Source of the DNA: Otis tarda
Lineage: Eukaryota > Chordata > Aves > Otidiformes > Otididae
Assembly: GCA_026413225.1 (NCBI GenBank)
Contig: CM048554.1
Location: 10,804,001-10,868,000, forward strand
Reading direction: 5' to 3'
DNA: 64,000 bases
The notes beneath the pieces are model-generated. The model was not told the origin of the DNA and made no database searches. It saw only the letters and a program-made list of their open reading frames with translations. Below, one piece after another: positions 1 through 64,000 of this stretch (its first letter is position 1; every line of letters begins with the position of its first letter). A program made the translations under genes and the position numbers.

Positions 1-335
1 AAAAGGAGGAGAACCAGTGGAATCTACTTTTAAAAAAATCTTCCAGAGGCCTTGAATCAAGACAGGTAACAGGCCCTGGTGGGAGCCCCTGTTTAGGAAG
101 TGAAAGGCGACCCAAAGGGAAGACAGTACAAAAAAGAAAAACAAGGGGAGATAGATGCTACAACTGTGGCGGCCTCGACCACCACACTAAAGAATGCAGT
201 CTACCTCCGCAGCCAAAGAAGTGCCATTGCTGTCAGAGCATCACGCACACGGTGGCTAACTGCCCCCATAAAACTGTCTCGCAGCAGCCCACTAGTTCTC
301 AGGAAAGACACGAAGCCATGGAGAAAACTCCCTAG
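1..335 (+). pseudogene. LIN28B: LIN28B retrocopy, 3' (zinc-knuckle) half
   Basis: Read in frame from about position 50, this encodes the LIN28B linker and both CCHC zinc knuckles. Knuckle 1 is at 156-197 (CYNCGGLDHHTKEC, CX2CX4HX4C) and knuckle 2 at 222-263 (CHCCQSITHTVANC). LIN28B normally binds let-7 precursors and mRNAs through a cold-shock domain plus these knuckles. The frame stops soon after an HEAME stretch, at about 333-335, so the long C-terminal tail is missing. No introns interrupt it and no poly(A) tract follows. The cold-shock half of this copy lies left of the window. It could be mistaken for a retroviral nucleocapsid, but two knuckles with this linker fit LIN28B. Confidence 0.9.
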
Positions 336-788
336 GGATTCTTCTTGTTGCTGTCTGTTTGGGCTTTAAAGAAAACAAAGTGTCTTACACTTATCTGGTA
401 TCCCATTTGGGACTGATTACTCTTTTAGGCATTATTATGATTACTCGGTTGATTTACACTTGTTTTCCCTGCAATTGCCACTGTGGACAATCACCACCTT
501 CTGCTAACCACTCCGAACCATGAACAAATCTTAACTACCGTGCTCGTTTCTGGTTGCTAAATGTTAGTCTTTTATTTGTTCTATGGCTTCGCTGCGTTAA
601 TGTTTTTGCCATCTATTACTCTTTCAATTAACTCAATGTGTTGTAAACAATATGCCATTTCTAACCACTGTTTCACCTGACGTTATTCCATACCGACTGC
701 ATAAAATGCTCTTTTCTGACTTTCACTACTTAACTACCTCTTCTTAAAACCGCCCTGGGTCCTGAAGCAATCTCTGAGCCACGGGTGG
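336..788 (+). mobile_element. ERV-derived stretch between LIN28B and the LTR
   Basis: No intact gene. One frame gives a hydrophobic, cysteine-rich stretch near 390-480 that looks like a membrane anchor with cytoplasmic cysteines, then many stops. It joins the LIN28B copy to the LTR, so it is probably the 3' end of the ERV, but a host origin cannot be excluded. The same sequence occurs at about 7820-8272, 15303-15755 and 22784-23236. Confidence 0.4.
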
Positions 789-1399
789 TGTGAGAGACTG
801 AACTGCAGAGGCTTTGTCTCAAAGGATTGCTTGGTCAAGCGAGAAATTCCTCCCAACTATCTAAGCGGGGCATTCCTCCAGCTGCTGGACAGGATAAGGA
901 CGATTGCAAGGCCCCAGAGATGCCTGGTTTGTAATTCAGGTAACAACTGGGTGAGGAGCGGGGCCAGGGTCATGGAGTGGATGCACGGATGCAGAGGTGT
1001 GAGGACGGGCAGCTGGTGAGGGGCCGCAGCCCTCCAGAGGGATAAAAACACTGTTCAGACAAGCTCTCTCTGCGATCGCCCACTGCTGAAGCACTGAGAG
1101 ATTTGGACCCCCGAGACACCGTGGATCCATGGTGGTGACTATTCTTGCAACTCGATCCCAAACGCTTGCTTAATTTCCACCTTTTCTTCTCACTCTGTCC
1201 TATTGCTACTATTATGCACCTTTTCAGAATAAAACTAAGTCTGGTTGCACAGAATTTGACCTCGTTTGTGTCTTAATCTCGCTTGAGGTGACCAAAAGCA
1301 CAGCGAGATTTTCCTTTAGCTGCACCTAGCCTCCCACACTTGCCTCAGTTAAGCTAAAACACAAGGGGGCCTTCCTCTCATCCAAATCAGACCATAACA
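789..1399 (+). mobile_element. ERV 3' LTR (array copy 1)
   Basis: Starts TGTGAGAGAC and ends ATAACA. It has a TATA-like GATAAAAACA at 1041-1050 and a poly(A) signal AATAAA at 1228-1233, followed by a T/G-rich region. The part from about 1060 to 1399 matches the LTR at 36345-36686 closely, including the poly(A) signal and terminus, so both belong to one family. No primer-binding site follows 1399, which fits a 3' LTR. The exact left edge is uncertain because part of the sequence to the left (GCCCTGGGTCCT) is also shared with the 36-kb element. Confidence 0.8.
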
Positions 1400-2496
1400 A
1401 GGCTACACCTGGCTGTCAGTCAGGAAAAGGAATCAAACACCTGGCTTTGAAGGGCGAGGCAGCAGCAGCAGGGGCAGAGCATGAACACAGGGGGTACCTC
1501 TACACTCGCTCCTGAAATCTGGATGAGGTGTCAGCTAAGCCGGACACTCCTTTCTACCAACTCTGGCTTCCGTTCACCTCTTCACCTGCAGAATGCTCTT
1601 TCACTGCAGCTTGAGTTTCCTACCTGAAGCTGGAAAGTCACCTTAGAACGGGTCCCCGCTCTCCATTGCTGAGAAGCCAGCGTGGTGACCAGTCTGCTCG
1701 CGTCTCCGCATCTGACTTCCAAGCTCATCAGAAAATGCTGCAAGAGACAAGCAGCAGTGCTACACTCTGCTCTACAACAACAAGAAAGCAGCCAGACTCA
1801 TTTCTGGGCTGCCAAACACCAGAATGCAGCAAATTCTGCAAACGCGTACCCAGCATGGAAAGCCATGCGCAAGCCAGCCCACTTTCAACCAGACCCCGCA
1901 AGACTTTCACAAGCAGGAGGCAGGGGGAGGCCTCTGTGAAAGCAAGTCCCCTCCTCCTCCCCTTGCGAGTAGCAGGGCTGGAAGAGCAACACGCACCCTC
2001 ACCACAAGGAAAGGCACATTTGTGACACTGCTCTCAACAGATCACTCCACACAGTCCTGTCAATCACGCTCCCCAAAGCAGGGCAGTGCCAGAATTAACC
2101 CTGCTCAGGCAGCTCCTGCTTGGCTCGGGGGTGATGGACACGGCCATGGGCATTTCCCAAGCCAGGCCCCTTCTGCCCATGGCCAGCACAGGAAGACCAA
2201 AGCTCCCTGAGCACAAAGCCCCTGGCTGGCTTCTGCTCCCCCTGCCCCGCACCTGCAGCTCAGTGCTTGGGCCAGGCTTCCTTTATTCCACACCAATAAC
2301 TCTGCCTGACAGACGGAATTTGGGTTTGGAACGCGCCTGCGTTTCTGACCCTTCTTACCTGCCCTTTGGGGCAACACCACAGCCAGCTCTGTGAAACAGT
2401 CCCCGCTGCCACCAGGGAGCTGGGGGGCTGTAATGACGTCTGCTGAGGTGGAAACAGACTGACAGACTTTCGTCTCCACCAGATTGTTGACGCCTG
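1400..2496. other. Unassigned unique-looking DNA in the array unit
   Basis: No recognisable coding exon or mobile element. Open frames are short and overlap on both strands, with no family resemblance I can name. Equivalent stretches are 8884-9980, 16367-17463 and 23848-24945. It lies between the ERV LTR and the CpG island and may be host flanking DNA caught in the amplification. Confidence 0.5.
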
Positions 2497-3560
2497 ATGA
2501 AAAACTGCCCCCACAGTCATGACTGTGCTCCGCACCTCTCGCCAGGCTGCCCGCCGCCCGCTCCCCGCAGGACAGCGGCTCTCTCCCCTCGCCACCACCT
2601 CGGGACACGGGCTCCGCTCCTCCCCGAAACCACCGCGCCCCTCTCTCCTCCTCCTCCTCCTCCTCCTCCTCCGGGCCGCGCCGCTCCGGCTGCTGGCAGC
2701 TCCACGCGCAGCGCCCCGCTGCCGCCAACGCCCGCCCTCGCCTCGCGCCGCCCGGTACGGCCCGAAGCTTCCCGAAGCCGCGCGTGCACCCGGGGCCGGG
2801 GGGCAGCGGAGGGGAGGGAGCCCCGGGGAAAGGGGGCGCCGAGAGCCCCGGCCAGAGCCGAGAGCAGCCCGGCACAGCTTCCCGCCCGCCTGCAGCTCTG
2901 CCAGGAGCAGCGACAGAAAGCGGCGCCCAAGGCAGAGCCCGCCCCAGGGCCCGGCCCCGGCTGGAAAGCCCAGCAGGGCCGGGCCGGGCCGGGCACACGA
3001 GCCCAGCGCAGGCAAGCCCTGCCCAGCCCTGCCCAGCCCGGCGCAGCCCCGACGGCCCCTCGCCTCGGACCGCGCCCCGGCCCCGGCCAAACCCCGCCTG
3101 AAGCCAAAGCTGGGGCAAGCCCCAACCCCGTGCCACAGACCTGCTCCGGCCGCTCCTGGGGAGGGCTCGCTGAGGCGGCTCTGCCCTGGCACAGCCCGGC
3201 TCCAGCCAGGCCCTGGCCCGGGCCCGGGCCGGGCCCCGCAGCGAGGCCGTGGCGACCCCGCCCCGGGGCAGGCCGGGCGGAGGCTCCCCTGTGCCCACCC
3301 CAGCCTCTCTCCCCGGCCGCACAGCGCCACCCCATTGGCCGCCGGCTTCGACGCCTCTGGCCGCGGCCAATGGCGAGCGCCCTGCCACCCGTTGCTAGGC
3401 GACAGGCCCGGCAGCCCCAGCCGGGCCCCGGGCCTCCCGCCCTTCGGCAGCCCCGGGCCGGGCCAGGCCAGGCTGAGCCACCCGGCACTGCTCGGCCCGA
3501 CACAGCCCCGGCACGGGGGAGCGGGAGGGCTCCGGGCTGCTGGGAGGGCTGAGGCCACGC
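2497..3560. promoter_or_regulatory. CpG-island promoter with CCAAT boxes and RFX X-box
   Basis: Very GC- and CpG-rich block with a CTC microsatellite near 2644-2672. The core near 3330-3403 holds an inverted CCAAT (ATTGG at 3334-3338), a direct CCAAT (3367-3371) and GTTGCTAGGCGAC at 3391-3403. The last fits the RFX X-box consensus RYYNYY-N1-3-RRNRAC exactly. This is the architecture of a housekeeping or ciliary/testis-type, often bidirectional, promoter. All six frames are largely open here because of base composition, so the long proline/arginine/glycine frames are not taken as genes. The APLF fragment in the same unit makes an APLF-associated promoter one possibility, unproven. Confidence 0.7.
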
Positions 3561-5432
3561 ACAGCTCGGCACAGGAACGCTGAGGCCCACCTGACACCTG
3601 CTTTGGTTCCCCCGCACCCCCCGAGAGGAGCTCTTCCATGTCAGTGCCCACAACGTTCACCCCGACTCCCTGCAGCAAAAACATCAAGGAGTCAACTGGC
3701 AATCAAGTTGCTAAAACTCCCCAGTTCAGCATACAGAAATCTCTCCTTCCCTCCTTCTCCAGACACAGCTTTGGTTTGCCACGGCAGCATAGTGAAGGGG
3801 CGAGAGGAGCAAAGAAAAATCAAATGAAACGGAAAACGCATTTTCATTTACTTGACACATTAAAGCACATTCTTCTAACTAAAGAGCGACATTTCAATCC
3901 CCACTCAGAGAAAGTCAGTATCCAAGACTTCACCTGTATTCAGGCAGTCCCAACACAAAACGACAGCAGAGAGGGGGCTGTGGGAAAGGAGCAACAAATC
4001 CCTTCCCTTCTCTGGCAGCGTAAACCCTTGCCAAGGGCAGGGGCCTTTCAGTATCTACAAGGATGCTGCAAATAAGGAGGGAATGAGCTTCTCCCCATGC
4101 TCCGTGTAGAGGGCAAGGAGGAAGGGGCTTCAAACGAAGCCAAGGAAACGCCAGAGGTTTTTTTTTGGCCGTGGGAGCCTCCAGTGACCACAAGCTATTT
4201 CTCCTTTCAAAGTAAAGGCCAGTAGCTCCTGAGAGCAGCTGAAAGCCATTCACGAGATAACGCTACGACACAGAACCCTTCGGCTCGAGGAAAGGCTCGT
4301 TCGGCTTCGTTCTCACAGAAGCCATCAGACACGGGACAAAGCACCAACTGCATTCTTTCTCTAGGAAAAGGCTGTAGCAAACGGAAAGGCACTGGCCAAC
4401 AGAAGCCGACGTTCTCCACATTTGGCACAGTCGCCCAGCGTGAATGTTCACATGGGCGATATCGACAATTTCTGAGAGAAGCTTCTGGCACACAACTGGC
4501 AAAAGATGATCCTGCATCCAAAGGCAGCCCAATGCCAGCTGGCAGCAATGGCCATTTTATCTGCGCGCAGGGAACTTTTTGCCACCCAGGTGAAAAGCTG
4601 CAGTGGGTGTGGATGTCTCTTTTCAAGCGTGACCTGGCAGATGTTCACAGGGCAGCCGCAGCCACGCAAGAATGCTTCTCCCCTGCTGAATTTCAGGATT
4701 GTGTCCAAAAAGGGCCAGATTCACACGGCTCCAGTCGTCTGTCCTGAAACATACTAAAAACTTTCAAACTCTCTTTCGTGACAGCTCAGGAACGTTGGGA
4801 ACACAACCAGTGGTTCAATACACCGACATACTGTTCGCAAGCGATGTAGACAACCTGCACTTAACTACTGTGCCTCAAGAGCATCAAAGAAACGACACCT
4901 AAAAGGAAAGCTGGCAGCAGACTAACAAAGGCTGACACTGCGCTGACTCAAAGCACAGTAAAAAATGGTTGAGACAGATTCCCCAGCGGCAGCCAAGAAT
5001 CAGTCTGCCACGCAGCAGGTGTGAAGTGTAACTCCACAGTATCTATTTTGTTTCAGCAAAACTGAAGGCTTTCCTGACGCCCCTATTTTGCATCAGGCAC
5101 AGGAAGAGGAAGCATGAAGAACCTTGTGTTTCAAGCTACGAGACACCAATGGTGCTGCAAAAGAAACAGATGAGAAAATAAAAGCAAAACACTTTCAGAG
5201 CTCAGTCCTCTGGCCCCACCGCTTAAGAAAACAAAAACACCCCACCAAAATAATACACATGGACAAGAAAGGCATTGCCGAATCCCCTCGTCCCCACTAA
5301 AACCTTCCCGGAGTGCCCACATCACTGAGCACAAAGCAGTTTTCAAAGCAATTCCTCTTCTTGCGCCTCCAAGTTTTAACGCAGCCAGATCAGACACTGG
5401 TAATGTTGTTCCGTGCAGGTACTTTTTGGTCT
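3561..5432. other. Unassigned region between CpG island and APLF fragment
   Basis: Mixed-composition DNA with short overlapping frames on both strands, the longest about 145 codons on + (3638-4075) and 139 codons on - (4207-4626). I recognise neither, and neither shows domains or clear splice sites. It may be 5' UTR/intron or 3' UTR of the gene fragment whose promoter and last exon flank it. Equivalent regions are about 11040-12915, 18520-20397 and, truncated, 25985-27138. Confidence 0.4.
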
Positions 5433-5610
5433 TCACAAAGAACCTTTTGCTTCTTGCAAAAGCGTTTCAACATCTTTGTTATCCTGCTCTTCTGAACTTC
5501 GTTCCCATCAAGAGTCTTCATCGGTAGATTCGCGCTCCTCGTCCTCATCATCTAGAAAGCCGTCACTAAAGTCATACTCATTTGGTTCATCACCATTGGC
5601 GCCGTCTCTC
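5433..5610 (-). pseudogene. APLF: APLF last-exon fragment (copy 1)
   Basis: Read on the minus strand this encodes an acidic C-terminus of the form EPNEYDFSDGFLDDEDEE, then STDEDS, a stop, W, and a DVETLLQEAK ending. That order matches the extreme C-terminus of APLF (aprataxin and PNKP-like factor), whose acidic tail binds histones in DNA break repair. An in-frame stop interrupts the DS-W junction and the protein ends early. None of the FHA, Ku-binding or PBZ zinc-finger exons are visible, so this is an exon fragment rather than a gene. ERV sequence abuts it at about 5612-5620. Confidence 0.75.
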
Positions 5611-5754
5611 TCCACAGCCCTTAGTCCTACAGGGCAAAGATGTCAGATACTCAGGAATCCTAACTATGGAACTAAAAAGACCTTCCAGAGACCACCTAGC
5701 TAGCCTCTCTCCTCCAGAGGAGAAAGAATCAACTAAAGCACTCTACCCAACGCT

Positions 5755-5945
5755 GATCCTCCGGCGAGGCACGATGAAGGGCTCCTCCCAAACGGCACAA
5801 TGAAGGGCTAAGAAGGCGCAGCACAGCGCGATCAACGGCTCCTGCGGCGCGATGCAGGGCTCCTCTGCTACACCAGGACATGGGGCTCCTCGGGCATAGA
5901 AAGAGGCGGGTCTCGTGCGGGGAGCGGCAAAAAGAGGCGGGTCTC
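5755..5945 (+). repeat. Degenerate short repeats from ERV U3
   Basis: Several imperfect units built around GGGCTCCTC plus a variable GGCAAAA or GCGATG-type remainder. The stretch CATGCAGGGCTCCTCTGC-like at about 5845-5865 closely resembles 35765-35785 in the 36-kb LTR. It is therefore a U3 remnant of the same ERV family and a small relative of the minisatellite at 54.5-64 kb. Copies occur at 13238-13428 and 20720-20910. Confidence 0.65.
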
Positions 5946-6611
5946 TGCAGAGTCTTTGTCTCAAAGGACTGCTTCCCCAGGCCACAGTCAATTCAGTCGG
6001 ACAGTGGTTCCCACTTCACTGCCAGAACAGTCCAAGACTGGGCAGCCCAGGAGGGAATTTCATGGGTATACCATACCCTGTATTATCCGCAGGCAAATGG
6101 GATTGTGCAAAGGACAAACGGCCTGTTCAAACGCTTCACGAAACCGCATAAGCCAGGAAGGGCTGAACGGCTAAGGGATGCAGTAACAAACGTTAATAGC
6201 CAATGGGGAGTCCACGGATGCCCAAAAATTACAGCCTTTTGTCCAAAAGCCACCCGCACAGCCTGGGGAACGGAAGGATTCTGGGGACTTGGAGTTGCCA
6301 CTGTGCCAACACGATTATGGTTAGATAAGTTAGCCTATCAAGTAGAAAAACCAGCTGATGCTACTGAGACTACTATACGGCTGCTTAATCAGCAACTGCA
6401 AGCCACACCAAAAATGGCTCTTCAAAACCGCACGGCGCTAGACCTGATGGTGATACATCAAAGTGGACTTTGTGGCTACTTAAACCTCTCCAGCACTGAT
6501 GGCTGTATCTACATCCCTAACGCTACCCAGGCCCTTAATGTCCAAGTGGAAAAAATACGACGAGTAGCAAAAGACACTCATGAACTCCACAAATCCATGA
6601 ATTCTAGCTAG
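5880..6611 (+). pseudogene. ERV integrase-envelope fusion fragment (copy 1)
   Basis: One 243-codon frame. The first ~38 codons read through LTR-like repeats. Then comes a retroviral integrase core piece with the second acidic residue (QSDSGSHFTA). The block where the third acidic residue is expected reads NGIVQRTNG, with Q instead of E, so catalysis is not expected. It then joins directly to an envelope transmembrane-subunit ectodomain with the immunosuppressive-like segment ALQNRTALDLM. A stop at 6609-6611 precedes the membrane anchor, which continues in another frame to about 6760. The integrase C-terminus and surface subunit are missing, so this is a deletion product. The frame is conserved in all three copies. 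Confidence 0.7.
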
Positions 6612-7269
6612 CTTTCGAAAATATTTAGTTGGTTCGGATTTAGTGTTGCTGGCTGGATGCAAACTTTGGTGCAATATGTAAAAATGTTCACTGCAATAAT
6701 AATCATCATAAGTATTAGCAATATCTTGTGCAAAACCAACTCTAATGAAAACTGTTAACACACGAATGATTCCACTGACTAATTACACCCCCTTACGGCA
6801 GAAGGAGGATGAGGAAGACCTAATCGATGTCCTTAAAGCTGAAATAGCACCTTAAGACCAGACTGAGGAACTTTCTAACTCACAGGGTAGAACGTACAGT
6901 TACGCACGGAAGAATAATGAGGAGGTAGGAAATGGAGGCTAGCATAGCTATAACCCAGTTTTTTTCCTCTCTTTCCACCCCCCCTTTTCTTTTCTGAAGA
7001 AACCCCATAGCATATTTTGTAACTTGCTTTTATGTAACTTGCTTTTATGTAACTATAGTTATAACAATATATAACGAATTTGAGTAGGTAAAGGACAACA
7101 GAACCGCAAAGCCAGAAAAATCTGTGACCCGACCCTTCCGGAAGGAAGTGCTGGGGCATTCTGGATGCCCTTTTACGCGAAGCAGAAACAACGTGGCCAT
7201 CAGCCTACCACGAGGGCCGCAGTCAGCATCTGCAGCCATCTTCTTCGCAAATAGGTTCCTCAGAAGGCG
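6612..7269 (+). mobile_element. ERV tail upstream of LIN28B
   Basis: The envelope membrane anchor (isoleucine-rich, near 6640-6730) continues here in a shifted frame. It is followed by an acidic stretch near 6800-6850 and then non-coding DNA with repeated TTTATGTAACTTGC near 7028-7050. No LTR boundary is seen before LIN28B begins at about 7270. Equivalents are 14095-14752 and 21577-22233. Confidence 0.5.
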
Positions 7270-7819
7270 ATGAGGTCAATCAAGAAGGTCTCCTCAGGCT
7301 CAGCAAGGCCGAGTAAAAGCGGAGACGAGCCCGGGAAGTTGCCGGAGCAGAAAGAAGAAGGGTTCAATGTGAAAACGGGATTCGGGTTCATCTCCATGAG
7401 CAACCATGAGGAAAGCCCCTTGGAGTCTCCAGTTGATGCCTTTGTACACCAAAGCAAGCTTTACATGAAAGGATTTAGAAGCCTAAAAGGAGGAGAACCA
7501 GTGGAATCTACTTTTAAAAAAATCTTCCAGAGGCCTTGAATCAAGACAGGTAACAGGCCCTGGTGGGAGCCCCTGTTTAGGAAGTGAAAGGCGACCCAAA
7601 GGGAAGACAGTACAAAAAAGAAAAACAAGGGGAGATAGATGCTACAACTGTGGCGGCCTCGACCACCACACTAAAGAATGCAGTCTACCTCCGCAGCCAA
7701 AGAAGTGCCATTGCTGTCAGAGCATCACGCACACGGTGGCTAACTGCCCCCATAAAACTGTCTCGCAGCAGCCCACTAGTTCTCAGGAAAGACACGAAGC
7801 CATGGAGAAAACTCCCTAG
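7270..7819 (+). pseudogene. LIN28B: LIN28B retrocopy, complete array copy
   Basis: The first frame (7270-7539) encodes EPGKLPE, then a shortened join into the cold-shock domain with GFGFISM, FVHQSKL and GFRSLK, and stops after FQRP. A +1 frameshift near 7530 restores homology in another frame: GLES, then VTGPGG, the basic linker and two CCHC knuckles (about 7640-7681 and 7706-7747), with a stop at 7817-7819. The residues just before FNV in LIN28B are deleted. All exon junctions are fused, so it derives from spliced RNA, yet no poly(A) tail is seen. It sits between ERV envelope remnants and a 3' LTR. It is non-coding as a full protein, although separate cold-shock and zinc-knuckle peptides remain open. 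Confidence 0.92.
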
Positions 7820-8272
7820 GGATTCTTCTTGTTGCTGTCTGTTTGGGCTTTAAAGAAAACAAAGTGTCTTACACTTATCTGGTATCCCATTTGGGACTGA
7901 TTACTCTTTTAGGCATTATTATGATTACTCGGTTGATTTACACTTGTTTTCCCTGCAATTGCCACTGTGGACAATCACCACCTTCTGCTAACCACTCCGA
8001 ACCATGAACAAATCTTAACTACCGTGCTCGTTTCTGGTTGCTAAATGTTAGTCTTTTATTTGTTCTATGGCTTCGCTGCGTTAATGTTTTTGCCATCTAT
8101 TACTCTTTCAATTAACTCAATGTGTTGTAAACAATATGCCATTTCTAACCACTGTTTCACCTGACGTTATTCCATACCGACTGCATAAAATGCTCTTTTC
8201 TGACTTTCACTACTTAACTACCTCTTCTTAAAACCGCCCTGGGTCCTGAAGCAATCTCTGAGCCACGGGTGG

Positions 8273-8883
8273 TGTGAGAGACTGAACTGCAGAGGCTTTG
8301 TCTCAAAGGATTGCTTGGTCAAGCGAGAAATTCCTCCCAACTATCTAAGCGGGGCATTCCTCCAGCTGCTGGACAGGATAAGGACGATTGCAAGGCCCCA
8401 GAGATGCCTGGTTTGTAATTCAGGTAACAACTGGGTGAGGAGCGGGGCCAGGGTCATGGAGTGGATGCACGGATGCAGAGGTGTGAGGACGGGCAGCTGG
8501 TGAGGGGCCGCAGCCCTCCAGAGGGATAAAAACACTGTTCAGACAAGCTCTCTCTGCGATCGCCCACTGCTGAAGCACTGAGAGATTTGGACCCCCGAGA
8601 CACCGTGGATCCATGGTGGTGACTATTCTTGCAACTCGATCCCAAACGCTTGCTTAATTTCCACCTTTTCTTCTCACTCTGTCCTATTGCTACTATTATG
8701 CACCTTTTCAGAATAAAACTAAGTCTGGTTGCACAGAATTTGACCTCGTTTGTGTCTTAATCTCGCTTGAGGTGACCAAAAGCACAGCGAGATTTTCCTT
8801 TAGCTGCACCTAGCCTCCCACACTTGCCTCAGTTAAGCTAAAACACAAGGGGGCCTTCCTCTCATCCAAATCAGACCATAACA
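8273..8883 (+). mobile_element. ERV 3' LTR (array copy 2)
   Basis: Same as the LTR at 789-1399, with TATA-like sequence near 8525 and AATAAA near 8712. Confidence 0.8.
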
Positions 8884-9980
8884 AGGCTACACCTGGCTGT
8901 CAGTCAGGAAAAGGAATCAAACACCTGGCTTTGAAGGGCGAGGCAGCAGCAGCAGGGGCAGAGCATGAACACAGGGGGTACCTCTACACTCGCTCCTGAA
9001 ATCTGGATGAGGTGTCAGCTAAGCCGGACACTCCTTTCTACCAACTCTGGCTTCCGTTCACCTCTTCACCTGCAGAATGCTCTTTCACTGCAGCTTGAGT
9101 TTCCTACCTGAAGCTGGAAAGTCACCTTAGAACGGGTCCCCGCTCTCCATTGCTGAGAAGCCAGCGTGGTGACCAGTCTGCTCGCGTCTCCGCATCTGAC
9201 TTCCAAGCTCATCAGAAAATGCTGCAAGAGACAAGCAGCAGTGCTACACTCTGCTCTACAACAACAAGAAAGCAGCCAGACTCATTTCTGGGCTGCCAAA
9301 CACCAGAATGCAGCAAATTCTGCAAACGCGTACCCAGCATGGAAAGCCATGCGCAAGCCAGCCCACTTTCAACCAGACCCCGCAAGACTTTCACAAGCAG
9401 GAGGCAGGGGGAGGCCTCTGTGAAAGCAAGTCCCCTCCTCCTCCCCTTGCGAGTAGCAGGGCTGGAAGAGCAACACGCACCCTCACCACAAGGAAAGGCA
9501 CATTTGTGACACTGCTCTCAACAGATCACTCCACACAGTCCTGTCAATCACGCTCCCCAAAGCAGGGCAGTGCCAGAATTAACCCTGCTCAGGCAGCTCC
9601 TGCTTGGCTCGGGGGTGATGGACACGGCCATGGGCATTTCCCAAGCCAGGCCCCTTCTGCCCATGGCCAGCACAGGAAGACCAAAGCTCCCTGAGCACAA
9701 AGCCCCTGGCTGGCTTCTGCTCCCCCTGCCCCGCACCTGCAGCTCAGTGCTTGGGCCAGGCTTCCTTTATTCCACACCAATAACTCTGCCTGACAGACGG
9801 AATTTGGGTTTGGAACGCGCCTGCGTTTCTGACCCTTCTTACCTGCCCTTTGGGGCAACACCACAGCCAGCTCTGTGAAACAGTCCCCGCTGCCACCAGG
9901 GAGCTGGGGGGCTGTAATGACGTCTGCTGAGGTGGAAACAGACTGACAGACTTTCGTCTCCACCAGATTGTTGACGCCTG

Positions 9981-11045
9981 ATGAAAAACTGCCCCCACAG
10001 TCATGACTGTGCTCCGCACCTCTCGCCAGGCTGCCCGCCGCCCGCTCCCCGCAGGACAGCGGCTCTCTCCCCTCGCCACCACCTCGGGACACGGGCTCCG
10101 CTCCTCCCCGAAACCACCGCGCCCTCTCTCCTCCTCCTCCTCCTCCTCCTCCTCCTCCGGGCCGCGCCGCTCCGGCTGCTGGCAGCTCCACGCGCAGCGC
10201 CCCGCTGCCGCCAACGCCCGCCCTCGCCTCGCGCCGCCCGGTACGGCCCGAAGCTTCCCGAAGCCGCGCGTGCACCCGGGGCCGGGGGGCAGCGGAGGGG
10301 AGGGAGCCCCGGGGAAAGGGGGCGCCGAGAGCCCCGGCCAGAGCCGAGAGCAGCCCGGCACAGCTTCCCGCCCGCCTGCAGCTCTGCCAGGAGCAGCGAC
10401 AGAAAGCGGCGCCCAAGGCAGAGCCCGCCCCAGGGCCCGGCCCCGGCTGGAAAGCCCAGCAGGGCCGGGCCGGGCCGGGCACACGAGCCCAGCGCAGGCA
10501 AGCCCTGCCCAGCCCTGCCCAGCCCGGCGCAGCCCCGACGGCCCCTCGCCTCGGACCGCGCCCCGGCCCCGGCCAAACCCCGCCTGAAGCCAAAGCTGGG
10601 GCAAGCCCCAACCCCGTGCCACAGACCTGCTCCGGCCGCTCCTGGGGAGGGCTCGCTGAGGCGGCTCTGCCCTGGCACAGCCCGGCTCCAGCCAGGCCCT
10701 GGCCCGGGCCGGGCCGGGCCCCGCAGCGAGGCCGTGGCGACCCCGCCCCGGGGCAGGCCGGGCGGAGGCTCCCCTGTGCCCACCCCAGCCTCTCTCCCCG
10801 GCCGCACAGCGCCACCCCATTGGCCGCCGGCTTCGACGCCTCTGGCCGCGGCCAATGGCGAGCGCCCTGCCACCCGTTGCTAGGCGACAGGCCCGGCAGC
10901 CCCAGCCGGGCCCCGGGCCTCCCGCCCTTCGGCAGCCCCGGGCCGGGCCAGGCCAGGCTGAGCCACCCGGCACTGCTCGGCCCGACACAGCCCCGGCACG
11001 GGGGGAGCGGGAGGGCTCCGGGCTGCTGGGAGGGCTGAGGCCACG
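9981..11045. promoter_or_regulatory. CpG-island promoter, copy 2
   Basis: Same block as in copy 1. The X-box GTTGCTAGGCGAC is at 10876-10888 and the paired CCAAT motifs lie just upstream. The CTC microsatellite lies near 10130-10158, and a GGGCC repeat is shorter than in copy 1. Confidence 0.7.
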
Positions 11046-12915
11046 CACAGCTCGGCACAGGAACGCTGAGGCCCACCTGACACCTGCTTTGGTTCCCCCG
11101 CACCCCCCGAGAGGAGCTCTTCCATGTCAGTGCCCACAACGTTCACCCCGACTCCCTGCAGCAAAAACATCAAGGAGTCAACTGGCAATCAAGTTGCTAA
11201 AACTCCCCAGTTCAGCATACAGAAATCTCTCCTTCCCTCCTTCTCCAGACACAGCTTTGGTTTGCCACGGCAGCATAGTGAAGGGGCGAGAGGAGCAAAG
11301 AAAAATCAAATGAAACGGAAAACGCATTTTCATTTACTTGACACATTAAAGCACATTCTTCTAACTAAAGAGCGACATTTCAATCCCCACTCAGAGAAAG
11401 TCAGTATCCAAGACTTCACCTGTATTCAGGCAGTCCCAACACAAAACGACAGCAGAGAGGGGGCTGTGGGAAAGGAGCAACAAATCCCTTCCCTTCTCTG
11501 GCAGCGTAAACCCTTGCCAAGGGCAGGGGCCTTTCAGTATCTACAAGGATGCTGCAAATAAGGAGGGAATGAGCTTCTCCCCATGCTCCGTGTAGAGGGC
11601 AAGGAGGAAGGGGCTTCAAACGAAGCCAAGGAAACGCCAGAGGTTTTTTGGCCGTGGGAGCCTCCAGTGACCACAAGCTATTTCTCCTTTCAAAGTAAAG
11701 GCCAGTAGCTCCTGAGAGCAGCTGAAAGCCATTCACGAGATAACGCTACGACACAGAACCCTTCGGCTCGAGGAAAGGCTCGTTCGGCTTCGTTCTCACA
11801 GAAGCCATCAGACACGGGACAAAGCACCAACTGCATTCTTTCTCTAGGAAAAGGCTGTAGCAAACGGAAAGGCACTGGCCAACAGAAGCCGACGTTCTCC
11901 ACATTTGGCACAGTCGCCCAGCGTGAATGTTCACATGGGCGATATCGACAATTTCTGAGAGAAGCTTCTGGCACACAACTGGCAAAAGATGATCCTGCAT
12001 CCAAAGGCAGCCCAATGCCAGCTGGCAGCAATGGCCATTTTATCTGCGCGCAGGGAACTTTTTGCCACCCAGGTGAAAAGCTGCAGTGGGTGTGGATGTC
12101 TCTTTTCAAGCGTGACCTGGCAGATGTTCACAGGGCAGCCGCAGCCACGCAAGAATGCTTCTCCCCTGCTGAATTTCAGGATTGTGTCCAAAAAGGGCCA
12201 GATTCACACGGCTCCAGTCGTCTGTCCTGAAACATACTAAAAACTTTCAAACTCTCTTTCGTGACAGCTCAGGAACGTTGGGAACACAACCAGTGGTTCA
12301 ATACACCGACATACTGTTCGCAAGCGATGTAGACAACCTGCACTTAACTACTGTGCCTCAAGAGCATCAAAGAAACGACACCTAAAAGGAAAGCTGGCAG
12401 CAGACTAACAAAGGCTGACACTGCGCTGACTCAAAGCACAGTAAAAAATGGTTGAGACAGATTCCCCAGCGGCAGCCAAGAATCAGTCTGCCACGCAGCA
12501 GGTGTGAAGTGTAACTCCACAGTATCTATTTTGTTTCAGCAAAACTGAAGGCTTTCCTGACGCCCCTATTTTGCATCAGGCACAGGAAGAGGAAGCATGA
12601 AGAACCTTGTGTTTCAAGCTACGAGACACCAATGGTGCTGCAAAAGAAACAGATGAGAAAATAAAAGCAAAACACTTTCAGAGCTCAGTCCTCTGGCCCC
12701 ACCGCTTAAGAAAACAAAAACACCCCACCAAAATAATACACATGGACAAGAAAGGCATTGCCGAATCCCCTCGTCCCCACTAAAACCTTCCCGGAGTGCC
12801 CACATCACTGAGCACAAAGCAGTTTTCAAAGCAATTCCTCTTCTTGCGCCTCCAAGTTTTAACGCAGCCAGATCAGACACTGGTAATGTTGTTCCGTGCA
12901 GGTACTTTTTGGTCT

Positions 12916-13093
12916 TCACAAAGAACCTTTTGCTTCTTGCAAAAGCGTTTCAACATCTTTGTTATCCTGCTCTTCTGAACTTCGTTCCCATCAAGAGTCT
13001 TCATCGGTAGATTCGCGCTCCTCGTCCTCATCATCTAGAAAGCCGTCACTAAAGTCATACTCATTTGGTTCATCACCATTGGCGCCGTCTCTC
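12916..13093 (-). pseudogene. APLF: APLF last-exon fragment (copy 2)
   Basis: Same acidic C-terminal fragment with the same internal stop as at 5433-5610. Confidence 0.72.
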
Positions 13094-13362
13094 TCCACAG
13101 CCCTTAGTCCTACAGGGCAAAGATGTCAGATACTCAGGAATCCTAACTATGGAACTAAAAAGACCTTCCAGAGACCACCTAGCTAGCCTCTCTCCTCCAG
13201 AGGAGAAAGAATCAACTAAAGCACTCTACCCAACGCTGATCCTCCGGCGAGGCACGATGAAGGGCTCCTCCCAAACGGCACAATGAAGGGCTAAGAAGGC
13301 GCAGCACAGCGCGATCAACGGCTCCTGCGGCGCGATGCAGGGCTCCTCTGCTACACCAGGAC

Positions 13363-14094
13363 ATGGGGCTCCTCGGGCATAGAAAGAGGCGGGTCTCGTG
13401 CGGGGAGCGGCAAAAAGAGGCGGGTCTCTGCAGAGTCTTTGTCTCAAAGGACTGCTTCCCCAGGCCACAGTCAATTCAGTCGGACAGTGGTTCCCACTTC
13501 ACTGCCAGAACAGTCCAAGACTGGGCAGCCCAGGAGGGAATTTCATGGGTATACCATACCCTGTATTATCCGCAGGCAAATGGGATTGTGCAAAGGACAA
13601 ACGGCCTGTTCAAACGCTTCACGAAACCGCATAAGCCAGGAAGGGCTGAACGGCTAAGGGATGCAGTAACAAACGTTAATAGCCAATGGGGAGTCCACGG
13701 ATGCCCAAAAATTACAGCCTTTTGTCCAAAAGCCACCCGCACAGCCTGGGGAACGGAAGGATTCTGGGGACTTGGAGTTGCCACTGTGCCAACACGATTA
13801 TGGTTAGATAAGTTAGCCTATCAAGTAGAAAAACCAGCTGATGCTACTGAGACTACTATACGGCTGCTTAATCAGCAACTGCAAGCCACACCAAAAATGG
13901 CTCTTCAAAACCGCACGGCGCTAGACCTGATGGTGATACATCAAAGTGGACTTTGTGGCTACTTAAACCTCTCCAGCACTGATGGCTGTATCTACATCCC
14001 TAACGCTACCCAGGCCCTTAATGTCCAAGTGGAAAAAATACGACGAGTAGCAAAAGACACTCATGAACTCCACAAATCCATGAATTCTAGCTAG
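13363..14094 (+). pseudogene. ERV integrase-envelope fusion fragment (copy 2)
   Basis: Same 243-codon frame, same altered catalytic position and same stop as at 5880-6611. Confidence 0.7.
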
Positions 14095-14752
14095 CTTTCG
14101 AAAATATTTAGTTGGTTCGGATTTAGTGTTGCTGGCTGGATGCAAACTTTGGTGCAATATGTAAAAATGTTCACTGCAATAATAATCATCATAAGTATTA
14201 GCAATATCTTGTGCAAAACCAACTCTAATGAAAACTGTTAACACACGAATGATTCCACTGACTAATTACACCCCCTTACGGCAGAAGGAGGATGAGGAAG
14301 ACCTAATCGATGTCCTTAAAGCTGAAATAGCACCTTAAGACCAGACTGAGGAACTTTCTAACTCACAGGGTAGAACGTACAGTTACGCACGGAAGAATAA
14401 TGAGGAGGTAGGAAATGGAGGCTAGCATAGCTATAACCCAGTTTTTTTCCTCTCTTTCCACCCCCCCTTTTCTTTTCTGAAGAAACCCCATAGCATATTT
14501 TGTAACTTGCTTTTATGTAACTTGCTTTTATGTAACTATAGTTATAACAATATATAACGAATTTGAGTAGGTAAAGGACAACAGAACCGCAAAGCCAGAA
14601 AAATCTGTGACCCGACCCTTCCGGAAGGAAGTGCTGGGGCATTCTGGATGCCCTTTTACGCGAAGCAGAAACAACGTGGCCATCAGCCTACCACGAGGGC
14701 CGCAGTCAGCATCTGCAGCCATCTTCTTCGCAAATAGGTTCCTCAGAAGGCG

Positions 14753-15302
14753 ATGAGGTCAATCAAGAAGGTCTCCTCAGGCTCAGCAAGGCCGAGTAAA
14801 AGCGGAGACGAGCCCGGGAAGTTGCCGGAGCAGAAAGAAGAAGGGTTCAATGTGAAAACGGGATTCGGGTTCATCTCCATGAGCAACCATGAGGAAAGCC
14901 CCTTGGAGTCTCCAGTTGATGCCTTTGTACACCAAAGCAAGCTTTACATGAAAGGATTTAGAAGCCTAAAAGGAGGAGAACCAGTGGAATCTACTTTTAA
15001 AAAAATCTTCCAGAGGCCTTGAATCAAGACAGGTAACAGGCCCTGGTGGGAGCCCCTGTTTAGGAAGTGAAAGGCGACCCAAAGGGAAGACAGTACAAAA
15101 AAGAAAAACAAGGGGAGATAGATGCTACAACTGTGGCGGCCTCGACCACCACACTAAAGAATGCAGTCTACCTCCGCAGCCAAAGAAGTGCCATTGCTGT
15201 CAGAGCATCACGCACACGGTGGCTAACTGCCCCCATAAAACTGTCTCGCAGCAGCCCACTAGTTCTCAGGAAAGACACGAAGCCATGGAGAAAACTCCCT
15301 AG
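14753..15302 (+). pseudogene. LIN28B: LIN28B retrocopy (array copy)
   Basis: Same as 7270-7819: identical frameshift, deletion and early stop. Confidence 0.92.
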
Positions 15303-15755
15303 GGATTCTTCTTGTTGCTGTCTGTTTGGGCTTTAAAGAAAACAAAGTGTCTTACACTTATCTGGTATCCCATTTGGGACTGATTACTCTTTTAGGCATT
15401 ATTATGATTACTCGGTTGATTTACACTTGTTTTCCCTGCAATTGCCACTGTGGACAATCACCACCTTCTGCTAACCACTCCGAACCATGAACAAATCTTA
15501 ACTACCGTGCTCGTTTCTGGTTGCTAAATGTTAGTCTTTTATTTGTTCTATGGCTTCGCTGCGTTAATGTTTTTGCCATCTATTACTCTTTCAATTAACT
15601 CAATGTGTTGTAAACAATATGCCATTTCTAACCACTGTTTCACCTGACGTTATTCCATACCGACTGCATAAAATGCTCTTTTCTGACTTTCACTACTTAA
15701 CTACCTCTTCTTAAAACCGCCCTGGGTCCTGAAGCAATCTCTGAGCCACGGGTGG

Positions 15756-16366
15756 TGTGAGAGACTGAACTGCAGAGGCTTTGTCTCAAAGGATTGCTTG
15801 GTCAAGCGAGAAATTCCTCCCAACTATCTAAGCGGGGCATTCCTCCAGCTGCTGGACAGGATAAGGACGATTGCAAGGCCCCAGAGATGCCTGGTTTGTA
15901 ATTCAGGTAACAACTGGGTGAGGAGCGGGGCCAGGGTCATGGAGTGGATGCACGGATGCAGAGGTGTGAGGACGGGCAGCTGGTGAGGGGCCGCAGCCCT
16001 CCAGAGGGATAAAAACACTGTTCAGACAAGCTCTCTCTGCGATCGCCCACTGCTGAAGCACTGAGAGATTTGGACCCCCGAGACACCGTGGATCCATGGT
16101 GGTGACTATTCTTGCAACTCGATCCCAAACGCTTGCTTAATTTCCACCTTTTCTTCTCACTCTGTCCTATTGCTACTATTATGCACCTTTTCAGAATAAA
16201 ACTAAGTCTGGTTGCACAGAATTTGACCTCGTTTGTGTCTTAATCTCGCTTGAGGTGACCAAAAGCACAGCGAGATTTTCCTTTAGCTGCACCTAGCCTC
16301 CCACACTTGCCTCAGTTAAGCTAAAACACAAGGGGGCCTTCCTCTCATCCAAATCAGACCATAACA
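15756..16366 (+). mobile_element. ERV 3' LTR (array copy 3)
   Basis: Same as the LTR at 789-1399. Confidence 0.8.
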
Positions 16367-17463
16367 AGGCTACACCTGGCTGTCAGTCAGGAAAAGGAAT
16401 CAAACACCTGGCTTTGAAGGGCGAGGCAGCAGCAGCAGGGGCAGAGCATGAACACAGGGGGTACCTCTACACTCGCTCCTGAAATCTGGATGAGGTGTCA
16501 GCTAAGCCGGACACTCCTTTCTACCAACTCTGGCTTCCGTTCACCTCTTCACCTGCAGAATGCTCTTTCACTGCAGCTTGAGTTTCCTACCTGAAGCTGG
16601 AAAGTCACCTTAGAACGGGTCCCCGCTCTCCATTGCTGAGAAGCCAGCGTGGTGACCAGTCTGCTCGCGTCTCCGCATCTGACTTCCAAGCTCATCAGAA
16701 AATGCTGCAAGAGACAAGCAGCAGTGCTACACTCTGCTCTACAACAACAAGAAAGCAGCCAGACTCATTTCTGGGCTGCCAAACACCAGAATGCAGCAAA
16801 TTCTGCAAACGCGTACCCAGCATGGAAAGCCATGCGCAAGCCAGCCCACTTTCAACCAGACCCCGCAAGACTTTCACAAGCAGGAGGCAGGGGAGGCCTC
16901 TGTGAAAGCAAGTCCCCTCCTCCTCCCCTTGCGAGTAGCAGGGCTGGAAGAGCAACACGCACCCTCACCACAAGGAAAGGCACATTTGTGACACTGCTCT
17001 CAACAGATCACTCCACACAGTCCTGTCAATCACGCTCCCCAAAGCAGGGCAGTGCCAGAATTAACCCTGCTCAGGCAGCTCCTGCTTGGCTCGGGGGTGA
17101 TGGACACGGCCATGGGCATTTCCCAAGCCAGGCCCCTTCTGCCCATGGCCAGCACAGGAAGACCAAAGCTCCCTGAGCACAAAGCCCCTGGCTGGCTTCT
17201 GCTCCCCCTGCCCCGCACCTGCAGCTCAGTGCTTGGGCCAGGCTTCCTTTATTCCACACCAATAACTCTGCCTGACAGACGGAATTTGGGTTTGGAACGC
17301 GCCTGCGTTTCTGACCCTTCTTACCTGCCCTTTGGGGCAACACCACAGCCAGCTCTGTGAAACAGTCCCCGCTGCCACCAGGGAGCTGGGGGGGCTGTAA
17401 TGACGTCTGCTGAGGTGGAAACAGACTGACAGACTTTCGTCTCCACCAGATTGTTGACGCCTG

Positions 17464-18525
17464 ATGAAAAACTGCCCCCACAGTCATGACTGTGCTCCGC
17501 ACCTCTCGCCAGGCTGCCCGCCGCCCGCTCCCCGCAGGACAGCGGCTCTCTCCCCTCGCCACCACCTCGGGACACGGGCTCCGCTCCTCCCCGAAACCAC
17601 CGCGCCCCTCTCCTCCTCCTCCTCCTCCTCCTCCTCCGGGCCGCGCCGCTCCGGCTGCTGGCAGCTCCACGCGCAGCGCCCCGCTGCCGCCAACGCCCGC
17701 CCTCGCCTCGCGCCGCCCGGTACGGCCCGAAGCTTCCCGAAGCCGCGCGTGCACCCGGGGCCGGGGGGCAGCGGAGGGGAGGGAGCCCCGGGGAAAGGGG
17801 GCGCCGAGAGCCCCGGCCAGAGCCGAGAGCAGCCCGGCACAGCTTCCCGCCCGCCTGCAGCTCTGCCAGGAGCAGCGACAGAAAGCGGCGCCCAAGGCAG
17901 AGCCCGCCCCAGGGCCCGGCCCCGGCTGGAAAGCCCAGCAGGGCCGGGCCGGGCCGGGCACACGAGCCCAGCGCAGGCAAGCCCTGCCCAGCCCTGCCCA
18001 GCCCGGCGCAGCCCCGACGGCCCCTCGCCTCGGACCGCGCCCCGGCCCCGGCCAAACCCCGCCTGAAGCCAAAGCTGGGGCAAGCCCCAACCCCGTGCCA
18101 CAGACCTGCTCCGGCCGCTCCTGGGGAGGGCTCGCTGAGGCGGCTCTGCCCTGGCACAGCCCGGCTCCAGCCAGGCCCTGGCCCGGGCCGGGCCGGGCCC
18201 CGCAGCGAGGCCGTGGCGACCCCGCCCCGGGGCAGGCCGGGCGGAGGCTCCCCTGTGCCCACCCCAGCCTCTCTCCCCGGCCGCACAGCGCCACCCCATT
18301 GGCCGCCGGCTTCGACGCCTCTGGCCGCGGCCAATGGCGAGCGCCCTGCCACCCGTTGCTAGGCGACAGGCCCGGCAGCCCCAGCCGGGCCCCGGGCCTC
18401 CCGCCCTTCGGCAGCCCCGGGCCGGGCCAGGCCAGGCTGAGCCACCCGGCACTGCTCGGCCCGACACAGCCCCGGCACGGGGGGAGCGGGAGGGCTCCGG
18501 GCTGCTGGGAGGGCTGAGGCCACGC
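17464..18525. promoter_or_regulatory. CpG-island promoter, copy 3
   Basis: X-box at 18355-18367 and CCAAT pair just upstream, as in copy 1. The CTC run near 17610 is shorter. Confidence 0.7.
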
Positions 18526-20397
18526 ACAGCTCGGCACAGGAACGCTGAGGCCCACCTGACACCTGCTTTGGTTCCCCCGCACCCCCCGAGAGGAGCTCTT
18601 CCATGTCAGTGCCCACAACGTTCACCCCGACTCCCTGCAGCAAAAACATCAAGGAGTCAACTGGCAATCAAGTTGCTAAAACTCCCCAGTTCAGCATACA
18701 GAAATCTCTCCTTCCCTCCTTCTCCAGACACAGCTTTGGTTTGCCACGGCAGCATAGTGAAGGGGCGAGAGGAGCAAAGAAAAATCAAATGAAACGGAAA
18801 ACGCATTTTCATTTACTTGACACATTAAAGCACATTCTTCTAACTAAAGAGCGACATTTCAATCCCCACTCAGAGAAAGTCAGTATCCAAGACTTCACCT
18901 GTATTCAGGCAGTCCCAACACAAAACGACAGCAGAGAGGGGGCTGTGGGAAAGGAGCAACAAATCCCTTCCCTTCTCTGGCAGCGTAAACCCTTGCCAAG
19001 GGCAGGGGCCTTTCAGTATCTACAAGGATGCTGCAAATAAGGAGGGAATGAGCTTCTCCCCATGCTCCGTGTAGAGGGCAAGGAGGAAGGGGCTTCAAAC
19101 GAAGCCAAGGAAACGCCAGAGGTTTTTTTTTGGCCGTGGGAGCCTCCAGTGACCACAAGCTATTTCTCCTTTCAAAGTAAAGGCCAGTAGCTCCTGAGAG
19201 CAGCTGAAAGCCATTCACGAGATAACGCTACGACACAGAACCCTTCGGCTCGAGGAAAGGCTCGTTCGGCTTCGTTCTCACAGAAGCCATCAGACACGGG
19301 ACAAAGCACCAACTGCATTCTTTCTCTAGGAAAAGGCTGTAGCAAACGGAAAGGCACTGGCCAACAGAAGCCGACGTTCTCCACATTTGGCACAGTCGCC
19401 CAGCGTGAATGTTCACATGGGCGATATCGACAATTTCTGAGAGAAGCTTCTGGCACACAACTGGCAAAAGATGATCCTGCATCCAAAGGCAGCCCAATGC
19501 CAGCTGGCAGCAATGGCCATTTTATCTGCGCGCAGGGAACTTTTTGCCACCCAGGTGAAAAGCTGCAGTGGGTGTGGATGTCTCTTTTCAAGCGTGACCT
19601 GGCAGATGTTCACAGGGCAGCCGCAGCCACGCAAGAATGCTTCTCCCCTGCTGAATTTCAGGATTGTGTCCAAAAAGGGCCAGATTCACACGGCTCCAGT
19701 CGTCTGTCCTGAAACATACTAAAAACTTTCAAACTCTCTTTCGTGACAGCTCAGGAACGTTGGGAACACAACCAGTGGTTCAATACACCGACATACTGTT
19801 CGCAAGCGATGTAGACAACCTGCACTTAACTACTGTGCCTCAAGAGCATCAAAGAAACGACACCTAAAAGGAAAGCTGGCAGCAGACTAACAAAGGCTGA
19901 CACTGCGCTGACTCAAAGCACAGTAAAAAATGGTTGAGACAGATTCCCCAGCGGCAGCCAAGAATCAGTCTGCCACGCAGCAGGTGTGAAGTGTAACTCC
20001 ACAGTATCTATTTTGTTTCAGCAAAACTGAAGGCTTTCCTGACGCCCCTATTTTGCATCAGGCACAGGAAGAGGAAGCATGAAGAACCTTGTGTTTCAAG
20101 CTACGAGACACCAATGGTGCTGCAAAAGAAACAGATGAGAAAATAAAAGCAAAACACTTTCAGAGCTCAGTCCTCTGGCCCCACCGCTTAAGAAAACAAA
20201 AACACCCCACCAAAATAATACACATGGACAAGAAAGGCATTGCCGAATCCCCTCGTCCCCACTAAAACCTTCCCGGAGTGCCCACATCACTGAGCACAAA
20301 GCAGTTTTCAAAGCAATTCCTCTTCTTGCGCCTCCAAGTTTTAACGCAGCCAGATCAGACACTGGTAATGTTGTTCCGTGCAGGTACTTTTTGGTCT

Positions 20398-20575
20398 TCA
20401 CAAAGAACCTTTTGCTTCTTGCAAAAGCGTTTCAACATCTTTGTTATCCTGCTCTTCTGAACTTCGTTCCCATCAAGAGTCTTCATCGGTAGATTCGCGC
20501 TCCTCGTCCTCATCATCTAGAAAGCCGTCACTAAAGTCATACTCATTTGGTTCATCACCATTGGCGCCGTCTCTC
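20398..20575 (-). pseudogene. APLF: APLF last-exon fragment (copy 3)
   Basis: Same fragment and same stop as at 5433-5610. Confidence 0.72.
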
Positions 20576-20844
20576 TCCACAGCCCTTAGTCCTACAGGGC
20601 AAAGATGTCAGATACTCAGGAATCCTAACTATGGAACTAAAAAGACCTTCCAGAGACCACCTAGCTAGCCTCTCTCCTCCAGAGGAGAAAGAATCAACTA
20701 AAGCACTCTACCCAACGCTGATCCTCCGGCGAGGCACGATGAAGGGCTCCTCCCAAACGGCACAATGAAGGGCTAAGAAGGCGCAGCACAGCGCGATCAA
20801 CGGCTCCTGCGGCGCGATGCAGGGCTCCTCTGCTACACCAGGAC

Positions 20845-21576
20845 ATGGGGCTCCTCGGGCATAGAAAGAGGCGGGTCTCGTGCGGGGAGCGGCAAAAAGA
20901 GGCGGGTCTCTGCAGAGTCTTTGTCTCAAAGGACTGCTTCCCCAGGCCACAGTCAATTCAGTCGGACAGTGGTTCCCACTTCACTGCCAGAACAGTCCAA
21001 GACTGGGCAGCCCAGGAGGGAATTTCATGGGTATACCATACCCTGTATTATCCGCAGGCAAATGGGATTGTGCAAAGGACAAACGGCCTGTTCAAACGCT
21101 TCACGAAACCGCATAAGCCAGGAAGGGCTGAACGGCTAAGGGATGCAGTAACAAACGTTAATAGCCAATGGGGAGTCCACGGATGCCCAAAAATTACAGC
21201 CTTTTGTCCAAAAGCCACCCGCACAGCCTGGGGAACGGAAGGATTCTGGGGACTTGGAGTTGCCACTGTGCCAACACGATTATGGTTAGATAAGTTAGCC
21301 TATCAAGTAGAAAAACCAGCTGATGCTACTGAGACTACTATACGGCTGCTTAATCAGCAACTGCAAGCCACACCAAAAATGGCTCTTCAAAACCGCACGG
21401 CGCTAGACCTGATGGTGATACATCAAAGTGGACTTTGTGGCTACTTAAACCTCTCCAGCACTGATGGCTGTATCTACATCCCTAACGCTACCCAGGCCCT
21501 TAATGTCCAAGTGGAAAAAATACGACGAGTAGCAAAAGACACTCATGAACTCCACAAATCCATGAATTCTAGCTAG
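20845..21576 (+). pseudogene. ERV integrase-envelope fusion fragment (copy 3)
   Basis: Same frame as at 5880-6611. Confidence 0.7.
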
Positions 21577-22233
21577 CTTTCGAAAATATTTAGTTGGTTC
21601 GGATTTAGTGTTGCTGGCTGGATGCAAACTTTGGTGCAATATGTAAAAATGTTCACTGCAATAATAATCATCATAAGTATTAGCAATATCTTGTGCAAAA
21701 CCAACTCTAATGAAAACTGTTAACACACGAATGATTCCACTGACTAATTACACCCCCTTACGGCAGAAGGAGGATGAGGAAGACCTAATCGATGTCCTTA
21801 AAGCTGAAATAGCACCTTAAGACCAGACTGAGGAACTTTCTAACTCACAGGGTAGAACGTACAGTTACGCACGGAAGAATAATGAGGAGGTAGGAAATGG
21901 AGGCTAGCATAGCTATAACCCAGTTTTTTTCCTCTCTTTCCACCCCCCTTTTCTTTTCTGAAGAAACCCCATAGCATATTTTGTAACTTGCTTTTATGTA
22001 ACTTGCTTTTATGTAACTATAGTTATAACAATATATAACGAATTTGAGTAGGTAAAGGACAACAGAACCGCAAAGCCAGAAAAATCTGTGACCCGACCCT
22101 TCCGGAAGGAAGTGCTGGGGCATTCTGGATGCCCTTTTACGCGAAGCAGAAACAACGTGGCCATCAGCCTACCACGAGGGCCGCAGTCAGCATCTGCAGC
22201 CATCTTCTTCGCAAATAGGTTCCTCAGAAGGCG

Positions 22234-22783
22234 ATGAGGTCAATCAAGAAGGTCTCCTCAGGCTCAGCAAGGCCGAGTAAAAGCGGAGACGAGCCCGGGA
22301 AGTTGCCGGAGCAGAAAGAAGAAGGGTTCAATGTGAAAACGGGATTCGGGTTCATCTCCATGAGCAACCATGAGGAAAGCCCCTTGGAGTCTCCAGTTGA
22401 TGCCTTTGTACACCAAAGCAAGCTTTACATGAAAGGATTTAGAAGCCTAAAAGGAGGAGAACCAGTGGAATCTACTTTTAAAAAAATCTTCCAGAGGCCT
22501 TGAATCAAGACAGGTAACAGGCCCTGGTGGGAGCCCCTGTTTAGGAAGTGAAAGGCGACCCAAAGGGAAGACAGTACAAAAAAGAAAAACAAGGGGAGAT
22601 AGATGCTACAACTGTGGCGGCCTCGACCACCACACTAAAGAATGCAGTCTACCTCCGCAGCCAAAGAAGTGCCATTGCTGTCAGAGCATCACGCACACGG
22701 TGGCTAACTGCCCCCATAAAACTGTCTCGCAGCAGCCCACTAGTTCTCAGGAAAGACACGAAGCCATGGAGAAAACTCCCTAG
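22234..22783 (+). pseudogene. LIN28B: LIN28B retrocopy (array copy)
   Basis: Same as 7270-7819, spanning the arbitrary boundary between copies 3 and 4. Confidence 0.92.
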
Positions 22784-23236
22784 GGATTCTTCTTGTTGCT
22801 GTCTGTTTGGGCTTTAAAGAAAACAAAGTGTCTTACACTTATCTGGTATCCCATTTGGGACTGATTACTCTTTTAGGCATTATTATGATTACTCGGTTGA
22901 TTTACACTTGTTTTCCCTGCAATTGCCACTGTGGACAATCACCACCTTCTGCTAACCACTCCGAACCATGAACAAATCTTAACTACCGTGCTCGTTTCTG
23001 GTTGCTAAATGTTAGTCTTTTATTTGTTCTATGGCTTCGCTGCGTTAATGTTTTTGCCATCTATTACTCTTTCAATTAACTCAATGTGTTGTAAACAATA
23101 TGCCATTTCTAACCACTGTTTCACCTGACGTTATTCCATACCGACTGCATAAAATGCTCTTTTCTGACTTTCACTACTTAACTACCTCTTCTTAAAACCG
23201 CCCTGGGTCCTGAAGCAATCTCTGAGCCACGGGTGG

Positions 23237-23847
23237 TGTGAGAGACTGAACTGCAGAGGCTTTGTCTCAAAGGATTGCTTGGTCAAGCGAGAAATTCCTC
23301 CCAACTATCTAAGCGGGGCATTCCTCCAGCTGCTGGACAGGATAAGGACGATTGCAAGGCCCCAGAGACGCCTGGTTTGTTATTCAGGTAACAACTGGGT
23401 GAGGAGCGGGGCCAGGGTCATGGAGTGGATGCACGGATGCAGAGGTGTGAGGACGGGCAGCTGGTGAGGGGCCGCAGCCCTCCAGAGGGATAAAAACACT
23501 GTTCAGACAAGCTCTCTCTGCGATCGCCCACTGCTGAAGCACTGAGAGATTTGGACCCCCGAGACACCGTGGATCCATGGTGGTGACTATTCTTGCAACT
23601 CGATCCCAAACGCTTGCTTAATTTCCACCTTTTCTTCTCACTCTGTCCTATTGCTACTATTATGCACCTTTTCAGAATAAAACTAAGTCTGGTTGCACAG
23701 AATTTGACCTCGTTTGTGTCTTAATCTCGCTTGAGGTGACCAAAAGCACAGCGAGATTTTCCTTTAGCTGCACCTAGCCTCCCACACTTGCCTCAGTTAA
23801 GCTAAAACACAAGGGGGCCTTCCTCTCATCCAAATCAGACCATAACA
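23237..23847 (+). mobile_element. ERV 3' LTR (array copy 4)
   Basis: Same LTR with two visible substitutions (near 23369 and 23381) relative to the other three copies. Confidence 0.8.
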
Positions 23848-24945
23848 AGGCTACACCTGGCTGTCAGTCAGGAAAAGGAATCAAACACCTGGCTTTGAAG
23901 GGCGAGGCAGCAGCAGCAGGGGCAGAGCATGAACACAGGGGGTACCTCTACACTCGCTCCTGAAATCTGGATGAGGTGTCAGCTAAGCCGGACACTCCTT
24001 TCTACCAACTCTGGCTTCCGTTCACCTCTTCACCTGCAGAATGCTCTTTCACTGCAGCTTGAGTTTCCTACCTGAAGCTGGAAAGTCACCTTAGAACGGG
24101 TCCCCGCTCTCCATTGCTGAGAAGCCAGCGTGGTGACCAGTCTGCTCGCGTCTCCGCATCTGACTTCCAAGCTCATCAGAAAATGCTGCAAGAGACAAGC
24201 AGCAGTGCTACACTCTGCTCTACAACAACAAGAAAGCAGCCAGACTCATTTCTGGGCTGCCAAACACCAGAATGCAGCAAATTCTGCAAACGCGTACCCA
24301 GCATGGAAAGCCATGCGCAAGCCAGCCCACTTTCAACCAGACCCCGCAAGACTTTCACAAGCAGGAGGCAGGGGGAGGCCTCTGTGAAAGCAAGTCCCCT
24401 CCTCCTCCCCTTGCGAGTAGCAGGGCTGGAAGAGCAACACGCACCCTCACCACAAGGAAAGGCACATTTGTGACACTGCTCTCAACAGATCACTCCACAC
24501 AGTCCTGTCAATCACGCTCCCCAAAGCAGGGCAGTGCCAGAATTAACCCTGCTCAGGCAGCTCCTGCTTGGCTCGGGGGTGATGGACACGGCCATGGGCA
24601 TTTCCCAAGCCAGGCCCCTTCTGCCCATGGCCAGCACAGGAAGACCAAAGCTCCCTGAGCACAAAGCCCCTGGCTGGCTTCTGCTCCCCCTGCCCCGCAC
24701 CTGCAGCTCAGTGCTTGGGCCAGGCTTCCTTTATTCCACACCAATAACTCTGCCTGACAGACGGAATTTGGGTTTGGAACGCGCCTGCGTTTCTGACCCT
24801 TCTTACCTGCCCTTTGGGGCAACACCACAGCCAGCTCTGTGAAACAGTCCCCGCTGCCACCAGGGAGCTGGGGGGGCTGTAATGACGTCTGCTGAGGTGG
24901 AAACAGACTGACAGACTTTCGTCTCCACCAGATTGTTGACGCCTG

Positions 24946-25985
24946 ATGAAAAACTGCCCCCACAGTCATGACTGTGCTCCGCACCTCTCGCCAGGCTGCC
25001 CGCCGCCCGCTCCCCGCAGGACAGCGGCTCTCTCCCCTCGCCACCACCTCGGGACACGGGCTCCGCTCCTCCCCGAAACCACCGCGCCCCCTCCCTCCTC
25101 CTCCTCCTCCTCCGGGCCGCGCCGCTCCGGCCGCTGGCAGCTCCACGCGCAGCGCCCCGCTGCCGCCAACGCCCGCCCTCGCCTCGCGCCGCCCGGTACG
25201 GCCCGAAGCTTCCCGAAGCCGCGCGTGCACCCGGGGCCGGGGGGCAGCGGAGGGGAGGGGCCCCGGGGAAAGGGGGCGCCGAGAGCCCCGGCCAGAGCCG
25301 AGAGCAGCCCGGCACAGCTTCCCGCCCGCCTGCAGCTCTGCCAGGAGCAGCGACAGAAAGCGGCGCCCAAGGCAGAGCCCGCCCCAGGGCCCGGCCCCGG
25401 CTGGAAAGCCCAGCAGGGCCGGGCCGGGCCGGGCACACGAGCCCAGCGCAGGCAAGCCCTGCCCAGCCCTGCCCAGCCCCGACGGCCCCTCGCCTCGGAC
25501 CGCGCCCCGGCCCCGGCCAAACCCCGCCTGAAGCCAAAGCTGGGGCAAGCCCCAACCCCGTGCCACAGACCTGCTCCGGCCGCTCCTGGGGAGGGCTCGC
25601 TGAGGGCGGCTCTGCCCTGGCACAGCCCGGCTCCAGCCAGGCCCTGGCCCGGGCCGGGCCCCGCAGCGAGGCCGTGGCGACCCCGCCCCGGGGCAGGCCG
25701 GGCGGAGGCTCCCCTGTGCCCACCCCAGCCTCTCTCCCCGGCCGCACAGCGCCACCCCATTGGCCGCCGGCTTCGACGCCTCTGGCCGCGGCCAATGGCG
25801 AGCGCCCTGCCACCCGTTGCTGAGGCGACAGGCCCGGCAGCCCCAGCCGGGCCCCGGGCCTCCCGCCCTTCGGCAGCCCCGGGCCGGGCCAGGCCAGGCT
25901 GAGCCACCCGGCACTGCTCGGCCCGACACAGCCCCGGCACGGGGGGAGCGGGAGGGCTCCGGGCTGCTGGGAGGGCTGAGGCCAC
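24946..25985. promoter_or_regulatory. CpG-island promoter, copy 4 (diverged)
   Basis: Shorter CTC run near 25090, deletions near 25255 and 25475, and fewer GGGCC repeats. The X-box at 25816-25829 has a two-base spacer (GTTGCT-GA-GGCGAC) instead of one, still within the RFX consensus spacing of one to three. Confidence 0.68.
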
Positions 25986-27138
25986 GCACAGCTCGGCACA
26001 GGAACGCTGAGGCCCACCTGACACCTGCTTTGGTTCCCCCGCACCCCCCGAGAGGAGCTCTTCCATGTCAGTGCCCACAACGTTCACCCCGACTCCCTGC
26101 AGCAAAAACATCAAGGAGTCAACTGGCAATCAAGTTGCTAAAACTCCCCCGTTCAGCATACAGAAATCTCTCCTTCCCTCCTTCTCCAGACACAGCTTTG
26201 GTTTGCCACGGCAGCATAGTGAAGGGGCGAGAGGAGCAAAGAAAAATCAAATGAAACGGAAAACGCATTTTCATTTACTTGACACATTAAAGCACATTCT
26301 TCTAACTAAAAGAGCGACATTTCAATCCCCACTCAGAGAAAGTCAGTATCCAAGACTTCACCTGTATTCAGGCAGTCCCAACACAAAACGACAGCAGAGA
26401 GGGGGCTGTGGGAAAGGAGCAACAAATCCCTTCCCTTCTCTGGCAGCGTAAACCCTTGCCAAGGGCAGGGGCCTTTCAGTATCTACAAGGATGCTGCAAA
26501 TAAGGAGGAATGAGCTTCTCCCCATGCTCCGTGTAGAGGGCAAGGAGGAAGGGGCTTCAAACGAAGCCAAGGAAACGCCAGAGGTTTTTTTTGGCCGTGG
26601 GAGCCTCCAGTGACCACAAGCTATTTCTCCTTTCAAAGTAAAGGCCAGTAGCTCCTGAGAGCAGCTGAAAGCCATTCACGAGATAACGCTACGACACAGA
26701 ACCCTTCGGCTCGAGGAAAGGCTCGTTCGGCTTCGTTCTCACAGAAGCCATCAGACACGGGACAAAGCACCAACTGCATTCTTTCTCTAGGAAAAGGCTG
26801 TAGCAAACGGAAAGGCACTGGCCAACAGAAGCCGACGTTCTCCACATTTGGCACAGTCGCCCAGCGTGAATGTTCACATGGGCGATATCGACAATTTCTG
26901 AGAGAAGCTTCTGGCACACAACTGGCAAAAGATGATCCTGCATCCAAAGGCAGCCCAATGCCAGCTGGCAGCAATGGCCATTTTATCTGCGCGCAGGGAA
27001 CTTTTTGCCACCCAGGTGAAAAGCTGCAGTGGGTGTGGATGTCTCTTTTCAAGCGTGACCTGGCAGATGTTCACAGGGCAGCCGCAGCCACGCAAGAATG
27101 CTTCTCCCCTGCTGAATTTCAGGATTGTGTCCAAAAAG

Positions 27139-27712
27139 TTTCCTCGCCGCCCCGTGGATCTTGAACTCCACTGCGTCATGGTCACTGCAGCCAAGGCTGT
27201 CCATCAGTTTCACGTCCCCCACCGGCCCCTCCCTGTTGGTGAGCACAAGGTCCAGCATGGCACCCCTTCTTGTCGGCTCCTCTATCGCCTGCAGGAGGAA
27301 GTTGTCATCCACACATTCCAGGAACCTCCTGGACTGCCTGTGCCCTGCCGTGTTGTCTCTCCAACAGATATCAGGGTGGTTGAAGTCCCCCATGAGGACC
27401 AGGGCTTGTGACCGCTATGAGGCTGCTCCTATCTGGCTATAGAGCGCCTCGTCCGCTCTGTCTTCCTGGCCAGGCGGCCTGTAACAGACCCCCACCGTAA
27501 CATCCCCCGTCCATCCCTGTCCTCTGATCTCGACCCATAAGCTCTCTGTCAGCTCCTCCCCCATCCCCAGGCGGAGCTCCACGCACTCCAGCCGGTTGCT
27601 GACATAGAGAGTGACACCCCCTCCTCGTCTTCCCTGCCTGTCTTTTCTAAAAAGCCTGTACCCCTCCATGTTGACGCTCCAGTCGTAAGAGTTGTAAGAG
27701 TCGTCCCACCAC
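27139..27712 (-). mobile_element. CR1 LINE ORF2 endonuclease fragment
   Basis: On the minus strand this encodes typical CR1 endonuclease-domain sequence in two frames: GGGVTLYVSN and GVCYRPPGQED in one, MGDFNHPDICW, TRRGAMLDLVLTN and CSDHDAVEF in the next. MGDFNHP and SDHDAV are hallmark motifs of the APE-type endonuclease. Neither the reverse transcriptase nor the CR1 3' terminus is present. It replaces about 2.7 kb of the array unit rather than being cleanly inserted. Confidence 0.88.
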
Positions 27713-28704
27713 GTTCATCTCCATGAGCAACCATGAGGAAAGCCCCTTGGAGTCTCCAGTTGATGCCTTTGTACACCAAAGCAAGTTTTACATGAAAGGA
27801 TTTAGAAGCCTAAAAGGAGGAGAACCAGTGGAATTTACTTTTATAAAAATCTTCCAGAGGCCTTGAATCAAGACAGGTAACAGGCCCTGGTGGGAGCCCC
27901 TGTTTAGGAAGTGTCCTGGTTTCAGCAGGGACGGAGTTAATTTTCTTCTCAGTAGCCAGTGTGTTTTGGATTTCGTGTGTGAAGAATGTTGATAAAAACA
28001 TTCTGATGATACGAGTTGTTGTTAATGAGACCAAGGACACTGTCTGGCTTTCTAAGTCTCGTTGACGTGCAGATGCGGGAAGCTGGGCGAAAGACAGACA
28101 GAATAATTGATCCAAACTGGCCAAAGAGAGTATTCCATGCCATAAACGTCATGCTCAGTATATAAGTGGGGGTTGCCCATGGGAGGGGGTAATCCTTTTC
28201 TGGTATTCCTTTCCTTTTCTGTTCGGGCATTCTTGTCGGGTATCTGTTCGGGCACCCTTGGCATCCTTTACTTCTCTCTTGCTTGCTGGCATCGTTCCCT
28301 CTACCTTGCTAGCTCGCTCTCCCAACTTTGCTTGCTGCTCGGTGTCGTTCCTGTGATTGCTGCTCAGGACGGGCTGCGTCGGTCATTCGGACATCGGGTG
28401 GTGAGAAATTGTACATTGTTCATTTTGCATATTTTGTATATATTAATATCTTTATATCCTGTTAGCTTTGTAGTTTTTAGTATTTTTAGTAAACTGTTTT
28501 TATCTCAACCCACGAGTTTTCCTTTCTTCCCACTCTCTCTCCCCTGTCCCACTGGGTAGGGGGAGGGTGAATAAGAAACTGTGTGGTGATCCGGGCTAAA
28601 CCACCACAGGAAGTGAAAGGCGACCCAAAGGGAAGAGAGTACAAAAAAGAAAAACAAGGGGAGATAGATGCTACAACTGTGGCGGCCTCGACCACCACAC
28701 TAAA
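27713..28704 (+). pseudogene. LIN28B: Diverged fifth LIN28B piece, split by ERVL LTR
   Basis: Matches the array retrocopy from FISM of the cold-shock half (27713-27911), is interrupted by an LTR (27912-28608), then resumes through the first zinc knuckle to about 28704. It differs from the array copies at several bases. It reads VEFTF where array copies read VESTF, and VEFTF is the usual LIN28B sequence. It then jumps at about 28705 to DNA matching unit position ~2483. Confidence 0.88.
27912..28608 (+). mobile_element. ERVL-type solo LTR with 5-bp TSD
   Basis: Begins TGTCCTGGTTTCAGC, the characteristic start of avian ERVL LTRs, and ends ACCACCACA. It is flanked by a perfect 5-bp duplication GGAAG at 27907-27911 and 28609-28613. 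Five-bp duplications fit ERVL. No internal viral sequence is present. The orientation and family come from the terminal sequence and TSD length, not from a database match. Confidence 0.92.
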
Positions 28705-28747
28705 GATTGTTGACGCCTGATGAAAAACTGCCCCCACAGTCATGACT
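28705..28747 (+). repeat. Displaced array-unit fragment
   Basis: About 43 bp identical to unit positions ~2483-2525 (GATTGTTGACGCCTGATG...), fused directly to the LIN28B zinc-knuckle region. This is an internal deletion of about 2.3 kb of unit sequence. The join falls in a short shared AAG/AG. Confidence 0.85.
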
Positions 28748-28984
28748 GCACTGGTGTCCCCTGTTATATCCCTGCTGCCAGAGTCCCTTGCTGAGGATCA
28801 CCGTTCAGTGAAGACACACACCAACCAGAGGCAGCTGGAACATCCGGCTAAGAAGGATCAGGGTTTTGGAAAACATGGTCTCTGAAGAAGGATCACTCGT
28901 AGGGTGAAGGGAGTTGTTGTTTAAGGCGAGGAAGAGAAGGCAGAAGAGAGCTTGAAAAAGCTAGGATCATGGAAACGTCTTCTG
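28748..28984. other. Unassigned sequence right of the array edge
   Basis: Purine-rich, no gene or element recognised. It marks the switch from array-related to other DNA. Confidence 0.4.
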
Positions 28985-29407
28985 TGTTGGAAACATCTGT
29001 CTGGTTCATGTAGAGAATATCCCCACTGAACAAGGGCATAATGTGCTATCTGAGGCCTGCCTGCACAACCCGGCTTTCTGTTACAGTTCCAGTGACCTTG
29101 AGGTCTTCTTGGAGGACAAGTAAGTGGTAAACAGCCTTGCTGAAATCAGGAAAGAGGATGTTGAACAGGATGCGCTCACCGCAAGCAGGGGAGGAGAATA
29201 AGACGTAGATGCTCGTGCTTATTTGCATATATCCAATCAGTCACACAGTATCAGCGCGTGCTGCAAACCCTGTATCCAATAGTAATAAGCCTACCCCCGC
29301 GTGCAACCCTGAAAATCCTATAACTGGGTGAGCAAAGCCCTCAATAAACGAAGATCATGCTTACCTGCATGAGGAGTTTGTGATTATTCCGTTCCAGTGT
29401 TCCAACA
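28985..29407 (+). mobile_element. ERVK-like LTR
   Basis: Ends form an inverted repeat, TGTTGGAA at the left and TTCCAACA at the right. Near 29340 CTCAATAAACG gives a poly(A) signal, followed by a short U5. This layout fits avian alpha/beta-type (ERVK-like) LTRs. No matching target duplication is visible (left flank CTTCTG, right flank GGTTTA), so it may not be a simple solo LTR. Confidence 0.65.
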
Positions 29408-32400
29408 GGTTTAGATGAGTTAAAGCTATTCTTGTGTCAGCTTGAGGGGTTCTAATGTTATTTTTCTGTCTTTCAGAGGGAGACGAACACGCACACCTTG
29501 CCCCCTACAGCCAGGATGCCGTGTCCGGGTTCATGCCCGTGCTGTCCTCACAGCTTGCGTCGCAGAGTTGAGCGTGGAGGGGTGTCACCCTGCAAAGGTT
29601 TGGTGTGTTGTCACAGTCGGGGCTGTGAGGTCTGGAAGGCAACCAGCGCTTTGAGGTCTGGTGGATGGCGGTGGGGTGGAAGCGGCTGTTGGGGGATCCA
29701 TCATTTGCATAGCCCCGCCCCCTCCTGCATTCTTTGGAATGTTTGGGTCCCCATGGCAGTTTTGGAATGTTTCCTCCCAGTTGGGCCAACGGACCCGCAG
29801 CCAGTAGGTTCTGTTGGAGCTGCTCTGCCTGGCAGAAATCCTTTTGCATCTGTGATTCAGAGGGGTGAAGCTGGAATCTACAGGTCTCCTTAGACAACCT
29901 TCAGCAGCTGACTGGTCCCATTGCTCACAGGAAGTGGAGGGGCTTTACCAGGTGAATCTGCCGTTCCCCGTCTTCTGGGGGTTACGGGAGCGGTTTTGGA
30001 GGGGAGGGAGATGTCAGTTCACGGTCTGGAGCCAAACGGGATAGAGCAGAGATGGGCTGTAACTTATCTGACCTCACTCGGGTGCCTGTAATGGAGCTGT
30101 AATCGTCTCCGCCTGCACAAGTGGACTAAGGTCCGATTTTGTTTTAAAGGAGACGGAATGAATGAAAGCAGTGAATCTGCTGCGTGATCTTTCCGACCAA
30201 ATCGATAAAGCTGTCCTTTAGGAGAAGTTAAACAGGACCTTGAACTCCCTGCTTATACTGACTAACTCTGTGTTGTGTTGCCTAACAATGGGACCAAGGT
30301 TGGCTCGGATATGGGTGTCCACACTAGACACATCCAACTTTGGTCAGATGAGTACCACCCCAGTTTCCTGTGTTCCTCATCAGGGGTGTGATAACTCTGC
30401 AGTTAGTCCACACTGAAGCCAAGTACGATCTCTGTCTCTTATTTCTCTTTTGTTTGTTTGTTTTTGTTTAACAGAAAGGGAAGTCAGTCTGACGTTCAGC
30501 TGCAGAAGGAAGTTGGTGTTTGAAGATCACGCTTGGCTCTTCCAAGTAGGAACTGCGCACTGTGAATTTTGTTAGTCAGCAGGAATGAAGTATTCTTAGG
30601 ACAAAAGCTAAGTAAATTGCAGGGAAGCGGAAAAGGTGCTTGGAATATAATCAGAATCTAAATATTTTGAGCAAAAGATGCTTAAAATGTAAGGTAAAAA
30701 CTATTATTCTAACACCATTATTTTAGTTTGGATTTTGATCTATTTCAGATTTAAAGTTTGAATTTACGCTAATTTAGTTGCATTGATGTGGAAAACGTTC
30801 AAATAGCCACGTATTTCTTTGAAATGAGAATAAGCAAAGCAGCAGCTACAAAGAGTGGTTTTGGCTTTAAAGTATTTGATCTTTTTGAACTGAAATCTAC
30901 AAGTTGCTGTTAAATGGCCTAGAAAAACAATCTTGTAATTCAGCATCACAAATGTTGTGATCCGCTCCCTTGTAAGAAATTGTTGCTGCTGTTGCTTAGG
31001 AGAGATGTAGGCAATGAGTGGTTGGGCTGTGGCCTCTCAAGACGTGTCTATCTCCTCTTGTTCAGAAGGCTCTGAGGCCACAGCAAGCGCACGGCCGCCA
31101 CGGCAGCAATGGAGGGTCCAGAAAAGAAGTCAGCAAGCTACACAAGAGGAATGGGCAAGTAAAAGCCTGAATCCCGTCTGTCCTAACTAATGAACTGCTC
31201 AGCTCTGGGCTGGCGGCAGAAGCCAGCTGCAGTTTGGGGTCTCGGGCACAAACCTTGTGCAGTTAGGTACTTATCTGCTTCCTCACAAATTACGAAAAAG
31301 AAAGAGGAGGAGCTCCGTGTTACTGAGTTCAGTAAAGGGAAAAGAAACCTCTCTGGAGATCTGTCTGCCTCTTTTGGAGCATGGGCTTGAGCACAAAGGA
31401 GAAGAGTGCCTGTAGGAGACCAACTGACTAAGGCTAACTTGTGACCCCCTGGAGCAGGGAACTGGTTTTGCTCAGAAGGCTGCAAACAAGAGCAGGAGGC
31501 AAAGCTTGATAAGGGAGCAGGGGCAAGGAGACCCCCGGAGCCTCTAAATCTGTGTCCCTGCCAGGGCGGAAGGGTTACGGTGACACTGCAACCGGGTGTG
31601 GCTGGGGGATGGACATAAGGTGGCCTTGCCTTAGCCCATTACCGCATTTCTAAAGAGACCCTGTCTGCTGAGGGAACTTTGCCTCCCTAACTCCTCGTCA
31701 ACACCGAAATGCATATTCCAAGTGAACCCCCCGAGTATGTAACTGAAGGTTTAGGAGCTCATACTAAGTTACATAATGCGTAAGCCAGCCTAGATGACGC
31801 TAAATGTCACCTAACGCTGCCTGCATCATGCTAAGCATCACCTATGGTAGGAGGGACAGGTTACCTTGATAAAAAGCCTTGGCTCCAGCAAAGAATAGGA
31901 TTTTCTGGATGAGCGCTCCCACAAACCACAGACCCCCATTGGCTGCGGCTGCACCTACGCTGGAACCCGGACCGTTGATATCTTTCTCTTCCTCTCTCTC
32001 TCTCTGTCTCCCCCCCTTCTCTTTCTTCTTACTTATCTTTTTTCTAGTAAGTAAAGGCATAAAATCCTCGCATGCCTGGTAAACAATAAGCATTTCTGCT
32101 ACCCAATGATTTGCCAATGAGCCTAACTCTTGAACAAAAGTCTCTGTTTACCCCCGGGCTGGTATTGTCTGAACCTTCTTCCAGCCAGGGGAATCAGCAA
32201 ATCTGAGTCACGTCTCCCTCCTCTCACCGTCCTGTGCTGGGACCCAGGAAATGGGGCACGACGCAGTGGCAGGCGAGAAGTTGGGATGTGCCAGTGTGCT
32301 AAGAGCAGGCTGCTGGGCAGGCTGAGGGGATGCAGGGACTCTGTACCCAGGGAAGCTGTTCCACTTTGTATAATTTAGTACCTGCTTTATTGGGAGGTGG

Positions 32401-32803
32401 AAGCCGAGTTCCCAGCAGGCACACCACAACTCCCCTCTCTCTCTGGCCCGTTCATTGTCCCGATACCGCTCCAGCTGTACAGAAAGTGGGACGCGCACCG
32501 CTGAAGGGAGATTCACGCCTCAGGATGCCTGCAGCCTCGAGCTCAGCCTTGCGCTTGCTCCGTGAGAGAGCCACGGCTCTGACTGCAAGTAGGAGATGAG
32601 TAGGAGATGCGGATGTGGGACTTGTGCAGGGAGCGCCTTAGCTGCCGGGCTGCTGGACAGGGCGAGACCCGTGCCAGCCAATTCACCTAACTTCTAAAAT
32701 TCACACAGGACGGACAAAGGAAGGGTGTGGATGATTCCCTGTTCTTTTCAAAACATTCTTGGAGTTGTAATTTCCATTTTCACTCTTCCCTTTTCCTTTC
32801 CAG
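29408..32803 (+). other. Intronic/unassigned DNA upstream of SYBU-like exons
   Basis: Mostly AT-moderate non-coding DNA. Possible upstream exons lie after a TTTCTGTCTTTCAG acceptor at about 29477 and near 31060-31150, but I could not match them to SYBU, so they are not called. A TATA-like GATAAAAAGCC (~31868) and a pyrimidine-rich CT tract (31983-32045) may belong to an old LTR/leader. Confidence 0.4.
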
Positions 32804-34450
32804 GCAGGGAAGCCGATTTTAGCTCCTCAAGCAGCCCAGGCAGGATTTCAGAGCCTGAAGGCCGTGTGTCTGCGGCTGGAATCAGAAGATCTGCTTTCTC
32901 TCGCACGTAAGCAAAGCCATTTTTCCTGAATAGAGCTAGAGCTGAGACAGCCTACCATGTACGCTCTTGCAGCCAGCACATGCACTCTCAGTTCTGGGAG
33001 TTCTAAAACCATCTGGGAGGCAGTGTGCTCTCAAATACCTGCCAGAGCATGCGACACACATGGCAGAGAAGAAATTGCCACCACGCTGCTGCTGTTTCCC
33101 TCTCTCTCCCAGGCAGCTCAACAGCCAAGCACGTCAGATGCGCACCTAAAGCTCGATAGGGTGAATCTGGGTTTCAGGGTGCTCAGCTTCATAACTCAGG
33201 TGTGGAGCTGAACTCAGTCCGCACGCTACCTCACCTGGCCGTGTCTGCAGCTGGGTGCCCTTGCCAGTGGCCCGGCTGGCTGCTCTTGGGGACAGCACCC
33301 ATTTTGGCTGAGGGGATGGCTGCGTATTTTGCAGTTAAATGTCTCATTTGCTCCAATGGCACTGAAAGCAAGAACAGTAAAGAGTAAATTTGGCACTAGA
33401 GCCACAAATCAGCCGTTTCCTCCAGTACTTGGATTTGCCAGAGGCCATCACTTGTGCGGACACTGAGGAGCCCCAAATGACTCAAGCTTTCTAATCAGAA
33501 AAACAGGGATGTTTCTCCTTTCCCCAGGACTGAAGGACTGTAGGAGTGATGTTATGTGATGGTTTGTTTTTGTTTTCTTTTCAGGCGATCAAGGAGATAC
33601 ATCACTTGCGGTGAGGATCCCAGCATTAAGGTACAAAATCCAGAGCGGTATTTGGTTCCTCGGCAGCAGAAAGAAGTTAGGGGAGTACGGCATTTGAAAA
33701 GAAGGCTGAAGGAATCTGGGAGCAAACTTAAAGAAAGGTATATTTCACTTCAGAAATCAGAGTTAGAAAGACTGACTTGGGAGCATTTTGGGGTGGGAGC
33801 CCTGGCTGTTTTTCCTCAGCAGAAGTGTTACAACAGTTGTGTTTTGCTACAGGGAAACAGAAATAGAAGAGCTGAAAGCTCAGCTGGGACGGATGAAGGA
33901 AGACTGGATTGAAGAAGAGTGTAAGCGTGTGGAGACGGAGCTCGCCTGCTTGCAAGCAAGAAGGGAAATTGAAGAACTCAAGCAGGTTATTGAAAGCATG
34001 AAAACCAGCTTGGCTGAGAAAGATGAAGAAATTGAGCAATGCTTCAGAGACACAACGATTGAAAACAAGACACTGGAATCTTTGCTGCAGATCGTGAAGA
34101 TGGCTCAGGACAGCTCTGAGAGACACGGGCAGCGCCTGGGGTACACGTTGGCATGGTGTGCCACACTGCCAGACAGCCTCATGACAGAGGACCAAGCTCT
34201 GGAGGAGGTGGCAGACAGTGGGCTGCTTCCCAGTGAGGCCTCAGCAGGACTAAGGAGGAGGTGCTGGAGCAGCAGCCTCGTCGGAGATGTCCTGGCTGTA
34301 GCAGCCCCTGTTGTTCCAACTGTCCTGTGGGCTTTCAGTGCTTGGAGAGGAGGAACAAATCCCATTTGCAACATGGGGGCCTTGCTTGGTGGCTGCTGCC
34401 TGCTGGCCCTGCCCTCTTTACGCCGTGCACCCTTCAGTGTCCAAACCTGA
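32804..34450 (+). CDS. SYBU: Syntabulin-like gene, 3' exons (partial)
   Basis: Three exons with consensus splice sites and compatible phases: 32804-32906 (after a pyrimidine tract and CAG, before GTAAGC; encodes EADFSSSSSPG), 33585-33737 (encodes RRYITCGED and NPERYL) and 33853-34450 to the stop. The last exon starts ETEIEELKAQL, contains EDWIEEEC and a long coiled coil, then ends with a hydrophobic tail DVLAVAAPVVPTVLWAFS and GGCCLLALPSLRR. This matches syntabulin, a kinesin-1 adaptor carrying syntaxin vesicles and mitochondria along axonal microtubules, anchored by the C-terminal membrane segment. Compared with SYBU the last exon lacks most of the ~200-residue stretch between coiled coil and anchor, and an intermediate exon before RRYITCGE was not found. 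Upstream exons are unidentified. It could be a diverged functional paralogue or a young pseudogene; all three exons are open. Confidence 0.82.
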
Positions 34451-35755
34451 AGTCCCCTCTGTCCCTGGGCACCGGCTGGCTGAGGCAGAGAGAAAGAGGG
34501 ATGAGGAAAACAGGGCTGCACTTGAAATAGTAATGTTTTCAAGTCTTAATGTGTTGGAATCTGACAGTCATTTGAGCCCTTGGAAATACTGTGTACAAAT
34601 GTTTTGTGTTTTAACTTACTGGGTTTTGAATGGCTTTGTTGTAAACTGCCTTCATAATGCCAAGTTCAGTAAAGCATGTTAGAAACGTTAAACACGTGCG
34701 AGTGTTTTATTGTCGCAAAGCTGTACCAATTAGCCCGTCTCAGCAGAGCTATCAGGCACAGGCAGAGCTGGAGGAGGCACTGTATGAGGGCGTAAGGAGC
34801 CACCAGGACCCAGCAAACAGAGTTAGACTGACAAAACCTGATTCCAGCTGCAAGCGTAAGCACCGAGCCAGAGAGAAGGGCTCCCGCCCGCTCTGCCGCA
34901 CCCACGCTGCATTAACAGGTGCCAGTGCCGTCATCTTTAGCCCAGTGCCATCTTCCAGAAGCTTGTAACTTCTCATTTCTCTACTGCCAGGAGAGCATCA
35001 GTCTTCCTGGCCTTTAACAGCCGTCCAGAAGGCCTCGTTTAAGCCAGCCAAGAGTCAGGCAGTCTTGGTGTGCCCACTGAGATGCCACTGTGACCATCAA
35101 ACCAGGAATTGTCCAGGTCCAAAACTTGAGATCTCTGCATCCATCAATGCTACAATTTGCTACAAAGGTACCATCTTAATTCTTTTCCTGTCTAATATTA
35201 GGCTTTACTCTTTGTCACGTCTCACGTGGATCCCGCTGGTGCTGGACGGTGTAAGGGACTGAAGGAATCCATGTGTGCTGGTGTCTCAAACCTTGTTGTG
35301 GCCGTGGGGCAGGGTGCAGTTTGCACAGGGGCGGTAGGAGCCCTGCAGCACAGGAGGTGGTGGCCGCATGGGGGATGCGCAGCTCCACAGGTCCCTGTTA
35401 ACCACTTGCCATCCATGGCCAGGGGTCACACAGCGCCCAGCTGAGGAAGGGGCTTCGGACCACCCCTCACATGTAGCGCTTGCTTGGTGCCTGCGCAGGG
35501 GACTCAGAGCTCTCTGGAACCAGACCATACAAGTCTTCAAGGGGCATAACCGGAGATGGGCATTAGGCTATAAAAGAGCCGGCCTATTAAGAGCCCCGGC
35601 TGTCAACCCCTTTACGCTTCCCAAGTTCTGAAAGTTAACTGGTTCCACTGAATGTTAAATAAAATGTTAAATCCATCGTTTGGTGGCGTTCCACCTTAAT
35701 TTAGTCCAAGGGAATCACAAACCTGCTACGGCCCTGGGTCCTAACCGGCTGCTCC
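34451..35755 (+). other. SYBU-like 3' UTR and unassigned DNA
   Basis: The 3' UTR follows the stop at 34450, with no canonical AATAAA close by; an AGTAAA occurs near 34667. Further right, a cysteine-rich frame near 35060-35165 (PLRCHCDHQTRNCPG) resembles an extracellular domain exon but is not assigned. A TATA-like CTATAAAAGA at 35568-35577 may be part of an old LTR. Confidence 0.4.
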
Positions 35756-36686
35756 GGCGCAGCGCCATGCAGGGCTCCTCTGCTGCACTAGGACACAGGG
35801 CGACTCAGGCACAACACGACGGGACGCATTGGTCCTCGGGCGCAACACGACGTGACGTGGGGCTTTTTGGGTGCGACCAGACGCGATGTGGGGCTCCTTG
35901 GGCATAAAAGGACGTGGGGTTCCTCTGGTGAGTGGCAAAGGGGCGCGGGGCTCCCTCACGGCAGAAGCACGCGGGGCTCCTCCGGTTGCCAACAAAGGCA
36001 TGCGGGGCGCCTCCAACGGGCAGCAAAGGCACACGGGGCTCCCTCAGGGCAAATGATCAAGGCCCTCCCTCGGGGCAAAAGGAAACAGTGCTCCTCCGGC
36101 GAGCGGGAAAAGCACACGGAGCTCCTCCGGAGAGCGGGAAAAGCATGTGGGCCTCCCTCGGGGCAAAATATCAAGGTGCTCCCTTGGGGCAAAAGGACGT
36201 GGGGCTCCTCCAGCGAGCGGCAAAAGGACACGGGGGTCCTCCGGCGAGCGGCAAAAGGACACGGGGCTCCTCCGGCGAGCGGCAAAAGGATCCGGGGCTC
36301 CTCCGGCGAGTGGCAAAAGGACACGGGGCTAGGAAGCCTGCTCAATCAAGTTGTCTCTGCAATCTCTCACCTTCGAAGCACCGGGAGATTTGGACCTGCA
36401 GGACACCGTGGATCCATGGTGGTGTCTATTCTTGCAACTCTATCCTAAATACTCGCTTAATTTCCACCTTTTCTTCTCACTCTGTCCTATCGCTACTATT
36501 ATGCACCTTTTTAGAATAAAACTAAGTCTGGTCGCACAGCCTTTGACCTCGTTTGTGTCTTAATCTCGCTCGAGGTGATCAAACCCACAGTGAGAGGCTG
36601 GTCTAGCTGCCCCTAGCCTCCCAGACCTGCCTGAGGTCGGCTAGAACGCAAGGGGCCCTTCCTCTCATCCAAATCGGATCGTAACA
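35756..36686 (+). mobile_element. ERV 5' LTR with U3 minisatellite
   Basis: The right part (36345-36686) matches the array LTR R/U5, with GTGGATCCATGGTGG, AATAAA near 36513 and end CGTAACA. The U3 is replaced or expanded by tandem ~32-bp units of the form GGGGCTCCTCCGGCGAGCGG + CAAAAGGACACG, plus shorter CTCCCTCGGGGCAAAAG units, between about 35757 and 36335. The array LTR's TATA block is absent; GCATAAAAGG at about 35907 could substitute. The left edge is approximate. Confidence 0.75.
35930..36335 (+). repeat. Short tandem repeats in LTR U3
   Basis: About a dozen imperfect units. The last four (about 36200-36335) are regular 32-mers differing at one or two bases. They contain the same two unit types, long CTCCTCCGGCG and short CTCCCTCGGGG, as the large minisatellite at 54.5-64 kb. 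Confidence 0.85.
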
Positions 36687-36694
36687 TTTTTAAT

Positions 36695-36711
36695 TGGTGT
36701 CACGGACAGGA
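36695..36711 (+). other. Candidate primer-binding site
   Basis: TGGTGTCACGGACAGG lies 8 nt after the LTR end. TGG plus following bases is the expected form for a tRNA 3' end complement, and the first eight bases resemble tRNA-Leu. The offset is larger than usual and the rest fits poorly, so this is tentative. Confidence 0.3.
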
Positions 36712-37987
36712 TCCCTCAGAGCGAGAGTGCCGTATTGTTCACCTGTTGTTTGTTTACGTGAGACCTCTCAGGAAAGTCTAGGGGTGGGATACTGTGTGTG
36801 AAACTCAGGTGCTGCCTTCCTGAGACGACCACCCCCCACCCTTGGTTCCCACGCCTGTTGTTACTTGTTTAAGTGAGGCCTCTCAGGGACGTAGGGGTGC
36901 AGTTGAGTTGTGAGTTTTGGGAGTTTAGGAGGAAAGTGTACATGTCACCTCCCTGAGACGACTGCTCTCCCCCCGCCTCTGTTTGTGGGAAATGAATAAT
37001 GAAGCAGTTACCTCTCTGGGGAAAGATGTCTTGTTCGATTTTTTAAAAGATATGGTGTGCGACCGTCTGTGCTCGGGATGGATTGGCCCCGGGAGAACTG
37101 GCAAAATTTGCAGAGTGTAGTGGACAGAGTGAGCGCCGTGCAAAAGGATGCGAGAGTGAAAACTGGTAAGGGAAAGTCAATTGTTTGTGTTGTTCTTGCT
37201 GCCAGTTTGATCGCTGCTGTAGAGGCAAGGGATTCCCAGCGGGCAGCCTCTTGGGCCGGGGGCTAAATCCCCTGGAACGAGGCGACCCCCTTGCAATTAC
37301 AGGAACTGCTGAGCAGTTAGTGGAGAGTGTGCAGAAGGCGGCTTGTCTGCAGATGACGTATGAGCAAAACTTGGAGCCCTGAAAGGAGTCTCCAGTGATG
37401 ATGCCTGTGGACCCTGAGTGAATGACCCCCCTTATCAAACTCCCCGATTCTTTAAAACCCACTGGAATACAGGGAAAGGTCCAAGTTATGCCGGCTACTG
37501 AAAGAATGAGGGCAACTTTGGAGGGACTTACCCCTGAAAGGGACCACCAACCCCTGGATGGGAAAGGGTGGAGCTGGGGGGAGGTGGCACAGGAATTGAT
37601 AAACTTTGGGCGCAAGGACGGTCCAGTGGTTACATCGACTGGAAGGCCTGACTCTAAGGGTTTAAGACGTAGGGTGGAAGTCAAACCGACATTGCAGCAG
37701 GAGGGTAATTCCAAACCCTCCCTCGCCAGAACCCCGGAGGAAGAGACATTCCATGTCGACGCAACGTCCTGCGGCAAAACAGAATCCCAAGGGAATTGAT
37801 GGAGGGGTTACCTACTGACAGGCTAGAGAGATTGGTGAGGCGGTGGCCAGACAGGCCAATTCGCAAGGAACCCGATCTTAAAGCCTGTGAGGGTGAGCGC
37901 CCTAGCGCCCCGCCTCCCATCAGTCTCCGGGAGGCTGACCAGTCCTGAAACCGATTCCTTCGCCTCCAGAGGGTGAGCTGGGGGGCG
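36712..37987 (+). pseudogene. ERV gag remnant
   Basis: A gag-like start near 36984 (ATGAATAATGAAGCAG) leads into a broken frame. A 126-codon open segment at 37422-37799 contains a WSWGEVAQEL stretch but no zinc knuckle I can place. Several stops and frameshifts are present. Assignment as gag rests on its position between LTR and protease. Confidence 0.55.
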
Positions 37988-37995
37988 AAGGTTGG

Positions 37996-38439
37996 GTGTA
38001 TATTAGACAGCTCACCATGGGCAGTAGAAATGATTTATTCATCACTGGCATTGTGGACCCTCGACAAATTCCAGTTACCTTTGTAGTAGACACTGGAGCT
38101 CAAATCTCGGCAATCAAGCGCAGAGATGCTGCAAAGTGCGGAATCCAGCCATCGAAAAAGCAATCATTTGTGGCTGATGCATTTGGCAATGTTCAACGGC
38201 AACCGTTAGTGTCAGTTAGCCTCCGCTTGCCTGGGGATGAAAAAGCTGACACAGTGGCGATGGTAGCAGGCGAATTCCCGCTTAATCTGCTAGGGCTTGA
38301 CCTATTGACAGGACGGAGCTGGTCAGATAACCAGGGGGGACAATGGTCTTTTGGTACGCCGGGGTATGACACAGGATTGTTGCAGACTGCCCCCCACTTC
38401 CTCCCTCGCAACTCACAAATGTCAAACCTTACCCAGTAG
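37996..38439 (+). pseudogene. ERV aspartic protease
   Basis: 148 codons. It contains the catalytic DTGA in VVDTGAQISA and the C-terminal flap/GLDLL motif (NLLGLDLLTG). Retroviral proteases act as dimers to process Gag-Pol. This segment is open, but upstream gag and downstream RT are broken. The style fits class I/gamma-like pro. Confidence 0.85.
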
Positions 38440-39522
38440 CCTTGGGAGCCAGGGAAGAAATAAAGCCGGAATAAAGCTGGAGGAGTAAAAGGAACGGGGC
38501 ATTGTAGTCTCAGCTCACTCCCCCTTTAACTCGCCGCTGTGGCCAGTGCGGAATCCTCATGGGAAATGGAGACCAACTGTGGACTATCGCAGGCTTGATG
38601 CAAATACCGGTCCATTGACAGCCCCCGCACCCAACATTGCCGAGCTAACAGCCGCAATCCAGGAGCGAGCCCACCCGATTATGGCAACCGTGGATGTGAA
38701 AGACGTTTTTTATGGTCCCCCTACAAGCTGAGGACCAAGACCGCTTTGCTTTTACCTGGCAGGGGCAGCAATTCACTTGTACCCGACTCCCACAGGGATA
38801 TAAGCACTCCCCCATGCCAGCCCATCATGCCTTAGCAGGAGAGCTGGAAATGGTTCCTGCCGAGGAGGGGTCAGTGTTTATCAATACATTGGTGACATTC
38901 TTGGGGCGGGGGGCGGGGGAGGAGACAGAAAGGGTTCTGATAACTCAGGACAACATAATCTCTCATCTAGAAAGTCTGGGGCTGAAGATTCCACCTGAGA
39001 AAATACAAACTCCCTCGAATGAAGTAAAGTTCTTAGGGATGTGGTGGGAGGAATGACGCATGTTCCGCCGGACACCCTGTCCTCGTTAGATCAAACCAAA
39101 ACGCCAGAGTCAAAAAAGGACTTACAGCGTGTACTAGCGTTACTTGTGTTTTGGAGCAAACATATCCCCGATTTTTCGATTATTGCAAGACCCCTAGACG
39201 ATTGGTTGCGAAAAGGGACCAGACGGGAGTGGGCTGAGCCCCATGAAGAAGCATTGCAGCTGTTAGCGTTTGAAGCAGCTGCTCACCAAGCCCTTGGTCC
39301 TATTCACCCCACAGATCCCGTCCACATTGAACGGGGTTTTGCCAGGACGGAGCTATCAATACATTTGTGGCAGAAGGGCCCCGAAGGACCCACTCGACCT
39401 ATTGGGTTTTATTCCCGCAGCTTTAAAGATGCTGAAGAGAGACACGGCCTGGGAAAAGGGTGGCTTTGTTGTTACTTTAGCCCTGAGAGAAGCCCCAGCC
39501 GACTACTCGGCAACAGTCAATA
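38440..39522 (+). pseudogene. ERV reverse transcriptase remnant
   Basis: Fragments carry RT motifs in several frames: GKWRPTVDYRRLD and ATVDVKD (first catalytic Asp region) at 38546-38731, then FAFTWQGQQFTCTRLPQG at 38712 onward. The YxDD block is replaced by a degenerate FINTLVTF. Connection-type sequence continues to 39523. Frameshifts and loss of the catalytic pair make it inactive. Confidence 0.85.
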
Positions 39523-40046
39523 GTGCTTAGAGGCCCATTTAGGGCAATCAAGCTGGTTTTAGCAGGGACCCCACCCCTTGACCGGGTGGCCCGGAGACCC
39601 TCTGTGTGGAAATGGGACGCTCAGACAGAGCATTATTGTGACATCTTTACGGTACCAGAGGGGGCTGCAAAGATGTTAACCACTCCGGAAGAAAGGCACC
39701 CAGAGCGAGAAACAAATGAGCTCCCTCCCGTAACACAAGTGGCTCCTCCGTGTTCTGGGCAGTGGCAGAATGTTTGGTTTACCGACGCTGCTTCTAAGCG
39801 GGAAGGAAAAACTGGGAAATATCGAGCTGTAGCACTTCGGGTCGACACTGACGAACAGATTATCACAGAAGGGGAAGGCAGCGCTCAAGCAGGGGAATTA
39901 ATTGCAATATGGAGTGTTTTCAAGCATGAGACCCAATCTCCCTCTCCTGTCTCCATCTCTACCGATTCCTGTGCGGTATTTAAATACTGTACTGAATGGC
40001 TTCCGTTTTGGGAACACAACAGTCCTCTTCACCAAGCTATGACAAG
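39523..40046 (+). pseudogene. ERV RNase H remnant, truncated
   Basis: Open from 39523. It shows RNase H landmarks WFTDAAS, AQAGELIAI and ISTDSCAVF (Asp, Glu, Asp). The reading frame continues past 40046, but viral similarity stops abruptly at LHQAMTRE and becomes CpG-island sequence. The integrase and 3' half are missing. Confidence 0.82.
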
Positions 40047-40440
40047 AGAGCCCGGCTCCGGGCTGCCAAGCGAACGAGGCCCCGTTCCCCGCCCAGCCGG
40101 ACCGGACCGGACCGGACCCGACCCCGACCGGAGCGGAGCGGAGCGCCCCGCGGGCACCGGCGCCTGCTCCCCCCTCCCCTCCGTGGCCCTGAGCCGCGCC
40201 CGCACCTCCCGCGCCAGGAAGGGCTCCAGCCCGCGGCCCGCCCGGCACACGCACCGCCCGCCCCCGCCGCCCTCGGGGCGGGCCGGGGCCTGGCGGGACC
40301 GGCCCTCCTCGGCGGGGCCCCTGCTCGGGGTGCTCTCCCGCCCTCAGCCCGCCCTGAAGCGCCGGGGCTGTGGCGCGGGGCAGCGTGGGCGCTGGCCTTT
40401 CGGGAGGGAAAAGCTGTAGCCCCCCCCGCCCGGGAGGGAT
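40047..40440. promoter_or_regulatory. CpG island abutting truncated ERV
   Basis: Very GC/CpG-rich, with GGACC repeated several times near 40098-40118 and GGAGC repeats near 40130-40141. Frames on both strands are open for compositional reasons. It is probably a promoter/first-exon region of a host gene, orientation unknown. Confidence 0.5.
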
Positions 40441-41415
40441 TGGGCACCCGCGGCCGCTCCAGCAGCGGGAAAAGGGAGCTTCTGTCTCGCCTGGCACCAC
40501 TCACGCAGCTCTGCATTCACCAAAGGCCTGGAGCGGTCCCTTGGCTGGAGCAAAGCCATCTGTGCTCCAGAGCACACTGGCCTCCAACAAGCGCTCCAGG
40601 GCCAGAGCTGGCAGGGGACAACCCCACCCGGCCAGAGGTAACGGGTTGTGGTGGAAAATTCAGGCTTGGAAATCCTCAGGGTCTTGCTTCCCTTCCCTCG
40701 GTCAGCTGGGGAGAGTTTCCTGCTTTTTCTTTCTCTGGAGACGGACTCTTGGCCACCCCTGGCACAGCAACCACCAGCTGAGCGCCGTGCGGCACGAGCC
40801 CAGCAGTGGGGTGTGCGACTCTAACGAGGAACAGGAGCCCACCTGCAGGGGAAGTGGTCAAGGCCAGCACAACCTGGAAGCAGCCACCAATTTTGGTTCC
40901 TGAAATTGCGGGCTCTTGGCACATCTTTGTCTGAAGACAGTTACCCAAACCCATCAAACTTGGTGGCCACTGGAGTTCCCCTTCACCAAGCTGCTGTCTT
41001 TCACTGGTTTTGCTTTGGTGCCTGTGAGAAATCAATCAGCTGGTTAACAGCTCGGGGAGAGCGGAGGAGAAGGTTTTGGAGGAACTGGAGGCGCTAAACA
41101 ACCTGTGCAGTGCGGATTTACGCACTGGCCGAGTACAACACTGACAGCTGCCTTTCACCAGAGAATGTGCTTCCCTCAGTGACCTGCTGCTGCCATGCGG
41201 GAGAGCAGCTGCCAGGGCAGTCAGGCTGCGTTGCGGTCTCGGCAGAAATCCCGCGTTCCCAAGGAGCCTGCACCCCGGCTGGACACCAGTGCGTGCTCCT
41301 GTGAGGGTGCAGGGATGGAACAATTTCACAGTAAATTAACCTAAAATCCCTTTGGCCACACCACAGTTTCCCTCAAGGAACTGTACATTCAGCAAGGCGA
41401 GTCTCTCTTTCAGGA
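40441..41415. other. Unassigned, possible intron
   Basis: No mobile element recognised. An exon-like stretch follows an acceptor at about 41052 (GTTAACAG) and reads EEKVLEELEALNNLCSADL. It is not assigned to a family. Confidence 0.3.
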
Positions 41416-41645
41416 ATCATTTCTTCCCCCTCGGATGAAGTCTCTTACCAGCAGCTGATGGACACCCGCAGAACACAGGTGGACACCCCTGTCTTTGCTC
41501 GTCACCACAGCACTTCCTTACAAGAGGCGGTTTTGGGTCGGGTATTAGCTGAACGTAATTCCTCCCGCCAGGTCCCACAACCCTGCTCTTTGGTTCCCTA
41601 CATCCCTGCTGCGTGGCCCTGCTGGCTGTGGCAGAACAGCTGTTG
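41416..41645 (+). other. Candidate host exon interrupted by LTR
   Basis: A pyrimidine tract and CAG at about 41404-41413 precede an open frame reading ISSPSDEVSYQQLMDTRR and then HHSTSLQEAVLGRVLAER. It stays open until the LTR insertion at 41646. The codon content looks exon-like but I do not recognise the protein. Confidence 0.3.
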
Positions 41646-42236
41646 TGAGAAAAGGGGTTAAAAGAAAACTCCTTAGTAGGTATAGCATTAATCAATTGCA
41701 GCTGTGCATACTAAGACAGATGGTGCTTTATGCTTTACTAACTAGCCATTGTGTAGAATATCTAAAGCGAGAAGTTTTGTATCCCTCCCAAGGACAGTTC
41801 TTGATAAGAGCTGAGGGGCCTTCTGTATGAACCAGCTAGAACCGACCCTGCGGTTTGGACAAGAACCAAAGCATAACTGAGCCTGCGCAAAAACAAAGGG
41901 TTACTAGCGGTGACGAAGAGGAGCAGCTCATCTTCATCCCCACGACCCCCGACGACCACCACCAGGAGGCACTGCGCAAGCGCAGATGGCGGGAGTTTAT
42001 GAAAATAACCCCTTGGAACTCATTTTAATACGATGGGGGGATAGCTCATGCATATGTATAGGCGTATTGTAAAACTTCATGTATATGTAACACTTGGTTG
42101 TATAAATTCAAAGTGAGTTGCCGCATGAGGCACGCACGGTTTTGGCGGGGCTACCCCCTCCCCATGCTGCCCAGCGCTGAATAAACATGCCTACTTTACA
42201 ATCTTAGAGATTGTGGAGTCCGTTTTCCACACGTCA
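41646..42236 (+). mobile_element. Class I ERV solo LTR with 4-bp TSD
   Basis: Starts TGAGAAAAGGGG and ends CACACGTCA, flanked by GTTG at 41642-41645 and 42237-42240. Near the right end ATAAACATGCC gives a poly(A) signal. It is the same family as the 3' LTR at 47318-47902, in opposite orientation. A 4-bp duplication fits class I ERVs. Confidence 0.88.
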
Positions 42237-42240
42237 GTTG

Positions 42241-42844
42241 CACGTGGCCAAGCTGCGAGCTCAGCTCTAAGAAATGACGCAGCAGAACTTCTTGTTTAAG
42301 CCTACTCAGGCTTGGAGCAAGTTGCTGGTACAACTTACTCATAACTATCTTGTGCAATTATCACCACAGTGGGTGTATTTATTTGCACCTCCACCCCCGC
42401 AAAGAGAATCGGCAAATGCTTTTCTTGGGCCATCTGAAGTTTGGGAAACAAATTTTTAAGGGTGCCTAAGCCCTTCTCCGCATCACAGTGCGATTAGTTC
42501 GAGAGGGCGCTTCAGACAGCAGAACTTTTAAACCAGCTCCACACAAAACAGCTGTCATGTTCAACATAGCTGTGGACACGCTGCCCAGCATTCACGAGCA
42601 GTTGACACACATAACTCGGGCAGGCATTTCACATCTGTTGGCAAAGCCCCCAGGACCTGTCAAGAGAACCCCACAGGGATATACAAATGGGGAGGGAAAA
42701 AAAAAACCAAAAATTAATCACATAGATTCCTCACCTAGACTTGCTGTATCAGATAACAGCCACAGGATCCTGATGTCAAGACTCAGGTTCAGTGCCCCCT
42801 CCCTCCCAAAAACACGGCTCACACACTTCCAAATTCTGGTGTAA
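42241..42844. other. Unassigned DNA left of the minus-strand gene
   Basis: A 62-codon frame (42274-42459) and a 119-codon frame (42488-42844) lie on the plus strand, without recognisable domains. Nothing firm can be called. Confidence 0.3.
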
Positions 42845-44421
42845 TTTTATTTTTTTATTTTTTTTAAATAAAAGCCAGCTTCCAGATACCTAATCATTAC
42901 TGTGCTGTTTGCGCAGGACTAACAAACTTTAAATACTAAAATGCACAAGGCAAGTCGAAACAAGCCGTTGGTTTCAAACTGCTCAGCAGCGCAGGCTCAA
43001 GCACTTACTTGCAATGGCTTTACTTTTTGTACCGTCAGTTCTATGTAGCAATGACTGTATATAAAGAATATAGCACACAGTATTGTTTCCGTTGTCAATT
43101 TACAAGAGAAGAAAAATAAATATTTCCCATTCTTATTAGACATGAACACTTCAGTAGAAAGTTACAGCTGTTGTGTCGGCGTGACCTGCAGCTTCAGGAG
43201 GAAAAAGGACATGCATACGTTCCTCTTAAGAACTCTAAACTATGACTTTGTAATAAATTACAGAGGACAGATACAGCCAACAGAACACCGATTATCTGAG
43301 TTCAGAACATTCGTGATTCTTGCTCCAAGGGGGTGGGGGGGGACCAAACAAAAAACTGCAAAATACAAAAGCTAGTAGCCTGCATTATGTAAGTAAGACA
43401 AACCATGTACGGTACAGCCTTTTCTTCAAATGTTTGTCTGTGAATAGCAGGCTTGTGGTTTTAGGCACAGATTAAGTAGCTGAGTTAGTCCTAGCACCTT
43501 TCACACATAACTAGCACCGTAAAGGTGCGAGGACCTCAGCAAACACCGAAATTTCATGCTTAATAACTAAAGCTCGCATTTTGTAGAGCTTGTGCATGGT
43601 ACATGTTTTGTTTATTAAGGTTACCGTGCAAAAGGATTCTCAATCACTGAAGACGTTTCTGTAATTCTGTTAAAATTATTCGCAACATTTCTCAAGTTTA
43701 GCAAGCCTGAGTGAGATGAATGAACACAATCGTACTCATGGTTCACCCCTGACTGCTACACACAGACACTGTACCACTGAATTGGCAAATGAGAAAACAA
43801 TGGCAGCAGCCTAAATGTCCAATGAAATGGGGGAAAAATGAGTTAATATGCACTGCAGATTGCTTAAAAATATATAGATATTTTTGAATGGCACAAAGCT
43901 TTGTACAGGTGGATCTATCAGTGCAAATACAAATGTATGAGGTACCAATTTATCCAGGCCAGATCTAATTATAGTATCTTACAATCAATCATTCTCTTAA
44001 TTTCCTGTTCTCAGACACAGGCTGACAAGCTGCAGAACTGAAGTAACATCAAAGCCAAAACAATTTTCCAGCATATTCAGTATCAGATCACCGTAATTTA
44101 GTTTCTCAGCTTCCACTCCTCAGACTGCTTAATTTTTTTTTTCTTTTTAAAAACACACTTAGTGTTAATACTTAAATTTCTTTTTCAAGATTTGAGATTA
44201 TTATAGGAAAAAGTTAAAAATGTATATGTAAATTGGAACAATAGCTATAACTGTCTGAATATCTAAACATTTTTTGAAATTTTAACAAGTACTGTCAGGA
44301 AGGAGGAACACAGTTACTGCTATCTGGGGACTTAAAAATAAAACAAACCAACCTGAAGGCATAGACAGCGGTGTTCCAGTGGTGAAAGTTGAATAGATAC
44401 AAACCAGCATTCTGCCTAGAA
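42845..44421 (-). other. Long AT-rich 3' UTR of a minus-strand gene
   Basis: AT-rich, stop-filled DNA directly downstream (minus strand) of the coding exon at 44422-44626. It ends in a T-rich block at 42845-42875 that reads as AATAAA-type poly(A) signals on the minus strand. Low CpG content and no repeats fit a vertebrate 3' UTR. Confidence 0.55.
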
Positions 44422-44626
44422 TCAGTCCTTTTGCATTTGAACACTTTTTAAGTTATCTACAGCTTTCTCTTCCAGGCAGCTATGATGACATTTACATGGA
44501 GATATGGATTTGAAGTGGCTCACTGTGGGACACACGCAGCTTTTCAGCTCTGGTAATTCTTTCTTGAGACGTTCCAGCTGCTCCACTTGGAATATATTTG
44601 GTTGTTCAGGATTTGAGTCATATATC
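44422..44626 (-). CDS. Last coding exon of an unrecognised gene
   Basis: On the minus strand a strong acceptor (pyrimidine-rich TTGTCTTGTTTATTCAG) precedes an exon starting G-ATATATGACTC. It encodes about 68 residues ending in a TGA at 44422-44424: YDSNPEQPNIFQVEQLERLK, then PELKSC, then CKCHHSCLEEK. It is cysteine/histidine-rich near the end and followed by a long 3' UTR. I do not recognise the family. Upstream exons would lie right of 44626, but the DNA to 47117 shows none I can identify. Confidence 0.5.
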
Positions 44627-47117
44627 CTGAATAAACAAGACAAGAAAAAACACTGGTCAGTATAACCTGACCGTTCACAGACTAGATGGAGTAACTGCGG
44701 TTTTTTCCCCTACTAGAGTCAAATTAGGTATCAGCAAGTCTATAAAAACAGTACGCTCAGGGTCAGTACCCTAACTTCTGCTGCTCATCTCGCAATATAA
44801 AACGGTATTCCTTTTACACAATGGTTAATATTTCATTGGATATACTAAAAAGCTGCCCACTGGCATTTACCACACTCACTCTCCTGGAAAAATGTGATTT
44901 TACAGGCGGCAAAAAGCAGTGAAGTAAGAGCAGAGTTCCAGGCTTCAAACTTAAAAGTGTAAGAAACTTGAGATCGTTTGAACAAACTGTGATACACTAC
45001 TTACACATAATACTGAACGGAGTTTATACTTCCTGTGTCCACAAGTATTTCACTGCCCTCCCCCCAGTTCAGAACCATTTTTAAAAATCACTATTACAAT
45101 GTTAGCTGAAGAGCGAAAAAGAGAAAATCTGATCTTAATTCATACCTAATGCCAATTTAACTATCTACCCTATTTTAAAGAGTATAACCTCTTTCACTTT
45201 CTTGTTGTCACACGTGTGAACAAAGCTGCAGGATTTGAATTGTCAACATTGCGCCAGATCGTCCAAATCCAAACCACTGCTTGCGTTTGACAGCGTAGGC
45301 ACTGAGCACAACTCAAATACTATTTTGGTATAATTAACTATAAAGCAAAAGCATTCGTGCTCCTGTAATCTAACTTCAGTACAATACTTATTGTGACAAG
45401 AATACATTCTGATCTCCCAACGTTAGTTTTTAACATCAGTATGTTAGAAAATACCGAAAATTTAAATCCTGGCATCCAGCTCCCCTCACTTGTCGCTATT
45501 CCACACGCAGAATTCCAGATATTGCAGGTCTCCAGGTTTATCTCCTTCAAATGAAAACTTCTGGAAGAAATTACCACGGTTTCTGCCCTAGTCTTTTATG
45601 AATATTCATACTTTCACTTACGATTCCTTCAAGAAAGTGGTTTATGACATCATCCTCTCTCTTTCATCCCATAGCTTCAAGGTATATCCAAAAGGAATGC
45701 AGTATCACAACCAAAATAACGGAGTGCTACATGATATAAGTGCCAGGTGCCTTTTTACCCTGACAAGACAACCTGTGAGCTGTCGGCAAGTCTGAGACAT
45801 CAAAAATAATGTGCAGCTCAAACAGTGATACAGTAAGTGGGATTCAAATGAGGAAACACTTCTGCAGGAAATACAGATATGGATCACGTTCCCTACAGTA
45901 AGACCAAGTACAGCATCTGTAAAGAAACTCCTGGAAGTGAGGAGAAACGCTGTCCGGTTTCAGGGAATACACACAGAAGGCACAGCAGTTAAATTACTTG
46001 CACAGCACCTGTAATCCAATACAGGCCTAAGATAGGACCCCAAATCGCCCAATAGGAGCTGTCTGCAAATTAAAAGCCAAATCTTCCTTCCTCCCAGGAT
46101 GCACGTATGCCTCGTGCTTTCTTCAGTTAAGTTAACTTACACATTATAAATTTCTGGAGGCATTCAGGAAGAAGCACTGAAACTGGAAGGCAGTTTTCTA
46201 CATAGCAACACACCTTAAGAACCGCAAATCAACACTAGAAGACCAAAGGCACGTTTCTAAGCCCCTTGTTCCTAGAACACGGCTAAGCGTGTTTCTAAGC
46301 AGCTTCTGGCAGGGATTTTATGAGTTCTTTACTAGGGCAAGCATAACTTCTGTAATTCTTGCTTCATATTCAATTCTTTTCAATTGAGTTTTTGGACAAG
46401 TCCAATCTTCCAAGCTCCTTTCAGACTGTTTACTGGAACCAGTTCCACCAATATCTATATAGCATTTCTTCTAAATGGAAAGCAGAAAAGACAACTTGAA
46501 GCACAGCTACCCTTGTAACTCAGAACTCCTTGTCCTCACTTCTCGTTTAGGTCCACGAAACTACACCATCCCTTGGCAAAAACAGAGCATAGCTCCAGGA
46601 CTTTTCTTAGGAATTATTTCCAACATCACCATCAACGTAAGGAACGAACTCTCATCTCCCTATCCTTCGTTCTTCAACAGGACAATTATTTATAAGAAAC
46701 TATGCACCAAAGTTCCTCTATTCGACCCCCTACGAATAAGCAGGAGACTGGGAAGTCCTTTGAATATTACCTTTTAAAATACGCACTTTCCTACAAAAAG
46801 CTTTGCAGGACATTCCAGGGTTATGCAGTGGGCACAGAACTGATGTGATTAGCTCCTACCAGGTGTTTTTACAGCCTCTGGAAACACATACATCCAGCAA
46901 GTCTCAGTCACAGCTGTTTTTCTTTGCTATTGCTTGGTCCAAAACCAAAGAATCAGCAGCACCAAAATACTGCTTTCATACTGAAAAGATTTTTCCGAAG
47001 TTTTTAACTAAAACTGTTCACATTTCTTTACATCTCAAGGTAAACTTCAGTTTACTCTGAAATTAGCAAAACAAGAAAGACTTATCCTGGCATTGCATAA
47101 CATCTTCATGGAATCAT
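44627..47117. other. AT-rich intronic-type DNA
   Basis: No coding exon, RNA gene or mobile element recognised. Short frames of up to 100 codons appear random. It is probably intron of the minus-strand gene. Confidence 0.4.
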
Positions 47118-47317
47118 TGAGCGGCAAAAGGAAGCAGGGATACTCCGGTGGGCGGCAAAAAGAAGTAGGGCTACCTCAAGGCAAAAACACAAAGGGCTCC
47201 CTTGAGACAAAAGAACGCAGGCTACCTACCCTGAGAGGCGAAAACATGCGGGGCTCCTCCGGCGAGCGGCAAAAGCACGCGGGGCTCCCTCGGGGGAAAA
47301 GGACGCGGGGCTCCTCC
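47118..47317 (+). repeat. Small minisatellite block left of minus-strand ERV
   Basis: About seven degenerate units (GGGGCTCCTCCGGCGAGCGG + CAAAAGCACGC and the shorter GGGGCTCCCTCGGGGG form) of the family at 54.5-64 kb. The ERV LTR begins directly inside a unit at about 47318. Confidence 0.85.
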
Positions 47318-47902
47318 GGACGTGCGGAAAACGGACTCCACAATCTGTAAGATTGTAAAATAGGTATGTTTATTCGGCGCCGGGCAGCACGGGGGGTAGT
47401 CCTGCCAAAACCGTGCGCGCCTGATGCGGCAACTCACTTTGAATTTATACAACCAAGTGTTACGTATACATGAAGTTTCAAAACACGCCTATACATATGC
47501 ATGAGCTATCCCCCCCCCTTCCCCCCGCTTCGTATTAAAATTAGTTCCAAGGAGTCATTTCCATAAACAGCTCCTATCCGCGCCTGCGCAGTGCCTCGTG
47601 GTGGTGGTCGTTGGGGGTCGTGGGGATGAAGATAGGTGGCTCCTCTTCGTCAGCGCTAGTAACTTTTTGTTTTCGCGCAGGCTCGGTTATGTTTTGGCTC
47701 CTATCCAAGCCATAGGCTCGGTTTAGCTGGTTCTTGGGGGGGCGGGAGGGGGGCTGGTTCTTATCAGGAACTGTCCTTGTGAGGAATGAAAGACTTCCCA
47801 CCTCAGATAATTTACACAACAGATAGCACCATTTGTCTTAGTATGCACAACTGTAACTAATCAATGCCATATCTATTAGAATTTCTTTAACCCCTTCTTT
47901 CA
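47318..47902 (-). mobile_element. 3' LTR of minus-strand ERV
   Basis: Reverse complement of the LTR family at 41646-42236, about 585 bp, starting TGAAAGAAGGGG on the minus strand. The expected terminal CA is altered at the minisatellite junction. Confidence 0.88.
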
Positions 47903-47920
47903 GTCCCCCCTTTTCTAGAG
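47903..47920 (-). other. Polypurine tract
   Basis: Minus strand CTAGAAAAGGGGGGAC immediately upstream of the 3' LTR, the expected plus-strand primer site for a retrovirus. It fixes the orientation of the element. Confidence 0.8.
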
Positions 47921-47982
47921 AGTTAGTAAATTCCTTTACTATACCTAATTCTAACATGACATTTCTTTATTTAGCATTTTCT

Positions 47983-48641
47983 AGGCTCAACATGAGCGGG
48001 CAATGCGCCCTTGCGGCCCAGAAGGCCAACCGCATCCTGGGCTGCATCAAGAGGAGCGTGGCCAGCAGGTCGACGGAGATGATTCTGCCCCTCTACTCTG
48101 CCCTGGTGAGACCCCACCTGGAGTACTGCGTCCAGTTCTGGAGTCCCCAACACAAGAAGGACATGGACCAGTTGGAAAGGGTCCAGAGGAGGGCCACCAA
48201 GATGATCAGAGGGCTGGAGCACCTCTCCTATGAGGACAGGCTGAGAGAGTTGGGGCTGTTCAGCCTGGAGAAGAGGAGGCTCCGGGGAGACCTGATAGCG
48301 GTCTTCCAATACCTCAAGGGGCCTACAGGAAAGATGGGGAGAAGCTGTTCAGTAGGGCCTGTTGTGATAGGACAAGGGGTAATGGGTTTAAATTAGAAGG
48401 AGGTAGGTTTAGATTAGATATTACAAAAAAATTTTTTACAATGAGAGTTGTAGAGCACTGGAACAGGTTGCCCAGAGAGGTGGTGGAGGCCCCATCCCTG
48501 GAAATGTTCAAGGCCAGGCTGGATGAGGCTCTGAGCAACCTGATCTAGTCAGGGATGTCCCTGCTCCTTGCAGGGGGGTTGGACTAGATGACCTTTGAAG
48601 GTCCCTTCCAACTCTAACCATTCTATGATTCTATGATTCTA
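47983..48641 (+). mobile_element. CR1 LINE, 5'-truncated, with 3' terminus
   Basis: Encodes the C-terminal part of the CR1 ORF2 reverse transcriptase ([56 protein letters not shown]) to about 48396 and then the CR1 3' UTR. It ends in the diagnostic ATTCTATG-type repeats near 48620-48641. 5' truncation with an intact 3' end is the normal result of CR1 retrotransposition. It lies in the former envelope region of the minus-strand ERV. Confidence 0.93.
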
Positions 48642-48831
48642 TTCTCAAAGTATTGGTTAGACTCCATAGTTGGTTTTTCTTCCAGTTACTATAGGAACTT
48701 CCTGTGCTCTGAAAACACCACAAGCTGCATCGAATTGCTTTAGGGGTCCCTGAACTTCAGAAGTCGAGAGTTTTCGTAGTGCCTTTTTTACCCTAGTGTG
48801 GTGTATCCAGGCATTCTGCTCTCTGATCTTA
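48642..48831 (-). other. Short ERV remnant between two CR1 pieces
   Basis: Presumed envelope-region or pol 3' sequence of the minus-strand ERV; no motif recognised. Confidence 0.35.
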
Positions 48832-48915
48832 TAGAATCATAGAATGGTTAGGGTTGGAAGGGACCTTCAAAGGTCATCTAGTCCAACCCCCCTGCAAGGA
48901 GCAGCGACATCCCCG
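48832..48915 (-). mobile_element. CR1 3'-end fragment
   Basis: Reverse complement of the CR1 3' terminus (ATAGAATGGTTAGGGTTGGA... through CCCCCTGCAAGGAGCAG). Only about 84 bp, inverted relative to the CR1 at 47983-48641. Confidence 0.85.
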
Positions 48916-49565
48916 ACTACATCGGGTTGCTTGATTACTGTAAAGGAGGTGAGGAGTACCTGGTACGGTACACTGTGGTTCCAGGGTTTTTTCTGCAAGA
49001 GACTTCACATATACATAATCTCCAGGTTGTATATCGTGAACAGGTTCATCAAGACCTCTTCCCCGGGTACTAATTACATGCTTTCTAATTTTATTGAGTT
49101 GTTTGCTGAATGCCACCATGTAGGAAGTCACAATTTTGTCCCCAATTTGCATAGATATCCCTTTTTGTATTCCACAGGGTCATCCATACAAAATTTCAAA
49201 GGGGCTCAGTCCTTCCTTCGCCCTTGGTCTTGTTCGTATACGCAAAAGGGCTAAGGGAGAGACTGAGGCCATGTCAGGTTTGCTTCTTGTCCCAATTTCA
49301 CAATTTGCTGTTTGATTAAGTGGTTCATTTTCTCCACTTGACCACTTGACCGAGGGCGATACGGGGTATGAAGTTGCCAATCTATACCTAAATGCTGGCT
49401 AATTTGTTGTACTATTTTTGAGACCAAATGCGGTCCTCTGTCAGAGGATACGGTTGTTGGAACCCCAAAACGTGGTTATTATCTCTTGTACCAATACTTT
49501 AGTTACCTCCTGAGCCTTAGCTGTTCTGGTCAGAAATGCCTCTGGCCAACCTGAAAAGGTATCAG
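48916..49565 (-). pseudogene. ERV integrase core and C-terminus
   Basis: Continuation of pol in shifted frames. It shows [10 protein letters not shown] (second acidic residue) and, in the adjacent frame, the [10 protein letters not shown] block with the third acidic residue, then FEILYG and a C-terminal GDYVYVKSL segment. At least two frameshifts interrupt it, near 49490 and near 49575. It joins CR1 sequence at about 48915. Confidence 0.82.
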
Positions 49566-50747
49566 TTAATACCAGTAAATACCGATACCCCCTTTTCTTG
49601 GAAGTTCTGTAAAATCAACCTGCCATTGTTGTCCAGGCCCATTGCCTTTTCCAATCTGGCCCATTTCTGGTTTGGGAGTATTTTTAGGATTAGTCTGGAG
49701 GCAAAGGTCACACTGTTGAGTCACCTGTCTCACCGTGGTATATAAATTTCTGGCCACAATTTCTCTTACTAAATGTTTATATAGAGCCTCTGTTCCCCAA
49801 TGCCTTTTTCTATGTTCCTCCCGTATCAAGTGCCACAGTAAACAAGAGGGAATAATTAGTCTTCCCTGTGGGGTATAAGTCCACCCCTCTTCATCATATG
49901 ACCCTTCTAAGTCTGTAATAAGTTTCTGATCTTCCTTGGTATATTCTGGCTTACCTTCTAGGGAGATTTGCCTATCAGGAATTAGAGCCCCTTCTATTTT
50001 CACCTTTGTTTTGGCCACTGGTTTTGCCTCTCTGTCCGCCAGCTCATTCCCTTTTTCCAAATCTGAGCTCACTTTCTGGTGTGCCTTAATATGCATAATT
50101 GCCGTTTTCTCAGGGAGCTGGACAGCTTCTAGTAGTTTCAGAATTTCTTCTGCATGTTTGATATTTTTCCCCTGGGAGTTCAATAGCCCTCTTTCTTTCC
50201 AAATTGCTCCATGTGAGTGCACAACTCCGAAGGCATATTTTGAATCCGTGTAAATGTTCAAAACTTTGCCCTGGGCCAATTCCAGGGCTCGGGTTAGGGC
50301 AATTATTTCTGCCTTCTGTGCGGAGGTGTTCATGGGCAAAGGCCCTGATTCTATTACCTCTTGACTGGTGGTGATGGCGTACCCCGCATGTCGATTGCCA
50401 TTTAAGACATAACTGCTCCCGTCTGTGAACCAGTTTTCCCCATTTTCCATGGGGCTATCTTTCAGGTCTGGGCGGCTTGCGTATGTTGCTTCGATGGTTT
50501 CCAAACAGTCATGATGCACCGGTTCTCCTGTGTTCCCGCTGAGAAAAGAAGCTGGGTTGACAATGTCAGTGACCACGATTTCCACATCATCCTGTTCTAC
50601 TAATACAGCTTGATATCTCAGGAATCTTTGTGGAGAGAGCCAGTGCCCACCCTTTGCTTCCAGTACTGCTGATACTGCGTGAGACACTAAGACAGTCATT
50701 TTCTGGCCCAGAGTAAACTTTCGGGCTTCCTGTATGTTCAGTATCAC
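49566..50747 (-). CDS. ERV RNase H + integrase N-terminal region, open frame
   Basis: 393 codons without interruption. RNase H motifs: WFTDGSS (Asp), AQKAEIIAL (Glu), YTDSKYAF (Asp) and GNELADREA (Asp), so all four metal-binding acids are present. Next comes an integrase HHCC zinc-binding domain (HLIREEH ... CDLC) and the start of the catalytic core (WQVDFTEL, first Asp). It ends by frameshift at GIYWY. Being open does not imply expression; flanking pol parts are broken. Confidence 0.85.
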   Translation of the reverse strand: MILNIQEARKFTLGQKMTVLVSHAVSAVLEAKGGHWLSPQRFLRYQAVLVEQDDVEIVVTDIVNPASFLSGNTGEPVHHDCLETIEATYASRPDLKDSPMENGENWFTDGSSYVLNGNRHAGYAITTSQEVIESGPLPMNTSAQKAEIIALTRALELAQGKVLNIYTDSKYAFGVVHSHGAIWKERGLLNSQGKNIKHAEEILKLLEAVQLPEKTAIMHIKAHQKVSSDLEKGNELADREAKPVAKTKVKIEGALIPDRQISLEGKPEYTKEDQKLITDLEGSYDEEGWTYTPQGRLIIPSCLLWHLIREEHRKRHWGTEALYKHLVREIVARNLYTTVRQVTQQCDLCLQTNPKNTPKPEMGQIGKGNGPGQQWQVDFTELPRKGGIGIYWY

Positions 50748-51421
50748 GGCTGCAACCGCCCGTAGGCATCCAGGCCAACCCTTTGCAGTGGCGTCTAACT
50801 GCTTAGAGAGGTAGGCAACTGCCCGTCGATATGGACCCAGATCTTGTGCTAATATTCCCAGGGATTGCCTTGCTTCTCATGGGAGAAAAGAAGAAACGGC
50901 TTACTCACATCTGGGAGTCCTAAGGCCAGGGCCGACATCGAAGCCTTTTTCAGTAGCTCAAAGGCTCGTTCAGTCTCCTTGTTCCACTCAAGGTGCTTCT
51001 GCTCAGTGGCATCCATGCCATACAATCTTCCTCTGTTTTGGTCAACCATTTTCCTTCCTCAGATGGGGTTTCCCAGGATTCTAGGTCTTTCGCAAGCTGA
51101 TTGCCAAAAATGGTAGGACTGTTCTTAAATCCTTGCGGCAACACCGTCCAAGTGAGCTGAGTCTTCCGACCACTTTTAGGGTTATCCCATTCGAACGCAA
51201 ACAATTTTTGACTGGCTTTGTGGAGAGGGAGGCAAAAGAAAGCATCCTTCAAATCGGTCATTGGCCTTCCTTAATCTTAACTTCGACAGGTGGAGCACTT
51301 TTCGCTCTTCCAGGTACGTCGGTAGCCCATACCCCCGGGTTTAGGATTTCCTCATTAATTTTACCTTCTGAGGGGAGACTAGTTAAGGTTAGACTCAATA
51401 TCTGAACATATTGCTGATCTT
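50748..51421 (-). pseudogene. ERV reverse transcriptase, internally deleted
   Basis: Contains [13 protein letters not shown] (first catalytic Asp) and [13 protein letters not shown], then jumps from AKDLESW and a short segment to connection-domain sequence ([21 protein letters not shown]). The YxDD palm motif and the region after it are absent, so the polymerase is dead. Several frames are used. Confidence 0.85.
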
Positions 51422-51665
51422 TTACCTCCAGAGTAATTTCTCCTTTTTCAAATATAATCTTTGCTCCCAATGTTCCAACAGAGCTCTTCCCAAAAGTGCT
51501 TTCGAGGAGTTGGGCATATATAAAAATTTATGAATGCCCCATTGTTTTCCCAGTTTGTATTCACTTTGGCCAGTCGCCCCTTTTACCATAACATAATCAT
51601 TCCCCAGGGGCATCAAAGCTTGATTCAAAACCAAGTATGCTGCCCCTGTATCTACTAAGAATTCT
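51422..51665 (-). pseudogene. ERV protease
   Basis: Minus strand reads FLVDTGAAY near 51640-51660 (catalytic DTG), then KGATGQSEYKLGKQWG and LLGRALLEH, the usual gamma-like protease flap and GRxLL region. The frame runs into the RT region. Confidence 0.82.
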
Positions 51666-51733
51666 ACTTCTTGTTTTTCTCCTAGCTTAATTACAACCAG
51701 TGGATCCGCTAGGGTGGATTCCCCAGGTTCCCG

Positions 51734-52155
51734 TCAGTCTTCTTCCACATAGGCTATTGTTCTTCCTGTTTGAGCCCTTTCGCCTTCTTTCTTATTCTTT
51801 GGGCATTCCTTCTTCCAGTGACCAAACTTCTTACAGAAAGCACACTGATTTTTACCCCGGGGCAGGTCCCGTTTAGTCCCTCTTTCCCCTTCTTCCCGGA
51901 TAACAGCTATCAGCTTCTTTTGCCCTTGCCTGTATCCTTCCTCTCTGTTACTGAATACTCTCCATGCTTCATCTAGCAGTACTTCTAAATTCCTGCTTTC
52001 TGTAGAGCGTAATTTCTGAAGTTTGCGCCTTATATCCCCTGTAGATTGACCCAAAAATAGGGAGACTAATTGCTGTACTCCTACCTCTGACCCAGGATCC
52101 AGCGGTGTGCTGCGGCGCATCACGTCCCTCAGTCGATCCAGGAATTCAGATGGGG
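51734..52155 (-). pseudogene. ERV gag: capsid C-terminus and nucleocapsid
   Basis: Begins at the LTR insertion within the major homology region (ESPSEFLDRL), then LFLGQSTGDIRRKLQKL and a single CCHC zinc knuckle CAFCKKFGHWKKEC. One knuckle fits a gamma-like Gag. Confidence 0.88.
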
Positions 52156-52159
52156 ACTC
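52156..52159. other. Target-site duplication (left)
   Basis: ACTC, repeated at 52922-52925 on the other side of the solo LTR. Confidence 0.9.
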
Positions 52160-52921
52160 TGTTATAGTTTATCTGTCCTCTTTCTCTAGTTAAATGACAG
52201 AAATTGGCCAATTAAAAATTTGGTTTATTAAAGCAAGCGACCAGTAAGCAAAACAGCGCTGGGCGGCCGGGGAGTCTCCTGCTCCGCCAACCGCGCACCG
52301 AGGTAGCAAACCGTCCCATTCTTATACAGTAAAACAATGAATATTTCGTTGAAGCTTATACATATTCGTTACCTAAACCCGCCTACTCTCGCTTCGTATG
52401 TTAATTAGCTTATCAGTCCTTCGTGCTTGTGCAAACTCTCCCAGGAATTGTGGGCGAGGGTCTTCGGGGGTCTTTTGGGAGGAAGGCCGTAGTCTTCTTC
52501 ATGGTGTACTTTTCACCTTTGCCTGGAATGTGCTGATCCTACAAGCTGGCAGTGTCCTTATCAGTCTGGGCCGATTCATGTCCTTGCTAACCACCTGTTT
52601 TCCTTGATCAAGGAGATTTATGTGATGGATGCCATCCTATTTTCGAATCCTTGCTCCTCTTAATCGCTCCCTCGAGATAATGTGAGACTGTTTCTCACTC
52701 CTCATGAAAACAGACTTCCCCCTCCCACTAATTGCTTCTTCAAACTATATGGTTAGAAAGTTACTGGTTTTATACCCTTCGTCTTCATGAGCCCCCTCTC
52801 CTTTCGCAGTCCTGCATGCCGTTTTTACATAGCGGGATGCCTGTGGCCGACCTTGCATACTTTATGTAAATTTCCATTGTTCTGACAAGGTTAGATAACA
52901 AGCAGTTCACAGTTTATCACA
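52160..52921 (-). mobile_element. Solo LTR inserted in gag, 4-bp TSD
   Basis: On the minus strand it starts TGTGATAAACTG and ends CTATAACA; flanks are ACTC on both sides. A minus-strand AATAAA lies near 52225, close to the LTR end, giving the orientation. It splits gag between capsid halves that are otherwise continuous. It belongs to a different LTR family from 47318-47902. Confidence 0.93.
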
Positions 52922-52925
52922 ACTC

Positions 52926-53853
52926 AGAAGGATTTTGCTTGACTGCATACAAAGCTGACCAATTTATAGTTTTGGGGATTGTCCTCTCCATTCCCTTTGA
53001 AATCCACTCCTGACACTCCTGCAATCTTTACAGATCTATTAACATCCCACTTTGGATTTTGGAGAGGGAAATATTCCTTAACGTTCCCTCCTGTCCTTCC
53101 AATCAGGATTATGTTGTTTTACAATAAATTGGAAATGCTTAGTTACACTTACCGGATCATTCTTATAATCCTTTGCAACCTTTTTCCATTCCCCTAGGTC
53201 AGCAGTAGAAAAGGGTACTTTAATTAACATCGTCCCACCATCCGGCCCCACCGCCTCCCGGAGAGGTGCTTGCAAAACTGTTGGAGCGGATTTTTCCTGG
53301 TACAGGAAGATACGGGGCTGTCCAGGGGGGTCGAAGCTCTGCCAGAGTCCGCATCTTGTTCCTGTGGTCGAGGGGGAGGCTTAAACAAACCAGTTAAATC
53401 TTGTTCTGGCGCCTGATGAATCTTACTTGCCTTAGTACACCTTTGTCCAATACTACATGCCGAACAACACCGCCTCAGTTTACCTCTGAGCTCCTTGTTT
53501 TCTCGCTCGAGTGCGAGTACCATAGGGTCCGGTGGGGCTACCATTCCACAGCCCCTTTGCCACTCCGGGTGGTTTCGGAGGGTGAAAAACATATCTGCGT
53601 ACGAAACCTCATCCCATTTCCCTTCTCTCCTTAAAAACAACATCAGTTGTAAAAGAGTGTTATAATCTATTGACCCATTGAGCGGCCACTTAGCCTCGCC
53701 TTCTAGCTTATACAACGGCCACCACTGATTGCAATATTTGATAAGGGTCTTCTTACTTTCCGTACCTCCAGTTCCAACAATATCTTTCCAGTGAGCGAGT
53801 ATGCAACCCAGAGGACTCTTCTTTAATATTCCTCCGCTCTGACCCCCTCCCAT
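52926..53853 (-). pseudogene. ERV gag: matrix and capsid N-terminus
   Basis: Starts MGGGQSGG, a classic N-myristoylation signal (Gly2). A matrix-like domain, a proline-rich PPPRPQEQD linker and capsid sequence VPFSTADLGEWKK follow. A frameshift lies near 53250 between linker and capsid frames. Gag would assemble particles at the plasma membrane. Confidence 0.88.
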
Positions 53854-54494
53854 ATTTATTGATTTATTCTCTGATCCTGTCTTTGCTCCATGTCCAGCAA
53901 CTCAGTTGCTGTACCATCCCTTCCCCAGAGTCTGACGGTGCTGCCACTCCCCCAGAGTCTGACTGGGCAACTACTTCCTCTTTCTCCTCAGTCTAAGATG
54001 ACTCTGGAGCTGGAACTTCCTCTTTCCCACCGTACACGAACACAGCCCTCTCTTTCCTATTACAATCTCTGTCTAAATTTTGCACCTAGGACACTCAAAA
54101 TTCCAGCCAAACTGTACCCACAACTGTCCACTACAACTTACACTCTGGAACGAACAGAGCTTTACAAGAGTTATCGTGGTGTAAAGGACACCATTCAGGA
54201 CCGTTGGGGTCCCAGCACAAGGGAACAAAGGAATCTACAATGACAAAACACAATAAACTACTACCGTGGTTACAAACACACACTTTGGATCCAATTCAAT
54301 CTTTGCACACAAACAATACAATCCACACAGAAAATCGTCTCTCACACTTCTATATAAGCTCTCTTTGTGCCGACATACAAAGGTACTCACAGTGTCCACG
54401 CTCTCATGGACATCCACACACTCATAGTGGCCACGCAATCATAAAGAAACTTCATAAAGAAGAAAGTCCCCTTGCTTTCTAGCCCACCTCAGAA
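53854..54494 (-). other. ERV 5' leader region
   Basis: About 640 bp of non-coding DNA upstream of gag (minus strand) with a TATATAAG-like stretch near 54350. No LTR sequence of the 47318-47902 family is found, so the 5' LTR is deleted or replaced. Confidence 0.45.
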
Positions 54495-56558
54495 GAATCT
54501 GGGCTCCTCTGACGAGCGACAGAAGGACGCGGGGCTCCTCCGGCGGGCGGCAGAAGGACGCGGGGCTCCTCCGGCGGGCGGCAGAAGGACGCGGGGCTCC
54601 ACCGGCGGGCGGCAAAAAGGACGCCCGGCTCCTCCGGCGGGCGGCAAAAAGGACGCGGGGCTCCCTTGGGAAAAAAGTAACCGGGGCTCCTCCAGCAAGC
54701 GGCAAAGGCACGCGGGGCTCCCTTGGGGCAAAAGTAACTGGGGCTCCTCCGGCGAGCGGCAAAGGCACGCGGGGCTCCTCCGGCGAGCGGCAAAGGCACG
54801 CGGGGCTTCTCTCGCTGTAAAAGCAACTGGGGCTCCACAGCAAGCGGCAAAGGCACGCGGGGCTCCCTTGGGGCAAAATTACCGGGGCTCCTCCGGTAAG
54901 CAGCAAAGGCACGTGGGGCTCCCTTGCGGCAAAAGTAACCGGGGCTGCTCCGTCGAGCGGCTAAAGCACGCGGGGCTCCTCCGGCGAGCGGCTAAGGCAC
55001 GCGGGGCTCCCTTGGGGCAAAACTAACCGGGGCTCCTCCGGCGGGCGGCAGAAGGACGCGGGGCTCCTCCGGCGGGAGGCAAAAAGGACGCGGGGCTCTT
55101 CCGGCGGGCGGCAAAAAGGACGCGGGGCTCCTCCGGCGGGCGGCAAAAAGGACGCGGGGCTCCTCCGGCGGGCGGCAAAAAGGACGCGGGGCTCCTCCGG
55201 CGGGCGGCAAAAAGGACGCGGGGCTCCTCCGGCGGGCGGCAAAAAGGACGCGGGGCTCCCACGGAGCAAAAGGACGCGGGGTTCCTCCGGCGGGCGGCAG
55301 AAGGACGCGGGGCTCTTCCGGCGGGCGGCAAAGAGGACGCGGGGCTCCTCCGGCCGGCGGCAAAACGCTCGCGGGGCTCCTCCGGCCGGCGGCAAAACGC
55401 TCGCGGGGCTCCTCCGGCCGGCGGCAAAACGCTCGCGGGGCTCCTCCGGCCGGCGGCAAAACGCTCGCGGGGCTCCTCCGGCCGGCGGCAAAACGCTCGC
55501 GGGGCTCCTCCGGCCGGCGGCAAACAGGACGCGGGGCTCGTCGGGCGGGCGGCAAACAGGACGCGGGGCTCGTCGGGCGGGCGGCAAACAGGACGCGGGG
55601 CTCCTCGGGCGGGCGGCAAACAGGACGCGGGGCTCCTCGGGCGGGCGGCAAACAGGACGCGGGGCTCCTCGGGCGGGCGGCAAACAGGACGCGGGGCTCC
55701 TCGGGCGGGCGGCAAACACGACGCGGGGCTCCTCGGGCGGGCGGCAAACACGACGCGGGGCTCCTCGGGCGGGCGGCAAACACGACGCGGGGCTCCTCGG
55801 GCGGGCGGCAAACACGACGCGGGGCTCCTCGGGCGGGCGGCAAACACGACGCGGGGCTCCTCGGGCGGGCGGCAAACACGACGCGGGGCTCCTCGGGCGG
55901 GCGGCAAACACGACGCGGGGCTCCTCGGGCGGGCGGCAAACACGACGCGGGGCTCCTCGGGCGGGCGGCAAACACGACGCGGGGGCTCCTCGGGCGGGCG
56001 GCAAACACGACGCGGGGCTCCTCGGGCGGGCGGCAAACACGACGCGGGGCTCCTCGGGCGGGCGGCAAACACGACGCGGGGCTCCTCGGGCGGGCGGCAA
56101 ACACGACGCGGGGCTCCTCGGGCGGGCGGCAAACACGACGCGGGGCTCCTCGGGCGGGCGGCAAACACGACGCGGGGCTCCTCGGGCGGGCGGCAAACAC
56201 GACGCGGGGCTCCTCGGGCGGGCGGCAAACACGACGCGGGGGCTTCTCCGGCCGGCGGCAAACACGACGCGGGGCTCCTCCGGCCGGCGGCAAACAGGAC
56301 GCGGGGCTCCTCGGGCGGGCGGCAAACAGGACGCGGGGCTCCTCGGGCGGGCGGCAAACAGGACGCGGGGCTCCTCGGGCGGGCGGCAAACAGGACGCGG
56401 GGCTCCTCCGGCTGGCGGCAAAACGCTCGCGGGGCTCCTCCGGCCGGCGGCAAACAGGACGCGGGGCTCCTCGGGCGGGCGGCAAACAGGACGCGGGGCT
56501 CCTCCGGCCGGCGGCAAACAGGACGCGGGGCTCCTCCGGCCGGCGGCAAACAGGACGC

Positions 56559-57116
56559 GGGGCTCCCTCGGAGCAAAAGCACGCGGGGCTCCTCGGGCGG
56601 GCGGCAAAACGCTCGCGGGGCTCCTCGGGCGGGCGGCAAAACGCTCGCGGGGCTCCCCGGGCGGGCGGCAAACAGGACGCGGGGCTCCTCGGGCCGGCGG
56701 CAAACAGGACGCGGGGCTCCTCCGGCCGGCGGCAAACAGGACGCGGGGCTCCCTCGGAGCAAAAGCACGCGGGGCTCCTCGGGCGGGCGGCAAAACGCTC
56801 GCGGGGCTCCTCGGGCGGGCGGCAAAGCGCTCGCGGAGCTCCTCGGGCGGGCGGCAAACAGGACGCGGGGCTCCTCGGGCCGGCGGCAAACAGGACGCGG
56901 GGCTCCTCCGGCCGGCGGCAAACAGGACGCGGGGCTCCCTCGGAGCAAAAGCACGCGGGGCTCCTCGGGCGGGCGGCAAAACGCTCGCGGGGCTCCTCGG
57001 GCGGGCGGCAAAACGCTCGCGGGGCTCCTCGGGCGGGCGGCAAAACGCTCGCGGGGCTCCTCCGGCCGGCGGCAAAACGCTCGCGGGGCTCCTCCGGCCG
57101 GCGGCAAAACGCTCGC
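56559..57116. repeat. 186-bp higher-order repeat in the minisatellite
   Basis: The 26-bp unit starts at 56559, 56745 and 56931, exactly 186 bp apart (five 32-bp units plus one 26-bp unit), with the intervening variants in the same order. Two full periods are clear; the third decays after about 56990. Confidence 0.88.
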
Positions 57117-59099
57117 GGGGCTCCTCCGGCCGGCGGCAAAACGCTCGCGGGGCTCCTCCGGCCGGCGGCAAAACGCTCGCGGGGCTCCTCCGGCCGGCGG
57201 CAAAACGCTCGCGGGGCTCCTCCGGCCGGCGGCAAACAGGACGCGGGGCTCCTCCGGCCGGCGGCAAACACGACGCGGGGCTCCTCCGGCCGGCGGCAAA
57301 CACGACGCGGGGCTCCTCCGGCCGGCGGCAAACACGACGCGGGGCTCCTCGGGCGGGCGGCAAACACGACGCGGGGCTCCTCGGGCGGGCGGCAAACACG
57401 ACGCGGGGCTCCTCCGGCCGGCGGCAAACACGACGCGGGGCTCCTCCGGCCGGCGGCAAACAGGACGCGGGGCTCCCTCGGAGCAAAAGCACGCGGGGCT
57501 CCTCGGGCGGGCGGCAAAACGCTCGCGGGGCTCCTCGGGCGGGCGGCAAAACGCTCGCGGGGCTCCTCCGGCGGGCGGCAAAGCGCTCGCGGGGCTCCTC
57601 CGGCCGGCGGCAAAACGCTCGCGGGGCTCCTCCGGCCGGCGGCAAACAGGACGCGGGGCTCCTCCGGCCGGCGGCAAACAGGACGCGGGGCTCCTCCGGC
57701 CGGCGGCAAACAGGACGCGGGGCTCCTCCGGCCGGCGGCAAAACGCTCGCGGGGCTCCTCCGGCCGGCGGCAAACGCTCGCGGGGCTCCTCCGGCCGGCG
57801 GCAAAACGCTCGCGGGGCTCCTCCGGCCGGCGGCAAAACGCTCGCGGGGCTCCTCCGGCCGGCGGCAAAACGCTCGCGGGGCTCCTCCGGCCGGCGGCAA
57901 AAGCGCTCGCGGGGCTCCTCCGGCCGGCGGCAAAACGCACGCGGGGCTCCTCCGGCCGGCGGCAAAACGCTCGCGGGGCTCCTCCGGCCGGCGGCAAAAC
58001 GCTCGCGGGGCTCCTCCGGCCGGCGGCAAAACGCTCGCGGGGCTCCTCCGGCCGGCGGCAAAACGCTCGCGGGGCTCCTCCGGCCGGCGGCAAAACGCTC
58101 GCGGGGCTCCTCCGGCCGGCGGCAAAACGCTCGCGGGGCTCCTCCGGCCGGCGGCAAACGCTCGCGGGGCTCCTCCGGCCGGCGGCAAACACGACGCGGG
58201 GCTCCTCCGGCCGGCGGCAAACACGACGCGGGGCTCCTCCGGCCGGCGGCAAACAGGACGCGGGGCTCCTCCGGCCGGCGGCAAACACGACGCGGGGCTC
58301 CTCCGGCCGGCGGCAAACAGGACGCGGGGCTCCCTTGGAGCAAAAGCACGCGGGGCTCCTCGGGCGGGCGGCAAAACGCTCGCGGGGCTCCTCGGGCGGG
58401 CGGCAAAACGCTCGCGGGGCTCCTCGGGCGGGCGGCAAAACGCTCGCGGGGCTCCTCGGGCGGGCGGCAAAACGCTCGCGGGGCTCCTCGGGCGGGCGGC
58501 AAAACGCTCGCGGGGCTCCTCCGGCCGGCGGCAAAACGCTCGCGGGGCTCCTCCGGCCGGCGGCAAAACGCTCGCGGGGCTCCTCCGGCCGGCGGCAAAA
58601 CGCTCGCGGGGCTCCTCCGGCCGGCGGCAAAACGCTCGCGGGGCTCCTCCGGCCGGCGGCAAAACGCTCGCGGGGCTCCTCCGGCCGGCGGCAAACACGA
58701 CGCGGGGCTCCTCCGGCCGGCGGCAAACACGACGCGGGGCTCCTCCGGCCGGCGGCAAACACGACGCGGGGCTCCTCCGGCCGGCGGCAAACAGGACGCG
58801 GGGCTCCCTTGGAGCAAAAGCACGCGGGGCTCCTCGGGCGGGCGGCAAAACGCTCGCGGGGCTCCTCGGGCGGGCGGCAAAACGCTCGCGGGGCTCCTCG
58901 GGCGGGCGGCAAAACGCTCGCGGGGCTCCTCGGGCGGGCGGCAAAACGCTCGCGGGGCTCCTCGGGCGGGCGGCAAACAGGACGCGGGGCTCCTCCGGCC
59001 GGCGGCAAACAGGACGCGGGGCTCCTCCGGCCGGCGGCAAACAGGACGCGGGGCTCCTCCGGCCGGCGGCAAACAGGACGCGGGGCTCCCTCGGAGCAA

Positions 59100-62000
59100 A
59101 AGCACGCGGGGCTCCTCGGGCGGGCGGCAAAACGCTGGCGGGGCTCCTCGGGCGGGCGGCAAAACGCTGGCGGGGCTCCTCGGGCGGGCGGCAAAACGCT
59201 GGCGGGGCTCCTCGGGCGGGCGGCAAAACGCTGGCGGGGCTCCTCGGGCGGGCGGCAAAACGCTGGCGGGGCTCCTCGGGCGGGCGGCAAAACGCTGGCG
59301 GGGCTCCTCGGGCGGGCGGCAAAACGCTGGCGGGGCTCCTCGGGCGGGCGGCAAAACGCTGGCGGGGCTCCTCGGGCGGGCGGCAAAACGCTGGCGGGGG
59401 CTCCTCGGGCGGGCGGCAAAACGCTGGCGGGGCTCCTCGGGCGGGCGGCAAAACGCTGGCGGGGCTCCTCGGGCGGGCGGCAAAACGCTGGCGGGGCTCC
59501 TCGGGCGGGCGGCAAAACGCTGGCGGGGCTCCTCGGGCGGGCGGCAAAACGCTGGCGGGGCTCCTCGGGCGGGCGGCAAAACGCTGGCGGGGCTCCTCGG
59601 GCGGGCGGCAAAACGCTGGCGGGGCTCCTCGGGCGGGCGGCAAAACGCTGGCGGGGCTCCTCGGGCGGGCGGCAAAACGCTGGCGGGGCTCCTCGGGCGG
59701 GCGGCAAAACGCTGGCGGGGCTCCTCGGGCGGGCGGCAAAACGCTGGCGGGGGCTCCTCGGGCGGGCGGCAAAACGCTGGCGGGGCTCCTCGGGCGGCCG
59801 CCAAAACGCTGGCGGGGCTCCTCGGGCGGCCGCCAAAACGCTGGCGGGGCTCCTCGGGCGGCCGCCAAAACGCTGGCGGGGCTCCTCGGGCGGCCGCCAA
59901 AACGCTGGCGGGGCTCCTCGGGCGGCCGCCAAAACGCTGGCGGGGCTCCTCGGGCGGCCGCCAAAACGCTGGCGGGGCTCCTCGGGCGGCCGCCAAAACG
60001 CTGGCGGGGCTCCTCGGGCGGCCGCCAAAACGCTGGCGGGGCTCCTCGGGCGGCCGCCAAACGCTGGCGGGGCTCCTCGGGCGGCCGCCAAAACGCTGGC
60101 GGGGCTCCTCGGGCGGGCGCCAAAACGCTGGCGGGGCTCCTCGGGCGGGCGCCAAAACGCTGGCGGGGCTCCTCGGGCGGGCGCCAAAACGCTGGCGGGG
60201 CTCCTCGGGCGGGCGCCAAAACGCTGGCGGGGCTCCTCGGGCGGGCGCCAAAACGCTGGCGGGGCTCCTCGGGCGGGCGCCAAAACGCTGGCGGGGCTCC
60301 TCGGGCGGGCGCCAAAACGCTGGCGGGGCTCCTCGGGCGGGCGCCAAAACGCTGGCGGGGCTCCTCGGGCGGGCGCCAAAACGCTGGCGGGGCTCCTCGG
60401 GCGGGCGCCAAAACGCTGGCGGGGCTCCTCGGGCGGGCGGCAAAACGCTGGCGGGGCTCCTCGGGCGGGCGCCAAAACGCTGGCGGGGCTCCTCGGGCGG
60501 GCGCCAAAACGCTGGCGGGGGCTCCTCGGGCGGGCGGCAAAACGCTGGCGGGGCTCCTCGGGCGGGCGGCAAAACGCTGGCGGGGCTCCTCGGGCGGGCG
60601 GCAAAACGCTGGCGGGGCTCCTCGGGCGGGCGGCAAAACGCTGGCGGGGCTCCTCGGGCGGGCGGCAAAACGCTGGCGGGGCTCCTCGGGCGGGCGGCAA
60701 AACGCTGGCGGGGCTCCTCGGGCGGGCGGCAAAACGCTGGCGGGGCTCCTCGGGCGGGCGGCAAAACGCTGGCGGCGGGGCTCCTCGGGCGGGCGGCAAA
60801 ACGCTGGCGGGGGCTCCTCGGGCGGGCGGCAAAACGCTGGCGGGGCTCCTCGGGCGGGCGGCAAAACGCTGGCGGGGCTCCTCGGGCGGGCGGCAAAACG
60901 CTGGCGGGGCTCCTCGGGCGGGCGGCAAAACGCTGGCGGGGCTCCTCGGGCGGGCGGCAAAACGCTGGCGGGGCTCCTCGGGCGGGCGGCAAAACGCTGG
61001 CGGGGCTCCTCGGGCGGGCGGCAAAACGCTGGCGGGGCTCCTCGGGCGGGCGGCAAAACGCTGGCGGGGCTCCTCGGGCGGGCGGCAAAACGCTGGCGGG
61101 GCTCCTCGGGCGGGCGGCAAAACGCTGGCGGGGCTCCTCGGGCGGGCGGCAAACGCTGGCGGGGCTCCCAGGAGCAAAAGCACGCGGGGCTCCTCGGGCG
61201 GCCGGCAAAACGCTGGCGGGGCTCCTCGGGCGGCCGGCAAAACGCTGGCGGGGCTCCTCGGGCGGCCGGCAAAACGCTGGCGGGGCTCCTCGGGCGGCCG
61301 GCAAAACGCTGGCGGGGCTCCTCGGGCGGCCGGCAAAACGCTGGCGGGGCTCCTCGGGCGGCCGGCAAAACGCGCTGGCGGGGCTCCTCGGGCGGCCGGC
61401 AAAACGCTGGCGGGGCTCCTCGGGCGGCCGGCAAAACGCTGGCGGGGCTCCTCGGGCGGCCGGAAAAACGCTGGCGGGGCTCCTCGGGCGGCCGGAAAAC
61501 GCTGGCGGGGCTCCTCGGGCGGCCGGAAAACGCTGGCGGGGCTCCTCGGGCGGCCGGAAAACGCTGGCGGGGCTCCTCGGGCGGCCGGAAAACGCTGGCG
61601 GGGCTCCTCGGGCGGCCGGAAAACGCTGGCGGGGCTCCTCGGGCGGCCGGAAAACGCTGGCGGGGCTCCTCGGGCGGCCGGAAAAACGCTGGCGGGGCTC
61701 CTCGGGCGGCCGGAAAACGCTGGCGGGGCTCCTCGGGCGGCCGGAAAAACGCTGGCGGGGCTCCTCGGGCGGCCGGAAAACGCTGGCGGGGCTCCTCGGG
61801 CGGCCGGAAAACGCTGGCGGGGCTCCTCGGGCGGCCGGAAAACGCTGGCGGGGCTCCTCCGGCCGGCGGCAAAACGCTGGCGGGGCTCCTCCGGCCGGCG
61901 GCAAAACGCTGGCGGGGCTCCTCCGGCCGGCGGCAAAACGCTGGCGGGGCTCCTCCGGCCGGCGGCAAAACGCTGGCGGGGCTCCTCCGGCCGGCGGCAA

Positions 62001-62205
62001 AACGCTGGCGGGGCTCCTCCGGCCGGCGGCAAAACGCTGGCGGGGCTCCTCCGGCGGCCGGAAAAACGCTGGCGGGGCTCCTCCGGCGGCCGGAAAAACG
62101 CTGGCGGGGCTCCTCCGGCGGCCGGAAAAACGCTGGCGGGGCTCCTCCGGCGGCCGGAAAAACGCTGGCGGGGCTCCTCCGGCGGCCGGAAAAACGCTGG
62201 CGGGG
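59100..62205. repeat. Minisatellite homogenised blocks (CGCTGGC tail)
   Basis: Runs of near-identical units that switch variant in blocks: GGGCGGGCGGC (59100-59790), GGGCGGCCGCC (59790-60105), GGGCGGGCGCC (60110-60530, with one GGC unit), GGGCGGGCGGC (60530-61160), GGGCGGCCGGC (61190-61450), GGGCGGCCGGAAAA (61450-61855), CCGGCCGGCGGC (61855-62045) and CCGGCGGCCGGA (62045-62205). Each block differs from its neighbour by one to a few bases. Confidence 0.92.
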
Positions 62206-64000
62206 CTCCTCGGGCGGGCGGCAAAACGCTCGCGGGGCTCCTCGGGCGGGCGGCAAAACGCTCGCGGGGCTCCTCCGGCCGGCGGCAAAACGCTCGCGGG
62301 GCTCCTCCGGCCGGCGGCAAACAGGGACGCGGGGCTCCTCCGGCCGGCGGCAAACAGGACGCGGGGCTCCTCCGGCCGGCGGCAAACAGGACGCGGGGGC
62401 TCCTCCGGCCGGCGGCAAAACGCTCGCGGGGCTCCTCCGGCCGGCGGCAAAACGCTCGCGGGGCTCCTCCGGCCGGCGGCAAAACGCTCGCGGGGCTCCT
62501 CCGGCCGGCGGCAAAACGCTCGCGGGGCTCCTCCGGCCGGCGGCAAAACGCTCGCGGGGCTCCTCCGGCCGGCGGCAAAACGCTCGCGGGGCTCCTCCGG
62601 CCGGCGGCAAAACGCTCGCGGGGCTCCTCCGGCCGGCGGCAAAACGCTCGCGGGGCTCCTCCGGCCGGCGGCAAAACGCTCGCGGGGCTCCTCCGGCCGG
62701 CGGCAAACACGACGCGGGGCTCCTCCGGCCGGCGGCAAACACGACGCGGGGCTCCCTCCGGCCGGCGGCAAACACGACGCGGGGCTCCTCCGGCCGGCGG
62801 CAAACACGACGCGGGGCTCCTCCGGCCGGCGGCAAAGACGACGCGGGGCTCCCTCGGAGCAAAAGCACGCGGGGCTCCTCGGGCGGGCGGCAAAACGCTC
62901 GCGGGGCTCCTCGGGCGGGCGGCAAAACGCTCGCGGGGCTCCTCGGGCGGGCGGCAAAACGCTCGCGGGGCTCCTCGGGCGGGCGGCAAAACGCTCGCGG
63001 GGCTCCTCGGGCGGGCGGCAAAACGCTCGCGGGGCTCCTCGGGCGGGCGGCAAAACGCTCGCGGGGCTCCTCGGGCGGGCGGCAAAACGCTCGCGGGGCT
63101 CCTCCCGGCCGGCGGCAAACAGGACGCGGGGCTCCTCCGGCCGGCGGCAAACAGGACGCGGGGCTCCTCCGGCCGGCGGCAAACAGGACGCGGGGCTCCT
63201 CCGGCCGGCGGCAAACAGGACGCGGGGCTCCTCCGGCCGGCGGCAAAACGCTCGCGGGGCTCCTCCGGCCGGCGGCAAAACGCTCGCGGGGCTCCTCCGG
63301 CCGGCGGCAAACACGACGCGGGGCTCCTCCGGCCGGCGGCAAACACGACGCGGGGCTCCTCCGGCCGGCGGCAAACACGACGCGGGGCTCCTCCGGCCGG
63401 CGGCAAACACGACGCGGGGCTCCTCCGGCCGGCGGCAAACACGACGCGGGGCTCCTCCGGCCGGCGGCAAACACGACGCGGGGCTCCTCCCGGCCGGCGG
63501 CAAACACGACGCGGGGCTCCTCCGGCCGGCGGCAAACACGACGCGGGGCTCCTCCGGCCGGCGGCAAACAGGACGCGGGGCTCCCTCCGGCCGGCGGCAA
63601 ACAGGACGCGGGGCTCCTCCGGCCGGCGGCAAACAGGACGCGGGGCTCCTCCGGCCGGCGGCAAACAGGACGCGGGGCTCCTCCGGCCGGCGGCAAAACG
63701 CTCGCGGGGCTCCTCCGGCCGGCGGCAAAACGCTCGCGGGGCTCCTCCGGCCGGCGGCAAACACGACGCGGGGCTCCTCCGGGCGGCGGCAAACAGGACG
63801 CGGGGCTCCTCCGGGCGGCGGCAAACACGACGCGGGGCTCCTCCGGCCGGCGGCAAACAGGACGCGGGGCTCCTCCGGCCGGCGGCAAACAGGACGCGGG
63901 GCTCCTCCGGCCGGCGGCAAAACGCTCGCGGGGCTCCTCCGGCCGGCGGCAAAACGCTCGCGGGGCTCCTCCGGCCGGCGGCAAACACGACGCGGGGCTC

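What the first reader, a model, noticed from the sequence alone, without database searches (positions are those of the whole stretch)
6612..8883. LIN28B sequence embedded in an endogenous retrovirus
Seen: an intronless LIN28B-like copy (cold-shock half plus two CCHC knuckles) lies between an ERV envelope anchor and a 3' LTR, same strand, with no poly(A) tail. Known: bird CR1 elements do not readily make poly(A)-primed retrocopies, while retroviruses can capture host mRNAs between env and the 3' LTR. Inference: LIN28B, a growth and pluripotency RNA-binding gene, was transduced by this ERV family, or copied by its machinery. I know of no described LIN28B-carrying ERV.
Basis: partly seen in the sequence, partly recalled or inferred. 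Interest (0 to 1): 0.78.

Follow-up and report, generated by a model that had tools for sequence, protein, structure and literature searches.

The report
LIN28B gene captured by bird retrovirus
Long ago a retrovirus now fossilised in a bird genome appears to have picked up a spliced piece of the growth gene LIN28B near its 3' end, and decayed remains of that gene-carrying virus survive on several chromosomes.

Summary
An intronless LIN28B piece (7255-7865) lies on the same strand between an ERV env transmembrane relic and an LTR (8270-8883), in a tandem unit of about 7.48 kb. The window's own genome became searchable late and decided most of the question. (1) LIN28B-like copies lie on four contigs: C3 arrays, C16, C10, C40. 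C3 and C40 share an internal 1181-bp LIN28B deletion and the 3' LIN28B/ERV joint; C3 and C16/C10 share the 5' ERV/LIN28B joining, though C16/C10 lack about 14 bp at it. (2) Two ERV copies without LIN28B (C40, C4) have the two flanks side by side; in one, 15 bp stand where the insert is. (3) The parent gene (C3, 78.5 Mb) shows the insert is spliced. Its 5' end is exactly a LIN28B splice acceptor, where the empty ERV reads AG|GTAC, like a splice donor; its 3' end is a 9-nt match between LIN28B 3'UTR and ERV. Best reading: fossil retroviral transduction. All four C3 copies aligned are dead (frameshift). No LIN28B-bearing copy seen has two LTRs and a target duplication, so the number of independent integrations is open. 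ERV capture of host genes is known; I saw no LIN28B case.

The parts
5945..5974 (+). 30-bp LTR (U3) remnant on the 5' side of the element
   Evidence: 28 of 30 identical to 8287-8316, score 50 against a maximum of 28 in 200 shuffles
5972..6330 (+). integrase end fragment (left border approximate)
   Evidence: Pfam rve, PDB integrase hits, 66-78% identity to 6 database proteins over 38-40% of the ORF
6360..6855 (+). env transmembrane part with anchor (6612-6755) and tail, frame broken
   Evidence: TLV_coat and PDB Env hits for the part before 6612; 6555-7259 matches LIN28B-free ERV copy L043 at 81.7%
6856..7254 (+). ERV 3' region, upstream flank of LIN28B; ends AAATAG where empty copies read AATAG|GTAC (donor-like)
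   Evidence: 36 matches in own genome to 6860-7253, none at the LIN28B locus; contiguous with 7864 on in L042 and L043
7255..7303 (+). LIN28B 5' exon with an ATG, starts exactly at the parent's splice acceptor
   Evidence: parent exon in L035, ag before and gt after
7304..7452 (+). LIN28B exon 2 (39 bp lost here)
   Evidence: parent L034
7453..7638 (+). LIN28B exon 3 with one added A (frameshift)
   Evidence: parent L029
7639..7800 (+). LIN28B exon 4, first 162 bp (both zinc knuckles)
   Evidence: parent L030
7801..7865 (+). LIN28B 3'UTR piece after a 1181-bp internal deletion; last 9 bp are the microhomology with ERV
   Evidence: parent L030
7866..8269 (+). ERV 3' region, downstream flank of LIN28B
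   Evidence: 35 matches to 7802-8272 in own genome, incl. LIN28B-free L042 and C4 copies
8270..8883 (+). LTR (start from the match to the 5' LTR of L042)
   Evidence: L045 has 8209-8883 as one piece
13428..16366 (+). second array copy of the element (approximate)
20910..23847 (+). third array copy of the element (approximate)
1..1399 (+). partial first array copy, cut by the window's start inside LIN28B
27713..28709 (+). rearranged LIN28B fragment of the unit, split by a solo LTR (27913-28607) with 5-bp repeats; not independent

Best explanation
A retrovirus of this ERV family captured a spliced LIN28B RNA segment into its region between env and the 3' LTR. Shown: the insert is LIN28B exons joined without introns plus a 3'UTR piece; both ERV flanks are side by side in LIN28B-free relatives; joints recur on other contigs. 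Inferred: a provirus upstream of or inside LIN28B was transcribed past its end and spliced from an ERV donor-like site (AATAG|GTAC) to the acceptor of the LIN28B 5' exon; during reverse transcription of co-packaged RNAs, template switching led back from LIN28B 3'UTR to ERV at a 9-nt match, and in the same or another step removed 1181 bp. The borders keep an ATG, the cold-shock domain and both zinc knuckles, with a stop soon after the deletion joint, so a LIN28B without its C-terminal tail was plausibly made; block of let-7 and growth of the infected cell is the likely benefit (from what is known of LIN28B). The element reached several loci, decayed, and on C3 was later multiplied with an APLF relic as tandem arrays.
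For: Parent gene with ag/gt borders, joined exactly in the window. 5' joint on a splice acceptor; two LIN28B-free ERV copies read AATAG|GTACTG and AATAG|GTACCG there. 3' joint shares AAACAAAAT; 2 of 200,000 random position pairs shared 9 or more. Flank 6860-7253 has 36 matches in the genome, none at LIN28B. C40 copy has the same internal and 3' joints. C3 and C40 differ equally in LIN28B (89.1% of 348) and ERV flank (89.0% of 237). C3 and C16 share 15 differences from the parent, with 1 site where both differ in another way.
Against: No LIN28B-bearing copy examined has two LTRs and a target duplication. In three of three C16 copies the env piece is inverted relative to LIN28B, and the C16/C10 5' joint lacks about 14 bp, so its base-exact identity is not shown. 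The C16 copies have no 3' joint; they pass into another LTR. The C40 copy passes at about 8119 into a different ERV end and its 5' part is lost in CR1. The donor-like site is weak at +4 and +5. At the 5' joint TAGGT is common to ERV and LIN28B genomic DNA, so a switch on unspliced RNA cannot be told apart by the letters alone. No clear polypurine tract precedes the LTR at 8270. No provirus of the family was found in the 109 kb of the LIN28B locus fetched. dN/dS 0.40-0.76 gives no sign of strong constraint.
Confidence: 0.8

Rival explanations
1. LTR-mediated retroposition inside one cell lineage: ERV or LTR-element particles packed LIN28B mRNA by chance, template switching made one chimeric copy, and all later copies came by DNA duplication; no gene-carrying virus ever spread.
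For: Template switching at microsimilarity is the described route for such retrocopies, reported also for chicken (review passages in PMC5408686). The C3 copies plainly multiplied as DNA arrays, and C10 and C16 share 248 bp upstream of the ERV flank.
Against: The C3 unit's host part is not found in the C16 and C40 stretches fetched, and C3, C16 and C40 are about as far from each other as from the parent gene. The exact splice-acceptor border needs a second coincidence.
Confidence: 0.12
2. A LINE (CR1-type) retrocopy of LIN28B landed in one resident ERV copy, and this composite was then spread.
For: The insert is intronless, and CR1 elements are common here. A priming match of 9 nt at the 3' joint could also come from target-primed copying.
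Against: No poly(A) and no target duplication; instead 15 bp of ERV are missing. The 5' end is exactly an exon border, not a chance truncation. CR1 elements are described as generally unable to make retrocopies (PMC8232201 passage; PMC3136929 passages).
Confidence: 0.06
3. ERV and LIN28B were brought together only in this array by a genomic rearrangement.
For: In the window the arrangement is seen only in one array and its rearranged edge.
Against: Joints recur on C40, C16 and C10, and LIN28B-free copies have the flanks contiguous.
Confidence: 0.02

Closest known systems
KIT-ligand capture by CrocERV29 and nectin3 capture by CrocERV31 (Chong et al. 2014, PMC4299795; abstract, search passages, sections 9 and 15 seen)
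   Same: Intronless host mRNA inside an ERV lineage, several genomic copies, same strand as the virus genes; the KIT-ligand case keeps the viral genes, as the joints here would allow.
   Different: KIT-ligand lies between pol and env and nectin3 replaces env; here LIN28B lies between env and the LTR. Nine KIT-ligand copies keep an ORF and show purifying selection; here all four C3 copies aligned are frameshifted. The paper's text holds no mention of LIN28.
Rous sarcoma virus src and other transduced oncogenes (recalled; src is mentioned in PMC4299795 section 15)
   Same: Host growth gene placed between env and the 3' LTR; read-through, splicing and template switching are the textbook steps.
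   Different: Endogenous fossil, not an infectious virus; the gene is an RNA-binding regulator, not a kinase or transcription factor.
LTR-mediated retroposition (Tan et al. 2016; not held, known here only through review passages in PMC5408686 and PMC8232201)
   Same: mRNA joined to an LTR element by template switching at short matches, only part of the mRNA copied.
   Different: Here the 5' joint is an exact exon border and the composite occurs on several contigs.

Membership tests
Host gene captured by a retrovirus (transduction) | Insert derives from spliced host RNA | tested here: met
   Four LIN28B exons joined exactly at ag/gt borders
Host gene captured by a retrovirus (transduction) | Viral sequence of one family on both sides, same orientation | tested here: met
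   C3 unit; flanks contiguous in LIN28B-free L042 and L043. In C16 the env piece is inverted.
Host gene captured by a retrovirus (transduction) | Same internal joints at dispersed loci | tested here: met
   C3 and C40: internal and 3' joints. C3 and C16/C10: 5' joining, about 14 bp missing in C16/C10
Host gene captured by a retrovirus (transduction) | LIN28B-bearing provirus with two LTRs and target duplication | tested here: inconclusive
   C3 keeps one LTR and a 30-bp remnant of the other; C16 and C40 copies are broken; not every copy was read
Host gene captured by a retrovirus (transduction) | Captured gene expressed by the virus | not testable with these tools
   No RNA data; copies are decayed
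LINE processed pseudogene | Poly(A) end and target-site duplication | tested here: not met
   3' end inside the 3'UTR at a 9-nt match with ERV; 15 bp of ERV missing in place of a duplication
LIN28B | Cold-shock domain and two CCHC knuckles, nearer LIN28B than LIN28A | tested here: met
   parent locus found
ERV with gammaretrovirus-type env | TM protein of the TLV/MLV type | tested here: met
   Pfam TLV_coat and PDB Env hits; no tree was made, so the class of the family stays open

The most novel reading that the evidence does not exclude
An exogenous bird retrovirus carrying a shortened LIN28B (both RNA-binding domains, no C-terminal tail) once infected germ lines: an acute-transforming-type virus whose captured gene was a pluripotency RNA-binding protein acting on let-7. 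Both steps of its birth, splicing from provirus into host exon and microhomology template switching, are still readable beside two empty viral sites and the parent gene in one genome.
Probability: 0.4. Interest if true: 0.87.

Novelty: new member of a known kind. Interest (0 to 1): 0.76.

Why it matters
Few germline fossils of host-gene capture by retroviruses are described, and none that I recall carries an RNA-binding pluripotency factor. Here filled sites, empty sites and the parent gene lie in one genome, so the two-step capture model can be checked base by base. It also bears on how birds, poor in retrocopies because CR1 seldom makes them, can still gain spliced gene copies through retroviruses.

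Tried and rejected
Considered and rejected: (a) 7801-8004 as the anchor of a second gene: 7801-7865 is LIN28B 3'UTR and 7866 on is ERV 3' region; its weak BCMA match is below Pfam's cut-off and not used. (b) 7030-7254 as a LIN28B first exon: no hit at the LIN28B locus, nor in the 37 kb fetched upstream of the 5' exon. LIN28B must have a further upstream exon, since the 5' exon has an acceptor; it was not found. (c) 27713-28709 as an independent copy: it is a rearranged piece of the unit. (d) An LTR start at the purine run 6908-6935: the match to the 5' LTR of L042 starts at 8270. (e) Selection from dN/dS: 0.40-0.76 for 8 copies against the parent does not decide, as the parent is itself conserved.

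Led nowhere: viral contigs and genome contigs gave no relative. Rfam (1-54500) and tRNA scans found nothing. The 89-aa query 7270-7536 found one protein, P0121, an unnamed LIN28B exon. In one search the row named IN was in a wrong frame and says nothing. Ten paper searches were made; five held LIN28 or LIN28B among the terms. Their listings (6 of 6, 0 of 0, 10 of 39, 14 of 14 and 12 of 3,846 papers) showed no LIN28B-carrying ERV; they were read as listings only, and the library lacks most subscription papers. The other five were on gene capture, retrocopies and transduction in general. Tan et al. 2016 is not held.

Full report
What is in the window. The window is C3:10804001-10868000 of a 1.198-Gb, 116-contig assembly. 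CR1 elements (recognised by eye) and the LIN28B matches, whose best two are birds, point to a bird; no species name was available. Positions 1-27138 are tandem copies of a unit of about 7483 bp. In the ERV part, the three copies compared differ by 2 substitutions and one 1-bp gap. The unit also holds a relic of the APLF acidic-domain exon on the minus strand (E 4.8e-6 to PDB 6yn1) and a GC-rich segment.

The ERV part. It has a 30-bp LTR remnant, an integrase end, env TM with anchor and tail, a 3' region, LIN28B, more 3' region, and an LTR. No gag, protease or RT was found in the unit. A related LTR at 36338 is followed by protease, RT and RNase H matches up to about 40000.

The insert is LIN28B. 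Both halves match LIN28 structures and families and bird LIN28B proteins. The parent gene was found on C3:78.50-78.59 Mb, minus strand: a 5' exon in L035 and exons 2, 3, 4 in L034, L029, L030, with ag before each and gt after the first three. The window joins them exactly, with 93.4% identity over 609 positions.

Three joints. 5': the window reads AAATAG and then the LIN28B 5' exon (7254/7255), exactly at that exon's acceptor. Internal: from exon 4, after 162 bp, to a point 974 bp into the 3'UTR; 1181 bp lost, 2 nt shared. 3': LIN28B 3'UTR and ERV share AAACAAAAT; in a control, 2 of 200,000 random position pairs shared 9 or more bases.

Empty sites. L042 (C40:13.89 Mb) and L043 (C4:17.70 Mb) are ERV copies without LIN28B in which the upstream flank runs into the downstream flank. 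They read AATAG|GTACTG and AATAG|GTACCG where LIN28B starts in the window; in L042 15 bp lie between the two joint positions. In L043 the upstream flank is continuous with env TM (6555-7259, 81.7%). L045 (C1) has the last 61 bp of the downstream flank joined to the LTR. Whole-genome search of the upstream flank gave 36 matches: 27 in the C3 arrays, 6 on C16, one each on C4, C10 and C40, none at LIN28B. The downstream query gave 35: 28 in the C3 arrays and 7 elsewhere, one of them the LIN28B 3'UTR. Such counts are lower bounds by the tool's own words.

Filled sites. The LIN28B query gave 46 matches: 27 whole ones on C3 (10.15-10.95 Mb), 2 C3 fragments, 14 rows on C16 (six main copies and smaller pieces), 1 on C40 and 2 parent exons; 40 of 45 first-look candidates were scored. 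Of the 27 whole C3 rows, 11 are 521 bp long like the window and 16 are 560 bp; the three of these that I aligned keep the 39 bp lost in the window. C10 carries another copy, found by its flank. I aligned 8 copies: 4 of C3, 3 of C16, 1 of C40. The C40 copy (56.74 Mb) has the window's internal and 3' joints; it is cut by CR1 upstream and passes at about 8119 into the end of a different ERV with a polypurine tract and LTR-like end. C16 copies (2 of 2 aligned there) and C10 lack about 14 bp at the 5' joint, so base-exact identity of that joint is not shown. C16 copies break off at the place where C3 and C40 have the internal deletion, into another LTR; this coincidence is unexplained. In three of three C16 loci the env piece is inverted relative to LIN28B.

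Age and common origin. C3 and C40 differ equally in LIN28B (89.1% of 348) and in the ERV flank (89.0% of 237), as expected if both parts travelled together. C3 and C16 share 15 differences from the parent and disagree at 1 further site. At least one of the 15 (site 576) is a change of the parent, since other birds have H there. Four shared changes alter residues that are unchanged in the LIN28B proteins seen here (R to K and M to T before GFGF, E to K, R to Q; read by eye). One capture followed by spread fits best. Copies differ from the parent by about 7 to 13%: an old event, not dated here.

Function. The borders keep an ATG in the 5' exon, the cold-shock domain, both knuckles and a stop soon after the internal joint. 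All 4 C3 copies aligned have an added A that breaks the frame; one of 3 C16 copies has an in-frame stop. dN/dS against the parent is 0.40-0.76. So these copies look dead; activity in the carrier virus is inference.

Mechanism. A 5' joint on a splice acceptor opposite a donor-like ERV site, and a 3' joint on a short match, fit the textbook model of oncogene transduction (recalled): read-through, splicing into the host gene, co-packaging, recombination in reverse transcription. PMC4299795 outlines chimeric RNA, co-packaging and recombination in its background (passage). The letters alone do not exclude a template switch at TAGGT on unspliced LIN28B RNA.

Known or new. Host-gene capture by ERVs is described for KIT-ligand and nectin3 in crocodilians (PMC4299795). 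My paper searches showed no LIN28B case (listed under Tried and rejected). The kind is known; the gene, its place between env and LTR, and the readable joints make this a new member.

Noticed in passing
window 5400-5640, 12876-13125, minus strand: APLF acidic-domain exon relic with a stop codon, multiplied with the ERV in the tandem unit.
   Followed up: partly
window 54501-64000: 32-bp GC-rich minisatellite of at least 9.5 kb running off the window; related short stretches stand before the LTR at 36338 and before the integrase fragment at 5838-5945.
   Followed up: partly
window 36338-40000, + strand: Another, broken provirus of the LTR family: LTR end, possible primer binding site, protease, RT and RNase H matches.
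   Followed up: partly
window 53901-48874, minus strand: Second retrovirus type: Gag_p30, weak Gag_MA, RNase H and integrase zinc-binding matches on the minus strand.
   Followed up: no
window 33776-34447, + strand: Syntaphilin-like coding stretch (Pfam E 4.4e-39) in the middle of repeats.
   Followed up: no
window 27913-28607: Solo LTR inserted in the rearranged LIN28B fragment with 5-bp repeats GGAAG on both sides.
   Followed up: partly
C3:10.15-10.36 Mb (L015-L020): Array of the same unit in a larger repeat of about 14.3 kb, minus strand, in the same genome.
   Followed up: partly
L021 about 4216-3420 (C40), read on the minus strand: LIN28B plus ERV flank run into the end of a different ERV with a clear polypurine tract and LTR-like end: possible recombinant between two ERV families.
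   Followed up: no
L022 4433 (C16): C16 copies break at the same GAAGC where C3 and C40 have the internal LIN28B deletion; unexplained.
   Followed up: partly
L047 606-1221 (C10) and window 41646-42236, 47319-47902: An LTR-like repeat interrupts LIN28B exon 2 on C10 and also occurs twice, inverted, in the window.
   Followed up: no
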